DNA of 64,000 bases from positions 100,277,248 through 100,341,247 of the forward strand of contig OX465281.1 of assembly GCA_949987705.1 (NCBI GenBank), in the 5' to 3' direction. Both the position numbers and the translations under genes were made by a program. The first letter of the stretch is position 1. The number at the start of each line of letters is the position of its first letter. Source of the stretch: Thereva unica. Lineage: Eukaryota > Arthropoda > Insecta > Diptera > Therevidae. This document shows, one piece after another, positions 1 through 64,000 of this stretch. The notes beneath the pieces were generated by a model. It was not told the origin of the DNA and made no database searches. It saw nothing but the letters and a program-made list of their open reading frames with translations.

Positions 1-705
1 TCTCGATTTTTGATCGTTCATAAATGGGTTATGTGTTGTTGCGACTAAATGTACTTGTTCAAAACAAATTTTCCTTTTACTATTTTTGATTTTTTTCAAC
101 ATGTACGATAATCACAGCTATTCGGATAATGTTTCGATTTTCCCGTGTAATGGGGAAATTGTTTTATCTAGAGACACGTGAAAAAACTTACAAATCAAGA
201 ATGATTAGCAAACATTGTTTATAATATGAGGAATATTATTCATGTTATCTAAATAACTTACAACTTAAAATAAAATTTGTTACTATTCGTAGCAATAAGC
301 ATTTTATTGATAAACTTAATTAAAACGGAGTAATTTCGTAACTTCTGAGAGATTTCAATTTTTAAATACTCTGCACTCGGATTGGACGTGGGTCGTGTAG
401 GCCCTATCTCTTGACTTTCTTATTATTTATATTTGTTATTCAAAAGGGAAATTTTCCTTTAGGTATTCTTGATGTTTTTAAGCATTTCCGATACTCACAG
501 CTATTCGGATAATGTTGGAAATAAATAACATAACGTGAAAATGGATTTTCCCATGTTATTTAAAGGGAGAAATTGTTTTATCTAAAGGCACGCGAAAATT
601 AATGTTACAAATTTTTTAAAATTGATAATTTACTTTTTGACATCTAAATAATCGATTTTACCAGTCCTCTCATAAATATCTTTAATTTGGGAAATACCGG
701 CCACC

Positions 706-708
<3 letters not shown>
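1..708. repeat. AT-rich spacer with two diverged direct repeats
   Basis: No coding potential is visible. Two blocks, about 68-185 and 450-600, share an ordered series of words: CACAGCTATTCGGATAATGT, then an AAATTGTTTTATCTA word, then a C(A/G)CG(T/C)GAAAA-like word. They look like diverged copies of one repeat about 375 bp apart. The family is not recognised. Confidence 0.5.

Positions 709-786
<78 letters not shown>
709..786. repeat. (AT)n microsatellite
   Basis: A pure alternating AT tract of about 39 dinucleotide units. It runs straight into the 13-bp minisatellite that follows. Confidence 0.97.
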
Positions 787-792
<6 letters not shown>

Positions 793-830
793 GAGGAGTT
801 TGTTGGAGGAGTTTGTTGGAGGAGTTTGTT
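786..830. repeat. 13-bp minisatellite, about 3.5 copies
   Basis: The unit TTTGTTGGAGGAG is repeated three times without error and followed by a partial unit, directly next to the AT microsatellite. Confidence 0.93.
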
Positions 831-1692
831 TTACGGTCGAAACCGCGATTGTCTTACTGATTTTTCAAAATGGAAGGAAGCAGTTTTGGAATTAGAGTCT
901 TCATATATACTTACGATAATAGAATTATAATAAAGAATATCAGAATTATCGTTTAAAACTCTACTTCATATTTCTCAAGTCAATGTCAATGAAGGAAGAA
1001 AGGTTCCGATTTTGAAAGATTTTTTAAAATGTTTTTATATACGGTAATTGTTTACTTTAAATAAGCAGCAATAAAAGATTGTGCCCAATTCGAGAATGAA
1101 GTAGAGGTTGGGTGGGAGAGTTTTTTGGTCTTACAATCCAGCGTCAAAGTCGTAATAACTGCAATAACTGCTTATTAAAGTCATAAAATATTAGTTGTAA
1201 AAAGGCGATTTTTGCAAAATTTCAACAGTGAATAACTTTTTAAGGGATCACCAAGGGCTAATTCCAAAAGAAACGTGTTTAGGTCAACTTCCCTTATTAC
1301 CCCCACTCCTACCCCCTGGAAGTGGGGTGATATAGTAAATAATTAGCAAAAACTCTAAGAATTTTGGTATATTATGTACATGTATATATCAAAACATATT
1401 ATACAACTGGAAGCCTGCCGTGAAAACCTATAATTATTGGCCGGTGCCTCAGCACAAAATTACACTTGTTTTGTGCGACAAAAAGATTGCAAACAAGTAG
1501 GAATTCTTGATGTTTAGGTTGTAACGAGAGCCAAAATTAAAAAAGAAATTTGTAGATGTAGAAATATTGTGTATTTATAGGCATGACGAGGGATCGCAGG
1601 CTCTTGTTTCGGACGACCAGCTTTAATGAAGGTGCTTGGTGTTAGTACTGGAAGAACAGACGAAAAAAAATCAAGAATGGAAAACTCTCATA
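831..1692. other. Non-coding spacer
   Basis: About 860 bp with no reading frame resembling a known protein. It includes a short C-rich stretch near 1290-1320. I see no terminal repeats or regulatory element I can name. Confidence 0.4.
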
Positions 1693-2978
1693 TTTTTTTT
1701 TTTTTTTATGTGGCAGTGCTAAGCTCAGGAATCACCCTTTGTACTACTAGTCCGTCATGTCATTTGTCACGTCATGGTGCAATGTCTAGCAGTAAGCTTA
1801 GTACGGGGGAGGGGGGTTGGAGGGGTTATAAAGGAACGGGGGGGTATTGAAGAAGGTGGTGATGAACCCTGCGTTTGAACTCTTGGATGTTGTAGGAGCT
1901 CGGAAATACTGACTGCGAGAGATTATTCCACAGCCGAGTTATTCTATTAACAAACGAATTCATATCTTGTTGAGTGCGTGAAAGGGGGAGTTGCAGGTGG
2001 AGGGAATGAGACGAGTGGGCTAATCTGGTGTTGCGGGTATAAGAATGCCGTGGAGGCAGGAGAGCGTTTAACTCGGAGGAACAGTCACTATGATAGTAGC
2101 GATAAAATTTTGTCAGTGCTGCTACATTCCTACGGTGGCTAAGGGGGTCGATGTTGGAGCAAGCGGTATCGTCATCAATTAATTTAAGGGCCTTTTTTTG
2201 GACCTTATCTAACCATGCCAAGGTGGTTATTGGAGCGCGGCCCCAAACGAGGGAGTTGTATTCGAAAAGAGGCCGAATGTAGGATTTATAAATAACAGCA
2301 CGGGCCGATGGCTGGAGGAGGAACTTACACCTCTTAAGAAATCCCAAGCACTAAGATCCTTGTTTGGCGATTTGAAATATGTGGTCATTCCATCGCAAGT
2401 CCTTGGCTAATGTCACGCCTAAGATGTGTAAGGATGGTTCGGCCATTAGTTGAACTTCATTCACTTTCAAGGGTGGAGGGGTGTTGAACTTCTTTTTGGA
2501 GATAAGACAATACTTGGTTTTGGCGGGGTTGAATTCAACACGATTCTTCTCTCCCCACTTTAGAATCAGTTCAATGTCGTTATTAATAGAGTTGGACATA
2601 CGTTCGCGATCATCAAGACAGGATCTGGCATGAGTCTGCCTTGTATCGAAGCTGTACGAGTACCGTAGAGTACCGTCGTCAGCGAAGCTGAGAAGTGGGT
2701 TGGAGGGGATTGAAAGAAGGTCATTTATAAAGATAAGGAATAGGGCCGGAGATAAGATTGACCCCTGGGGGACCCCCGCCGAGATCGGGTGGGATGCAGA
2801 TTTGACGCCATCCAATATTACTTTGATTGAACGGCCGAAAAGGAAATTCTTGATCCACTTCTGTAGAAGTGAGTCAACTCCAATTGCTTTGAGTTTGGCT
2901 AACAGGGCTGAGTGCCAAACTCTATCGAAAGCCTTGGAGATATCTAGAGCAACCAGACTAGACTCGCCAGATCCAACC
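1693..2978 (-). mobile_element. 5'-truncated LINE (same family as 41.1-44.4 kb)
   Basis: A minus-strand non-LTR retrotransposon remnant. The T-run at 1693-1707 is its poly(A) tail on the opposite strand. The 3' UTR at 1708-1825 matches 41116-41240 almost base for base, and the coding part matches 41241-42380. Similarity stops near 2978, inside the reverse transcriptase, where a 24-bp tandem duplication (2951-2998) marks the break. This is typical 5' truncation during target-primed reverse transcription, or later rearrangement. Confidence 0.92.
1826..2968 (-). pseudogene. LINE reverse transcriptase, C-terminal two thirds
   Basis: The translation enters at RT motif A (LDISKAFDRVW near 2930-2965), continues through the GVPQGSILSPALF block and the catalytic FADDG block (Phe where most RTs have Tyr), and ends with the C-terminal domain containing YNSLVWG and LWNNLSQSVFPSS. 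One in-frame TAG at 2351-2353 replaces the CAG (Gln) present in the copy near 41.77 kb; otherwise the frame stays open. No start codon is possible because the 5' end is missing. It is a dead fragment, a useful diverged partner for the longer copy. Confidence 0.9.
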
Positions 2979-2998
2979 AGACTAGACTCGCCAGATCA
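2951..2998. repeat. 24-bp tandem duplication at LINE truncation point
   Basis: AACCAGACTAGACTCGCCAG plus four bases occurs twice in a row. The first copy belongs to the LINE RT sequence (compare 42361-42384); the second lies just past the point where LINE similarity ends. Confidence 0.9.
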
Positions 2999-3393
2999 TA
3001 TGTACCAAACATCAAAGTAGGTACAACGGACTAGAGCCACTTTCGTATAGACCCACTATTAAACATCAAATCCACTTCAGCTAGTTTATTAATAAGTTCT
3101 ATAAATAATTCGACAATATTTTCATTCATTTTTAATATATTTTCTTTGGTTCAAGGGTAAATTTTTTTAAATGCTTGTCATTTTCTAACAGTAATTACTT
3201 TGCATATCACTGAGTTGAAAAAGCGCCCCGCTTCAAAACTACATACATTTTGGCAGAAAATTGAGAGTAGAGTTATGCAGGCAACGGAAAAAGTGAAAAA
3301 TTCGACGCCTAATGTAAAACTGTAAAATTAACTTACATCTCAGTTCTAAAGAACTGATTTGAGAGCTTCGTTTGTGGCTGTTCAATTAAGCTA
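2999..3393. other. Non-coding spacer
   Basis: AT-rich, with no reading frame or repeat structure that I recognise between the two LINE fragments. Confidence 0.4.
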
Positions 3394-3580
3394 GTATTGG
3401 ATGGCGTCGAATCACGGCGGGCGTTCCCCAAGGGTCGATTCTCTCACCTGATCTTTTTCTAATATTCATTAGGGATCTGCTCTCAATCCCCTCCAACCCA
3501 ATTCATAGTTGTGCCTACTTCTACGCCTTCCTAAATATAAGACAAGCACGGACCAGACATTGTCGAATAGAGTGTGAAGT
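3394..3580 (+). pseudogene. Degenerate LINE RT relic, opposite orientation
   Basis: Translating the plus strand from 3420 gives GVPQGSILSPDLFLIFI followed by RDLLSIPSNP, the RT block shared with the LINEs at 2.7 and 42.15 kb. Just upstream VLDGVES matches VLDGVKSAS after a one-base shift, and near 3540 an RQARTRH stretch resembles RQTHARS of the family. It is an older, frameshifted copy of the same or a close LINE family, in the opposite direction to the fragment 400 bp away. Confidence 0.82.
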
Positions 3581-4200
3581 CTCATCCCTTCGAAAAATTG
3601 TACCTTCCTTCTCTTTACCTCAGGGGGATAATCTGAAACATCATCTTTTTACGTCATTTTCACGTCAAAAGCCTGCGAGCAAATGCCTTGGTGGATTCGT
3701 AAATTTAGACATAATCAGGCCCCCTATTTCCAATTACAATATTGTTAAATCCGATCCGAAAACGAAACAGCTTTCAAGTAAAAATTTGCCAATATTGTTA
3801 AATTTTCATGTAAAATGAATGCCAATATTGTAATAGAAAATACGGTTTCGGAATTTCATTAAAAAAATATGACAATATTGTAATAGAGAAAAGGTCCCAG
3901 ATCTGCGATGAAGTAATCACACATTCCAAATCGCCAAACAAGCTTATCAATGATTGAGATTTCTCAAGAGAAGCAAGCTCCTCCTTTAGCCAGCTGCCCT
4001 GACTACAATCTACAATTCCTACATTCCGCCTTGTATTGAATTGTATTGAACGTAACTCGTATATCTGGGTAAAAGTTCTATTCCCACGGCCACACCCCAT
4101 ACGACACATGACCCCAACCAAAAGTTCACGAGCCACCATCGATGACATCGATACTTCGGGAGCATCCGGCTACCCCCAGACGCTTAGTTAGCAATATTGT
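3581..4200. repeat. Unassigned repeat with recurrent CAATATTG words
   Basis: The palindrome-like word CAATATTG occurs at 3738, 3790, 3823, 3873 and 4192, usually followed by TTAAAT or TAATAGA. A 116-codon minus-strand frame (3798-4148) spans part of this but resembles no protein I know and overlaps the repeated words. The block may be the end of a retroelement (an AATAAA-containing stretch follows near 4390), which I cannot establish. Confidence 0.35.
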
Positions 4201-5376
4201 AACATTATTAATATTAAGTAAGTCAGGTGTAATCTCTTCTTTCACCTTTGGAAAAATTAAATTAAAGAACAGAGATTCAGTTTCGGTTTAGTCTTTATCA
4301 AAATACGTCTGGTTGCAATTACTATAATTTGTTTAATTGTCCTCTCAATTTATTTTAACTCGTTCTAAATCCTTAGCTTAGCTTGTTGTAATAAAAGACT
4401 TTAAATTTAATTGTTTTTGACGGTTGCGTGGCGCGAACCTATGTTACCCTAAAAACTAGCTTGCCTTGGGTGGCCCATTTTGCTCCTCTATAGACTCTTC
4501 AAGCCACTGTAGAAATGTAGCAGCCCTCGCTAATTTTTACCGCTGTTACCTACATGCAACTTTCTTTCCAAGACTATCCAACTCTGCCCATCCCAAGCCC
4601 ACTAACACACGGTGTTGCTGGGACCATATTACACCTCACAGATAAAACCCAAGGTTCATCGAACTCTACTGACGCACCATCCAGACACCTAAACTTACTA
4701 ATAGACACTGCATCCTAACTTGAAGGACATAACGTACTAACGGTACAACGGGTTGTTTTTGGCCATGCCACATACATAAATAACAATAAATAAAATCAAA
4801 AATAAAAATTATTTTATATATATATATACAATTATCCGTAAAAATTTCAAATTTCTACGAACTAAAATACCTGAGAAAAAAACTAAAAATTTGTCACTTT
4901 TTCGCTAAAAAAGTGAAATAATTCCTTCAAATCCATTTCATTTTTCAAGATAATAAAAACATCCTTGTAGCCAAATTTCCCATTAAAGTTGTCTCGTCCA
5001 TTCATTTTTTCCCTCATTGTCAAATTTCACCCATCGGCTACGAAATCATCATCATTTTATCACCCTCTTTGCCCTTCCCGAACAAAACAATAGGAATAAG
5101 CGCATAGAAATCTATTTTTAGATCCACCGCCACTAAACTCAAAGCCGCAGCTTCTGATTTTGTTTTCAAATGCACAAAGGGCTTTCACATAAACAAGAAA
5201 GTTTATTTCGGAAACTAACCATATATAGCGGAGCATAAAACCCTGCGATATTAGCGCCCCCAGCTCGTGGTGCCGTAACTGGAAGTTAATTTGAATCGCG
5301 TTTGTCCATATGTACTTAGTATATAATCAATGTGCCATAGCAGTTCCATATTCTTTTTAACATTGCATGTCATTGC
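4201..5376. other. AT-rich spacer, possible LTR remnant
   Basis: There are no credible coding frames. The part at 4200-4440 has an AATAAA (near 4390) followed about 40 bases later by TGGCGCGAACC, which could be an LTR end plus primer site, but no partner LTR or pol is nearby. The rest, to 5376, is featureless. Confidence 0.3.
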
Positions 5377-5470
5377 GGGCAGAGCTGCACAAAGTACTGA
5401 CCAAAATTACTAGAAGTAGTAAGTACTAAGTAATTGGTAAATGTATTTGAAGTACCAAGTACTATGAGGC

Positions 5471-5843
5471 ATTACCCAGCAAACATCATCTCGAAGTTTA
5501 GAGTGCTTCGAAAAATTCTCGAACAGGAAGAGAGCGAGAAAGAAATACTTTGAAATAAAATTACGGTAATATTTCGTTTTGACGAAAAAAAATCGAAATT
5601 TTAAAAGAAGAGAACCGCGTACAATACTAAAAGTAAAATTCGCCTTTAAAAGGTTTCGAGAATTTTTCGTTTTGGCGAAAAAAACGAAAGAAACTCGAAT
5701 CGCTTTTGCGATTCGACCTAGCGGTCCTTTTCGTTCTTTTTTACTTCGATTTCAATTCGAAAACGGCTTCGAGATCGCAATTGTAGTTCATTTTAACGAT
5801 TAGCTTTCGATTCGATCTCAAATCATAATGTTTGCTGGGTAAT
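5471..5843. mobile_element. 373-bp MITE with ATTACCCAGCAAACAT ends
   Basis: ATTACCCAGCAAACAT at 5471-5486 is repeated inverted at 5828-5843, inside the AAGTAC-rich element. The interior is rich in TCGAAA and TTCGAA words and has no real coding sequence; a 74-codon open frame inside is low-complexity and not credible. Confidence 0.75.
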
Positions 5844-6068
5844 ATTTAAAGTACTTGAATTATCAATTACTTCCAAAATGTACTTGAAATATTTACTTCA
5901 AGTACATAGAAAAACTTCAAGTAACTGCAAGTAATTGAAGTACATTGATATTTTAAGTATTTGAAATATCTAAGTACTTCAATTACTTTCAATTTCTTGA
6001 AGTTTTCCTATGTAGTTGAGGTAAATATTTCAAATACTTCAATACAAATATTTCAAGAAAAATACGAA

Positions 6069-6858
6069 TAGTCCAGTGCAATTAGTCGAAAAAAGGGCAT
6101 GAAATTGCATTTCATGATGTACGAAATTTTTTTTTTTTTTTTTTGAATTTGTTTGGGTACATCTGACAATGTTAAAACCAAGTTTGTGGGGTCGCAGTGT
6201 GTTGGGAAAAGCCGCCATCTTGAAAAAGAGGTAGAGGTCATTTATACCAAATAACCAGTTTCCATGCAGTGATAGCTGAAAATGATCACTGGCAAGGTAT
6301 TGGAGAATAAAATTATCTACAAAATCAGCTCTCAACGAGGTCTGTAAGTTGATTTGGCTCAAAGTTATGGCCGCTCAAAGTTCAACCTTGATCATGTGGT
6401 TGGGGTTGAATGCAGTTTTTTGCGATTAACTCGTAAGATATTAATTTGTGTGGGTTAATGCCGATTACCAAACTTAGTGCTAGTAATTACCTTTAGAATA
6501 AGCCCTTAGTCGTCATTCTCGCTTGTACAGTTTGCGAGTAATCCAACGCCAAAGTTCGTACTGAACGTGCCTGAAATAACTGATAACGCCATTTTTTTTG
6601 AATATCTCCTTAACGGTTGCTCATACGATAATGTAGTAAGAAGCAGAAATACGGGTATTAAAATATCTTTCAAATGGACTATTGGCCGAAACTCTATGTC
6701 GTTTCATGTCCGCGACATAACGGGTGAAAATTCAACCGCGAAGCTTGTGACACTTCTCGAGGAATAACTCGCTTCCAGCCAGTTTCGCGTGTCGGATGAA
6801 TTAGAATTTTATGTAACGCCCTGAATTATCTATATTTTGGGTTATTTAACTACTTTGG
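6069..6858 (-). repeat. Dispersed repeat A, copy 1 (inverted copy at 38.6-39.8 kb)
   Basis: The reverse complement matches 38588-39840 over nearly the whole length, except that the other copy has about 480 extra bases at a TTAA. One end reads GTCCAGTGCAATTAGTCG; the other reads ATTTAACTACTTTGG. Short open frames on either strand are not conserved between copies. This copy holds the empty site (GGTTAATGCC, about 6457-6466) for the MITE in the other. Superfamily unknown. Confidence 0.85.
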
Positions 6859-7363
6859 AAAATTATAACAACGAGAAATAGCAGCTAAGAATCATAATTT
6901 TCGAGGTTCTAAAAGTAAAGTTAAGGTAAAACTTTCTGACAAGACTGTCTTTGAAATCCGGGAAACATAACGTGTGCGAAGAATCCTAAATGAAAGTCAA
7001 GTGAAAGCTGTTTAAGCAAAGGTGGTGCAAGCGATTCGTAACCCGAAAAACGGACAGAGAGAATAAAAGACAGCAATTATTATAAGTACTTAAACTATTT
7101 ATTAGTACTTCAAGTATTTATTAGTACTTCAAGTTTTTATTAGTACTTCAAGTTTCTATTAGTACTTCAAGTTTTTATAAGTACTTGAAGTAACTAAAAA
7201 TATCAAAACCCATTACCAAGTACAAGTATTTGAGTAAAGTACTTTCAACATCAATTACTTTTGTTGGTCTAGAAAAGTAATTGAAGTAAAATACTTCAAG
7301 TTATATAAAGTAATTCAAGTACTTTTTCAAGTACTTTACTTCAAGTATTGTGCAGCTCTGCCC

Positions 7364-7691
7364 TTAAGGGTTGAAAATTATTTATTTTTTCCTGACAGTA
7401 CGCCACAATCGAATTTGAGGCATAAAATTTAAAAAAATATATGTTTACATGTTTTTATATTTTTAGCCGATTTAGGGGTGGTTTCAACCTTTAGCACTAC
7501 CCCTTATCATAAAGTTCACCTTCATTTAGTACAAATGAACCACCTTCGCAAATAAATATTAAAAAAAGTGTATTTCATTGCATTAGTTTTCATTATTATT
7601 GAAATAATCGCGAAAAACCCCCATGTTTTAGGATCGCGGGACCCCGATTTTCGTGATCAGCGACCCCAAATACCTTTAGGGTTTGATTTTC
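7364..7691. other. AT-rich spacer
   Basis: Contains no recognised gene. A short GC-richer stretch at 7630-7680 has repeated GACCCC words but no partner in the window. Confidence 0.35.
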
Positions 7692-8624
7692 TTAAGGGGG
7701 TCCGCTCATGGATCGCTCGAAAAAAAGGCGGTTTTCAGGAAAATTTTTTTTAGAAATAAAAAAAGAAACAAGTTAAACTTTTTCATCATGTTATTCATTA
7801 AAGATTTAAAAAATAAGAAAAAATGTTTGTGGGTAAAAAAATCTCAAAATAGTGGACTTATAAAGGATTTCTCTCAACGCCTCGCCGTAAAACAAATGAA
7901 ACTGTGGGCATGATGCAGCTCGAAGTTTTCATCTGACACAAAAACCGAAAACACATTCTTAATCAGAAGACCTTACTGCACAAAGTAGACCTCTAATACC
8001 ATTTAAAAGTAAAAAATTTAATGTTAAAATTATTGTTAAAAAAAAGTTCAATTTTGGACTTGTTTTTTCTTGCTATTACTACCCTTAGAATATATTTTAC
8101 ACAATATTTTTTTGAATGTTATAGGTCTACTTTGTAGGATTTTTAATTATCTACAAAATAAAATCAAAGCTTTGCAAATACATATGTTCAATAGTTTTTT
8201 TTTTTAATCCTGCCCACCGTTTTTAGAAATATAGTAATGAAGAAAATGGGGTTTAAAGTTTTATATAATGAAAAAATAGACTTACGAGGATCAGATGTTA
8301 ATCAGCTATACCCGGCCCGTATAGTAAGCCCTCGGTCGGTACATTACTGTTTTCGTCAAGGATCGGAACTATACTGAACTATATAAATAGTTTGATTCCG
8401 ATGGGGCAGGTGTGTCACCGCGGGACGCCCTTACAATAGCTCGCGCGAGTCGCGGCATGGGTCGCGTTCGCTCGACCGGCAACGACTCTCTTGGAGATGC
8501 TTTTGTAACTATACAGATTCAGACTTTGAAACTTGAAAACAACATTCTTAGAACATGAATCTAACAATTGAAGCAAAAAAAAATTTCGATTTTTTTAAAG
8601 TAAACCATGAGCGGACCCCCTTAA
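7692..8624. mobile_element. TTAA-flanked piggyBac-like MITE, 933 bp
   Basis: The element is bounded by TTAA at 7692-7695 and 8621-8624, with a perfect 16-bp inverted repeat GGGGGTCCGCTCATGG / CCATGAGCGGACCCCC. TTAA target duplication with G/C-rich termini fits the piggyBac superfamily. No transposase is present. Most of the interior is A/T homopolymer-rich, except for a GC-rich core at about 8290-8480. The right flank is LINE endonuclease sequence, so the element lies at or in that LINE. Confidence 0.85.
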
Positions 8625-9014
8625 CGGTGTTATTTTGGAACACCCAAACGCGCGTTTTGAATGGACTAAAGGGTGGAATAAGTTAACCGAATGGGTTACC
8701 TCCTCCGGACAAGGCTTATTCTCTGAATTGAAGCAATAATTAAGCAGAAGCGGGGGATGGTAACTGTCAACAGACGTCATGACTGTTGGACTGAGTTCGA
8801 CAGTCATATTAGATACACCGCTCATTTGATTCAAGCCAAGTGAGAATAAGGAATTAAGAAAACAGGATTCCTTAGAATTCAGGTTGCCTTCAGGAAGGTA
8901 GTTATCGTCATCTAAATCCGTTACCCACTGAATATTGGGTAAATTAAAGTCTCCAAGGAGAAGTAATTCATCGCCAGTGTCCATCTGTAACGGCAGTCCT
9001 AATAAAATAATCAC
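8625..9014 (-). pseudogene. LINE ORF2 endonuclease, C-terminal half
   Basis: The translated minus strand contains LLLLGDFNLPNIQW, the conserved GDFN block of apurinic-like (EEP) LINE endonucleases, then a DSYHPPLLLNYCF block equivalent to the terminal SDH motif. It lacks a start and stops at the TTAA element. It most likely continues the endonuclease N-terminal half at 17.62-17.99 kb, the two halves being separated by the LTR retrotransposon. About 100 bp of AT-rich sequence (9015-9115) that does not read as protein lies between the break and this piece. Confidence 0.8.
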
Positions 9015-9144
9015 CCGTTATCCACTGACTAAAAATTTTTTTGTCACTGAGAAAATAAAAAAAATAAGTACGTCGAGAAATCGAAAAAAAAAAACAAATT
9101 AAAAAAATTATGATTTTCTGGAGAGTCTGACTTGATTTATATTA
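9015..9144. other. AT-rich linker between LINE half and LTR
   Basis: Homopolymer-rich, non-coding. The last bases, ATTA (9141-9144), match ATTA immediately after the right LTR (17618-17621) and are the candidate 4-bp target duplication. Confidence 0.45.
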
Positions 9145-10780
9145 GAGATAGGACGAAAAAATTTTTTGAGGAAAAAAAAACGTTTTGATTTTGCTTGGAG
9201 CTGGAAATTCATTTTTTGAAAAAGATTCTGAAAAAGAAGATTTAAACTTTTGGAAAATACGGTTTACCAGTCCTATATTTTTTTTGAAGAGGTTCTTTCA
9301 AACTGACGAGGTTTTTTCTGGAAAATAAAGTTGATGCAATTTCTGGCTGGATAAAAAAAAATTTCTGGAAGAGAAAACCGGAAGGAGCACCTCTGAAGGA
9401 TAATCTGGCTTTGGGAAGAAGTGGTCTGGCAATTTTATAGCTGTGTGCTGGGCCAACCCCTGACTGAATTTCAAATTCCAAGTACGGAGCTCTGCTGAAC
9501 TCCTGTAAACATTTGGTGGTAAACACAGGATTGGCTGCGGTAGTCGAAGTAAGGACGACCGAAAGAAGGTTGGGTGTTGTTAAGGTGGTTGTTAAGCCAA
9601 GGAAGAATTCTAAGGTAATCTAGGTGATAAGTTAGGTGATATGGACGTTGATTAGATCAAGAGATTGGTTCTGAAATATGCAGATAAGCGGGTCTTTTTA
9701 CCAGGGACATACATATAAGCTGAGGTGGACATGATGAATTATTACTGGATAAGATTCTATTTGGAAGAACTAAATATCTTTCTTTCTTTTTGAAGTTAAT
9801 TTTATTAAGGCTCATTAGTTTTTTTTGAGATAATTTTGATGTGACATTGTTATGGAACAACAATATGTTTAACATTATTTAACAATATGTTTAACATTAT
9901 TTTTCATTACCTTACCTAAAAAAAAAAAAAATATTGGTTAAGTATTATTGATAGGATAATTTTGGTTTGTTTAATAGGATTTTAATCTAGTGGTATATCC
10001 TAGCAACTTTCTGCGTCGTGGCAAATTTTTTTTATGATTTTGTGGTCATTGGTTTTGTGTATGACTTTAAATCATTGATTGTTGGTTTTTTGTTTGTTGA
10101 ATGTTGTACACAAAGATTTTCTTCGATAGTTATTGTGTGCAATTTTCTTTTTTTCTTTTCAATGTCTGTTAAAGTATGTGTTAACAGGAATTGACACTGT
10201 TTGTGAAAGAAGACGCGTACTGGCCAGGACGGGTTTTTTTCTTTTTTTTTCTGTCAGTTAGTTCATAGCTGTCGACTTTTGTCATAGAGTTAAGTGTTCA
10301 TCTTTTTGTGGCGTTTATTATACATGTGCTGTTAAACAGAAAAGGAAAAAAAAACATTGATGAAGTTAAATAAAAAAAAAAAAAATCTTTTAAACGAATT
10401 AAAGTAATGTTTCTTAAGGAAAAAAATTTACCATTGGAGATGATGGAGGGCTAGAGTCCTGATGGCTTAGCGGTGGACGATGGTTATCTCTCCGGAACTT
10501 TTTTTTCAGGTACCCGACTCGATTAATATAGGCTCTCGACGATCGCCTTGAAGGGAGGCGCTCCTGTCTGGTGGTGATGCAGCAAGTTGGATGGTACTTC
10601 CGGGTTCTCACCAACCCACGACCCCCCGGCGAGCCAGCCCTACTCTTGAGGCCCGGAGTACTGTCGGTTTAATTTTCAGGTGGTTTTTTTGGTGAAAGTT
10701 TTGTGTCCAAATTGTTTTTTTGGTTTTTTTTGGGTGTGGATCTGAGGTTGGCCTCTTCGGGCAACCAACCCTAGGTTCAC
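9145..10780 (+). repeat. Left (5') LTR
   Basis: Matches 15992-17617 along its whole length, with mostly homopolymer-length differences, a few substitutions and one replaced stretch (near 10190-10215 versus 17040-17050). Begins GAGATAGGACG and ends CCTAGGTTCAC, so it lacks the usual TG...CA termini at the shared boundary. Short open frames inside it are shared by both LTRs and are not separate genes. Confidence 0.93.
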
Positions 10781-10788
10781 ATTACAAA

Positions 10789-10804
10789 TGGCGCCCAACG
10801 TGGG
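10789..10804 (+). promoter_or_regulatory. Primer-binding site, tRNA-Lys type
   Basis: TGGCGCCCAACGTGGG lies eight bases after the left LTR. TGGCGCCCAACGTGGGG is the known primer site for tRNA-Lys1,2, so minus-strand DNA synthesis was probably primed by a lysine tRNA. Confidence 0.85.
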
Positions 10805-12174
10805 CTTTAGGCCCTCTACAGTCCTGCACGGACCAAATGTTGTGTTAAAGTCATTTAAATTTTTTTTTCAGGAAGGCTTTCACGGCTGAAATTTTTTTTT
10901 GAAAGTTTGTTCGATTTTGAGATGCATCACCACTAAATACTTAGTCGGTTCGTCAGGGGCTAAGCTAGTACTGCGATGACTTAGTCCCTACCAGTTTCTT
11001 TAAATTTTGTCTAAATTCTGAGTTTATTTTCAGTTGTTTTCACCTTTCGGCTATTTCATACCGTAGTAGCTTCTTCCACTTTTGGTTTTTTTTTCTACTT
11101 CAAGCCCTGGCGCCAATTCCTTGACTTGCTAACAAGTGTGCTATCGCTTGGCCATGCAGGGATGTGAGGTCAGTAGTCAATAAACCCCCTACCGGTTCAG
11201 CGTCTTTGGTACCAGGCGTGATATCGCCTGCCACTGCGTCGGACTGAGAGCAGGGTTACTTCATATGTTTCTTTAGATTCTTTTGTTCCTTTTTCTTTTC
11301 TGCTCTGCTGGTCCATCCTTCCTGAAGGCTTGCAGAGTTGCAGCTCAGTCGGGGGTGGACAGCGGATGGATGTCTAAATTTTTTTAATTTGTGGAAGAAG
11401 TTTCCTTCTTGTTTCGGGGGCGTCCCCTGAAGGGGGATGTGAAGTGCGGGAAATAGGACTTGTTTGTTGGAGGGAAGTTGGTTGCTTCACCGCCTTCCCC
11501 TTCGATGAACTTGCTCCTATGAATGAAGTAGTGGTATCGTGGGGTGCAATCGTGGTCATCGATGGCACTCTTGGTGTTGGCTTTAGATTTTTTCTTGTAG
11601 TGATGAGTATCTGTTAGCGTTTTGTTTCATGGATCGTACATAGAGGTTTTCGAAAGTCAAGTGGCGATATTATTTTAAACTCACCACTGACTGCCACCGT
11701 TGACTTCGACCACCCAAAAAAATTTTCGGAGAGAGAGATCGTTCCGCTGCGGCCATATTTATAATTTTTGAGATTGTCTTTTCGCTGATATAGGAATAGT
11801 ATACGATAGAAGCCTAGATTTGTGGTTGCATTAAGTGGAATTAGCTTTGCAGCCTGAGTTTGAAGATTTAGTCCGTTGGTTTTTATGGCTGTAGAAGGAC
11901 TTCGTTAATAAGATAGATTTATTACGGATTAGTTTTGTTCGTGTAGTACGTGTTTAGGGTTAGTATAATATAAGGGACTTTGGAAAAGAAACTCTGTAAT
12001 CCAGAGAAATACCGATAAAAGATAGTAATTTTTATATATCCATTTGCAAGACGTCTCACCAGTTACACAGCGCATAACGAACCGGTGATAATCCCAGTAT
12101 ATTTACACGGAACCATTGGTACAAACCGCATCGAGACCAATAAGTTACGAGATATAGGTGATAAGGCACGAAGA
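10805..12174 (+). other. Long untranslated leader of the LTR element
   Basis: About 1.37 kb between the primer site and the probable gag start, with no coding frame supported by family features. Long leaders are common in this group. Confidence 0.6.
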
Positions 12175-13180
12175 TGCCCACTACCAGAAGAAAAAAAGAT
12201 CTCGCCCCGGAACATTCCGATACTGAGGGGCAGGGGACGCACAAGGTGGTATAGATAGTGAGATAGAAGAACAGCCCGCGATGGTTCGAACTTTAGCTGC
12301 GCAAGTGACGTTGCTCCAGCAGGAGCTGGAACAGATGAGGATGGACCCACGTCGGCAGGCGGAACCAGTCGCCATCGAACAAGGTGAATACGAGGCAACC
12401 AGGGAACGTTCACAATCGGCACTGCGGCGGGAGGCTCCGCATTTCGACACCAAGCGAAGGTCCCCAGTGTCCGCTTGGAACATTAAGTTTTCCGGTGATG
12501 ACAATGAGTTATCAGCGGAAGAGTTCCTGTTTCGAGTGGAAACTCGGGTCCCAATTTCGTCGTCAGGTTAAGGATCCCGAGTGGAAGGACGTGAGGAGCC
12601 ACCTGACCAGTCAGTTCAGGAGGAGAGAGTCCGATTATCAGATAGTGAAGCGGATGTTGGAATGTCGGCAAGATAGGGACACATATGACGTGTATGTGTC
12701 AAAGGTGTTGGCTTTGTACAACCGGATGGCCACTCCTATGCCGGAACCAGAGCTGGTCGAGATTGTGTCAGACAACCTGAACGGGACTCTGGGCACAGTA
12801 GTCGTCGGGCAGCGATTTGATAACATGCGTCAGCTGCGTGATGTAGCAGTCGCTACTTGTATATACGCGTTTCGTTGTAATAAGTTTTATTCAAGTATCC
12901 ACTCAGTTTCTGTGTTTTTGGTTACGTCACAATTTGGATTCTCACTACTACTATTAAATACACTTGGGGAATTTGGATTGTCATATCACGTATGTATACA
13001 CTGTACACAGAAACAATTTTAAAAACATAGCCACACAAATATTGTGATATTAAAAATTATTTTGAATTTTTGTAAGAGTATTAGTTGTCCCGTATGTGCG
13101 GGAAACAACGCTCGGGGTGCGAGGAGCAACGGGTGCTCGCGCCCGACTTAACCTCACCCGTCGTCAGCCATGACAAGTAC
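12175..13180 (+). pseudogene. gag: gag polyprotein, frameshifted and interrupted
   Basis: The likely start is ATG 12175, giving MPTTRRKKDLAPEHSD. The frame must shift near 12230-12245 to enter the frame containing a short heptad-like stretch (LAAQVTLLQQELEQM) and again near 12545-12560 to continue into the capsid-like part (WKDVRSHLTSQF ... LECRQDRDTYDVYVSKVLALYNRM). At about 12856 this ends and roughly 230 bp of unrelated AT-rich DNA follows. Gag-like sequence resumes near 13086 with a Cys-rich CPVCAGNN stretch, perhaps a zinc-knuckle remnant. Gag forms the particle in which reverse transcription occurs; this copy cannot. Confidence 0.78.
12856..13084. other. Non-gag insert within gag
   Basis: The composition drops sharply to AT-rich and the protein similarity is lost between RQLRDVAVA and the Cys-rich segment. 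I cannot find clear inverted repeats or a target duplication, so it could be a small insertion or rearranged filler. Confidence 0.5.
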
Positions 13181-15991
13181 ACTAGCGAATCATCCTCGCT
13201 TTTATTACCGGACTGGACAGACCTAGACCCCATTCCAACTTTTCCCTCGTCAGAGGTGCGACAGTCATTCCTGTTGCGTTGGAAGAATTATACCTTAGCT
13301 CGGAACCGTATTTTTTCGGAGCCTCCTCAGGTGGCATCCACTAAATCCCTTACGGAGTTTCGGAACCGAGCGAGAGACAAGAAATTTCTGGCACGGAAAG
13401 TAATTTCCGCTATTATTTCGGATTTGGCAGATGATCGTCCGTTCGTTAAGGTCTACTTAGCGAGTGAAGAGATGACTGGTTTACTGGACAGTGGAGCGAG
13501 TATCACCTGTCTGGGAAGGGAGGCCGAATCTTTTCTGAAGGGTCATCCCGAGATCAAGTTTTATTCCTTGCAAACTTGTTTGCAAGTGGCGGACGGAACT
13601 CCACAGAGAGTAAAAGGTTATGTCCAGATTCCCGTCTCCTTTGGAGGACGGACCCGGCAAATGACCATCTTTGTGGTACCCAGTCTCAGCCAAAGACTTT
13701 ATCTCGGGATCGATTTCTGGAAATTATTCGAAATCGCGCCCCACATAGTTAGCGAGTTGTCGACTCCAAAGGCACCTTGCAAAGTGCATGACTTAACGTC
13801 GAAGCAATGCCAACAGTTGGAGGAAGTAAAGGCCAGGTTTCCCTCATTTGACGACTTAGGACTGGGGAAAACTAGCCTTGAGAATCACATCATCGACACC
13901 GGTGACTCCGTTCCCATAAAGCAGAGACATTATCCTGTCTCACCGGCCATACAGACGCTAATATATGGTGAGTTAGACAGGATGTTATCTCTGGGGGTAA
14001 TTGAGCCGTCCAATAGTCCTTGGAATTCACCGGTGGTGTTGGTGCGCAAGCTAGGGAAGGTACGCCTGTGCCTTGATTCGCGGAAAGTGAACTCCGTCAC
14101 TGTTAAGGACGCTTACCCTCTTCCACACATTGATGGTCTACTGGGTCGTCTCCAAGACACCAAGTACATCACCAGTTTGGACCTGAAGGACTCGTTCTGG
14201 CAAATCCCGCTGGAAAAGAAGTCCCGAGAGAGGACAGCCTTCACTGTCCCCGGTCGTCCACTGTATCAATTTACAGTGATGCCATTTGGTCTATGTAACG
14301 CGCCACAGCGTATGTGCCGTTTAATGGACAAGGCTATTCCAGGACATCTCCGTGAAAACGTATTTGTCTATCTAGACGATCTACTCGTGGTATCACCAGA
14401 CTTTGACTCACATGTACGTCTTCTCGATGAGGTTGCTGGCTGCTTGCGTAGGGCAGGGTTGACCATCAACCTGAACAAGTGTAAATTTTGCGTGACTGAA
14501 GTAAAGTATCTTGGCCTTATAATTGGGGATGGAACGTTGAAAACGGATCCTGCAAAGGTGACGGCCATCACGGAATTTCCAACTCCTAAATCTCATAAGC
14601 AGGTTAGGAGATTTTTGGGAATGACGGGGTGGTATCAACGCTTCATCCACAATTATGCTAGCGTGGCTTCTCCAGTCACGGATTGTTTAAAAACCAAGCC
14701 ATTCCGATGGTCTGACGAGGCCCAGTAATCCTTCGAGAAGTTAAAACGGCTTATGACCGAAGCTCCGTTGCTAGTCACTCCGGATTTTTCTAAACGTTTT
14801 TATATTCAGTGCGATGCTAGCCGAAGTGGTGTGGGAAGCGTGCTGTTTCAGCGAGATAGTGTGGGAGGAGAACATCCCATTTCTTACATGTCTAAGAAAC
14901 TGAACGCAGCACAGCGAAACTACACCATCACGGAACTTGAATGTTACGCCGCTGTACTGAGTATAAAAAAGTTTAGAGCATACGTAGAGGGGCAAGCATT
15001 CACGGTGATTACTGACCGTGCGCGTCTGAAGTGGCTCATGAGTCAGAAAGAGCTGTTCACGATCGAACACCGAAAGGGAAGTCAAAACGTGGTGCCGGAC
15101 GCTTTCTCGCGCCGGGACTGCGTGGACGACATCTCTTTTTGTCGCGATGTAGACATGGACTCCTCGGCTTTTAGGTCTCCCGAATATACACAACTGGCTG
15201 AACGAATCTTGAGCGCCACCCCACAACTACCAGATTTGCGTGTTTCTGAGGGGTATGTTTTTCACCGTACGTCACCACGTACGGGAGACACGGTTGCGGA
15301 CGACATGACGTGGAAATTATGGATACCCTCGGAACTGACTGCGTCTTTAATCGAGTCGGCTCACGCACCTACGCAAGCTTCACATGGCGGCGTCCACAAA
15401 ACCTTGTTTCGTCTTCGCGAAAGGTACTATTGGCCTGGCATGTCAAGCCAAGTTCGAAAATATGTGGGGCAATGCGAAGTGTGTAAGACATCTAAGACTC
15501 CAACCACTATCTTACGGCTTCCCATGGGCAAGGCCATGGAGGTGCAGCGACAATTTCAATTGCTATATATCGACTATATGGGTCCGTATCCACGTACGAA
15601 AAAAGGACACACAGCAGTGTTTGTGGTGTTGGATGCGTTCACCAAATTCAGTTTTCTTCATCCGGTGCTTGGCGAGACAACTAAGGCCGCGGTGAATTTC
15701 CTTGAGAAGAGAATTTTCCATACCTTCGGGGTTCCCGAGGTCATATTCTCCGATAATGGCCGGCATTTTACTTCTCACGAGTTTACAAAGTTGATGAACG
15801 ATTACGGCATCCAACATAAATTTGCCGCTGTACATTCTCCCCAAGCCAACGCCTCCGAGCGGCTCAACCGATCTCTTTTGGCCGCTATTCGGGCGTATTT
15901 AGGCAAAGATCACAGAGATTGGGATCTCAACCTGTCGTCAATAGAGTGTGCCTTCCGAAGTGCCCATCACGAATCGATTGGAACCTCACAT
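13085..15991 (+). pseudogene. pol: pol polyprotein: protease-RT-RNase H-integrase
   Basis: In order: aspartic protease with LLDSGAS (about 13480; DSG rather than DTG); RT with YLDD at about 14365 preceded by the VMPFGLCNAPQ block; one in-frame TAA at 14726-14728 after DEAQ; RNase H with QCDASRSG, TELECYAA and TDRARLKWLM; integrase with a His-His-Cys-Cys zinc motif (SHGG ... CEVC near 15380-15485) and core blocks including FSDNGRHF and a later SERLNRS. About 17 residues normally lying between KWLMSQKEL and the FTIEHRKG block, including the conserved GRLARW segment, are missing (near 15057). Integrase stops abruptly at GTSHE where the right LTR begins. The product would copy and integrate the element; this copy is inactive. 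Confidence 0.92.
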
Positions 15992-17617
15992 GAGATAGGA
16001 CGAAAAAATTTTTTGAGGAAAAAAAAACGTTTTGATTTTGCTTGGAGCTGGAAATTCATTTTTTGAAAAAGATTCTGAAAAAGAAGATTTAAACTTTTGG
16101 AAAATACGGTTTACCAGTCCTATATTTTTTTTGAAGAGGTTCTTTCAAACTGACGAGGTTTTTTCTGGAAAATAAAGTTGATGCAATTTCTGGCTGGATA
16201 AAAAAAAATTTCTGGAAGAGAAAACCGGAAGGAGCACCTCTGAAGGATAATCTGGCTTTGGGAAGAAGTGGTCTGGCAATTTTATAGCTGTGTGCTGGGC
16301 CAACCCCTGACTGAATTTCAAATTCCAAGTGCGGAGCTCTGCTGAACTCCTGTAAACATTTGGTGGTAAACACAGGATTGGCTGCGGTAGTCGAAGTAAG
16401 GACGACCGAAAGAAGGTTGGGTGTTGTTAAGGTGGTTGTTAAGCCAAGGAAGAATTCTAAGGTAATCTAGGTGATAAGTTAGGTGATATGGACGTTGATT
16501 AGATCAAGAGATTGGTTCTGAAATATGCAGATAAGCGGGTCTTTTTACCAGGGACATACATATAAGCTGAGGTGGACATGATGAATTATTACTGGAGAAG
16601 ATTCTATTTGGAAGAATTAAATATCTTTCTTTCTTTTTGAAGTTAATTTTATTAAGGCTCATTAGTTTTTTTTTGAGATAATTTTGATGTGACATTGTTA
16701 TGGAACAACAATATGTTTAACATTATTTAACAATATGTTTAACATTATTTTTCATTACCTTACCTAAAAAAAAAAAATATTGGTTAAGTATTATTGATAG
16801 GATAATTTTGGTTTGTTTAATAGGATTTTAATCTAGTGGTATATCCTAGCAACTTTCTGCGTCGTGGCAAATTTTTTTTATGATTTTGTGATCATTGGTT
16901 TTGTGTATGACTTTAAATCGTTGATTGTTGGTTTTTTTTTTGTTTGTTGAATGTTGTACACAAAGATTATCTTCGATAGTTATTGTCTGCAATTTTCTTT
17001 TTTTCTTTTCAATGTCTGTTAAAGTATGTGTTAACAGGAATTGAAAGGTGACGCGTACTGGCCAGGACGGGTTTTTTTCTTTTTTTTCTGTCAGTTAGTT
17101 CATAGCTGTCGACTTTTGTCATAGAGTTAAGTGTTCATCTTTTTGTGGCGTTTATTATACATGTGCTGTTAAACAGAAAAGGAAAAAAAAACATTGATGA
17201 AGTTAAATAAAAAAAAACAATCTTTTAAACGAATTAAAGTAATGTTTCTTAAGGAAAAAAAATTACCATTGGAGATGATGGAGGGCTAGAGTCCTGATGG
17301 CTTAGCGGTGGACGATGGTTATCTCTCCGGAACTTTTTTTTTCAGGTACCCGACTCGATTAATATAGGCTCTCGACGATCGCCTTGAAGGGAGGCGCTCC
17401 TGTCTGGTGGTGATGCAGCAAGTGGGATGGTACTTCCGGGTTCTCACCAACCCACGACCCCCGGCGAGCCAGCCCTACTCTTGAGGCCCGGAGTACTGTC
17501 GGTTTAATTTTCAGGTGGTTTTTTTGGTGAAAGTTTTGTGTCCAAATTGTTTTTTTTGGTTTTTTTTTGGGTGTGGATCTGAGGTTGGCCTCTTCGGGCA
17601 ACCAACCCTAGGTTCAC
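15992..17617 (+). repeat. Right (3') LTR
   Basis: Second copy of the 1.63-kb terminal repeat, directly fused to the truncated integrase. No purine-rich tract precedes it. It is followed by ATTA and then LINE ORF2 sequence on the minus strand. Confidence 0.93.
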
Positions 17618-17989
17618 ATTATACATCATACTCGAGATATGATCAACACCAGAGATGGGAATATCATAGAGATTTTTACCTCTATCGTCAAGAGTGCTTA
17701 TCATATCTGGTGGGATATAGCAGCACAGCAGAAAGAGATTAATTTTTGATAAGGTAATTTTAAGAGCGACAAGCTCAATGTCAAGGTGGATAGAAAAACT
17801 AGGAAGAAAAATTAGATTACAAGACAGATGGCTACTACAAGCAAGAAGTACGCCACCTCCACGAGCATCCGAGTCAGTGTAACGATCCCTCCGAAACACT
17901 TGGTAAGAGGAATCAAAGAGTTCCGCATTAAGAATACCTTCATGAAGCCAGTTTTCAGTAAATGCTATAACATCGAACCCGCTAGCCAT
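17618..17989 (-). pseudogene. LINE ORF2 endonuclease, N-terminal half
   Basis: The minus strand encodes the beginning of an EEP endonuclease: FDVIAFTENWLHEGI (catalytic Glu of the E(T/N)W block) and YQVFRRDRYTDSDARGGGV (the RRDR and GGGV blocks), then a CCYIPPD strand. It is cut by the LTR retrotransposon at 17618 and the coding direction continues at 8.6-9.0 kb. It lies 41 bp downstream of the PHD-finger ORF1, the normal ORF1-ORF2 order of a LINE. MASGFDV is the first Met in frame, although N-terminal residues may be missing. Confidence 0.88.
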
Positions 17990-18030
17990 CGATGCCTGAA
18001 GGATTTCGTTAGTTTTTGACCTAGTCCCTC

Positions 18031-19350
18031 TTACATTCTGGCAGTAGAGGGAAAGCGTCTTGAGTTTTTTGGCATCTGTATAGTGCTCGGAGTAGAAGCG
18101 TTTGCACGATGCGCTTGAGTACGGGTACGCGGAACAAAAAGCTTGGTAAGGGCACCAGCAGGCCAGAAACCGGGATCTAAAAGAGTCTCGGCAATAACGG
18201 GCGGTGCAGACAAAACAAAAGAAGCAACAGGCTTGGAAGCCTTGCTGACTTTTCTGCAGGAGACAGTTCCAGGGTCTATAGATTTCTTCCTTAAATATTC
18301 ACAGACAGACTCCGTCATAGTTTCAGGAGAGAATCGTGATATAAAGATATCTAAAGGTCTCGGTATCGTAACCAGAGGGGAGCACGGTTGTAGGGGAACT
18401 GTAGCTGCCGTGACCGGGGGGTTGGCCACTATTAAGGGCGAAGAGGTTGATACTGAGACCGGCCTAGAAGTCGACTCCATCTCCGGAGCACGGGGCAAGA
18501 AACTCAAAGTGACACCGTTCCCAATGATGGCTTGGCGATTTTGATTTTTCCTGCGACTTTTACGACGCACCTTAGTAACAGGTGCAATCGAGTTGACGAC
18601 CTCCTGTGGCAAAAGGACGTTCTCCGAACGGGAAGTAGCCGCGGGGCAGGGTGAAGGCAGAGGCTGCTCCACAACCTGCAGAGCGTCATCAGATGCTGCC
18701 GTCGCTGAGGAGGTCTTATTTGTAACAGCGACGCTCTCCAAACTTAAGGACAGAGAGCTCAGGGCGTTGCGATTTTGAATCACTGCTGATGATAGCGATT
18801 CAATATCAGCCCTAACACGCTTGGTATTCCTTTTTATATCGTCCAATATAGGATGGACAGAAGCCAAGGAGCTATAAGTGCAGGAGGGAGAAGTAGCGAC
18901 CGGATTAAGTATCGCCGAATGTATGTCGTCTAACGACTCAAATGCTGTTGCAATTCGGGAAGAAATTTTTTCAAATTTCTCAATCAAGGAACCTGTATTG
19001 GCCCCAGCAGAGTTCAGGGTGTCAGACAACGTGTCAAGCCGGACATTAATTGACTGGACCTCATCAGATAAAATTTTAAAATGGCAGATGTTACTTGAGA
19101 AGGAGTTAAGACGATCCATGACTTTTTCGCGATCAGCGAGAAAAGCGTCAGAGATGTCTTTCATCAATCTCAGCACATGACAGGGTTTGACGTCAGAGCA
19201 TTCACTACACGTAGGCCCTCTAGGAGCCGAAGATTTGCTGCTGACCTTCGAAGTGAGGCAAGAAGGATGGAAAACGCCTCCACAAACCCCATCACAGGAA
19301 ATCCCGTCACGGGCGATTTCCGAAGAACACCTCTTGCAAAGATCCGCCAT
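18031..19350 (-). CDS. LINE ORF1 protein with PHD-type zinc finger
   Basis: An uninterrupted 439-codon frame. Residues about 1-55 hold paired cysteines and a histidine in PHD/RING-like spacing (CKRCSSEIARDGISCDGVCG, then FHPSC and CSEC). Residues about 80-210 are predicted alpha-helical and rich in D, S and L, probably coiled coil. The remainder is Ser/Pro/Thr-rich with a basic patch (KVRRKSRRKNQNRQ). PHD-bearing ORF1 proteins are known in CR1-group LINEs; they are thought to bind RNA or chromatin in the retrotransposition particle. It precedes ORF2 by 41 bp. The frame is open, but the element is dead because ORF2 is split. Its N-terminal part is duplicated at 22.2-22.8 kb. Confidence 0.88.
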   Translation of the reverse strand: MADLCKRCSSEIARDGISCDGVCGGVFHPSCLTSKVSSKSSAPRGPTCSECSDVKPCHVLRLMKDISDAFLADREKVMDRLNSFSSNICHFKILSDEVQSINVRLDTLSDTLNSAGANTGSLIEKFEKISSRIATAFESLDDIHSAILNPVATSPSCTYSSLASVHPILDDIKRNTKRVRADIESLSSAVIQNRNALSSLSLSLESVAVTNKTSSATAASDDALQVVEQPLPSPCPAATSRSENVLLPQEVVNSIAPVTKVRRKSRRKNQNRQAIIGNGVTLSFLPRAPEMESTSRPVSVSTSSPLIVANPPVTAATVPLQPCSPLVTIPRPLDIFISRFSPETMTESVCEYLRKKSIDPGTVSCRKVSKASKPVASFVLSAPPVIAETLLDPGFWPAGALTKLFVPRTRTQAHRANASTPSTIQMPKNSRRFPSTARM

Positions 19351-20180
19351 GAAGATTGAAAAAATGAACGAAGGGAAGAAAGACGGAAAGAGAAGAAAAA
19401 AATGATATTAATCCTGCAGTTTTAAATTCTCAGAAATGGTTAAATGCGGAGTCTCCGTTTATTCAATAAACAGAAACTAAACACAAAAACATTCCTTAAT
19501 AATGAATTAAGACCAAAAAATCACTGAATTAACAAATTAAATTAAATGGAAACACTAAAAATTGCAACCTTTTGAAAAGAAATAACAGGATAAAACAAAA
19601 CTGTTAAGCACATGTCTAACAAAAAACTTGTTCTTTAGATTCCATTAACCGTAATCAAATTACAGCTAAAAGATCAAAAATAAAACAAAAAAAAACACTG
19701 GCAAATTAATTTTAGAAGAATAAATGAAAAAATGATTTAAAACTAAATTAAAAATAAATAGAAAAAATAAAAAAATAATTTAGAAGACTAAATTTTTATA
19801 AAAACCGTAAAAACATTTTTTCCACATCACAGACAGCTCGCCACTAATACAAAATAAAACACCGAAAAAGACAAAGAACTATCACTGTCGACAGTGTTAC
19901 AGTTAAAAGATCAAAAATAAAACAAAAAGAAACACTGGCAAATTAATTTTGGAAGAATAAATGAAAAAATGATTTAAAACTAAATTAAAATAAATACAAA
20001 AAATAAAAAATTATTTAGAAGACTAAATTTTTATAAAAACCGTAAAAACATTTTTTCCACATCACAGACCACTAATACAAAAAAAACACAAAAAAGACAA
20101 AGAACTATCACTGTCGTCGTTCGCGTCTGGAGAGACACTATGTTCTTTTTAGAAACGAATTACTATTTTGTAGAGTTCCC
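19351..20180 (-). promoter_or_regulatory. LINE 5' region with two 237-bp tandem monomers
   Basis: Upstream of ORF1 (to the right on this strand) two direct repeats start at about 19662 and 19899. Each contains AAAAGATCAAAAATAAAAC, ACACTGGCAAATTAATTTT and TATCACTGTCG. Tandem monomers in a LINE 5' end often carry the internal promoter; that role here is inference. The LINE probably starts near 20116-20140. Confidence 0.7.
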
Positions 20181-20310
20181 GAAAAGAGGGCTGCAGGTGG
20201 AAGGAGTGAGACGAGTTATCTAATTTGGTGCTGAGGGAATAAGATTGCCGTGCAGGCAGGAGAGCGTTTATTTCGATGGTACTGAGATAGTGGCGATAGA
20301 ATGTTGTATG
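20181..20310 (-). pseudogene. LINE RT C-terminal relic
   Basis: GGGCTGCAGGTGGAAGGAGT and the following bases resemble 1985-2090 and 41405-41515, the end of the RT region (LHLQLPLS ... LLPPR block on the minus strand), with several indels. It is an old fragment of the other LINE family next to the LINE 5' end. A second copy lies at 23624-23753. Confidence 0.72.
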
Positions 20311-20487
20311 TTTAGCAAGTAATTTGTTGATCTACACAGGAAGGACCAAGATTTATTAATGGTCAATTCGCCTTCGACGATAACTTCGGAAGTTTACGGA
20401 ATAAAACTGATAAAAGTGTTTAAATATTCTCCGTTTTTTACAAATAAGGCCTTTGATTTGTTACATATAGGGTATTAGTAATACTCT

Positions 20488-21649
20488 CAGGGGCGGATTA
20501 ACGCACAGGCACAGCAGGCACTGGCCTGGGGCGGCAAATTTTGAAAAGCGGCAAAAATTTGGAATGATTTTTTTTAGGTGAATGAAAAAATATTTACTTA
20601 CAATACATTTATAATGATTTATTTAAATTTCAAACTTTGACGCCAGAATTTATTATCTAGATCTAGACCCATCAGCGGCGCTCTTGGCGCAAAACCTATG
20701 ACATAACCTACAGTTCTGTGTTTACATGCAAGTAAGCTTCAATTCAAAACATCCAGCCCCAGTATATTAGCCGGGTACAATGAGTGTTGGTAGAAAGCGA
20801 TTAAGCGGCAGTCAGTATACTAAATTGCGAGAGAAAAAAAAGAACTGAACTCATTAGTGAAAAACTAATTTTCGATCTGGACATGAGACGAGTCGCATAT
20901 GTAGCAATCCACGAGAAATTTAAAGCGATTATTCAGTTCGAAAGTTTGCCTTCAATTGAACTAGAGGCTGCAGCGAAAAAACTTAGTTTCTTCATTTCCA
21001 AGCGATCTAGAGGAAAGTTTACTTTCTGAGTATACTACACTTGAAATCGCATCTGGCAGCACCAGATCAGAACTTGAAACCGAAATCCTCCATCGGTTTG
21101 TGTCATTGGATCAGAGAAAATGATTTTCATGGAATTTATTCGAATGTCGACATCGCACTACAAATGTACACTTGCACTGCAGCGACTAATTACACTGCTT
21201 AGCGATCTTTCTCTTGTTTAAAACGGATGACTTTCCACAATGTTAGAAGAAAGACTCAACAGTTTGGCGATTTTATGTATCGGAAAGAAACGTTGCAAAC
21301 ATTAGATTTAAACTCCATCATTGACGAGTTCGTTTGACAAAAATCTCATCGTAAACACTTGTAATACAACAAAATTGTCACTCATTAAATTTAACTAATA
21401 ATATTTGCTTATCAAAAATACGTAACCAAAGAACTTGTGATTGTATGTGACATGCGATAATAATTTAATATTAAAAATTAATTGCTCGACGAATTGATTT
21501 TTTATTGGAATACCAAATTTTTGAACTGGGTACTATATTTGAAATTTTATTTTATTAACATTTTTTATCAAATGAAAGTTTCTCAACGAAAATAGGGGCG
21601 GCGGCAAATCGAGTTGGCCTAGGGCGGAAAAAAAGTTAATCCGCCCCTT
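20488..21649 (+). mobile_element. Internally deleted hAT transposon, copy 1
   Basis: Terminal inverted repeats read CAGGGGCGGATTAAC at the left and AAGGGGCGGATTAAC (complement) at the right, followed inside by related GGCCTGGGGCGGCAAAT and GGCCTAGGGCGG blocks. ATACTCT flanks both ends (20481-20487, 21650-21656), 7 of the 8 bases expected for a hAT target duplication. The interior keeps a Lys-rich start (MSVGRKRLSG near 20780) and a degraded C-terminal dimerisation segment (RLNSLAIL near 21255). The ZMYM-like hAT transposase middle is absent and stops are frequent. Confidence 0.88.
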
Positions 21650-21656
21650 ATACTCT

Positions 21657-22166
21657 ACTTACAAATTTTATAGCGCCAAACTATTAGGAGTCCTAGCATA
21701 CGTGACAGACCCTGTACAAGCAGTTGCGGAAAAATTGTAAGGATGAGAGGATGAATATTAACAAAACCAGTTAATACTAAGTAAAGCCGGTTTATAGTAC
21801 ACTTCAGCCTGTCCCTGTTATGATGTCTGTAAATTTTGGAAAGAAGGATTCAATTGTTTTACAGTTCCAGGATGATACAGTGCTGTGTGAAAAATTAAGA
21901 CCGCCTACACTTTATCATGAAACTTTTACTTTCGATGCCTACAGCTTTCGAATGATATGTTGGGATACATAAATGTAACACTCAAATTGTACCTAAATCT
22001 AGTGTCTATTTTCTGTAATAATTTCATTAAAATAAAACAACACGGTATTGCAATATAAATTATAAATGCACTGCAATTATCTGCAAAATGCACTGCAAAA
22101 TGAATGCAGTACCGTTCAGAACAGGACAACTTCAGGAAGCAAAAAAATTGTGAAAAGAGGTGTTGG
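21657..22166. other. Unassigned sequence at the end of the duplication unit
   Basis: Not recognised. Present again at 25100-25609 with few differences. Open frames here run across the duplication junction and are artefacts of the rearrangement. Confidence 0.4.
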
Positions 22167-22786
22167 ACGCTCTCCAAACTTAAGGACAGAGAGCTCAGGG
22201 CGTTGCGATTTTGAATCACTGCTGATGATAGCGATTCAATATCAGCCCTAACACGCTTGGTATTCCTTTTTATATCGTCCAATATAGGATGGACAGAAGC
22301 CAAGGAGCTATAAGTGCAGGAGGGAGAAGTAGCGACCGGATTAAGTATCGCCGAATGTATGTCGTCTAACGACTCAAATGCTGTTGCAATTCAGGAAGAA
22401 ATTTTTTCAAATTTCTCAATCAAGGAACCTGTATTGGCCCCAGCAGAGTTCAGGGTGTCAGACAACGTGTCAAGCCGGACATTAATTGACTGGACCTCAT
22501 CAGATAAAATTTTAAAATGGCAGATGTTACTTGAGAAGGAGTTAAGACGATCCATGACTTTTTCGCGATCAGCGAGAAAAGCGTCAGAGATGTCTTTCAT
22601 CAATCTCAGCACATGACAGGGTTTGACGTCAGAGCATTCACTACACGTAGGCCCTCTAGGAGCCGAAGATTTGCTGCTGACCTTCGAAGTGAGGCAAGAA
22701 GGATGGAAAACGCCTCCACAAACCCCATCACAGGAAATCCCGTCACGGGCGATTTCCGAAGAACACCTCTTGCAAAGATCCGCCAT
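22167..22786 (-). pseudogene. Truncated second copy of PHD-finger ORF1
   Basis: Identical to the start of the 18.0-19.35 kb ORF1 through the PHD finger, then interrupted by a CGA-to-TGA stop after EKISS at about 22391. After the stop the same protein frame continues (ASVHPILDDIKRNTKRV) to the junction at 22167, where it fuses to unrelated sequence. It lacks the C-terminal half and is non-functional. Confidence 0.92.
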
Positions 22787-23623
22787 GAAGATTGAAAAAA
22801 TGAACGAAGGGAAGAAAGACGGAAAGAGAAGAATAAAATGATATTAATCCTGCAGTTTTAAATTCTCAGAAATGGTTAAATGCGGAGTCTCCGTTTATTC
22901 AATAAACAGAAACTAAACACAAAAACATTCCTTAATAATGAATTAAGACCAAAAAATCACTGAATTAACAAATTAAATTAAATGGAAACACTAAAAATTG
23001 CAACCTTTTGAAAAGAAATAACAGGATAAAACAAAACTGTTAAGCACATGTCTAACAAAAAACTTGTTCTTTAGATTCCATTAACCGTAATCAAATTACA
23101 GCTAAAAGATCAAAAATAAAACAAAAAAAAAACACTGGCAAATTAATTTTAGAAGAATAAATGAAAAAATGATTTAAAACTAAATTAAAAATAAATAGAA
23201 AAAATAAAAAAATAATTTAGAAGACTAAATTTTTATAAAAACCGTAAAAACATTTTTTCCACATCACAGACAGCTCGCCACTAATACAAAATAAAACACC
23301 GAAAAAGACAAAGAACTATCACTGTCGACAGTGTTACAGTTAAAAGATCAAAAATAAAACAAAAAGAAACACTGGCAAATTAATTTTGGAAGAATAAATG
23401 AAAAAATGATTTAAAACTAAATTAAAATAAATACAAAAAATAAAAAATTATTTAGAAGACTAAATTTTTATAAAAACCGTAAAAACATTTTTCCACATCA
23501 CAGACCACTAATACAAAAAAAACACAAAAAAGACAAAGAACTATCACTGTCGACTGTCGTCGTTCGCGTCTGGAGAGACACTATGTTCTTTTTAGAAACG
23601 AATTACTATTTTGTAGAGTTCCC

Positions 23624-23753
23624 GAAAAGAGGGCTGCAGGTGGAAGGAGTGAGACGAGTTATCTAATTTGGTGCTGAGGGAATAAGATTGCCGTGCAGGC
23701 AGGAGAGCGTTTATTTCGATGGTACTGAGATAGTGGCGATAGAATGTTGTATG
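23624..23753 (-). pseudogene. LINE RT C-terminal relic, duplicated copy
   Basis: Second copy of the relic at 20181-20310, carried by the tandem duplication. Confidence 0.7.
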
Positions 23754-23930
23754 TTTAGCAAGTAATTTGTTGATCTACACAGGAAGGACCAAGATTTATT
23801 AATGGTCAATTCGCCTTCGACGATAACTTCGGAAGTTTACGGAATAAAACTGATAAAAGTGTTTAAATATTCTCCGTTTTTTACAAATAAGGCCTTTGAT
23901 TTGTTACATATAGGGTATTAGTAATACTCT

Positions 23931-25092
23931 CAGGGGCGGATTAACGCACAGGCACAGCAGGCACTGGCCTGGGGCGGCAAATTTTGAAAAGCGGCAAAAA
24001 TTTGGAATGATTTTTTTTAGGTGAATGAAAAAATATTTACTTACAATACATTTATAATGATTTATTTAAATTTCAAACTTTGACGCCAGAATTTATTATC
24101 TAGATCTAGACCCATCAGCGGCGCTCTTGGCGCAAAACCTATGACATAACCTACAGTTCTGTGTTTACATGCAAGTAAGCTTCAATTCAAAACATCCAGC
24201 CCCAGTATATTAGCCGGGTACAATGAGTGTTGGTAGAAAGCGATTAAGCGGCAGTCAGTATACTAAATTGCGAGAGAAAAAAAAGAACTGAACTCATTAG
24301 TGAAAAACTAATTTTCGATCTGGACATGAGACGAGTCGCATATGTAGCAATCCACGAGAAATTTAAAGCGATTATTCAGTTCGAAAGTTTGCCTTCAATT
24401 GAACTAGAGGCTGCAGCGAAAAAACTTAGTTTCTTCATTTCCAAGCGATCTAGAGGAAAGTTTACTTTCTGAGTATACTACACTTGAAATCGCATCTGGC
24501 AGCACCAGATCAGAACTTGAAACCGAAATCCTCCATCGGTTTGTGTCATTGGATCAGAGAAAATGATTTTCATGGAATTTATTCGAATGTCGACATCGCA
24601 CTACAAATGTACACTTGCACTGCAGCGACTAATTACACTGCTTAGCGATCTTTCTCTTGTTTAAAACGGATGACGTTCCACAATGTTAGAAGAAAGACTC
24701 AACAGTTTGGCGATTTTATGTATCGGAAAGAAACGTTGCAAACATTAGATTTAAACTCCATCATTGACGAGTTCGTTTGACAAAAATCTCATCGTAAACA
24801 CTTGTAATACAACAAAATTGTCACTCATTAAATTTAACTAATAATATTTGCTTATCAAAAATACGTAACCAAAGAACTTGTGATTGTATGTGACATGCGA
24901 TAATAATTTAATATTAAAAATTAATTGCTCGACGAATTGATTTTTTATTGGAATACCAAATTTTTGAACTGGGTACTATATTTGAAATTTTATTTTATTA
25001 ACATTTTTTATCAAATGAAAGTTTCTCAACGAAAATAGGGGCGGCGGCAAATCGAGTTGGCCTAGGGCGGAAAAAAAGTTAATCCGCCCCTT
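23931..25092 (+). mobile_element. Internally deleted hAT transposon, copy 2
   Basis: Same length (1162 bp), ends and flanking ATACTCT as the copy at 20488. It arose by segmental duplication, not by a second transposition, because the flanks are duplicated with it. Confidence 0.88.
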
Positions 25093-25609
25093 ATACTCTA
25101 CTTACAAATTTTATAGCGCCAAACTATTAGGAGTCCTAGCATACGTGACAGACCCTGTACAAGCAGTTGCGGAAAAATTGTAAGGATGAGAGGATGAATA
25201 TTAACAAAACCAGTTAATACTAAGTAAAGCCGGTTTATAGTACACTTCAGCCTGTCCCTGTTATGCTGTCTGTAAATTTTGGAAAGAAGGATTCAATTGT
25301 TTTACAGTTCCAGGATGATACAGTGCTGTGTGAAAAATTAAGACCGCCTACACTTTATCATGAAACGTTTACTTTCGATGCCTACAGCTTTCGAATGATA
25401 TGTTGGGATACATAAATGTAACACTCAAATTGTACCTAAATCTAGTGTCTATTTTCTGTAATAATTTCATTAAAATAAAACAACACGGTATTGCAATATA
25501 AATTATAAATGCACTGCAATTATCTGCAAAATGCACTGCAAAATGAATGCTGTACCGTTCAGAACAGGACAACTTCAGGAAGCAAAAAAATTGTGAAAAG
25601 AGGTGTTGG

Positions 25610-26456
25610 TAGTTCTTTCCTCAAGTTAGTTAAAAAAAATCGAGCCCTGCTCTTTCGGCAGATCTCCATTACGCAAGCGTCTGCTGGTCACATTTGACGA
25701 ATATTTTGCGCAAAAGGGTAGTTTGATCGGACCACGATAAAAAATCTTCACATGCGATGCAGACCTGCTCGAGCAAGAGTTTTGTGACGTAGAAGGTAAC
25801 GCCCACAGGAATTGGAATCCGCAAGACTGGAACAATTTTTTTCGCAGATGAAAATGAAGCCAAGCCAAAGCCAAGTGTATTTGGTCTTAATTTTTTACGC
25901 AGAACTGTATATTTATGTGCATCTATCATTATAGCCAAGGTCCTAAATCCAAAGCAATGCCTGAATGCGAAAGGATCTTTTTGATTGAAAGCCGTGAATT
26001 ATGCCTACTGGGGACACCACGATATAAAAAAACGCGGCCTGTACTCAACCTCTTAGGTGGTGTGGAAGAGAGTGCACAAGACTTATTATATTTATAAAGC
26101 ACTTACAATTCCTGGTGCGTTATAAATTTTAAAATATTCTTTTGGAGTAAAGTGCGACAGTTTAGCATGGAATGGTTTTACATAAAGAAAGATTTTACTT
26201 TTCCCATATCATTAAACATCAAATCTTAATGATGAGGCAAAATACTTCATTGCCTGGGATAGATACTATTATGATAAAAACCTCTTCCATATGTAATTTA
26301 AAACTTTTTACTGAAATTTTCTCAGGCTCAACTTTTGGTCGAAAATAGAAAAATTTTTATATTCTGTACAAAGCAGAAATTAAAATTTGCGGCACCGTAT
26401 CCACCTGCAGACAAAAAAATATGATTTCATAAAAAAACTAGTTGGGATGTGGGTTC
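25610..26456. other. Unassigned region beyond the duplication
   Basis: A minus-strand frame at 25626-25874 and overlapping plus-strand frames show no family I recognise and have different frames of similar quality, suggesting decayed coding or repeat DNA. The right end (26428-26456, AAACTAGTTGGGATGTGGG) is repeated inverted at 41081-41106, so it belongs to a dispersed element. Confidence 0.35.
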
Positions 26457-27151
26457 GACGACGAAAATGTATATAAAATTGATGTATTAATGTTTTTCGG
26501 CACCTCAATGAAGTCGATATAGTTTTTAGTTCGCGCGGTATCGAGCAGGTACAAAAATCACTTAAGTCAGTTAAACCAAAAACCCGCTGGACCGAATATT
26601 ATAAAAATATTTTCAGATTATATTGTCGCTAATACGCTTCGAACGGCACCTCAAGTAAGTCAACATCTTTTGTGGTTCGGGTCATATCGTGCAGGTACAA
26701 AAATCACTTACGCCGCTTAAACAAAAAAACGGCTCGACCGAATTTTATGAAAATCTTTTCAGATCATATTTTGGTTAATACTCTTCGAACGGCACGTCAA
26801 CTAAGTCGATATCTTTTATAGTTCGCGGGATATCGTGCAGGTACAACAATCACTTAAGTCATTTAAACCAAAAAACCGCTGGACCGAATATTATAAAAAT
26901 CTTTTCAGATTATATTGTCGCTAATACGCTTCGAACGGCACCTCAAGTAAGTCAATATCTTTCGTGGTTCGGGCGATATCGTGCAGGTACAAAAATCACT
27001 TACGTCGCTCAAACAAAAAAACGGCTGGACCGATTTTCATGAAAATCTTTTCAGATCATATTTCGGTTAATACGCTTCGAACAACACCTCAACGAAGCCG
27101 ATATCAGTTCTGGTTCGCGCGATATCGTGCAGGAAAAATGACCACATCCGT

Positions 27152-27202
<51 letters not shown>

Positions 27203-27333
27203 CACACACACACACACACTTCCTCCCAATTTTTTGCTTAAAATGCTCCTGGGACCTTGAAAGATGAAAATACGTTGAAATTTTCGATTTCGATTTTCGG
27301 ACCGATTACAATAACTTCCTATACTGGGAAGTT
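26457..27333 (+). repeat. Satellite-like mobile repeat: 146-bp units, CA tract, hairpin end
   Basis: Starts at GACGAAAATGTATATAAAATT. It contains four units of exactly 146 bp (26548, 26694, 26840, 26986, to 27131) that alternate between type A (GGACCGAATATTATAAAAAT, TTGTCGCTAATACG) and type B (CGACCGAATTTTATGAAAAT or close, TT(T/C)GGTTAATAC). After them come a CA tract, a conserved CTCCTGGGACCTTGAAAGATG tail and the hairpin AACTTCC-TATACTG-GGAAGTT at 27313-27333. No protein is encoded. Family unknown. Confidence 0.85.
27154..27219. repeat. (CA)n microsatellite
   Basis: About 33 CA units with a single CG interruption, always at the same place relative to the tail in the copies at 27.7, 28.0 and (as GT) 40.47 kb, so the tract is part of the element. 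Confidence 0.95.
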
Positions 27334-27423
27334 AATAAAAATCTTCCGCGACTAAATTTTTCCCTAAACCTGAAAAATCGTAAACACAACAACAAAAATT
27401 CCGAAAATTTTGTTACAAAGAAC

Positions 27424-27869
27424 GGCAGGCAGAAGTCATTTAAACGAAAAAACCGCTGGATCGAATATAATAAAAATCTTTTCAGATAATATTGTCGCTA
27501 ATACGCTTCGAACGGCACCTCAAGTAAATCAATATCTTTCGTGGTTCGGGCGATATCGTGCAGGTACAAAAATCAGTTACATCGCTCAAACAAAAAAACG
27601 GCTGGACCGAATTTCATGAAATTCTTTTCAGATCATATTTCGGTTAATACGCTTCGAACAACACATCAACGAAGTCGATATCAGTTTTGGTTCGCGCGAT
27701 ATCGTGCAGGAAAAAATGACCACATCCGTACGCACATACACACACACACACATACTTTCTCCCAATTTTTTGCTTAAAATGCTCCTGGGACCTTGAAAGA
27801 TGAAAATACGTTGAAATTTTCGATTTCGATTTTCGGATCGATTACAATAACTTCCTATACTGGGAAGTT
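27424..27869 (+). repeat. Second, partial copy of the CA/hairpin repeat
   Basis: One A unit and one B unit, a short CA tract, the same tail and the same hairpin at 27849-27869. Separated from the first copy by about 90 bp. Confidence 0.85.
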
Positions 27870-28100
27870 AATAACTTATGTCGCTTAAACCAAAAAATCG
27901 CGCGGCCGAATATTATAAAAATCTGTTCAGATTATATTGTCGCTAATACGCTTCGAACGGCACCTCAAGTAAGTCGATATCTTTTTTGGTTCGCGCGATA
28001 TCGTGGAGGAAAAAATGACCACATACGTACGCACACACACACATACTTCCTCCCAATTTTTTGCTTAAAATGCTCCTGGGACCTTGAAAGATGAAAATAC
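27870..28100 (+). repeat. Third, truncated copy of the CA/hairpin repeat
   Basis: One mixed unit, a short CA tract and the start of the tail (CTTGAAAGATGAAAATAC), then similarity stops before the hairpin. Confidence 0.8.
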
Positions 28101-28574
28101 TTCGAAAATATCGTACATTAAATTTACAGTTTTGCATGACTCTAAAAGCTTTATATCAAAGAGAGATAAAGAATTAGTGAAGTTTACGGAAAAATCGATA
28201 TTCGAAAAAGGATGTTTTTGGTTTTTCGAAATTTTATCGATGTTTTTCTATTGTGACACTATCATTTTTTTACACCATCTAAAAGTAGAGGATTCAACGA
28301 ATTTTTTTTTTAATCAAAAATTCGTTCGCCAACTTTTTTGATTGAAAATGGGGCCTTTTTTTTAACTTAACGTCATAAAAACAAAACTAAACAACCAATC
28401 GCTTTGAAAAAAATTGAGTCTTTTCGAAACATGAAAATCTACATTTTCCTCAGATTTCATTAAAATTTTGTGAAAGATAAAACTGATAAACGAAAAATTC
28501 GGTTTTTGACGTTTTTCTCCATATTTTGAGGTTATGTCGAAAAATGGTTTGAACAAATCTAGATCGTTTAATTA
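28101..28574. other. AT-rich spacer
   Basis: Long homopolymer-rich sequence. I see nothing I can name; the short open frames are low-complexity. Confidence 0.35.
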
Positions 28575-29399
28575 TCTACAACTAGGGAATGCAATCCCGC
28601 GGATCCGCAATCCCGCAAATGCGGGATCCCGCATGAAATTAGCGGGATTACAAATGCGGGATAACACGTGCGGGATCCGCAAGATTTGCAAGATTTTATT
28701 TTTTCCAGCCTAAATTCGCATAACATCATGTACGGCAAGAATGCACGATAATAGGGAATCCCCAAATCGAAGTACATATCTGTAAGTCGAGTGACGAGTG
28801 AATTTCTCTCTGTACGGGGATATCCCAAATCCTGATAGTTCCCAATAGGGAACTCTTTGTATATTTTGGAAACAATGTGAATCGATGGCTATTGAGGCAA
28901 ATTACACGGCATAACACTTTCTGCCTTAACAAACCGGTTTGTGCGTGTTATACGAATTACACGATAAACTGACTGTTCTGCATTTTTTCGTGTAACAATT
29001 CTATTGTCTATGTAGCTGTGTACAAACTTTCAGTGAAGCTAAGTCATTTTCGTAGACCTCGAGAATGAAATTATGATTGTGCTAGTGCAGGGGTGAGCAA
29101 CCATTTTAATCAAAGGGCCAATTTAAATTTTAAAATTTTTTGGCGGGCCACACATAAAGTAACACTTAATAATAGTTTACAAAACTTATTTGTAATATAA
29201 ACATTAGAATAAAAAAATATAAAATTAAAAAAAAAGTAAAGATTCCATATAAAAATTTTAATGCAAAATAAAAACAAACAAGAAAAGAACAGAAAAACGA
29301 ATTTATTTGAAATTTTTAATGAGAAAATTTTCACTGTTTTTTCGATACAAGCTGATCAATATCAGACGGAATTGATGAGGTAGCTGCACGTACGCAGCT

Positions 29400-30317
29400 T
29401 TCTAATCGTGCATCACTCACTTTTGATTAATTTCATGGTTGAAACAAAACAAATTTTCCTGGTGAATTATGCAGTAGTTAACGAATATTTCCCTTCCTGT
29501 GACCTTCATAATGTCTTGAAATAACCTTCGCGATACTCCCGCTTGACATTGCTCGTGCTCCATCTGTCGATATACCAAATCTTTCCTAATAAAATAGAAA
29601 AATTTTCCAACGCAGACTTTAGTTCATCGTACAGGTCTTTCCCGATTGCAGTTCATTGCATTGGAATCAGTGAACACAATTCTTCGGTAATATTAAATTT
29701 GATGTCAATACCACGTACAAATATAGCCAGTTGTGCTGTATCGCTAATATCGCAATTCTCATCAAGTGCCAAAGAGCAGTATTCGAAGTATACGCAGTAT
29801 TTGCGTTTACGAAGCGTTGTTGCTATGTTCTCGGGCAAGTCTTCCATTCTCCTTGCAATGGTAAATCTTGATAAACTAATGTTTGAAATAATATTTATTT
29901 TATCAGGAAATGCTATTTCTGCAACAGCAGTCAGACATTCGTTTATCATCTCTCCATCCGCAAAGGGTTTAATTTTTTTTTGCCAGTATTTGACTGACAA
30001 CAAAACTAGCCTTTACTGCCGTATTTGATATAATAGCTTGATTTTTAAAAATAGCCTGTTGTTTTCCCAAGTTTTTCTCCAGTTGATGAAACTTATCTAT
30101 CCGGAGTTGTCCTGTTCAGTTTTTATATTGTGTTTTGTATTGTAATGTCTTTTAATGTTACATATATTCTTTTAATTCTTTTAATGTCTTTGAGCATGCA
30201 TATTAAGCATACAGGTTTATCTTTGGCGAAAGTGAAACAATAATCAAATTTCCACTTTTCTTGGAAATGCCTATGCTCATCCGCAACCTTCCGTTTTCTT
30301 GTTTGCTTTTCCGACAT
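29400..30317 (-). pseudogene. hAT transposase, GTF2IRD2/ZBED-like, decayed
   Basis: The N-terminus (30317-30123) reads MSEKQTRKRKVADEHRHFQ followed by EKWKFDYCFTFAKDKPVCLIC, the typical start of GTF2IRD2-like hAT transposases. A second open piece (30003-29653) has FADGEMINECL and ISLSRFTIARRMEDL. Further down, frameshifted DLYDELKSALENF and STDGARAM stretches match the region around a catalytic Asp. The remaining C-terminal half, including the dimerisation region, is missing or unrecognisable. It would have bound the element ends and cut DNA; this copy is dead. Confidence 0.82.
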
Positions 30318-30550
30318 GCTATGATGGATTAAAAATTTGAAAATTAAACAAAATTGTTGGAAAACTTAATTTTGAATAAAAAATACTCTAATATTACCTT
30401 TTCGACAATAATATTACACTCACGAAACCCCAGAATTGCTAAAATTGCTAGTTAACAGCTTACCAGTCCGACTAATTGTGTGACAGAAGCTAACACAAAC
30501 AAGTACAGACGCGGCGCTTTGGTTTACTATGTACTACCATTTTATTATAA

Positions 30551-31182
30551 TTAACCCTAGGACCCTACACTGGGGTTCTTCAAACCCCACAAAGTTTTAC
30601 CGGTCCTGGCGTTTCGGCTGTATTAGTGGTAGGGCCAAGCGATTTTTACCATTAGGAGGGGGACCAGTACATAGAAGAGTGCTGCAGAGAAAATCGTTAG
30701 TTCTATTTTAGAAGTGACACAGTGAATATTTGTTTAAACGTTGGGGTTAGCGTAACCCCACTATTATTGTTATACTTGATTTCTTGTTAATATTCATCGC
30801 TTGCAAAAATTCTGATATCCTTTGAATTTTCGATTCATACATTTTTTACGTTTTATTTATACCTTTTTCTTTAGTACTCAAGCCTAAAGTTATTTAAAAA
30901 AAGCACGAAAAAAATTTAATAATTTTTTCCTTAAATTTTAATAAAAATTGAAAAAATAATTTTGTTCATGTTTTTAATTGTACTTTTTTCGGGCAAAAAT
31001 TTATCTAATGCTATTTTGCCATATACCACCGGATTCTGCACCTTCTGCTGATTAAAATTAAAAAAAAAATGCCTACCTACAATGAAAACTCACTTAACGG
31101 TATCGAGTTAAAATACTGGGGTGCACGTAACCCCTATGTAGGAGATTTGTTATATTTGAATAGTGTAGGGTCCTAGGGTTAA
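30551..31182. mobile_element. piggyBac-like MITE, 632 bp
   Basis: Flanked by TTAA at both ends with a perfect 17-bp inverted repeat CCCTAGGACCCTACACT. Inside the left end, TGGGGTTCTTCAAACCCCAC can fold on itself. No transposase. Confidence 0.92.
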
Positions 31183-32002
31183 TTTTATAACAATATATTG
31201 ATGGGAGAAAGTTGATAAAATAAACTCAGTTTTAGAAATACTTGGCGGGCCGCATAAACATGTTTAATGAGCCGCAAACGGCCCGCGGGCCGCGTGTTGC
31301 TCATCCCTGTGCTAGTGTGTTGCTCTGTTGCAGTCGAGAATTTTTTGGGATGCACAAGTAACAAACTTCCCCGCGACCCCTTGCCCCTAAAACCGGTTTA
31401 TTGGAATTATTGGAAGTGTTGATGGAAGAAATGTTATGCCGTGTAATGAGGCAAATTGGAAGGAATGGTATTGTAAAGTCTCATGAATAAGGAACATGAA
31501 CTATTTTCCCTTTGTTCATTATCGAGGAAAAATGCTGAAGCAGTTCGTAAAATAGGATGATGTAATAATTATGTATCTACTTTCGGTCGTCCCTCTCCCA
31601 CCCTCTTCTTTCTAAAACCAGTTTTTGGAAGGTATGGTAAAGCAAAAGGTAGCTCATTGGCCTTTATATTGGAAGGTATGGTAATGCAAAAAGTAGCTCT
31701 TCATATTGGAATGAATTGTATTGCAAAAAATGGCCGTTGTGCCTTCGACCCTAGGATCGCAATGTTAAAAGAAGAGATGATTCGATCTAGAAAGTAGGCA
31801 TTACGCATTCGAAGAAAAGTATACAGATTCGACTCTGGAAGGCTTCCATTCCACACTGACTTAGATAATAATGTTGTGGGCTAATAATTCTAAAATATTG
31901 TACAATCCTGCAAATGTTGCGGATCCACGGGATTGATGGTCTCAATCTTGCGGATTTGCAAGATTATCGTTTGGGTGCTGGATTGCATTCCCTATCTACA
32001 AC

Positions 32003-32332
32003 GTTTACATTTAACGTTTTTCGATATGAGGTCTACTTTTCTCAGAAATCGTAAAAAACACGTTTAACCCCCTAAAACCCACATTTGGCTCCCCGCTCCC
32101 TTTCCGTTCTTTACAATTTTTCTAGTTTTCGGCTTTTCAAAAGCGTATTTGCACTGGTCTATATATATAGAAAGGGCTTACCTTTCGAAATGTAAAAAAG
32201 CGTGGGGCGCAAGCCAAAAGTTCCGGTGTTAATAAAACAATAATATACATAGGTATATATATAGATTTTCGAGGGATACCGAATCAGACCACTATTTGCG
32301 GGTCCCTTTTCGTCCCTCTGCCTAGAGTCATC
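32003..32332. repeat. Spacer with dispersed repeat B
   Basis: The stretch 32030-32170 (with CCCCCTAAAACCCACATTTGG and TTGCACTGGTCT) is related, inverted, to 39843-40020. The last 110 bp are probably the 3' untranslated end of the LINE that follows on the minus strand. Confidence 0.55.
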
Positions 32333-35300
32333 TTATTGGGGTTGCAGTGGGTTGTCCCATTGCTCCCTTACTTCGACTCCCCTAGTTATCGCAAGCAGCT
32401 GATTGAAGGGAGTCTGCCTCATGTCCTCCATCCACTGGAGTCCAGTTATGGCATCCCTTTTCCTCGCCACCGCCGGACAGTGACACACTATGTGTGTGGC
32501 CGTCTCAGGTTCCTCCAGGCACATCCGACAGGTGTCATCCTCCAGAATTCCCATTCTTTTTAGGTGATACCTGAAACATCCGTGTCCTGTAATCAGTGCC
32601 ACCAACCATCTGAGGGTTCTCCTTTGCATATGCAGGATCCTTCTTCTGGCTGCGGTAATCGGCAGCGTAAGCACCATCTTAGCCTGCCTACACGTGGTCA
32701 TAGCGTCCCACCGTCTCCGGTGTTCCTCAGCGACCCATTTCTCGATGTAGTTCCTTACCAACCCTCTGCCAATGGCAGAGTATGGCTCCGGTCCCCAGAA
32801 TTCCGAGGTTGACCCCTGTTTTGCCAGGTTGTCAGCCTTTTCGTTCCCATCGATGCCTGTATGTCCTCTAACCCAAGCTAGCGTCACGTTGTTTTGTTGC
32901 GCACACCTGTTCAGTTTTTGGACACATTCCAACGCCAGAGACGCATTAATCTCTGTCTGGTTCATGCGCTTAATCACAGCCTGATTGTCCAGTGCTATAA
33001 GGATACTTCTTCCCTGCACCTGACCCTCATTTATGTGATCCAGCGCGTGCAGCAGAGCAAGCATTTCCGCCTGGTAGACTGAGGTGTAATTCCCCAAAGC
33101 CAGCGAGCAGGTCAGATTTAAGTCCTCCGAGAAGACTCCCGCACCTGCTCTGCCGTCAATCTTGGATCCGTCCGTGAAGATATATATGTCTTCCGGTCTC
33201 CCTTCGGGGAGCGTTCCGTTCCCTATGAGGGTTTTATGATACCTTTCGGTCACCCTCATTTTTGTGATCCCTTCCATGGGCATCATGAGCTCCCTAATCC
33301 CTTTAATGCGATCCAGGATCTTCATGTGCCCATATAAGGTTCCTGACGCCTGCCATGCGGCATCCCGTCTCATCCGAATCGCTGAGGCTGCCGCAGTCTT
33401 CATCACCTGGAGGTCTAACGGCAGCAGCCCTAACAGCGCCTCCAATGCCGCGGCGGGTGTGGTGCGGAAAGCACCGCTCACACCTACGCAGGCCATTCTT
33501 TGCACCTTGTCCAAATGCCTCTTGACGGTTTTCTGTGTGGCTTTAGTCCACCAGACCACCGAGGCATAAGTTATGATGGGTCTCACCATCATGGTATATG
33601 TCCAGTATGCTAACCTCGGTGAGATACCCCACCTTAGTCCACATACTCTTCTGCACTGGTGAAGCACCCTTGTCGCCTTCTTAATCTTCTCTTCAACGTG
33701 GTATTTCCAGGTTAGTCGCGAGTCCAAGTATACACCCAGATACTTGACCATCCCAGACACCTTGATCCTCGATCCAAAAAGCATGAGGGGCTGAAAATCC
33801 AGATCTTTAATCTTCCTAGTGAAGATTATCGCGTCTGTCTTATTAGCATTTATGGTGAGGCCCTGTTCCGTACACCACTGCTCAACCACTTGGAGTGCAT
33901 TCCTCATGATATCTGCCGTAGTGCTCATAAACTTGCCACGTGCCACAATCGCTACATCATCTGCATACCCAACGGTATGCACGCCCATTTCCTCTAGCCG
34001 CCTGAGCAGAGTGTCCACAGTGATGTTCCACAGGAGGGGCGATAGCACCCCGCCCTGTGGGCATCCCTTGCTGACCCTCCCTCGAAGCCGCGAGTCTCCT
34101 GTCTGAATCCTTACCGCTCTGTTTTTCAGCATGCTGTCCACCCACCTTACAATCATAGGGCTGACCTCTCGCCTCACCAGAGCGTCTTTGAGTTTGTTGA
34201 ACTGTATCTTGTCGAAGGCGCCTTCGATGTCCATAATAACGGCCATCGCTATGCCTCCGGTATACAGTTCCCCCTCGGCTACTCGCACCAGTTGGTGAAG
34301 TGCCGTTTCTGTAGATCTGCCAGCCTGGTAAGCGTGCTGGCTTCTACTTAAAGGGTGCCTCCTTAGCATAGTACTCTCCAGGTGGTCTGCCACCACTCTT
34401 TCCATTGTTTTCAACAGAAAGGATGTTAGGCTGACTGGCCTGGAGGACTTCGCCTCGGTGTAGTCCTTCTTGCCTGGCTTAGGGAGAAATACCACTTTGG
34501 TTTCCCTCCACACCGCCGGAATGTATCCTGTTGCTAGACAGGTAACGAATATTCCCCTAAGCCTGGGTGCAATGACATCTTTGCCCCATTGAAGCAGCGC
34601 AGGGAATATTCCGTCACGCCCCGATGTCTTGAAGGGAGAGAATGTGTCTATTGCACGTCTCACCCCTTCCTCCGTCACCACCCTGTTAGCCTCCTCTCGG
34701 TTCATCCTTGTAGCCATTCTGTTACGAATAGTCCAAGATTTACCCGAGACATAGCTGCCAGGAAAGTGAACTTCCATCAGGATCTTGTTGGTTTCCTCCA
34801 GCGTCTCCGTCATCCTCCCCGACGGGTCACGAACGAGTCCGACTTTGGAGACCGGGTCCCTGGAGATCATTTTCTGAAGTCTGCTGGCCTCAGATATGCT
34901 CTCCATGCTCGAGCAGAAGTTCCTCCACGACTCCCTTTTCCGTCGTCGCAGAGTTTGTTTCATTTCTCTTTTCTTGGCTTTGTAATTCTCCCAGGCAACC
35001 GGGTCATTGCACCTCATCGCTTGGTTGAAAGCCTTTCTGACCTCTTTCTTCAGTTTCTCCAGCTCCCTACACCACCAGGGTGTGGGATCATGGTCATCCA
35101 CTGACGTAAGAGGACACGCCACTCGAAAAGCGTTCTCTATCGCTGTCTGCAGGACATGCAACTGAGACTCTGCTTCTCTTGTGGTTTTCGGTGCCCTTGG
35201 CACGCGCTCCCCGAGATTCCTGCGCAACATTTCAGTATATCTAGACGTGTCCGTGTTGCGGGGAATTCTCGTTGTTCTAATTCCGTCTCCCCTGCCCGGG

Positions 35301-36010
35301 GTTCCGTACTCTATCTCAAATGAAATGGCTCTGTGATCTGACATAGTCGTCCGATCCATCACCTCCCAGTTGGTCAATCTTGTCAACATCCGGTTGCTGC
35401 ATAGAGTTATATCTATGACTTCCCTTCGTCTAGCATCGACGAAGGTTGGTTCTACCCCTCTATTTGCAATAACTAGATTGTTGCATTCCACAAATTCGAG
35501 CAAAGCCTCTCCTCTATGGTTGTCGTTGGTGCTTCCCCACACCGTGTTGTGTGCATTTGCGTCGCAACCAACTATTAACCCTGTGCCTTTTTCGCCACAG
35601 GTAATAACCAGAATTTCCAACTCCCTGGTGGGCGGAGGATCTGGCGAATCGTACGGAAGGTAGGCTGAGGCTAGAATGAAAGCCCCACTTCCAGTACCTA
35701 CGCGTACTGCTGTGAGATCTGGTGTGCACAAGTGCGGCAGTAAAACCGCCTGCACTCCGTGTTTCACCAGCACACACGTCCTCACTCTTTCATTCGCATT
35801 GGGAACGTACAGAGTGTCAAAGCCCCCAGATAGTCCCCTAATCCTACCCTTGTAGATCCAGGGTTCCTGTATGAGAGCAATATCCAGCTTCATCTCACCG
35901 AAGCCTCGCGTCATCATTGCTGATGCTGCTCTGCTATGGTGTAGATTCAACTGGCAAACCTTTAATTGCCGGAACTGGCCCACCTCCCGCCCAGCTGACG
36001 AGGATTCCAT
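32333..36010 (-). CDS. LINE ORF2: endonuclease-reverse transcriptase-RNase H
   Basis: 1225 codons. Residues about 15-235 form an EEP endonuclease (VCQLNLHHS, IQEPWIYKG, the GCDANAHN block and the MSDHRAISFE end block). Residues about 470-760 are RT, with SRPVSLTSFLLKTMERVV, MDIEGAFDKIQ (motif A), GCPQGGVLSPLLWN and catalytic YADD at about residue 680. Residues about 940-1075 are RNase H (FTDGSKIDGRAGAG, QAEMLALL, ALDNQAVI, GNEKADNLAK). A C-terminal CRMCLEE ... HIVCHC zinc knuckle lies near residue 1160. The ATG follows the ORF1 stop by one base (TGA-A-ATG), suggesting stop-coupled reinitiation. The protein nicks target DNA and copies the element RNA into it. All catalytic motifs are present. 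Confidence 0.95.
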   Translation of the reverse strand: MESSSAGREVGQFRQLKVCQLNLHHSRAASAMMTRGFGEMKLDIALIQEPWIYKGRIRGLSGGFDTLYVPNANERVRTCVLVKHGVQAVLLPHLCTPDLTAVRVGTGSGAFILASAYLPYDSPDPPPTRELEILVITCGEKGTGLIVGCDANAHNTVWGSTNDNHRGEALLEFVECNNLVIANRGVEPTFVDARRREVIDITLCSNRMLTRLTNWEVMDRTTMSDHRAISFEIEYGTPGRGDGIRTTRIPRNTDTSRYTEMLRRNLGERVPRAPKTTREAESQLHVLQTAIENAFRVACPLTSVDDHDPTPWWCRELEKLKKEVRKAFNQAMRCNDPVAWENYKAKKREMKQTLRRRKRESWRNFCSSMESISEASRLQKMISRDPVSKVGLVRDPSGRMTETLEETNKILMEVHFPGSYVSGKSWTIRNRMATRMNREEANRVVTEEGVRRAIDTFSPFKTSGRDGIFPALLQWGKDVIAPRLRGIFVTCLATGYIPAVWRETKVVFLPKPGKKDYTEAKSSRPVSLTSFLLKTMERVVADHLESTMLRRHPLSRSQHAYQAGRSTETALHQLVRVAEGELYTGGIAMAVIMDIEGAFDKIQFNKLKDALVRREVSPMIVRWVDSMLKNRAVRIQTGDSRLRGRVSKGCPQGGVLSPLLWNITVDTLLRRLEEMGVHTVGYADDVAIVARGKFMSTTADIMRNALQVVEQWCTEQGLTINANKTDAIIFTRKIKDLDFQPLMLFGSRIKVSGMVKYLGVYLDSRLTWKYHVEEKIKKATRVLHQCRRVCGLRWGISPRLAYWTYTMMVRPIITYASVVWWTKATQKTVKRHLDKVQRMACVGVSGAFRTTPAAALEALLGLLPLDLQVMKTAAASAIRMRRDAAWQASGTLYGHMKILDRIKGIRELMMPMEGITKMRVTERYHKTLIGNGTLPEGRPEDIYIFTDGSKIDGRAGAGVFSEDLNLTCSLALGNYTSVYQAEMLALLHALDHINEGQVQGRSILIALDNQAVIKRMNQTEINASLALECVQKLNRCAQQNNVTLAWVRGHTGIDGNEKADNLAKQGSTSEFWGPEPYSAIGRGLVRNYIEKWVAEEHRRRWDAMTTCRQAKMVLTLPITAARRRILHMQRRTLRWLVALITGHGCFRYHLKRMGILEDDTCRMCLEEPETATHIVCHCPAVARKRDAITGLQWMEDMRQTPFNQLLAITRGVEVREQWDNPLQPQ

Positions 36011-36011
36011 T

Positions 36012-37208
36012 TCACTGGTCCCCTTGTTCAGCTGCCTTTCCGGCCGGCTCTACCATTTCCTCCGGCTTGTCCTTCTGGAATCGCACGTAGGCAAGGTCCA
36101 GCCCGCAGTTGAGTTTCCCCCCTGCACGCCTGACCGCCTCCGCCTCCTCCTTCGGACACCATACGGTGAGAATGGTACCGCCGTTTTTCGCGTCACCATA
36201 TCTGCCTATGCGACTGACCCTCCACTTAGAAGTGTCCGTCACACAGGCATTTTGACGGCGTAATCTGGCTAGGATGGTTTCCTTGCTCTCCGGCGAACCG
36301 GGAACTCGGATGATCATCCTCCTCACATCCTTAAGGATGTGAAGGCGCTCCACTCTCAGATTGACTCCTTCCCATAGGTCAGTCATCTTTCCGACAGCTT
36401 CGTACAGCCAGGCCTTGGATTTTTGGTTCACGCACCTGAGTGCAATGACCCCGTCCTCCAAGTCTACCTCGGTAATACCGATGTCGCCAGCGTTGTCAGG
36501 CAGAGAGTCTAGTGCCTTGAGCAGGGCCGCTTTAAAAACGGTTACCTGCTTCGTGCTCAGACCCTCCTCCCTTCCATCGTCGGTCACACCCAAACGGAGG
36601 TCACAGCCTGCTATGCCTGCGTAGGTATTCTCCGCCACAGGCTCCGCACGCACGACCCCCGAGACAGAAGGGTTGACTCCTCCCTGTTTTGCAGGTTGAG
36701 GTTGTCCACCCTTCCTTTCCCTGGCCTTATCCTCCCCTTCGACAGTAGTACCCACGGCTGAGGTGCAGAGACTTTCACCTCTAAACCTCTTCGTGGGTCC
36801 CACCTCCTCCGGAGTGGACTCGGCGGATCCCCCAACAGAGGAAGTTGCCTTCTTCTGTTTCCTGCGCTCCCTCTTCCTCTTCTGCTTCAGCTGCTTTCGC
36901 AGCCTCACATCCGAGTCGGATTCCTGCGCTAACGTAGGCCCAGAGCCGGCTGACCTCTTGACACATTGCTGCATCGCATTGTCCACCTTCTCTGAGCATA
37001 CCTCCAGGTTCAGCTTCACTAGCTCGCTCGCCGCCGCTTCTACGCTTTCCTGCGTGACTGCGTTGACATGCGAGTCGTCCACTTCCCTGTTCCTCTTAAG
37101 CAATAGATGGCCTCCCCCAGAATCCATGAGGCCGACCTCCGTAGAGGGTGGATTTCCCTGGCTTGCAGGTTTACCACCTGGGGTACAAATTCCCATTGTT
37201 GTGTCCAT
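36012..37208 (-). CDS. LINE ORF1 protein (DUF4780-like)
   Basis: 398 codons, open throughout. The first 200 residues are polar and probably disordered, with a strongly basic stretch (KQLKQKRKRERRKQKK near residue 105-120) suited to RNA binding. From about residue 215 to 385 a folded alpha/beta domain resembles the DUF4780 region of LOA-type ORF1 proteins (VFKAALLKALDSLP, the MIIRVPGSPESKETILARLR stretch and the GTILTVWCPKEE stretch). No CCHC knuckles are visible. The stop codon is one base before the ORF2 ATG. Its likely role is packaging element RNA in the cytoplasm; that is inferred from LINE biology. Confidence 0.88.
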   Translation of the reverse strand: MDTTMGICTPGGKPASQGNPPSTEVGLMDSGGGHLLLKRNREVDDSHVNAVTQESVEAAASELVKLNLEVCSEKVDNAMQQCVKRSAGSGPTLAQESDSDVRLRKQLKQKRKRERRKQKKATSSVGGSAESTPEEVGPTKRFRGESLCTSAVGTTVEGEDKARERKGGQPQPAKQGGVNPSVSGVVRAEPVAENTYAGIAGCDLRLGVTDDGREEGLSTKQVTVFKAALLKALDSLPDNAGDIGITEVDLEDGVIALRCVNQKSKAWLYEAVGKMTDLWEGVNLRVERLHILKDVRRMIIRVPGSPESKETILARLRRQNACVTDTSKWRVSRIGRYGDAKNGGTILTVWCPKEEAEAVRRAGGKLNCGLDLAYVRFQKDKPEEMVEPAGKAAEQGDQ

Positions 37209-37260
37209 TGCTTTTAAGTATCTATCTTAGTCAGGGCGTCCTAACGGGACCACACAAGCC

Positions 37261-37930
37261 TCACCACCACGTCAAGGTGTAGATACGTCAAGGTGTAGGT
37301 ACATAGGTAAAGAGTGCCACGCTTTTTTACATCGTCCACTAAGACGCACTGTCATGACTTTCCTAATTAATCTCATATTACCCAAAATACATGCAGATAA
37401 AAGGGTTACCGTAACAGGGTTATTAGCAGAGATTGCGACAACTTTAATCACATAGGAAAAACAGCTCATACAATGTTTAAGATACCGATCGAACAAAGCT
37501 AAAGTTTTACGATACTACATGAGGGTTGTCTGGGCCTGGCATGTATGAACCATGGCACATAATGCATCTATTGAAGCCGTTAACGGAGCAATGCAAGATT
37601 ACAGAAGTAAAACCCAATTATTTTGGGGAGTTACTGTTTTATTAGACGTGCATTAATTTCAACGGCCCGAGTATCTGTTGGAACAACTGGCAACGTTTCC
37701 CAGAAATCAATATAGTAAGTGTTCTAAGATTAATGATGATCATGACATTGAGCTGCTGGCTGCTCTTTGAAAGTTCGTAATAGACACGGAAATTGTGATG
37801 AGCGACATTTATGACGATTTAAAAAGAATCAACTCAACTAAATCGACTCAAGTTGCTTATGACACAAAGGGTTTAAACGTTGTTTAGAAGTGAAACATCG
37901 AACGTCTTGTATAAAAAAACGAGCTGCGTT
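37261..37930. other. Spacer upstream of the LINE
   Basis: Probably includes the end of the LINE 5' UTR (to about 37320; AAGGTGTAG(A/G)TAC occurs twice at 37274-37304). Beyond that no coding sequence or repeat structure is evident. Confidence 0.4.
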
Positions 37931-38377
37931 CTTTTTACACCGTGATCCCACTAAGATCATTAACTTTCAAGCAAACCAACAACAACAACTTGATCCAAAA
38001 AAGATTTGAATCAAAATCTGTGATTCAAAAATAGCTTGTGTAACAACCATATCCTAGACACATCTCATTGGAAAATCCAGAGCTTTTATAATTTTATTCT
38101 GTTTTCTTTAATTTTAAGGGTTGGTAGCTCTGCTAAATTTCATTAATTTATTTGGAAAACTGATTGAAAGTTACCTTTTGTTAATTTTTGAAGTCAATTA
38201 AACATTTTTATAAATTCTTTTTATATCAGAAATATTTTTAATAAGTTTTAGAGACTGATATAAAATGCGACATAACATATCAAAAATCAGAACTACAACT
38301 GTAAAAAACTAAATTTCTTCCATGATCCAAGTCCGTTCGTTTATGCTCGGCTGATCTACTGGTTCACGGTGTAAAAA
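37931..38377. mobile_element. Candidate MITE with CTTTTTACACCGTGA ends
   Basis: CTTTTTACACCGTGA at 37931-37945 is repeated inverted at 38363-38377, 447 bp apart, around AT-rich DNA with no coding frame. No target duplication is obvious, so transposon status rests on the 15-bp inverted repeat alone. Confidence 0.55.
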
Positions 38378-38587
38378 GTATGCGGCTAATGTTGCCAATG
38401 TTTATTTCAAGTCGAACTATTTTTATTTTTTCGGGTCGACAAGTTGTAAATTTTTTAGCTGCACAGTGGGAACCAATTTTGCAAAATTGATGACCTTTTT
38501 TAGAACTATTATTGGGGAATAAAATGTTGAATGGGGAAGCTCTGCGCAGGGTCACAATTACCTGGGAACTTCGAAATCTAAGCGATT

Positions 38588-39840
38588 CCAAAGTAGTTAA
38601 ATAACCCAAAATATAGATAATTCAGGGCGTTACATAAATTTCTTATTCATCCGACACGCGAAACTGGCTGAAAGCGAGTTATTCGTCGAGAAGTGTCGTT
38701 AACTTCGCTGTTAAATTTTCACCCGTTATGTTGCGGACATGAAACGACATAGAGTTTCGGTCAATAGCTCATTTGAAAGATATTTTAATACCCGTATTTC
38801 TGCTGTTTACTACATTATCATATGAGCAACCGTTAAGGAGATATTCAAAAAAAATGGCGTTATCAGTTATTTCAGGCACGCGCAGTGTGAACTTTGGTGT
38901 TGGATTACTCGCAAATTATACAAGCGAGAACGACGACTAAGGGCTTATTCTAAAGGTAATTTCTAGCACTTTAAGTTTGGTGATCGGCATTAAAGGGGAG
39001 TTTACATCCCAGACTCAAATTGGAAGAACAAAGTGGCCCTGTACAAAATGCAAGCGCAAAGTTTCGTCGAAAGCTCGAAACTTTTTACAACTGTCAAATG
39101 GAAATTTTTTTAGCACTATCGCAGAGAAAACAATTTAATTAGCTGCAAAGCCTTTTTATTAGTTTCAAACATTTTTATATTTCGTTTTTGATTTTTCAAG
39201 CTGTCGAAAACAAGGTAAATATGCAAAAACTTCTAACAAAACCACAAGAAGCCGCGAAAGTGACATCTAGTAGGCACTAGAATACTTAAATTTAATGAAA
39301 CTAAAAGCTTATTCCCGACATTCGCATTCGTAAAGTAGAATAGAACTCTACTTTGAGGCTGCCGTTTGCTGTTGCCACTTTGGTGAAACAGAGACAGAGC
39401 TATACTATCTTCTATGCGATAAAAGAGTTCAGATTTGCGCTTCCACTTTGAGACTGGGATGTAAACTCCCCTTAATCCACACAAATTAATATCTTACGAG
39501 TTAATCGCAAAAAACTGCATTCAACCCCAACTATATGATCAAGGTTGAACTTTGAGCGGTCATAACTTTGAGCAAAATCAACGTACAGACCTCGTTCAGG
39601 GCTCATTTTGTAGATAATTTTATTCTCCAACACCTTGCTCATCTTCAGCTATCGTTGCATGGAAACTGGTTATTTGGTATAAACGACCTCTACCTCTTTT
39701 CCAATATGGCGGCTTTTTCCAACACACTGCGACCCAACAAACTTGGTTTTAACATTGTCAGATGTACCCAAACAAATTCCAAAAAAAAAAAAATTCGTAC
39801 ATCATGAAATGCAATTTCATTTACTAATTGCACTGGACTA
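38588..39840 (+). repeat. Dispersed repeat A, copy 2, carrying a MITE
   Basis: Inverted copy of 6069-6858. The extra length is the TTAA element at 38990-39475. Outside it, the copies differ by scattered substitutions and small indels. Confidence 0.88.
38990..39475. mobile_element. piggyBac-like MITE with documented empty site
   Basis: TTAA (38990-38993 and 39472-39475) flanks inverted repeats GGGGAGTTTACATCCCAG followed by (A/T)CTCAAA; the left end has one extra A. The related copy of the host repeat at 6.46 kb has a single TTAA at the equivalent site, giving direct evidence of insertion with TTAA duplication. No transposase is encoded. Confidence 0.92.
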
Positions 39841-40347
39841 TTAAGAGACCAGTGCAGATAATTTTTGAGAAAAAAAAACTCTTAGCAGAGTATATGGATG
39901 GCGGGAAAATTTAGGAGAAATGCTACATAAACAAGGAAAAATCGAGAGCACCGCAGCAGATGACCGGAAAGTGGGCGGGGGAGCCAAAATGTGAGTTTTA
40001 GGGGGTGTTGTGTTTTTTAAATGAGAATATCACTACTAAAATTCAAGTAACATTTAATGTAATTAATTCATGTATGTATAAAAAATAATATAATGTGAAC
40101 CAATGAAATTAGAGTACTACTTATAATGATATTGCGTCTGATCCAGTCGACGGCTTGGGCAAGAAGAAAGGAACGCTATTTAGAAATCTATTCGATGCCG
40201 ATTTATTCGATGCCGTTATGAGTGTTGCTTTATGAGTGCTGCCAGAGTAACAATTCTACAACTTCCTCCCTCCTTAATTACTGCGGTACATAACGTTCGA
40301 CTGCCTTGCGCGGTCTAGTTGTACGTCTAGGAAGCTCTCTGCATGTT
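39841..40347. repeat. Dispersed repeat B copy and spacer
   Basis: The stretch 39843-40020 resembles the inverse of 32030-32170. The rest is AT-rich. ATTCGATGCCG occurs twice at about 40189-40213. Confidence 0.5.
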
Positions 40348-40467
40348 TTTTAACTTCCCAGTAAGGAAGTTATTGTAATCGGTCCGAAAATCGAAATCGA
40401 AAATTTCAACGTATTTTCATCTTTCAAGGTCATAGGAGCATTTTAAGCAAAAAATTGGGAGGAAGTA

Positions 40468-40499
<32 letters not shown>

Positions 40500-40910
40500 T
40501 ACGGGTGTGGTCATTTTTTCCTGCACGATATCGCGCGAACCAAAACTGATATCGACTTCGTTGAGGTGTTGTTCGAAGAGTATTAACCAAAATATGATCT
40601 GAAAAGATTTTCATAAAATTCGGTCGAGCCGTTTTTTTGTTTAAGCGGCGTAAGAGATTTTTGTACCTGCACGATATGGCCCGAACCACGAAAGATATTG
40701 ACTTACTTGAGGTGGCGTTCGAAGCGTATTAGCGACAATGTAATCTGAAAAGATTTTTATAATATTCGGTCCAGCGGATTTTTGGTTTAAATGACTTAAG
40801 TGATTTTTGTACCTGCACGATACCGCGAACTAAAAACTATATCGACGTCATTGACGTGCCGAAAAACATTAATACATCAATTTTATATACATTTTCGTCA
40901 TCCTAATCTT
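40348..40910 (-). repeat. Inverted copy of the CA/hairpin repeat
   Basis: Minus-strand copy of the 26.46-27.33 kb family: hairpin AACTTCC-CAGTAA-GGAAGTT at 40352-40371, conserved tail, GT tract (40469-40492), then B, A and partial B units, ending at the family start (CATTTTCGTC near 40905). The GACGAAAATG start is the same as at 26457, so this is a true boundary. Confidence 0.88.
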
Positions 40911-41106
40911 GTATGTGCACACATTTAGTTTGACATTTTAGCGAAAATATTGATAAACTATTGTGACAAATTCTCGGTATTATGCATATATTCTATATTG
41001 CCTATTGTTCTTTAATTATTAAAATATCCAATCATAATATTCAACATCCATCATACTGTGAAGTTGATCGTGTGGACCGAAAGGGTCGAACCCACATCCC
41101 AACTAG
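40911..41106. other. Spacer before the LINE 3' end
   Basis: AT-rich; its last bases TCGAACCCACATCCCAACTAG repeat, inverted, the sequence at 26432-26455. Confidence 0.45.
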
Positions 41107-44100
41107 TTTTTTTATATGGCAGTGCTAAGCTCAGGAGTCACCCTTTGTACTACTAGTCCGTCATGTCATTTGTCACGTCATGGTGCAATGTCTAGCAGTA
41201 AGCTTAGTACGGTGGGATGCGGAGGGGTATAGGTTAAGGGTTAAAAGGTACGGGGGGGTATTGAAGAAGGTGGTGATGAACCCTGCGTTTGAACTCTTGG
41301 ATGTTGTAGGAGCTCGGAAATACTGACTGCGAGAGGTTATTCCACAGTCGAGTTGTTCTATTAACGTACGAATTCATATCTTGTTGAGTGCCTGAAAGGG
41401 GGAGTTGCAGGTGGAGGGAATGAGACGAGCGGGCTAATCTGGTGTTGCGGGTATAAGATTGCCGTGGAGGCAGGAGAGCGCTTAACTCGGAGGAACAGTC
41501 ACTATGATAGTAGCGATAAAATTTTGTCAGTGCTGCTACATTCCTACGGTGGCTCAAGGGGTCGATGGTGGAGCAGGCGGTGTCGTCATCAATTAACTTG
41601 AGCGCCCTTTTTTGCACCTTATCTAACCATGCTAAGGTGGTTATTGGGGCGCCGCCCCAAACTAGGGAGTTATATTCGAGAAGAGGCCGAATGTAGGATT
41701 TATAAATAACAGCACGGGCCGATGGCTGGAGGAGGAACTTGCACCTCTTAAGAAATCCCAGGCACTGGGATGCTTGTTTGGCGATTTGGAATATGTGATC
41801 ATTCCAACGCAAGTCTTTGGCTAATGTCACACCTAAGATGTGTAGGGATGGGTCGGCATTTAGTTCAACGTCATCCACTGTCAAGGATGGTGAGGTGTTG
41901 AACTTCTTTTTTGAGATAAGACAGTACTTGGTTTTGGCGGGGTTGAATTCAACACAATTCTTCTTTCCCCACTCTAGAATGAGTTCAATGTCGTTATTAA
42001 TAGAGTTGGACATACGTTCGCGATCATCAAGACAGGATCTGGCATGAGTCTGCCTTGTATCGAAGCTGTACGAGTACCGTAGAGTACCGTCGTCAGCGAA
42101 GCTGAGAAGTGGGTTGGAGGGGATTGAAAGAAGGTCGTTTATAAATATGAGAAATAGGGCCGGTGATAAAATTGACCCTTGGGGGACCCCCGCGGAGATC
42201 GGGTGGGATGCGGATTTGACGCCATCCAATACTACTTTGATTGAACGGCCGGAAAGGAAGTTTTCGATCCACTTCTGTAGAAGTGAGTCGACTCCAATAG
42301 CTTTGAGTTTAGCTAACAGGGCTGGGTGCCAAACTCTATCGAAAGCCTTGGAGATATCTAGAGCAACCAGACTAGATTCACCGGATCCATGCAGACTACG
42401 GCTGAGGTGTTCTGTAAGACAGACTAAAAGATCGCCAGTGGATCTTTTTTGTCGGAAGCCATACTGTCTGTCGTTAATGAGTCGGTTGGATTCTAGATAT
42501 CCCATAAGCTTTTTGTTGATTATCGTCTCCATGGTTTTGGAGAGAATAGAAGTAATTGCTATTGGGCGGTAATTGGAGGGATCGCTGGAATCGCCTTTTT
42601 TCGGTATGGGCTGAACATGGGCAAGCTTCCAAGAGTCGGGATAAACTCCGGGAAATATGACAGGGAAAATAATATGCGCAGAGGTTTAGCCAAAGGTGAG
42701 GCACATTGTTTTAAGACGATAGGGGGTATATTATCGGGTCCAGTGGATTTGTTGACATCGAGCTCCTTGAGGCACCTGTACACCTCGCGAGTCCTAAAGA
42801 AAACCCTGTCCATTAAATGAGCGCTGTGCTCGAGGACCGGGGGTAGCGTAGCATTTTGGGGTATAGAAGAATTTAAAGCAAACAGAGATGCTAATAAATT
42901 GGCCTTGGATTTGCTGTCTGTTATTACCTTCTCATTGTGAATAAAGGAAGGGGTTGAAGTTGTAGTGAAATTCTTCTTGATGGAACTTACCAAGGACCAG
43001 AAGTTTTTGCTACCGGAGGTTGCATTTAGGAGTTTACTTCTCAATTTGTTGTCAAATAAGGTTTTGACTTTCTTGATGGCGGTTTTACAAGAATTTCTTT
43101 GTTGTGTTGTGTACGGAGCGATTCACTCGGGGAGCTCTTGTAAGCTCGAAAGGCGGCTTCTTTATTTCTGATTGCATTCATACACTCCTGATTAAACCAT
43201 CTGCTGGGCCTAGGCTTCACAGATTTGGTAGAGTGGGGAATGAACAAATGCATTCCTGCCTGTATGATCCTGGTGATACGGATAGCGGCAGAGTTGGCGT
43301 TTCTATTCCGGAAACACAGATTCCAGTCAGTAGACTGGAAAAAATTAATAAGCCCCAGCCAATTGGCCTTCCCATAATGCCATACAGTTCTTCGAACTGG
43401 TTTGGGAGGGGTGGGAAATTCGAATGGGAAATTAGCGCTGATTAGGCAGTGGTCTGAATTGCCGAGAGGTGAATCAACTTCGACGGAGTAACGTGCTGGA
43501 TGAGAAGAAAGGAAAAGATCAAGGAGATATCCTCCTTGACCAGCAACATCAGGGAGTCTTGTGGGATGATCCACAATTTGTTGCAAGTTATTGATGTCTG
43601 CAAAGAGTTCGACGTCCTTGCCAGAAATGCTGGTGCCATTTGAGTAAGTCAGCCATTTAACGTTGTGAACATTGAAATCACCCGCAACGATGATTTCACA
43701 CTCAGGATTGGACGACAAAAATCCCGAGATTTGTTCGGAAATAGTATCAAAAGATAAGGTGGAGGCTTCGTTACTTATGTTAGGACTTTTGTATAGGAAG
43801 CAGAAGAATATGACGTGGCTTTGTAAAATGATTTTAATCCAAAGATAATTAAAATCTGAAGTCGCGCTGGAATATATTTTATAATAAGCCACGTCGCCCT
43901 TAACATAAATGGCAATACCCCTATGGGGACAGAGATTGTGCACTAAAGTGTATCCCGAAACCTGGTAATGACCGAAGTCATTATCGGGTGATATTTGGGT
44001 TTCATTAAGTGCGAAGATTGGGGGTTTATAATTAGATAAGTGGCACTCAACAAAAGAGAAATTCGCATGAAGTCCACGAATGTTACAAAAGTCAATACCA

Positions 44101-44400
44101 AAATTTGACCTGTAACGGGACTTCGGTTGCGCAGGCTCAATCGCCACGTTCTCGGGGATATTTCCCGGCATTACATTTGCCGCAACCATCAGAGTCAATA
44201 AAATTTGTCCTCGTCAAAGTGTTATGCCTTTTGAGACGGGGCAAATTTCATCGACCGACAGATTTTAGCCGCGGCACCTGCAGGACCGAGATGCGAGAGA
44301 GGTTAGGGAGCAAGGGTACTTACTTGTGCCGTTCGTCGGTCCGGTCGGTCGTTGAGTCTATTGAAGGGTGATGGGCCTTCGCTTTAGACCGCGCTCGTTA
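41107..44400 (-). mobile_element. LINE (EEP + RT), long copy of the 1.7-3.0 kb family
   Basis: Endonuclease and RT are in the right order on the minus strand; the 3' UTR (41116-41230) ends at a short T-run (oligo-A tail). A GC-rich 5' stretch extends to about 44400. No ORF1 is visible. The clade is CR1/Jockey-like; I cannot resolve it further. Confidence 0.87.
41234..44198 (-). pseudogene. LINE ORF2: endonuclease and reverse transcriptase
   Basis: EEP part 44198-43041: NIRGLHANFSFVE, FALNETQIS (catalytic Glu), VAGDFNVHNVKW and NSDHCLISANF, followed by the linker. A frameshift near 43100 moves the coding frame to 43044-42559 (KNFWSLVSSIKK, LKELDVNKSTGPDNIPP), and another near 42640-42600 moves it to 42532-41234 (the RT: NDRQYGFRQKRSTGD, LDISKAFDRVWH, GVPQGSILSPALF, catalytic FADDG, C-terminal LWNNLSQSVFPSS). 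The RT frame itself is open. The protein once primed reverse transcription at nicked DNA. The two shifts make this copy inactive. Confidence 0.9.
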
Positions 44401-44600
44401 TTTTTTTTGTCACTGTTTTTTTTTATTTGTTTTTTTGTGCACTTTTTTATTTTATTTCTCGCACTCTTTTTGTGTAACAGTTTTGATTTTTTTTTGTGTC
44501 GGCGCGTTTTTAGGGACCGGGACAGCACACGTCCGTTCTCCTCGCTGTGCTAACCCAAACTCTGTTGGCGGCGTGGCTGCATTATTTAAGCTATCAGTCG
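44400..44600. other. T-rich spacer between LINE and gypsy element
   Basis: Dominated by T homopolymers. Open frames crossing it on the plus strand are low-complexity and not credible. Confidence 0.4.
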
Positions 44601-47600
44601 CAGTATCATTAGACAATGACACTATTGGGGAAGACCTTGGTTGACGTTTTGGTGGAGACGATCTTTCCGATGGAGTTGACCACGATTCGGATTCGTTTGA
44701 GCCTGAGGATACTGATTAGGTCCGCTGAGAAGTCGTTGGTGAAATACTTGGATCCGACACCTTCCCTTCTGCGGTGTACTGGGTTTCCTGTTGGAACGCT
44801 GGTGGCACCGCCTGAGATTGACTGATTTCAATCTGTTGTTCTCCTTTAGGTATAAATCCCTTGGCTCTTCTAATTTGATTTTGATGTCTCCTCAGGATAT
44901 TACTGTGGGTTTTAACATTGTAGATCTTCGAACCAATTTTTTTTATAAATATGTCCGAAGACCCCTTTAGGACCCTTGGAAAAGTTCTGTGTGAACACAG
45001 GCTCATTAACCTGAAATTTAGAACTAGTTTCAGTACTGCTAAAATGTTTGGAATTATTTGAGTTATTAGGTATAAGTAACGAAAGTTGGTTTCGAGGTTG
45101 TCGACCATGTAGAAGCTCGGAAGGTGACTTCAAACTTACTGGGTTAGGGGTGACTCGGTAAGAGAACAGATATCGTCTAAGTGCTGAATCCAGGTTACTA
45201 CCATCACTACAAATTTTCTTCAACGAAGTTTTAAATGATCTCACAAAGCGTTCAGCTTCACCGTTGGAGGCTGGATGAAATGGTGCTGTTGTAAGATGAC
45301 GTATTCCATTTGTTCTGCAAAATTGTTGAAATTCTTCGCTTGTAAATTGCGTACCATTGTCGCTAACGATAACTTCTGGTAGACCTTCGATGACAAAAAT
45401 ATTTTCCAAAGCACGAATCGTTGCACTTTAGGTCGTGGTTTGCATTTTTACTACGTACGGAAATCTAGAGTAGGCGTCCACGCATATAAAAAACATAGAT
45501 CCCATGAACGGTCCAGCAAAGTCAACGTGTACCCGATACCACGGCGTTGATGGTGGATTCCAACTGCTAAATTCTTGTCTAGGTTTGACACCATTTTCTT
45601 GACACGCTTGACAGTTCACACAAAAATTTTCAATTTGTTGATCTATCCCTGGCCACCAACAGTATCGTCTCGCTAGCTGCTTCATTCGTACAGATCCCCA
45701 GTGACCCTCGTGTAGCATTTCTAAGACTCGAGGTTGTAGCTGTGACGGAATTATAATTCGATTATAATCAGTTTTGAGTATAAGACAATTTCTGTGTATT
45801 GAGATTGCAAGTCTTCGAACAAAATATTTTTCCAAATTTCCAGCATTAGGCAATAAAGTGTTATTATTTGGCCATCCTTGTTTTACGAATTCGGCTACCA
45901 TTCTCATAACTTTATCTTGCTTAGTAAATTTGGCAATTTTTTCTGAACTAATAGGTAATGAAGAAATGGCGTCGTCCAATTCTAAATCCACTTCTAGGCA
46001 AACATTTTCGGATGAATCAAAGTCTGGATCTGGACCTTGCGGTAGTCGAGATAAGCCATCCGCGTTACCATGAGATGCGGTCGGTTTATACTTAATAATG
46101 TATTCATACGCCATTAAAACTATCGCCCATCTCTGCAACCTTTGGGCGGTCATGACCGGTAGTGCTCGGTGTGGATGAAAAAGGCTGATAAGTGGTTTAT
46201 GATCCGTGATGAGTTCAAACTTGCGTCCATATAAATACTGGTGAAATTTTTTAACTCCAAATATAATAGATAAGGCTTCTTTTTCAATTTGGCTGTAGTT
46301 GAGTTGTGATTCATTTAGTGTTTTAGAGGCATGTGCAATAGGACGTTCTGTATTATCTGGATACCTATGAAGCAAAACAGCACCAACTCCAAATGAAGAT
46401 GCATCAGTTGCTAATATTATTGGGTATTCTTCTCGGAAGTGAACTAATTCAGTAGCTTTAATTATTTCTGCCTTGAGAGATTGAAAAGAATTTTCGCATT
46501 CCTTGGACCAAATTTGTTTTACGCCTTTCTTTCGAAGATAATTCAGTGGTTTGGACAGATCTGAAAAATTCTTTATAAACTTGCCATAATAATTAACTTT
46601 ACCTAGAAATGCCTGTACTTCCTTCAAGTTCCTTGGTCGTGGCATTTTTTCAATAGCTTGTATACCAGATTTAGTTGGTCTGATTCCACTGGAGGATATG
46701 ACATGACCTAGATATTCCATAGAAACCTGGAAGAATTTACTTTTGTTTAGATTACATCTTAAGTTACATTGACTTAATCGATTGAAAAGTTTTTCTAAAT
46801 TTGCAATATGTTCTTCTGTGGTAGATCCGGTCACTATTATGTCATCTAGATAAACGGCTACATTCGGAATACCTGAAATTACTTGTTCCATAAAACGTTG
46901 GAAAATCGCTGGGGCTGATGATACTCCAAAAGGGAGTCTTTGATACTCGTACAATCCAAATGGTGTATTAATAGTCATTAATTGTTTTGACTGCGAATCT
47001 AACTCAATTTGTAAGTAGGGATCAGCTAAATCCAATTTTGAGAAGTAGTATCCACCCTTTAGCTTGTTAAAGAGTTCTTCCACTCGGGGTAAGGGATAAC
47101 GGTCCGCCTCAATTTGGGAATTCACTGTCACCTTATAATCACCACATATTCTTATTCCTCCATTTGGCTTTTTTACGATGACGATTGGGGCAGCTCATTG
47201 GCTAAAAGACACTGGCTTTAATATTTTTTCCTTTACTAGTCGTTCAATTTCACTTTTCACAGAATCCATTTGCGCGAAAGGAACAGGTCGCGGTTTGAAA
47301 AACTTCGGTTGTGCACCTGTTTTTAAATGTAATTTAGCTTGGATTAACGAACATCTACCAAGATTTCCATCGAAAATATCTTTAAACACTTCGCACAATT
47401 TGGTTAACTTTTCTTGGGCTGCTGTTGTTGGCGAGCATTGGTGGGGGTTTTCACATAAATTATTCACTGCATGGTTCTCAATCTTAAAATTCAATTTCCT
47501 AAACCAATCGATTCCCATTATATTACTACCCGATTTTACATTGGTCACCAGTAAGGGTAAGCGGTACTCTTGTGATGACCATTTGACATCCACATGTAGC

Positions 47601-47765
47601 TGTCCTAAAATTGGAACTGAGCGATTTCTATATATCCATTTAATTGCTTGCGTGTTTGTTGACATTTCGGTTGTCCTAATTTTTCATAACCTGTTAATCC
47701 TATTAAGGAACAGGTGGCGCCCGTGTCGACTTGAAACTCTAAAAATAAACTATTTATTGTACAGC
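44600..47765 (-). mobile_element. Ty3/gypsy retrotransposon remnant, pol only
   Basis: Minus-strand protease, RT, RNase H and integrase are present, but gag and LTRs are not recognised on either side. Several inactivating changes show it is old. Confidence 0.85.
44640..47765 (-). pseudogene. pol: Ty3/gypsy pol (K02A2.6-like)
   Basis: From the 5' end (47765): protease with FQVDTGATCSLIG; a frameshift near 47650; the IMGIDWFRKLNFKIE block; an in-frame TGA at 47195 where SQWAAPI is expected (Trp to stop); RT with LPFGVSSAPAIFQ and YLDD near 46850; RNase H with LATDASSFGVGAVL, SQIEKEALSI and LITDHKPL; integrase zinc motif (HEGHWGSVRMKQLARR, CVNCQAC) and core (VDFAGPF, then a TAA at 45428-45430, then VSDNGTQFTSEEF and NGEAERFV). 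A homopolymer frameshift near 44940 precedes GSKIYNVKTHSNILRRHQNQ, the integrase tail. The style matches K02A2.6/Mag-type elements (recognition, not a search). A Ser/Pro-rich tail runs to about 44640. Confidence 0.9.
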
Positions 47766-48790
47766 GACGGTAGTCGCTGAGCACGACCAGAGCTCAGCGA
47801 CTCCCTTACCATACATTAAAATGAAAATTTCCAAATTTAATTTGCCTATTATTAATTACTGGGGCAACTAAACGGGATTCCCAATTAACACTAAGCTAAT
47901 TTGGGGTCGCTTTTTCGATTGCGACTAACAGCGAGTCTCAATTATTTACCGTTTTCGAGATCTAACGATTGGATTTCGAAAATTTCCAAAACGATTATCA
48001 AAAAGTTGTATTACGGGGAAGACAAAAATTTAAAAACCACGTCCACGCCTACTGCTACTTTAGAAATCGTTTTCGTTCTTCCTTCTCTTGCGCTTTTAGA
48101 ATGGCGGGTGAGAGAGGGGAGGTGTGTGTGGAGGATAGCGATTAGGCCCACAGACACAGCGGAAATTCTCTGGTGGGGAAGCTGTGACGTCAACCAATTT
48201 GTAAAATTTTTGGTGTACAAAAACGTAAAGAATCGGAAAACGTGCAAGTTCGTACGAAAGCACTATAATACGTTTTGTAAAGAAACAGACCTACTAATTA
48301 GTAGGCAATTGCTTGCGATAGAAAGAAGGAAAGGTGCTTGTTTCTTATTATTGTGACATTTCATGTGCGTAATATTTATAATCATCATATAAACAGTAAA
48401 AAGGATTTTATAATTTATTATTTTCTCATATAAACAGTGAAAAGGGTTATAATTGATTATTTGTGTGTGTTTTTTGTGTGTGTTTATTATAATGCTAACT
48501 TATAAAGAAAAGAAACTTGTATAGTGTTTAATTCTGTTTGAAAAGAAGTGTTTTACATTGAATCTGGGTGGTGGTTAGTGATTGGTGGTATTGCTGATCC
48601 GTGTTGTTAATAAAAATAAGAAATCTGCAAGAAGTGAGTAAGTTTATCTTTCATTAAATTAAAGAAGATATTTCAGGGCCTCTCGTTCACATTGAAAACG
48701 ATTGCTTTTTCGATAGGTCTTTGACGGCTTCGTTTGACGGCTAAGTTTAATAGCAAATCGGTTTAATTGCTACTTTTTATAAATATTATA
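47766..48790. other. Region upstream of the protease-Helitron gene
   Basis: No recognised protein. A 151-codon plus-strand frame (47901-48356) has no family resemblance and a composition like spacer DNA. A direct repeat, TCATATAAACAGT(A/G)AAAAGG, occurs at about 48386 and 48426. TTATAAATATTATA lies 5-20 bp before the ATG at 48795. It may hold the promoter of the gene that follows. Confidence 0.4.
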
Positions 48791-49089
48791 GAAAATGGAT
48801 CAGTTTCTGGAAAATATAATACTTCGAGGGGAAACTCTAGCGAATGATCATATTCGGCAATTTGAAACTGTTCTCAAAAACTCCGGTATACATAGTGATA
48901 TTGAGTACATATATCTTGACGAAAAGCAATTACAATTCCCCACAGCATACTTAGATTATCAGTGTTTACCAACAAAAAAATACATGATAATTCTGTACTC
49001 AATGGAAGGTTCGGAAACTTATAATAAAATTCTAAACAGAAGTAACATAGGCCATTTTGTTTGTGTTCTTTTTGACACAAACAATATTT

Positions 49090-50335
49090 GGGTGTTTCTC
49101 TGTAACCTGGTAAATTTTTGCAGGAAATCTGTCCCAGTAACTTTTTTAAGTGAATATGAAAAAAAAATATACAATTAAATAGATATCTATCTGGTGGATA
49201 ATAAACAGTAAGGGACCCAAATATATTTGTTTTATTTTAGGACTTATTGAGTAAATTTAAAAAATTCATATGTCAGAGGACTGTTGCATATGTCAGAGGA
49301 TTGTATATATAAGTGAAATGAGCATTTATTAGTAGTATATATACTTTAAAAACATTCCTCATGACGCATATATATAAAAATAAAACAGTCTTCTTTGGTA
49401 GTTCCAAGTTCTCTGTGTGGTTCCAAGTAAACTTGTGAACTTTTATTTCTTCCTTAGACACTTTCTTCTTTCTCGCGCCATGATTAAAAGATGGTTATAG
49501 ACCTAAAACAAAGGCAAAAGTACAATAATAGTCCCCTAATAAATGAAACAGTCTCCTGTTTCTGTATGTAGCGGGGGACTGTTGACCGGGGACTGTTGGC
49601 AGGGGACTGTTTAATTTGTGTAATTGTTACGGTACCATAAAATTCCTTCATTATGACTTTATTTTGTTTTATAGAAACAATATAAGCCATCTTATTTAAA
49701 ACGATGCACAATAGAGAAAACTGGTACACTTTAAAAAAAGAAAAATAACACTTACTAGGGGACTGTCGAATGTTGCGTACCGATGCGCGCATGTGCCTCT
49801 CTAACTCTTGTAACACTAAACAAAATGAGGTATAGCTACTTTTGGGGGTAACAAAGCTAACTTCATGTCGTTCACGTTTCGTTACGCCCATTAACAAGTC
49901 TGTCTTTACTGTAGATGGCCTGATGCGTCACTCGAAACCTTGGGCAGGGGACTGTTCATGAAATTCGGGGACCAGCTTTAGGTTAAATTAAACTAATCAT
50001 AAAATAGTTTAAATAAATTGATATTAGAGTCTAATAGCATATCATTTCATATTGATTAAATTGTGTTATATAAGTTTATTGTTTTTAAAATATTAGTTCA
50101 ATTATTGAACTCAATAGAAAATATTTTGGTTTGGTGACCGGCCAGGGGACTGTTTTTAGACCTAAAAAATACGTTATTTAAACCATATAGGTTTTTAAGT
50201 GAGATATTTTCTATATTGTATACTATAGTTTAGATAGTTATAAATTGAAATTTGCAGAAATATAAATATTTCTCGCCATAGTTTACGTAATATTTGCCAA
50301 GGACAGCGATTTTACCACTTTGGTGAGAAACACCC
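49090..50335. mobile_element. 1.25-kb transposon with GGGGACTGT array
   Basis: The ends are GGGTGTTTCTC and its complement, extended by a second match (TGGTAAA about 18 bp in). The flanking ATTT (49086-49089, 50336-50339) is a candidate 4-bp target duplication. Removing the element joins DTNN to ICIYDS in frame. The interior has six exact GGGGACTGT words plus variants. A 137-codon minus-strand frame (49484-49897) overlaps the motifs and resembles nothing known. Superfamily uncertain; a 4-bp duplication would fit Sola-like elements among others. Confidence 0.82.
49274..50153 (+). repeat. Interspersed GGGGACTGT motif array
   Basis: Exact copies at about 49574, 49588, 49602, 49758, 49947 and 50145, often preceded by CA or GCA. 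Variants are AGAGGACTGT (49274), inverted ACAGTCTCC (49549) and inverted AGTCCCC (49530). All lie inside the 49090-50335 element. Confidence 0.85.
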
Positions 50336-50520
50336 ATTTGTATCTATGACTCGGCAAGTGTAAAAAATTATTCCAACCAACTCAACCAGATTTTGCAAAT
50401 TTTATTTCCATTTTGTTATTCCGAGAAGGGAAATAGAGTGATTTACTCGCACGTTCAATGTCAAAAAAACGGGGTTGATTGCGGAATTTTCGGTATCGCC
50501 TTTGCCATTTCATTATTCTA

Positions 50521-50920
50521 AAGGCCCTTGGAGACGCTAAAACATGGTACGAGTAAACATGGTACAGGGACCATGTTCGAGGTGATGTTAGCCGTGTACG
50601 GGCCGGTACGCGTACCAGTTTTTTGGTCCGACCAACGGTCCGACTAAAATCAAAACTTGTTTGATTTCCGTCGATGTTCGTGGGCGGAGTTTCGTGTTGA
50701 TGATACCATGTCCTACCATTTGCGGACTTGTTTGACCAAATTTACTCGTATACGAAATGTTTCAATTTACCAGTTGACAACTGAATGACAGATTAACTTG
50801 AAATATTTTGACAAGAGAGCGGTGTTTAAGTAAATCGGTCTTAGCACATGTCTTACCGTCTGCGGGTTTTTGGTCGTACCATGTTTACTCGTACCATGTT
50901 TTAGCGTCTCCAAGGGCCTT
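50521..50920. mobile_element. 400-bp MITE with 45-bp perfect inverted repeats
   Basis: Starts AAGGCCCTTGGAGACGCTAA and ends with its exact complement; the match runs 45 bp on each side. TA (50519-50520, 50921-50922) flanks it, so a TA or TWA target duplication is possible. It interrupts protease domain 1 just after DCGIFGIAFAISLF. Confidence 0.9.
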
Positions 50921-53060
50921 TAGGGTTTCGCCCAGAAATAATTGAATACACTGTGGAGGCGATGCGACCACACCTAGTGAATATTTTCAGAGAAAAATCT
51001 ATCACCCATTTTCCATTCCGAGTTTTGACCGAGCATGAATACATCGATCGCCGGACAACTAATTATATTATTCAGCCGGTCGATGAGCCTTTTGAATGGC
51101 AGAGCTACGTTGTCTTTTACGAAAATAATAAACGTGCGATGGAAAACTGGAAAAGAATGTGTGTAAGCAATCGTAAAAAGGCATATTATCATTCACATAA
51201 AGCTGAAATACGTCAGAAAAGAAAGAAAAATCGAGAGCAGAAAAAGATGAAATCACAACAGTCAGTGTCTTCATTGAACGATGCTACAAAGAACGGCGAT
51301 GCAATAATTGACTCGAATATGCAAGATTTAAAATCGTTTTTCGACGATTCTAATGGAAAAACTCGAGAAGAAGGTACCTTGAAGAATGTTGGGGGTTGTA
51401 GCACTTATATCCTTGGTGCGGATTATGTTAACGCGGCATTAATTCCTCAGGAAATTATGGACGAAACTATAAGTCACTGTGACGGTTATCTTCTTTGCGG
51501 AAGCAATAAACCCGGAATGCATGACAAAAAAGCAATGCAGTTGTACAAACGGCAAAAATCTTATTATCATGCTCATATAGATGAAATAAGTCAGAGAAGA
51601 AAGAAAAACCGAAAGAAGAGAAAACTGTGTTTGACGCAGGATCACAGGATATCACAGCAGTCAATCTATAAATTGAAGGATATCGAAAATAAAGGCGATG
51701 GAAAAATTAATTCAATTTTAGAAGAGAAAGAAAAAGAATTAAATGAAAAATGTCCGCTTATAAATACCGGAAACCATTGTAGCAATTGTATGCTTTGTGA
51801 TCATGCTGAATTTGCCTCAATGCCCATTTCTCCGACGGATATAGGTTCTGTCCATTTTTTCCAAAATTTCCTGCAACAACATTTTGGAAATTTCAAATTT
51901 AGTTATTGTTCAGAGCTTCAGTTAGAATATCCATCATATATCGATAATCCCTGGCCGGAGGACCGGAAAAATATTCAAATCGTATATGGACAATTCTTCG
52001 TTGCAGGGCAAATTAATCCAACTTCTCATTTCGCTTGTTCTTATTATGATAAGACATCAATAAAGGTTTTTAAATGCTCTCACTGTGAAATCAAATTTCG
52101 AAATTGTTTGCCTATTTTAAAGAAATTGTACCCATATTACTTTGCAGCAAGTAAAGCCGTTCAATATGTTCCTTTGGCATCAGAGACTTGTACTTGTAAA
52201 TCTAGTATTTTAAGTTTTTCTGTCGCAATTTCATTGATGCTCGATTTGAGGCCTGACCGGATTCAATACTCATCACACGAAGTTAAGTCGCTGTTATCCT
52301 CTTTCTTTGACGATAGATTGATTCATCACTTTTTACTTGTAAATAATCAATTGACCGAAATCTATTCTTTTAGAGACCCGAAAAGCAATCAGCAGTGCAG
52401 ACAAAAAATTCTTGTAGATGAATGGCTAGATGATTATCATATGTTATATGTCAATCGTTTAATTGAGCATTACTCATATTTCACAACCACTGATACGATT
52501 TTAAATCAAAATTTCACCCGAATATCACCCGTTTCTAAGGATGCCAAGCACGTCCAAATACTAATTGCTGGTAGTCACTGGACTTGCAGTTATTATGATA
52601 CCAAAGTAATCTATATTTATGATTCTTTGAACATAAGGAGTCTCTGTGAAATTAACGAGGCAGTTCTATTGCAACTGCATCCACAATATTTTGAAACTGA
52701 TGCATCAAAGATATTTTTTCCGACAGTTCATATGCAACCAAACGGTAGGGATTGTGGTCTTTATGCGATAGCTTTTTTAATTTCAATATTACTCGGATAT
52801 GATCCAGCTCGGGTGCGGTTTGATGAAACTCTTTTGCGAAGCCATTTTCTAAGAATATTTGATACCGGTGTTCTGGAAATGTTTCCGTTATCTTCAATCG
52901 ATCTTACTACCAATCCGTCAGATGTATATGACAAAGTTTACGCAATAAAGGGAAAAAACTACGACCATTTGCTACCTCAACTCTCGAAGCGGCCACTTTC
53001 CAGTGATATTGTTGATTTAACTGAAACATGTGTTGAGAATAAAAAAACTAAAACAAATGA

Positions 53061-54174
53061 ATGGAAAGCGCGACCAAGCAAAGACAACCGAAAAATGAAA
53101 GAAAATATGAGGCTCACTTATTGGAACCCAGCAGCGTGCCGATCAAGAAGAAAGATGTTGTAGGCTCATGGTTCAATGATGAATGGGTGGTTAGTCATAA
53201 AGAAAAATTGGTACGGAACTTGCAGACTGTAATCACATCACGTAATTCGCCAAATGACACATCAATCAGAATCGAAGCTGAAAAAATAGTTGACCGGTGT
53301 ATTCTTACAATCAAAGAAAAGAATGATAAACTTTATGCAACTTTCAAAAATTGTAAGGCGAAGGCTCGGGCACATTTGACTCGGGTTGAAGCAGTTTCAA
53401 AAGATGCCGCAGAGAGTTTCAGAGACGCCCTTTGTGGACCATCTGGCCATACTGTGTTTACAGAGCCGTTTTTTACTGATGCTGCATATAAACACCTTAA
53501 ACTAATGACAATTGTTGAAGATCATGCGAGCTTGAAAGCGGTGTCGGATCCATTGGAAAAGAACTGCGAAAACGTCGTTACTCCCGCGATCGAATTGAAT
53601 GAATGTATTTGGCAGTAAGAAAAAGTCATGGGAATGTAATGATTTATGTAAAACTGATGACCCATACAAATTAAGCGAACTGCACGATCTTTTTACCACT
53701 GTCGCGGCATGTAAGTTCAAGAATTTGTTAAATTTCTTTCAAGAATTGAAGTGCTCGGTAAATGCTCAAATCAATAAACTTGGTCACTCGCAGGGGTGCT
53801 ATATAAAGCCGTCGACTTGCGCGTCAAAGTTTTTGTCACTTTTGATTCTGTCGTGTCATTTCCCACAATTGCGACTAATTAAAAATTTAATTTATAACAC
53901 GCAGAAACTCCATGAACGAATTGAATCAATTGATAAGACATTGTTTCGTGCAGATTTGATCGAAATGAAAAATCGGAGGAAAATAGTGCTTTACATCGGA
54001 GTAAACGTAGTTCTTATGATATTGATGAGAATAAATTGAGGAAAAAATATTTAAATTTCTTCGAATTCTTTACTGAAAGATCGACCGACTTGCCATTATA
54101 TGCATGTTGCTCGTGTAATAAAATCAAGACAAAACGAGAAGTTCAAAGGGTTTCGAAAGCTCTTACAAAAAATT
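53061..54174 (+). pseudogene. Helitron protein, N-terminal linker and zinc region
   Basis: Overlaps the end of the protease frame in another phase, so either a new start (ATG 53061, directly after an in-frame TGA) or a frameshift near 53150. It reads VVGSWFNDEWVVSHKEKLVRNL and helical sequence to 53618, shifts near 53600 (KKSWECNDLCKTDDPYKL) and again near 54000, where it becomes FTERSTDLPLYACCSCNKIK, the first cysteine pair of the Helitron N-terminal zinc region. It is then interrupted by the LINE. The second cysteine pair follows at 57.7 kb. Confidence 0.75.
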
Positions 54175-54198
54175 GAAGAAAATAAATTATGGAAAGAT

Positions 54199-54225
54199 AT
54201 TTATTTATTTATTTATTTATTTATT
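54199..54225. repeat. (TTTA)n tail of LINE
   Basis: Six to seven TTTA units at the LINE 3' end (AAAT on the element strand). Confidence 0.93.
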
Positions 54226-54548
54226 AATGAAAGAAAAAAGTACACAAGATTTACATCTTATTTAGTACTGTAACACCGGAAAATATTATAAAAATTATTA
54301 AAATTAGAATTAATGACAAAATTAAAATTAAACTTAAAATTAAAATTCAAATTAGTTTTCAAATTGAAGAAATAAATAACAGAAAAAGAAAATGAAAATG
54401 AAAATAGAATAGAATAGAATACAATAAACTAGAATAGAAATTAATTTAATTCAATTTAGTTATTAACTAATTCTTAGCCGGTAAAATGAATCCGAAGCCG
54501 AGAAGATGAAAGCTGATGATGAGCAGCAAGCAAGCGATAAATACAATT

Positions 54549-56543
54549 TTATGCGTTCCGTGTTCCAAGGTATGCGATCACTCTGCTCCTGAAAGCGCCG
54601 AGGGAGCTGATACTTTGCAGATGGAATGGGAGGCTATTCCACAGTCTAACAGTATGTACAAAGAAGGAACAACTACCCAACAGGGAACAGTGTCTAGGAA
54701 TACGAAATTGCATAGAACGACGAGTACGAAGAGGAACAAGACTATCAGTAAGATATGAGGGGGCAGAGGAATTAACGATTTTATGCAATAAGCATAGGCC
54801 ATGAACGTCACGATATGTAAGGAGGTTACAAGGTAGCAAGGATGGACGAAGACCAGAAACATGTGCAAATCGATTAAGGCCAAAAATGAACCTTAAACAA
54901 TCATTGAAGGCAACATTCAATCTATGTTTACATGTGGAGTCAAGGCATATATAAACAGTGGAACCATATAGAAAATGAGGAAGTATAAGGGATTTTACTA
55001 GCGCAAGACGAGTATCACGGGATAATAAGCTACCATAGAGACGTAGGCGACGTAAACAAGTATAGATTTTTTTCAAAGTAAGCGACACATGATCACAACA
55101 GGACAAAGTAGAGTTAACCAATACTCCAAGATTCTTGGAAGACGAGACCATTTTCAGCGGAACATTGTTAAGCTTTAACGGGGGGATGCTGGATGTATCA
55201 AGAAGACGTCTGCTAAGGATTAGTACAGATGATTTTTTAGGATTTAACTTCAAGAAGTTATTTTCACACCATAGGGACAAGGATATCAGATCGTTATTTA
55301 AGGCCTCAATAAGGCGATGGATATCTTTAGGAGTACAGAAATTATATAATTGGAGGTCATCCGCATAGCTATGGTGACGAGCAAAGGATAGACAATTAGG
55401 TAAATCATTAACATATAGACAGAACAACAGTGGCCCAAGAACAGAGCCTTGAGGAACACCTGAGAGTACAGGGATAAAGGAGGAAATTTTTTTGTTATAT
55501 TTTACGCATTGGTACCTATTAAATAGGAAAGAGGCAAGGAGGTGAGTCGCAGAGGACGAGAGGCCAAAATTGGAGGACAATTTATTAAGAAGAACGCTAT
55601 GGCAAACCGTGTTGAAAGCACGTGAGAGATCTAGAAGAATCAATACACCCAACTCATTTCTATCACATGCCATTCGTAAGTCCGTCAAGACCTTTAGCAG
55701 CGCAGTTTCACAACTATGGAACTTCCTGAACCCAGATTGCAACGGATTCAATAGATTTTCATGGGTAAGATAGGATTGCAACTGGACAGATAAGATTTTC
55801 TCAAGTGCTTTGGACAGAAATGGTAAAATGCTAATCGGGCGTAAATCCCCCACATCAACAGGACAAGGGACTTTAGGAATAGGAGTAATAACAGCCTTTT
55901 TCCATAACGATGGAAATGTAGATTGCAATATACATGAATTAAATATATGTGTTAAAACCGGTAAAATTAGAGGAGCAATGATTTTAACGAAATAAGAAGG
56001 GATATTATCGATTCCAGTTGCATTGGATTTAATGGACATAATGGCACAGTGTGTTTCGCGTTCATCTACACACCTGAAGCTAAACCCATCCACGGACAGA
56101 GAGGATAAATGAACTGGCGGTAGGTTATCCGGAAGAGGCTCCACAAATGAACGGTTTAGAACACAGGGATCGAGGTCTACTTCTGCACTATCTCTACCAC
56201 AAACACCCAACGATCGTAAGTTCTTCCACAGCAACTTAGAAGGGAGAGAAGTGTTTAATTTTTGTTCAAAGAACTGTCTTTTGGCACTTCTAATCTTGTG
56301 ATTAACAAGATTGCGGACTCTAGTATACTGCTGTCGACTTTCTGTTGTCTTCAGACGGCGGTATCGTTGATACAAATATTCCCTTTCAGAAATCAGACGT
56401 TTAATTTCAATGGTAAACCATGAACTTGAATCGGGATTACGTTTAGTGCGCCTGGATTTGAGAGGGACAGTTTCTTGCAGTACTGTAGTTAAAACAAAAT
56501 TACTATAGCGCAAACAAGAAAACATTTTCATTAAAAACGCCAT
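54549..56543 (-). CDS. LINE ORF2: reverse transcriptase without endonuclease
   Basis: 664 codons, open. Residues about 25-110 are the basic linker that normally follows the endonuclease (SSWFTIEIKRLISEREYLYQ). RT blocks: SNATGIDNIPSYFVK, LRPISILPFLSKALEKIL, SGFRKFHSCETALLK, LDLSRAFNTV (motif A, with Asn in place of the usual Asp), GVPQGSVLGPLLFCLY and YADD at about residue 392. The C-terminal part includes RLWNSLPFHLQS. The EEP endonuclease is absent: only 25 bp separate ORF1 and this frame. The first Met probably lies inside the truncated linker. Without the endonuclease the product could not nick a target by itself. Confidence 0.92.
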   Translation of the reverse strand: MAFLMKMFSCLRYSNFVLTTVLQETVPLKSRRTKRNPDSSSWFTIEIKRLISEREYLYQRYRRLKTTESRQQYTRVRNLVNHKIRSAKRQFFEQKLNTSLPSKLLWKNLRSLGVCGRDSAEVDLDPCVLNRSFVEPLPDNLPPVHLSSLSVDGFSFRCVDERETHCAIMSIKSNATGIDNIPSYFVKIIAPLILPVLTHIFNSCILQSTFPSLWKKAVITPIPKVPCPVDVGDLRPISILPFLSKALEKILSVQLQSYLTHENLLNPLQSGFRKFHSCETALLKVLTDLRMACDRNELGVLILLDLSRAFNTVCHSVLLNKLSSNFGLSSSATHLLASFLFNRYQCVKYNKKISSFIPVLSGVPQGSVLGPLLFCLYVNDLPNCLSFARHHSYADDLQLYNFCTPKDIHRLIEALNNDLISLSLWCENNFLKLNPKKSSVLILSRRLLDTSSIPPLKLNNVPLKMVSSSKNLGVLVNSTLSCCDHVSLTLKKIYTCLRRLRLYGSLLSRDTRLALVKSLILPHFLYGSTVYICLDSTCKHRLNVAFNDCLRFIFGLNRFAHVSGLRPSLLPCNLLTYRDVHGLCLLHKIVNSSAPSYLTDSLVPLRTRRSMQFRIPRHCSLLGSCSFFVHTVRLWNSLPFHLQSISSLGAFRSRVIAYLGTRNA

Positions 56544-56567
56544 ATATACACACTGACCAGTGAATGC

Positions 56568-57479
56568 TTACTGAGCACCATTAGCATTTGTCGATTCGTA
56601 TTCGGCAATTTCCTGCAGCAAGTCCAAGCTAGGAACTACAACTGGTCGATCATCTGCTATTCTGCGTACATACACCAACCCATTACGAGTAAAAGAGGAA
56701 TGAATCAGTTTCTCTCTTTTGAGACGCAGGACTCTCCTTAATATATCGTTATTTTTGTCCGAGAGACTTTCATATGCACCAATTCTACCATCAGATGCGT
56801 AGCTGCTGGATAATTTATTTAGAGTGAGCGCTCCGAACTTCCAATAGCGGGATAGAAATGACTTCTGCTCATTAGCACAAGAAAATTTCACTATAAGCGG
56901 GGGATTCCGTCGTCGGGTGCTGTTATTAGGGGTATCCGTATTGCGTTTGACTCGGAATGCATGTGTGAAATTTGAAATTGGATGCCCAATGGTTGTAGCA
57001 ATAGCAGAGAGCAATTGACTGGCACTCTCACCATCGGTATATGGAATGCCAGTAATGACTGCATCGCTTAGCCTACTCACACGCTGACAATCATCAATTA
57101 AATTGATCATGGAGTCATAATTGGCTTTAATTGTGTTCAGCTCATCAGTCAATGCCGTGATTTGAGTGCTGAAACCATTAATGACATCAGCAATTTTCTT
57201 GGAGATCGATTCTTCTAGGGTAGCCATTTTCGCCTCCAATTTTTCCTCCAAAATCTGATTAAACTTGAGCAGTAACCTCCTCTCAAACGATTCCATAAGA
57301 TCAGCAGAAATCGCCGAACCAGATCCGCAATCCTTAGAGTGGATAGGGGAATCGATAGTATTCCCGACGTTATTCCTGATCTGACTACGCGTCTTAGTCA
57401 TGCTGATGACTGCTGGAGGTGTATTAGTTTTAGTTGCATGAACCGCAACCGCCGTTTTAATTTTGTCGTTTTTAGACAT
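56568..57479 (-). CDS. LINE ORF1: coiled coil and RRM-like domain
   Basis: 303 codons. Residues about 60-135 are a heptad-rich coiled coil (ESFERRLLLKFNQILEEKL, MATLEESISKKIADVI, ITALTDELNTIKANYDSM). Residues about 135-225 (DAVITGIPYTDGES, PPLIVKFSCANEQKSFLSR) look like the RRM-like fold of L1-type ORF1 proteins, followed by a C-terminal region (SDKNNDILRRVLRLKREKL, LVYVRRIADDRPVVV). Such proteins trimerise and bind element RNA. No zinc knuckles. The frame is open although ORF2 lacks its endonuclease. Confidence 0.88.
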   Translation of the reverse strand: MSKNDKIKTAVAVHATKTNTPPAVISMTKTRSQIRNNVGNTIDSPIHSKDCGSGSAISADLMESFERRLLLKFNQILEEKLEAKMATLEESISKKIADVINGFSTQITALTDELNTIKANYDSMINLIDDCQRVSRLSDAVITGIPYTDGESASQLLSAIATTIGHPISNFTHAFRVKRNTDTPNNSTRRRNPPLIVKFSCANEQKSFLSRYWKFGALTLNKLSSSYASDGRIGAYESLSDKNNDILRRVLRLKREKLIHSSFTRNGLVYVRRIADDRPVVVPSLDLLQEIAEYESTNANGAQ

Positions 57480-57689
57480 ATTTATAATACTGCGATTCGG
57501 AAAGGAAAAAAGACGAGAAAAATTTCACTGGGCAATGAGACGATGCCGCACACAAAATTGGAAAAATATTTGGTAAAAACTGGCAAAAACTAGCAAATGC
57601 CACGGAGCTCAAGCAACACGATTATTCACACTTGACACATCAACACACACCCAAAAATCACACACACATCAACACATTGCCCAAAAATT

Positions 57690-59450
57690 ACCAGATCAGG
57701 AGCTTCAATACATTTGCAGCTATTGTTACTTACAGATAAAAGGGGATAAACTACCTGCTTCTTGTTTCTTAAACAATCTGGAATTTGTCAATGTTCCACC
57801 AGAAATCCTTTGCTTAAATGATAATGAAAAAATGTTGATTCAGCGTGCAAAATGTTTTCAAACTGTTCAAAAAATGGGCACTGTATCGAAAAAGAATATA
57901 CCGAACAAAGCGGCATATGAAAAAGTGGTCGGTAGAGTTGTGCATTTACCACTGACAATAGAAGAAACTTTAAAAAAAATTTGCAAAGAATCCGACCCAA
58001 TTAATTTGCATCATGAAATGCACGTGCTTGTTCGGTCATTGCCAAATAAAAATAATGTAGTTTGGGAGAGTATCGTCAACATGGATAGAGTGTTTAATGC
58101 GCTAAAGTGGTTGAAAAGTAACAATCGCTTATATTCAGCAATAGATCTTCCCGATTCGGCAGCAAATTTGAAAAAATTGTTAGAAAAAGCTCCCCCTGTT
58201 GAATACGAAGACATTGCTGAAGAAGAGAAAGAAAAAATGATGCTCTAATTCCAGGTGATACATCGAAACCTACAAAAGATAAAAAAATGAAGGTCATTGA
58301 TATCCATGATAAAAATCGTAAGGCAATGTTGACCCAAGTTTCACAATCAAATTCTTTTTATGAGAATGTTTCTATATATCCACTTCAAGAACAGCGAGTA
58401 AATGTCTCGGATACAAACTTATATCAACAAGTTAAAATTCATGAAAAGCCTTTGGATAGAAACGTGAAGGAGATAGATACGATGTGTTTTCCCGACGTTT
58501 TTCCACAAGGAAAAGGCGGTCAACATCATCCGCGGAAGAAACGTTTACGGGACTGCGATTTCATCAAAGTCGTGTTGATGCACAACCGTGCCCAATTCCG
58601 GAGAAATAAACAATATCTCTTCCACTTGTTAAACGATTGTACTATGCGACAGTTGAATGGGGGAATTTTCCAAGCATTAAATGTCGTTAATCCAAAGGCC
58701 AAGTTATCCAAAAAAGAAATTCCTCCAGAAATTGAAAGAGTATTCATTAGAAGCAGATCTCAGTAGTATAACCAATCGTCTTAAAAATAGTAAGCAATAC
58801 TGGAACAAAGTAATGTGTGATCTCACTGCACAAAATATTTCACCATGGACCAGCTACTTTCTTTATGACTGTCAGCCCGAGTGAATGGATGAATACACAA
58901 TTGATTCAATACATAAGGGATACAAGTGAAGATATTGATACTTCTAAAATGTCACCGGATGAGTTAATTTCACTCGACCCGGTATCTGTGGCGCGATTCA
59001 TGGATATCCAATTCCGTGCTCTTCTTGATGCGTTGTATGAGAAAAATGGCCCGCTCGGTAAAATCAAGTATCATTTTTGGCGACGTGAATATCAACAGAG
59101 GGGTATGATGCACTTTCATTTATTACTGTGGGTCGAGGATGCTCCGGTACTTGGTAAATCTCCAGATTCCGAGGTAGCGGAATTTATTCAAAAATACATC
59201 ACTTGTGCGTTACCCGATAAAAATATTTCTCCACTCCTACATGCGCGGGTCACAAGAAATTAAGTTCATCATCACAATGATTATTGCACAAGAACTAAAA
59301 AAGTAGGCAAAGGTATCAAACGGATTTGTCGATTCGGATTTTCTCGCCCACAAAAAGAAAACTTTGAACTGAGCACTGTTCAAAAATCAGTAAGCGGAAG
59401 ACGAAATTTAAAATCACACGAAAGATTATATCACTTACCGCGGGATTCTA
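57690..59450 (+). pseudogene. Helitron Rep (HUH) domain, N-terminal and core part
   Basis: Begins with YICSYCYLQIKGDKLPA, the second cysteine pair, then FVNVPPEILCLNDNEKMLI and GRVVHLPLTIEETL, classic Helitron N-terminal blocks. A frameshift near 58250 leads to CFPDVFPQGKGGQHHPRKK, another near 58730 to YWNKVMCDLTAQNISPWT and another near 58850 to SVARFMDIQFRALLDAL and YQQRGMMHFHLLLWVED, in which His-x-His is the HUH metal site. A stop after HARVTRN (59261-59263) is followed, still in phase, by the Cys-containing GKGIKRICRFGFSRP. Rep nicks and joins single-stranded DNA in rolling-circle transposition. Decayed. Confidence 0.9.
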
Positions 59451-59455
59451 AGAAA

Positions 59456-60790
59456 ATGAATATCAATGATTCTGCGGTGCTTTTATGTTGGAATGGAAAT
59501 ATGGATATTCAATACATTGGTGATTCGTCCACAGCTTTAACCATATACTTGACAAAATACGTTTTAAAATCCGAAAAAACGGGCAAGGATGAAAATTTAA
59601 TGGATAATATACAAATGAATGGTAATCTCTATAGTGTCTTATGGAGTCTGGCTATGCGAATGTTGACCCACAGAGAGTGCGGAGTATTCGAAGCGGCAGA
59701 TTCCTGTCTAGGCTTTTCTTTATACGGGTTTGACAGACACACTGTAGTTAAATGGTTGAACGTATTTATGATTAGGAATAAGAGATTAAAAACTAAGAAA
59801 GAATTGGCACCCCTAGACGATGATGACACTGATATTTTTTTTGCGCATTTCATCGATACATACTATGCTAATCGTCCTGCAGAATTGGAGTCGCTAAATC
59901 TGTACGATTTTGCTACCGATTATGAGGTGCAAAATAACGAACCGAAAAATGAAAATACCATATATTATCATCTCGACGATGGAAAATACTTGAAAATTAG
60001 GAAGAAGTCTCAACTCGTTAATCATTACAAATTCAAACAGGATTCCCAACCCGAGCAATACTTCTATGCGCTGTTACTTTTGTTCAAACCCTGGCGTGAT
60101 ACGGACGAGTTGAAAGCTGACTTTAAAACATATGCAGAGGCCTTTCTCGCTATGAAAGATGATTTAAAAGATGCATTGAAATATCATGAAAAACTGCATG
60201 GCAGAGAACTTGATCTGGAGAACATGAAAAAACTGATCAAAGAAGAAAATCTGAAGCAATATGACGAGGGTAAAAATTGTCATGATCCTGTCAATGATAT
60301 TGATGAAGTTTTGAATTCCGTTCGTGATGACACTGAAATGGCCATGAAGGATTTCAAAGACGCGGTTGACTTGATTGTGAAAGATAACTATGACTGGATA
60401 CAAGCGCTTGCGTCTGCTAATACCGATCAAGTTAGAGTCTACAATACCCTTATGAATGATGTCGCCAGTACTGATAAAGTATGTCGAATTCATGTGACAG
60501 GAGAAGCTGGCACCGGCAAAAGTTTTTTAATTGAACTCATTTCTCATGCCATAAAAGATCTCCACAAAAAAACGTAGCGATTATGGCGCCCACTGGCTTA
60601 GCTGCAGCTAGCATCAAAGGTTTAACCATCCATCGCTTACTTCGCTTGCCCATTGAACAGGGGCGTACGCCAGCATATACCCCATTGAGCGATACTGAAT
60701 TGAAATTTATAAGGAGTCAGTTGAAAAACGTGGCCGTTATTATAATTAACGAAGTGTCTATGGTTTCTAATCTCATATTGCTTTATATTC
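59456..60790 (+). pseudogene. Helitron Rep tyrosine motif and PIF1-like helicase, truncated
   Basis: An open 373-codon frame starts at MNINDSAVLL and contains the two catalytic tyrosines in LTIYLTKYVLKSEK (YxxKY, near 59555), a long helical linker and the helicase Walker A motif HVTGEAGTGKSFL (near 60495). A frameshift near 60577 moves the frame to MAPTGLAAASIKGLTIHRLL (motif Ia). The Walker B-like IIINEVSMVSN (near 60745) has Asn in place of the usual Asp. The protein similarity ends near 60790 and the rest of the helicase is missing. Known Helitrons fuse Rep with this 5'-3' helicase. Confidence 0.9.
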
Positions 60791-61389
60791 ATTTTACTAT
60801 ATACATTTTATTTCCCATAAATCATATAATAACCTTCAATCGAAATTATCGCTTTGCTTCGTATAATTTTCAGAATTGTAATCCGATTATAACTTCTACC
60901 GTTAATATAATAACAAAATGTTCATTTAATTTCCCATCATGCTCAGCGTAATCGGAACTCAAAATTCGCGATAGCAAAAGTCTTTTCTAAGAAGCCCGTT
61001 AATGTGCAAAATGCACTTACTATATGTAATGGAAACCATCTTTTATTCCAAACTTTTTCAATGTAATTAGAAACCAAAAATTGCGATAACAAAAGTCGGT
61101 TCTAAGAAACCCGTTGATGTGCAAGATGCATCTCTGTCGCAGCGGAAATTGTCCTTCTATTTCAAATATTTTTAATGTAACGGGACGCCGCGAAAAATAG
61201 ATAAAGGAATTTCATAGAAGTCCTTTGAAGAATGCAATCTTGCATTTTGTTCTCTAGCTCCTTGTCAGTATCTAGGGAAGATTCATGAAGCTAAAAATTA
61301 AAAAGGCGAGTAGTATTTTTCCAGTCAGAGCGCGCGGTTATATTCGGGAAGTCAAACCAGTTTTTTTATAAAGCAGAGTTTTTTAGCAA
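60791..61389. repeat. AT-rich region with a 115-bp diverged duplication
   Basis: Two related blocks, about 60945-61060 and 61061-61175, share GCGATA(G/A)CAAAAGTC, TTCTAAGAA(G/A)CCCGTT and ATGTGCAA(A/G)ATGCA at a 115-bp offset. A third, weaker unit may follow. No coding sequence. No Helitron 3' hairpin with CTRR is identified. Confidence 0.6.
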
Positions 61390-61797
61390 TTGAAAGTTTT
61401 TGGATTTTAAAATAAATTGTAGAAACATATTACATTAAAAGTGAAAGTTTTTGGATTTTAAAATAAATTGTAGAAACATTTTACATTAATAGTGAAAGTT
61501 TTTGGATTTTAAAATAATTTGTAGAAACAAATTACATTAATAGTGAAAGTTTTTGGATTTTAAAATAAATTGTAGAAACATATTACATTAATTGTGAAAG
61601 TTTTTGGATTTTAAAATAAATTGTAGAAACATATTACATTAATAGTGAAAGTTTTTGGATTTTAAAATAAATTGTAGAAACATATTACATTAATAGTGAA
61701 AGTTTTTGGATTTTAAAATAAATTGTAGAAACATATTACTTTAGCAGTTGAAAGTTTTTGGATTTTAAAATAAATCGTAGAAACATATTACTTTGCT
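61390..61797. repeat. 51-bp minisatellite, eight units
   Basis: Units start at 61390, 61441, 61492, 61543, 61594, 61645, 61696 and 61747, each reading GTGAAAGTTTTTGGATTTTA followed by a conserved AAATAAATTGTAGAAACAT block, with few substitutions. The last unit touches the broken end of the gypsy fragment. Confidence 0.96.
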
Positions 61798-63156
61798 ACC
61801 AGGCCCTACTATCGAAAGAGCACGGTAGTGGCCCACAACACCCTCTTGTGAAATAATGTCCCAACAATTTTACCTTCCTAACTTTGTATTGTATTTTTTC
61901 CTTATTGAACTTTATGTTCAATTGCCTTGCCCTTTCTGCTACTTTCTGTAGAATTTCATCATGTTTAGTTTTATCTTCTGCCGTTATTAAAATATCGTCT
62001 ATGTATATTAATACACCTTTTATGTCCGCGAAATTTCTTTCATTAAATTTTTGAAAAATTTCTGGCGCTATTTTGATACCGAATGGTAGTCTCTTATATT
62101 TGTATAATCCATAGGGTGTACTAAAAGTGCAAATATTAGTTGAGCCTTCGTCTAACTCAATCTGGAAATATCCGTCTTTTAGATCTAATACTGTAAAAAA
62201 TGTTTTATTTGAGAGTTTTGCTGTAAGTTCTTGAAATAAGGGAATGGGGTGGTTAATTGGTTTGAGCGCATCATTTAGGGCTTTAGGTTCTAGACAAATA
62301 CGATTTTTTTCCCCGGTTTTTCTACTATTACTATGTCGGAAATCCATTCGGCTGAACCATCCACTTTTTCTATTATACCATTACCTTGAAGACGTTCAAG
62401 CTCTGCCTTGACACTACTTCGGATAGCCAGTGGGATTCTTCTGGCGGGTTTGGCAACAGGGACTGCATCTTTTTTAAGACTTATGTGAAAATTTATTGCA
62501 AATGTCCTTAGCCCTTCAAAAAGGTCCTCGTTTTCTTTTACAAAATATTTGTGGTCTTGATTTTGTGTTATTTTGTATTGACCCTTTTTACCAAGTTTAA
62601 TTCGACACATACACTTAGTCCTAGAATAGGCGTTGTGCCATTTTTAATTACATAATCTCTTAGTTTTTATTTTGATTCATAATTATACATTTTAACGTGA
62701 TTTTTCCAACAGTTTCTAACATCGTCCCATCATACCCATAAATCTTTGCTTCTGTTTTACTTATTTGTCTAATTCCTAATTTTTTTAGTAGATCATAAGG
62801 AAGTGCGTTTACATCCGATCCTGTATCTAATTTTAATTTAACTATTTTATCTCGTATTTTAACGTTTTCTGTCCATGTTTTTCTTTTTTGCAATTTCTGC
62901 TGCCCTTGAAATTACGACTGCCTTATCCAAATTTAGATTTTCCATCTCCAGTAATTTCTTTTGTAATGATCTATCATTTGTTCCCAGTAAGTACTATTTT
63001 GTCCCTTAACATGCGGTTTTCTTGGTCACCAAATTCGCAGTTCCTTACCAGCTTGATATGCATGAGAAAGTTATCAAACGGTTCATCTGTTTCTTGTTTT
63101 CTATTGTAGAATATGTAACTCTCGTACATTTCATTTCTTTTCAATTTTCTACGCAT
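61798..63156 (-). mobile_element. Ty3/gypsy fragment (gag end, protease, RT)
   Basis: Minus-strand order gag end, protease, RT. It is cut inside RT at about 61840 next to the minisatellite. RNase H, integrase and LTRs are missing. Confidence 0.87.
61798..63156 (-). pseudogene. pol: gypsy gag-protease-RT remnant
   Basis: The gag end (63156-62974) has DEPFDNFLMHIKLVRNCEFG, shifting near 62985 to DRSLQKKLLEMENLNLDKA. Protease has LKLDTGSDVNALPYDLLKKL (near 62820-62790). A shift near 62660 leads to a TPILGLSVCVELNL block, and a further shift near 62600 to the RT N-terminus (PARRIPLAIRSSVKAELERL). After a last shift near 62310 come RT blocks LDLKDGYFQIEL, LPFGIKIAPEIFQ and catalytic YIDD (near 61995). 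Similarity ends after KVKLLGHYFT. At least four lesions make it inactive. A Mag/K02A2.6-type element is likely from the gag and RT style. Confidence 0.87.
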
Positions 63157-64000
63157 GATACATTTTCAGGAAATTGCGGTTTATCCCGGGATTTCCAGTA
63201 GTTCCGCAATATTTGTTTTTTTGGTAAAGTCTGAGAAGTACTTTTAGTCCAGTAAATAGGTCGAAAAAAGGCCTTCGTAATGCGAAAAATACCACACGCG
63301 TTTTTTTTACCTAATATTTTTACATATTTTTATGAGCTTAAATTCAAAATGGCGTCATCCCCACCCTTATGCTTCACTTAAAATGAAGGGAAACGCTTTT
63401 AATTCTATACCTCAGAAACTATTCGTTTTACGTCGAAAATGTATATAATATTTTTTGTAGTTTAATAAGTGATATACGTACGCCAACGAAATTTCTTAAT
63501 TATATGTATGAACATTAGCTAAAGTATAAATTATAGAAAAAAATGTTTAAAGTAAAATTTCAACGGAATTTTATAACAAACATATTTGTTGGTATAACTT
63601 GTCATCGTAAATAAATAGTTGACTAGATATTTGCAAAAAACCATTTTTATTAAACTTTTGAGGTGTAATAAATCCATAAATATCAACTTTATAGAAAAAA
63701 GTAAAGGCAACAAAAGTGGGCAATGATGAGCGCAACACACGATATAATCAGTTTTGAAATGAAACGGGAAAAAAAGGATATTATTAAATTTTTTTTTAAT
63801 TTACATTTTCCGACATTTAAAGCGCTATAACTCGTGAAATATTAGCCCTATCTAAAAATAATACAAGCAAAAATTATAGATAATCGTGTGTTCTATAAGT
63901 CTTAGCAAGGACTTTTTTATGGCGGGCTAGCCGTTAACGAAATACATATGTATAGTGCAAAGAAAGTAATGTATAAAGTTTGAAGCACTATAACTCCGAA
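63157..64000. repeat. Spacer with a possible dispersed-repeat end
   Basis: From 63246, TTAGTCCAGTAAATAGGTCG with AAAAAAGGC following resembles the end of dispersed repeat A (GTCCAGTGCAATTAGTCG, AAAAAAGGG at 6069), and both carry a CA(A/T)(A/G/C)ATGGCG or GCCGCCATCTTG word about 100 bp in. Beyond that the two diverge. No credible coding frame reaches the window end. Confidence 0.4.

Follow-up and report, generated by a model that had tools for sequence, protein, structure and literature searches.

Helitrons are rolling-circle transposons, and the window, a stretch of 64,000 nucleotides of Thereva unica contig OX465281.1, holds Helitron Rep-helicase sequence preceded by protease domains of the C48 family. 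Do these proteases belong to the transposon, and what might they do for it? An earlier note on this DNA assigned three C48 domains to the Helitron and proposed that they may process a polyprotein or counter host SUMOylation. We pursued both questions by computation, through the architecture shared by relatives, the conservation of catalytic residues, the folding of C48 domain 3 and the state of decay of the window copy. The relatives combine one or two N-terminal C48 domains, a zinc region, an HUH Rep, a PIF1 helicase and a C-terminal USP, and we consider it probable (about 0.6) that tag removal, as predicted for these enzymes, aids transposition.

A decayed Helitron copy in the window

The copy at 48.8-60.8 kb is colinear with the proteins P0001 and P0014 by tblastn and profile search (Table 1), and is dead and decayed; in relatives, this kind of Helitron encodes one long protein. 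Its reading frame is disrupted at several places and by a LINE on the minus strand (about 54.2-57.6 kb), so that no intact ORF links C48 to Rep. Homology to the relatives stops near 60.8 kb and the 3' end of the element is gone, hence the copy lacks the remainder of the helicase and whatever C-terminal domain may have followed it. For placement of the 5' end, self-blastn within the window found no second copy of 47700-48800.

The C48 and Helitron motifs quoted in the earlier note as lying on one strand were all located on the plus strand, including the zinc cysteines CCSC (Table 1) and CSYC (57715-57726). The Rep domain retains the HUH motif (HFH, 59111-59119) and the two-tyrosine YxxKY motif (YLTKY, 59546-59560), and is damaged by frameshifts as well as by a stop codon in frame (59261-59263). 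Walker A (GEAGTGKS, 60500-60523) shares the open frame 59264-60574 with YLTKY, and INEVSM is read at 60745-60762, compared with IDEVSM in the consensus of three relatives. The hallmarks of a Helitron, namely HUH, YxxKY and a PIF1-type helicase fused to Rep, are found, the helicase being truncated in the window; Rep and PIF1 are also fused in P0001, P0004 and P0061.

The 1246-bp insertion in C48 domain 1 is foreign to the Helitron: it has an 11-bp terminal inverted repeat (GGGTGTTTCTC) and a 4-bp target duplication, ATTT, and its joined flanks read LFDTNNICIYDSASVK, in frame with the catalytic Asp. The MITE has perfect terminal inverted repeats of 45-48 bp and a possible TA target duplication, and a frameshift remains when its flanks are joined using the TA. 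The LINE comprises an RT ORF (54549-56567) and an upstream ORF (56568-57524); its candidate 13-bp target duplication (TGGAAARATATTT) is weak, as 35 of 300 random stretches match equally well.

Table 1 Features of the Helitron copy and its insertions, in positions of the window.
Feature	Positions	Strand	Evidence
C48 domain 1, first part	48792..49089	+	profile positions 16-90, E 2.9e-5 among six-frame pieces
DNA-transposon-like insertion, 1246 bp, within C48 domain 1	49090..50335		flank joining
C48 domain 1, middle part	50336..50518	+	tblastn P0014 E 1.3e-9, P0001 E 9e-7; profile positions 85-145
MITE, about 400 bp, within C48 domain 1	50519..50922		terminal repeats and flank joining
C48 domain 1, last part, LGFRPEIIEYTVEAMRPHLVNIFREKSITHFP	50920..51015	+	profile positions 146-177; tblastn P0001 E 2e-4, P0014 E 0.002
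Linker with basic repeat, twice (YYHSHKAEIRQKRKKNREQKK, YYHAHIDEISQRRKKNRKKRK)	51016..51807	+	read from translation
C48 domain 2, degenerate	51808..52335	+	tblastn P0001 E 9e-10, P0014 E 1.6e-6
C48 domain 3, complete	52348..52890	+	tblastn, PF02902, model, Ulp1/SENP fold
N-terminal middle region and first zinc cysteines (CCSC 54105-54116)	53097..54173	+	tblastn P0001 824-1122, P0014 781-971
LINE-type non-LTR retrotransposon in zinc region	54190..57571, borders approximate	-	PF00078 E 9e-29
Zinc region, second half (PF20209, DUF6570)	57694..58245	+	E 3.1e-13; tblastn
Rep domain, Helitron_like_N	58248..59860	+	PF14214 E 9.1e-15; tblastn
PIF1-type helicase start	60419..60828	+	PF05970 E 1.2e-4 and 1.9e-6 (two pieces); tblastn P0001 to residue 2182

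The C48 domains of the window

The C48 profile was built from domains of P0001, P0004 and P0014 together with window domain 3, window domains 1 and 2 being left out. Domain 1 is whole only when read across two insertions: its first part (48792-49175), detected by profile alone (E 3e-5), holds the catalytic His in HFVC (49053-49064), and its middle part holds the Asp in IYDS (about 50342-50353) together with QKNGVDCG, which supplies the Gln and the Cys (codon of the latter about 50480-50482). Domain 2 is a remnant that retains the His (HFAC, 52027-52038) and has lost the catalytic Asp and Cys; its AlphaFold model reached a pLDDT of 60.5. Domain 3 has the full set, with His in HWTC (52576-52587, His at 52576), Asp in IYDS (52615-52626), and Gln (52735) and Cys in QPNGRDCG (52735-52758), and it matched P0001 at E 2e-35 and P0014 at E 5e-31 in tblastn and was modelled with pLDDT 85.6 and pTM 0.86. 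The order His-Asp-Gln-Cys is found in domain 3 and, with flanks joined, in domain 1, and not in domain 2. Two of the three proposed domains upstream of Rep are therefore complete and one is a remnant, and the blocks GSHWTCSYYD, YIYDSLN and MQPNGRDCG, which had been quoted for C48, are present but all come from domain 3.

Pfam gave no match at E 1 on the whole 752-residue C48 ORF. Among the cut-out stretches domain 3 was the sole one named (PF02902, E 5.5e-4), scoring 20.3 bits where the cut-off is 20.7; a tighter cut scored 21.0 bits. Judged by sequence comparison with proteins from outside the window (P0001, P0014), the window's C48 calls exceed chance.

Relatives join C48, Rep and a deubiquitinase in one protein

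A protein search with a stitched query, keyed to its Rep region, found relatives in which C48, zinc region and Rep lie in one protein, namely P0001 (2836 aa, contig of 8910 bases), P0061 (2802 aa, 9984 bases), P0004 (2339 aa, 7779 bases) and P0014 (1756 aa, 7457 bases). Because the contigs are short, there is little room for introns in these four genes. One or two C48 domains stand at the N-terminus of each; P0001, P0004 and P0061 continue into the helicase and carry a USP-type deubiquitinase at the C-terminus, and P0014 stops before the helicase. As a protein query on its own, the C48 ORF had no match at E <= 0.001 among 7994 candidates scored, which lysine-rich linkers may have filled. Viral contigs yielded 33 pattern matches with no relative among them, and a protein search of phage records found no relative.

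The earlier note had called for copies with C48 and Rep on one ORF, and the four relatives are such copies, which supports its view that the proteases are part of the Helitron. In the window itself, frameshifts and a LINE separate the two parts, and P0063, which is not a Helitron protein, also carries a similar C48, as would be expected if a C48 gene and a Helitron were unrelated neighbours. That explanation is scarcely credible, since the parts are fused in four relatives (unless all four are assembly chimeras) and since the frameshifted stretch 53097-54173, contiguous with the C48 ORF and ahead of the LINE, already contains Helitron sequence, the first zinc cysteines among it.

The USP was matched by PF00443 in P0001 and P0004 and by phmmer in P0061, where Pfam does not list it. 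A crude pattern for the USP Cys and His boxes was matched by 5 of 17 USP-bearing proteins (P0001, P0004, P0005, P0007, P0061); the Cys box of P0002 is visible though the pattern missed it. With tblastn no USP was found in the window copy, which is truncated before the C-terminus. The C-terminal AP endonuclease that marks Helentrons (PF03372, PF14529) is not listed in P0001, P0004 or P0061, and the window copy is truncated upstream of that point.

N-terminal C48 within and beyond the clade

In the Rep tree, the window falls within a clade of 12 rows (97/90). The rows reaching far enough upstream (window, P0001, P0004, P0014, P0061) have C48 in 5 of 5 cases. The other seven show no C48 and are uninformative, because their sequences reach no more than 94 residues upstream of the C48-adjacent match or have no such match. 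Outside the clade, eight Helitron proteins extend 109-868 residues upstream of the C48-adjacent region without an N-terminal C48. On the sequences compared, the N-terminal C48 is a trait of the window's clade and not of Helitrons generally. Intact relatives whose Helitron starts downstream of 53.1 kb, with the C48 gene occurring independently elsewhere, had been named as what would refute the earlier note; inside the clade there is no informative case of this kind, and outside it there are the eight C48-less proteins and P0063.

Gene capture by Helitrons is known (from the portion of PMC6431247 available) and Helitrons beyond this clade manage without C48, as would fit gene fragments acquired as passengers with no role in the life cycle. 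This is very improbable, however, given that C48 is found in all four subgroups of the clade, in one protein with Rep, and that the clade's C48 domains keep their catalytic residues despite 30-39% identity to window domain 3. A tree of 12 C48 domains had no supported forks, including on whether the tandem duplication is shared.

Catalytic residues and fold of the C48 domains

Across ten aligned C48 domains, one of them from the non-Helitron P0063, His, Gln and Cys are conserved in all ten and Asp in nine, being missing from P0001 domain 1. No protein in the alignment is without a domain that carries all four of His, Asp, Gln and Cys, and 8 of the 10 cut-out domains matched PF02902 at E 1 or better. 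The C48 domains might serve mainly as ubiquitin- or SUMO-binding or structural modules that steer Rep to modified chromatin, with catalysis dispensable. Inactive copies are indeed tolerated, because window domain 2 lacks Asp and Cys inside an open 752-residue frame and P0001 domain 1 lacks Asp, but the full catalytic set kept at least once per protein makes such a role quite unlikely.

Fold and profile matches comprised Ulp1 and SENP1/2/3/5/8, with weaker fold matches to proteases of ASFV and a poxvirus and to adenain-like viral proteins. As modelled, domain 3 has an Ulp1/SENP-like fold, and the closest folds are SUMO/NEDD8 proteases.

ASFV, poxvirus and adenain-like proteases process viral proteins. 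Their place among the weaker matches and the occurrence of several proteases within one very long protein are consistent with the polyprotein proposal, by which the C48 domains would cut the 2800-residue product and free the proteases, Rep-helicase and USP, like viral CE-clan proteases. Against this, the nearest folds are the SUMO/NEDD8 proteases, and none of the eight Gly-Gly pairs in P0001, P0004, P0014 and P0061 (close to the composition expectation of 8.6) falls in a linker under hand-set domain borders. The adenain-type cut consensus is (M/I/L)xGx-G or (M/I/L)xGG-x, and no such site occurs anywhere in the four proteins. For Gly-Gly and adenain-type sites, which the test covers, polyprotein cutting is disfavoured, and we regard it as unlikely.

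Proposed role in transposition

The preferred reading is that tag removal serves the transposon. The C48 domains would be isopeptidases taking off a ubiquitin-like tag, be it SUMO or a different one, and the USP would take off ubiquitin itself. Lying in cis to the Rep-helicase, both could strip tags from the transposase itself, which would then be neither degraded nor inhibited. In addition or instead, they could strip tags from SUMO-dependent silencing factors on the element's own chromatin, and such stripping would favour transcription and rolling-circle transposition. The evidence suggests a putative function in which protease-bearing Helitrons undo tags that the host may use for silencing or destruction, and counteraction of host SUMOylation by C48, as the earlier note proposed, can reasonably be put forward as a putative role. 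In the available parts of two papers, tegument-type domains of two zebrafish Helitrons are described as cleaving ubiquitin (PMC9741609), and silencing in a Drosophila tethering assay requires SUMOylation of Panx, a Piwi-pathway effector (PMC13195609).

Other Helitrons bear C48, OTU or a herpes-tegument-type DUB at the N- or C-terminus, as if selection had acted on the activity rather than on one enzyme. The pairing of SUMO-type and ubiquitin-type enzymes on a single transposase, together with unrelated DUBs at the same protein ends in other lineages, suggests selection for removal of ubiquitin-like tags. More tentatively, and possible rather than probable, the insect-type Helitron clade may have a dual tag-removing transposase (SUMO-type C48, Rep-helicase, USP) that cancels both SUMO-dependent silencing (e.g. 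Piwi-Panx) and ubiquitin-dependent destruction; across Helitrons, the N- and C-terminal positions would have been filled repeatedly by unrelated families (C48, USP, OTU, herpes-tegument-type DUB). A direct test is thereby opened of whether transposons carry countermeasures to SUMO-dependent silencing.

Comparison with known systems

Among the papers listed in searches of mostly non-subscription journals, none was found that describes C48 or USP in a Helitron, and PMC6544945 contains none of the words protease, ubiquitin, peptidase or OTU. The cellular SUMO/NEDD8 proteases (Ulp1, SENP1/2/3/5/7/8) resemble the window's C48 in fold and in the order His-Asp-Gln-Cys, whereas identity is about 12-20% and the window's C48 sits in a transposon protein. 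P0019, P0020, P0022, P0023 and P0026 likewise unite a C48 with the zinc region, HUH Rep and PIF1 within a single protein, but their C48 lies behind the helicase, at the place of the USP in the window's clade, and is hardly recognised by the N-terminal C48 profile.

Helitrons with OTU or tegument-type DUBs have been described before. The Helitrons and Helentrons with herpes-tegument-type (VTD) and OTU deubiquitinases of PMC9741609 also contain ubiquitin-directed cysteine proteases within the Rep-helicase ORF; DrT1 has two tegument-type domains in one element, and activity was demonstrated for three zebrafish domains. In contrast, the window's clade has an N-terminal CE-clan C48 and a C-terminal USP, and no AP endonuclease is listed in its members P0001, P0004 and P0061; the main text of PMC9741609 lacks 'C48' and 'Ulp', and the parts examined do not report USP in Helitrons. 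The OTU-like proteases of Helentrons are also accessory cysteine proteases of a rolling-circle transposon, for which chromatin signalling or Rep cleavage was proposed, but they belong to another family than C48, and 'Ulp' is absent from the main text of that paper (PMC4067079).

Beyond Helitrons, Ginger1 and Mutator-like transposons have an Ulp1/C48 domain in the transposase, and OTU and Ulp1 alternate in Ginger1 elements; these are, however, cut-and-paste elements, with Ulp1 C-terminal in Ginger1 (PMC2836005, available part). According to the accessible part of a review (PMC13317346), plant Vandal elements (non-TIR MULE) with KIU genes (VANC and Ulp1) tie Ulp1 to silencing escape, those with an Ulp1-bearing VANC-type gene escape silencing, and the role of Ulp1 there is stated as unknown. 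In Vandal, which is a DNA transposon but no Helitron, Ulp1 sits on a distinct protein with an anti-silencing role, whereas in the window's relatives C48 is fused to the Rep protein itself.

Structure and state of the Helitron copy

The stretch is rich in transposons, and its plus strand holds a single decayed Helitron at ~48.8-60.8 kb. Comparison of two relatives (P0001 and P0014, proteins from our searches) with the window by tblastn gave a colinear series of matches, that of P0001 reaching the start of the helicase, to 60828. PF20209, PF14214 and PF05970 are present in the Rep part, with the expected motifs. The earlier note had assigned the C48 proteases to the Helitron, and the two are one element rather than two, as the C48 ORF continues into Helitron sequence before the minus-strand LINE (PF00078, E 9e-29) that cuts the zinc region in two. 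The copy is dead, because it has several frameshifts, a stop codon in the Rep part at 59261-59263 and INEVSM in the helicase where IDEVSM is expected, and no homology was found in it past ~60.8 kb.

Features of the window in order of position
Feature	Position	Strand	Description
Retrotransposon pol piece	13085-16063	+	Protease, RT, RNase H, integrase (Pfam)
Long non-LTR retrotransposon	32336-37226	-	ORF of 1238 aa with endonuclease, RT, RNase H; upstream ORF with DUF4780
Retrotransposon pol pieces	45428-47683 and 61796-62643	-	Read by eye only
C48 domain 1, three pieces	48792-49089, 50336-50518, 50920-51015	+	Jointly profile positions 16-177
Insertion, 1246 bp, between first two pieces of domain 1	49090-50335		11-bp inverted ends, ATTT duplication
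MITE, ~400 bp, between last two pieces of domain 1	50519-50922		45-48 bp perfect inverted repeats
C48 domain 2	51808-52335	+	Recognisable, E 9e-10; Asp and Cys lost
C48 domain 3	52348-52890	+	Intact; His, Asp, Gln, Cys present; P0001 match E 2e-35
Middle region and first zinc cysteines	53097-54173	+	Aligned to P0001 824-1122 (tblastn)
P0014 matches (tblastn)	C48 pieces; middle region 53614-53958 and 53949-54155; zinc region 57709-58230; Rep 58248-59794	+	
Tandem array, 51-bp units	61340-61820		Against reference copy: inner copies 91-97% alike, outer 70-76%

Three C48 domains had been proposed ahead of the Rep-helicase; domains 1 and 3 are complete, the former in pieces, but domain 2 is without two catalytic residues. 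Joining the flanks of the 1246-bp insertion yields an open frame holding the catalytic Asp of domain 1. This insertion, which contains several GGGGACTGT repeats, is an unclassified and probably non-autonomous DNA transposon, and the MITE is perhaps young because its inverted repeats are perfect. Since domain 2 (structure model poor, pLDDT 60.5) sits in an open 752-aa frame, it may have decayed before the copy as a whole died.

Fold and catalytic residues of the C48 domains

The model of domain 3, built with seven sequences (pLDDT 85.6, pTM 0.86), resembles Ulp1, SENP1, SENP2, SENP5 and NEDP1 in structure comparison, and the C48 profile matched SENP1 in the PDB at 2e-6. In an alignment of ten C48 domains, one of them from the non-Helitron protein P0063, His, Gln and Cys are conserved in all ten and Asp in nine. 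PF02902 matched domain 3 just over the cut-off with a tight cut and just under it with a longer one, and was not found when the whole C48 ORF was scanned with Pfam. The top match in the viral library BFVD was Q6R2R7 (410 aa, 36% identity over 175 columns, TM 0.85), about as near to domain 3 as the Helitron relatives are; one possibility is that it comes from a virus carrying insect transposon DNA.

Relatives and their domain architecture

A search keyed to the Rep part of the stitched query returned 60 proteins at E 0.01, and a second, with four aligned relatives as query, added four more among its five matches at E 1e-5, giving 64 in total. C48 and Rep lie in one protein in P0001 (C48 14-201 and 330-495, zinc, HUH, PIF1, USP 2567-2829), P0061 (C48 9-191 and 294-473, zinc, HUH, PIF1, USP 2530-2799 by phmmer), P0004 (single C48, zinc, Rep, helicase, USP) and P0014 (two C48, zinc, Rep, stopping ahead of the helicase), which agrees with the linkage read from the window copy. 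Their source contigs of 8910, 9984, 7779 and 7457 bases, respectively, leave space for few introns or none. These four are likely of insect origin, because the named proteins of the Rep clade come from insects: Linepithema humile (P0005, P0015), Cardiocondyla obscurior (P0007), Parnassius mnemosyne (P0006) and Cotesia typhae (P0013).

Whole-protein Pfam scans listed C48 in P0014 (E 1.6e-8), and not in P0001 (to E 0.01) or in P0004 and P0061 (to E 0.5); the USP of P0061 was likewise not listed at E 0.5. With cut-out C48 domains, PF02902 matched 8 of 10 at E <=1. Poor whole-protein scoring may be the reason for the missing C48 annotation.

P0063 (980 aa), the only non-Helitron among the 64, has a C48 of the same type at residues 224-386 (E 2e-21), followed by a putative Penelope-type reverse transcriptase, judged by its sequence; a Pfam scan of P0063 named neither. 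The C48 family may be common to different mobile elements.

Distribution across the Rep tree

Besides the window, the Rep tree of 51 sequences included 50 of the 64 proteins, the other 14 having no HUH match or one below ~150 residues; branches were very long for P0053 and P0056 and long for the window (1.03). The window falls within a 12-row clade (97/90) whose four subgroups each include N-terminal C48, and the window is joined to P0004 and P0005 with lower support (88/80). All five rows of this clade that extend far enough upstream carry C48; among the other seven, the middle-region match is preceded by <=94 residues in four and is absent from three. N-terminal C48 was not found in eight proteins outside the clade (P0010, P0011, P0012, P0018, P0021, P0022, P0024 and P0025), whose sequence extends 109-868 residues further upstream than the middle region. 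It recurs in P0050 and P0051, within a distant clade that has members with tegument-type deubiquitinases (DUBs).

Five Helitron proteins (P0019, P0020, P0022, P0023 and P0026) have one C-terminal C48 each, whereas the window's clade has USP there; these five and P0025 group together (100/99), adjoining a 19-row group with most USP proteins. Among the five of six OTU proteins whose domain was located, P0021 and P0028 have it at the C-terminus, P0030 and P0040 at the N-terminus, and P0031 between zinc and HUH; in all five of the nine tegument-type proteins whose domain was located (P0035, P0036, P0043, P0046 and P0062) it is N-terminal. A C48, USP, OTU or tegument-type domain occurs in 40/63 Helitron-like proteins (Pfam listings and our own searches), a count that describes proteins picked by similarity to the window and is no estimate for Helitrons in general.

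Possible role of the proteases and comparison with known systems

Cutting of a Helitron polyprotein by C48, proposed earlier beside an action against SUMOylation, appears less likely, because all eight Gly-Gly pairs in P0001, P0004, P0014 and P0061 lie inside domains, with hand-set borders and other sites possible; eight is also about the number expected from composition. We prefer the view that C48 and USP would act as isopeptidases in cis, because Helitron protein ends carry enzymes of different families whose common activity is the removal of ubiquitin-like tags, tegument-type domains of zebrafish Helitrons act on ubiquitin (PMC9741609), Panx in its SUMOylated form acts as a repressor when assayed for silencing in Drosophila (PMC13195609), and Vandal elements of plants that carry a Ulp1-bearing gene escape silencing, although, according to the review, what Ulp1 does there is not yet known (PMC13317346).

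No paper among the literature matches listed, which take in neither subscription-only papers nor Repbase entries, describes a Helitron with C48 or USP. OTU and tegument-type DUBs have already been described for Helitrons, as has Ulp1 for other DNA transposons. Within the literature searched, the C48/USP-bearing Helitron is thus an apparently unreported variant of the already known theme of Helitrons with proteases.
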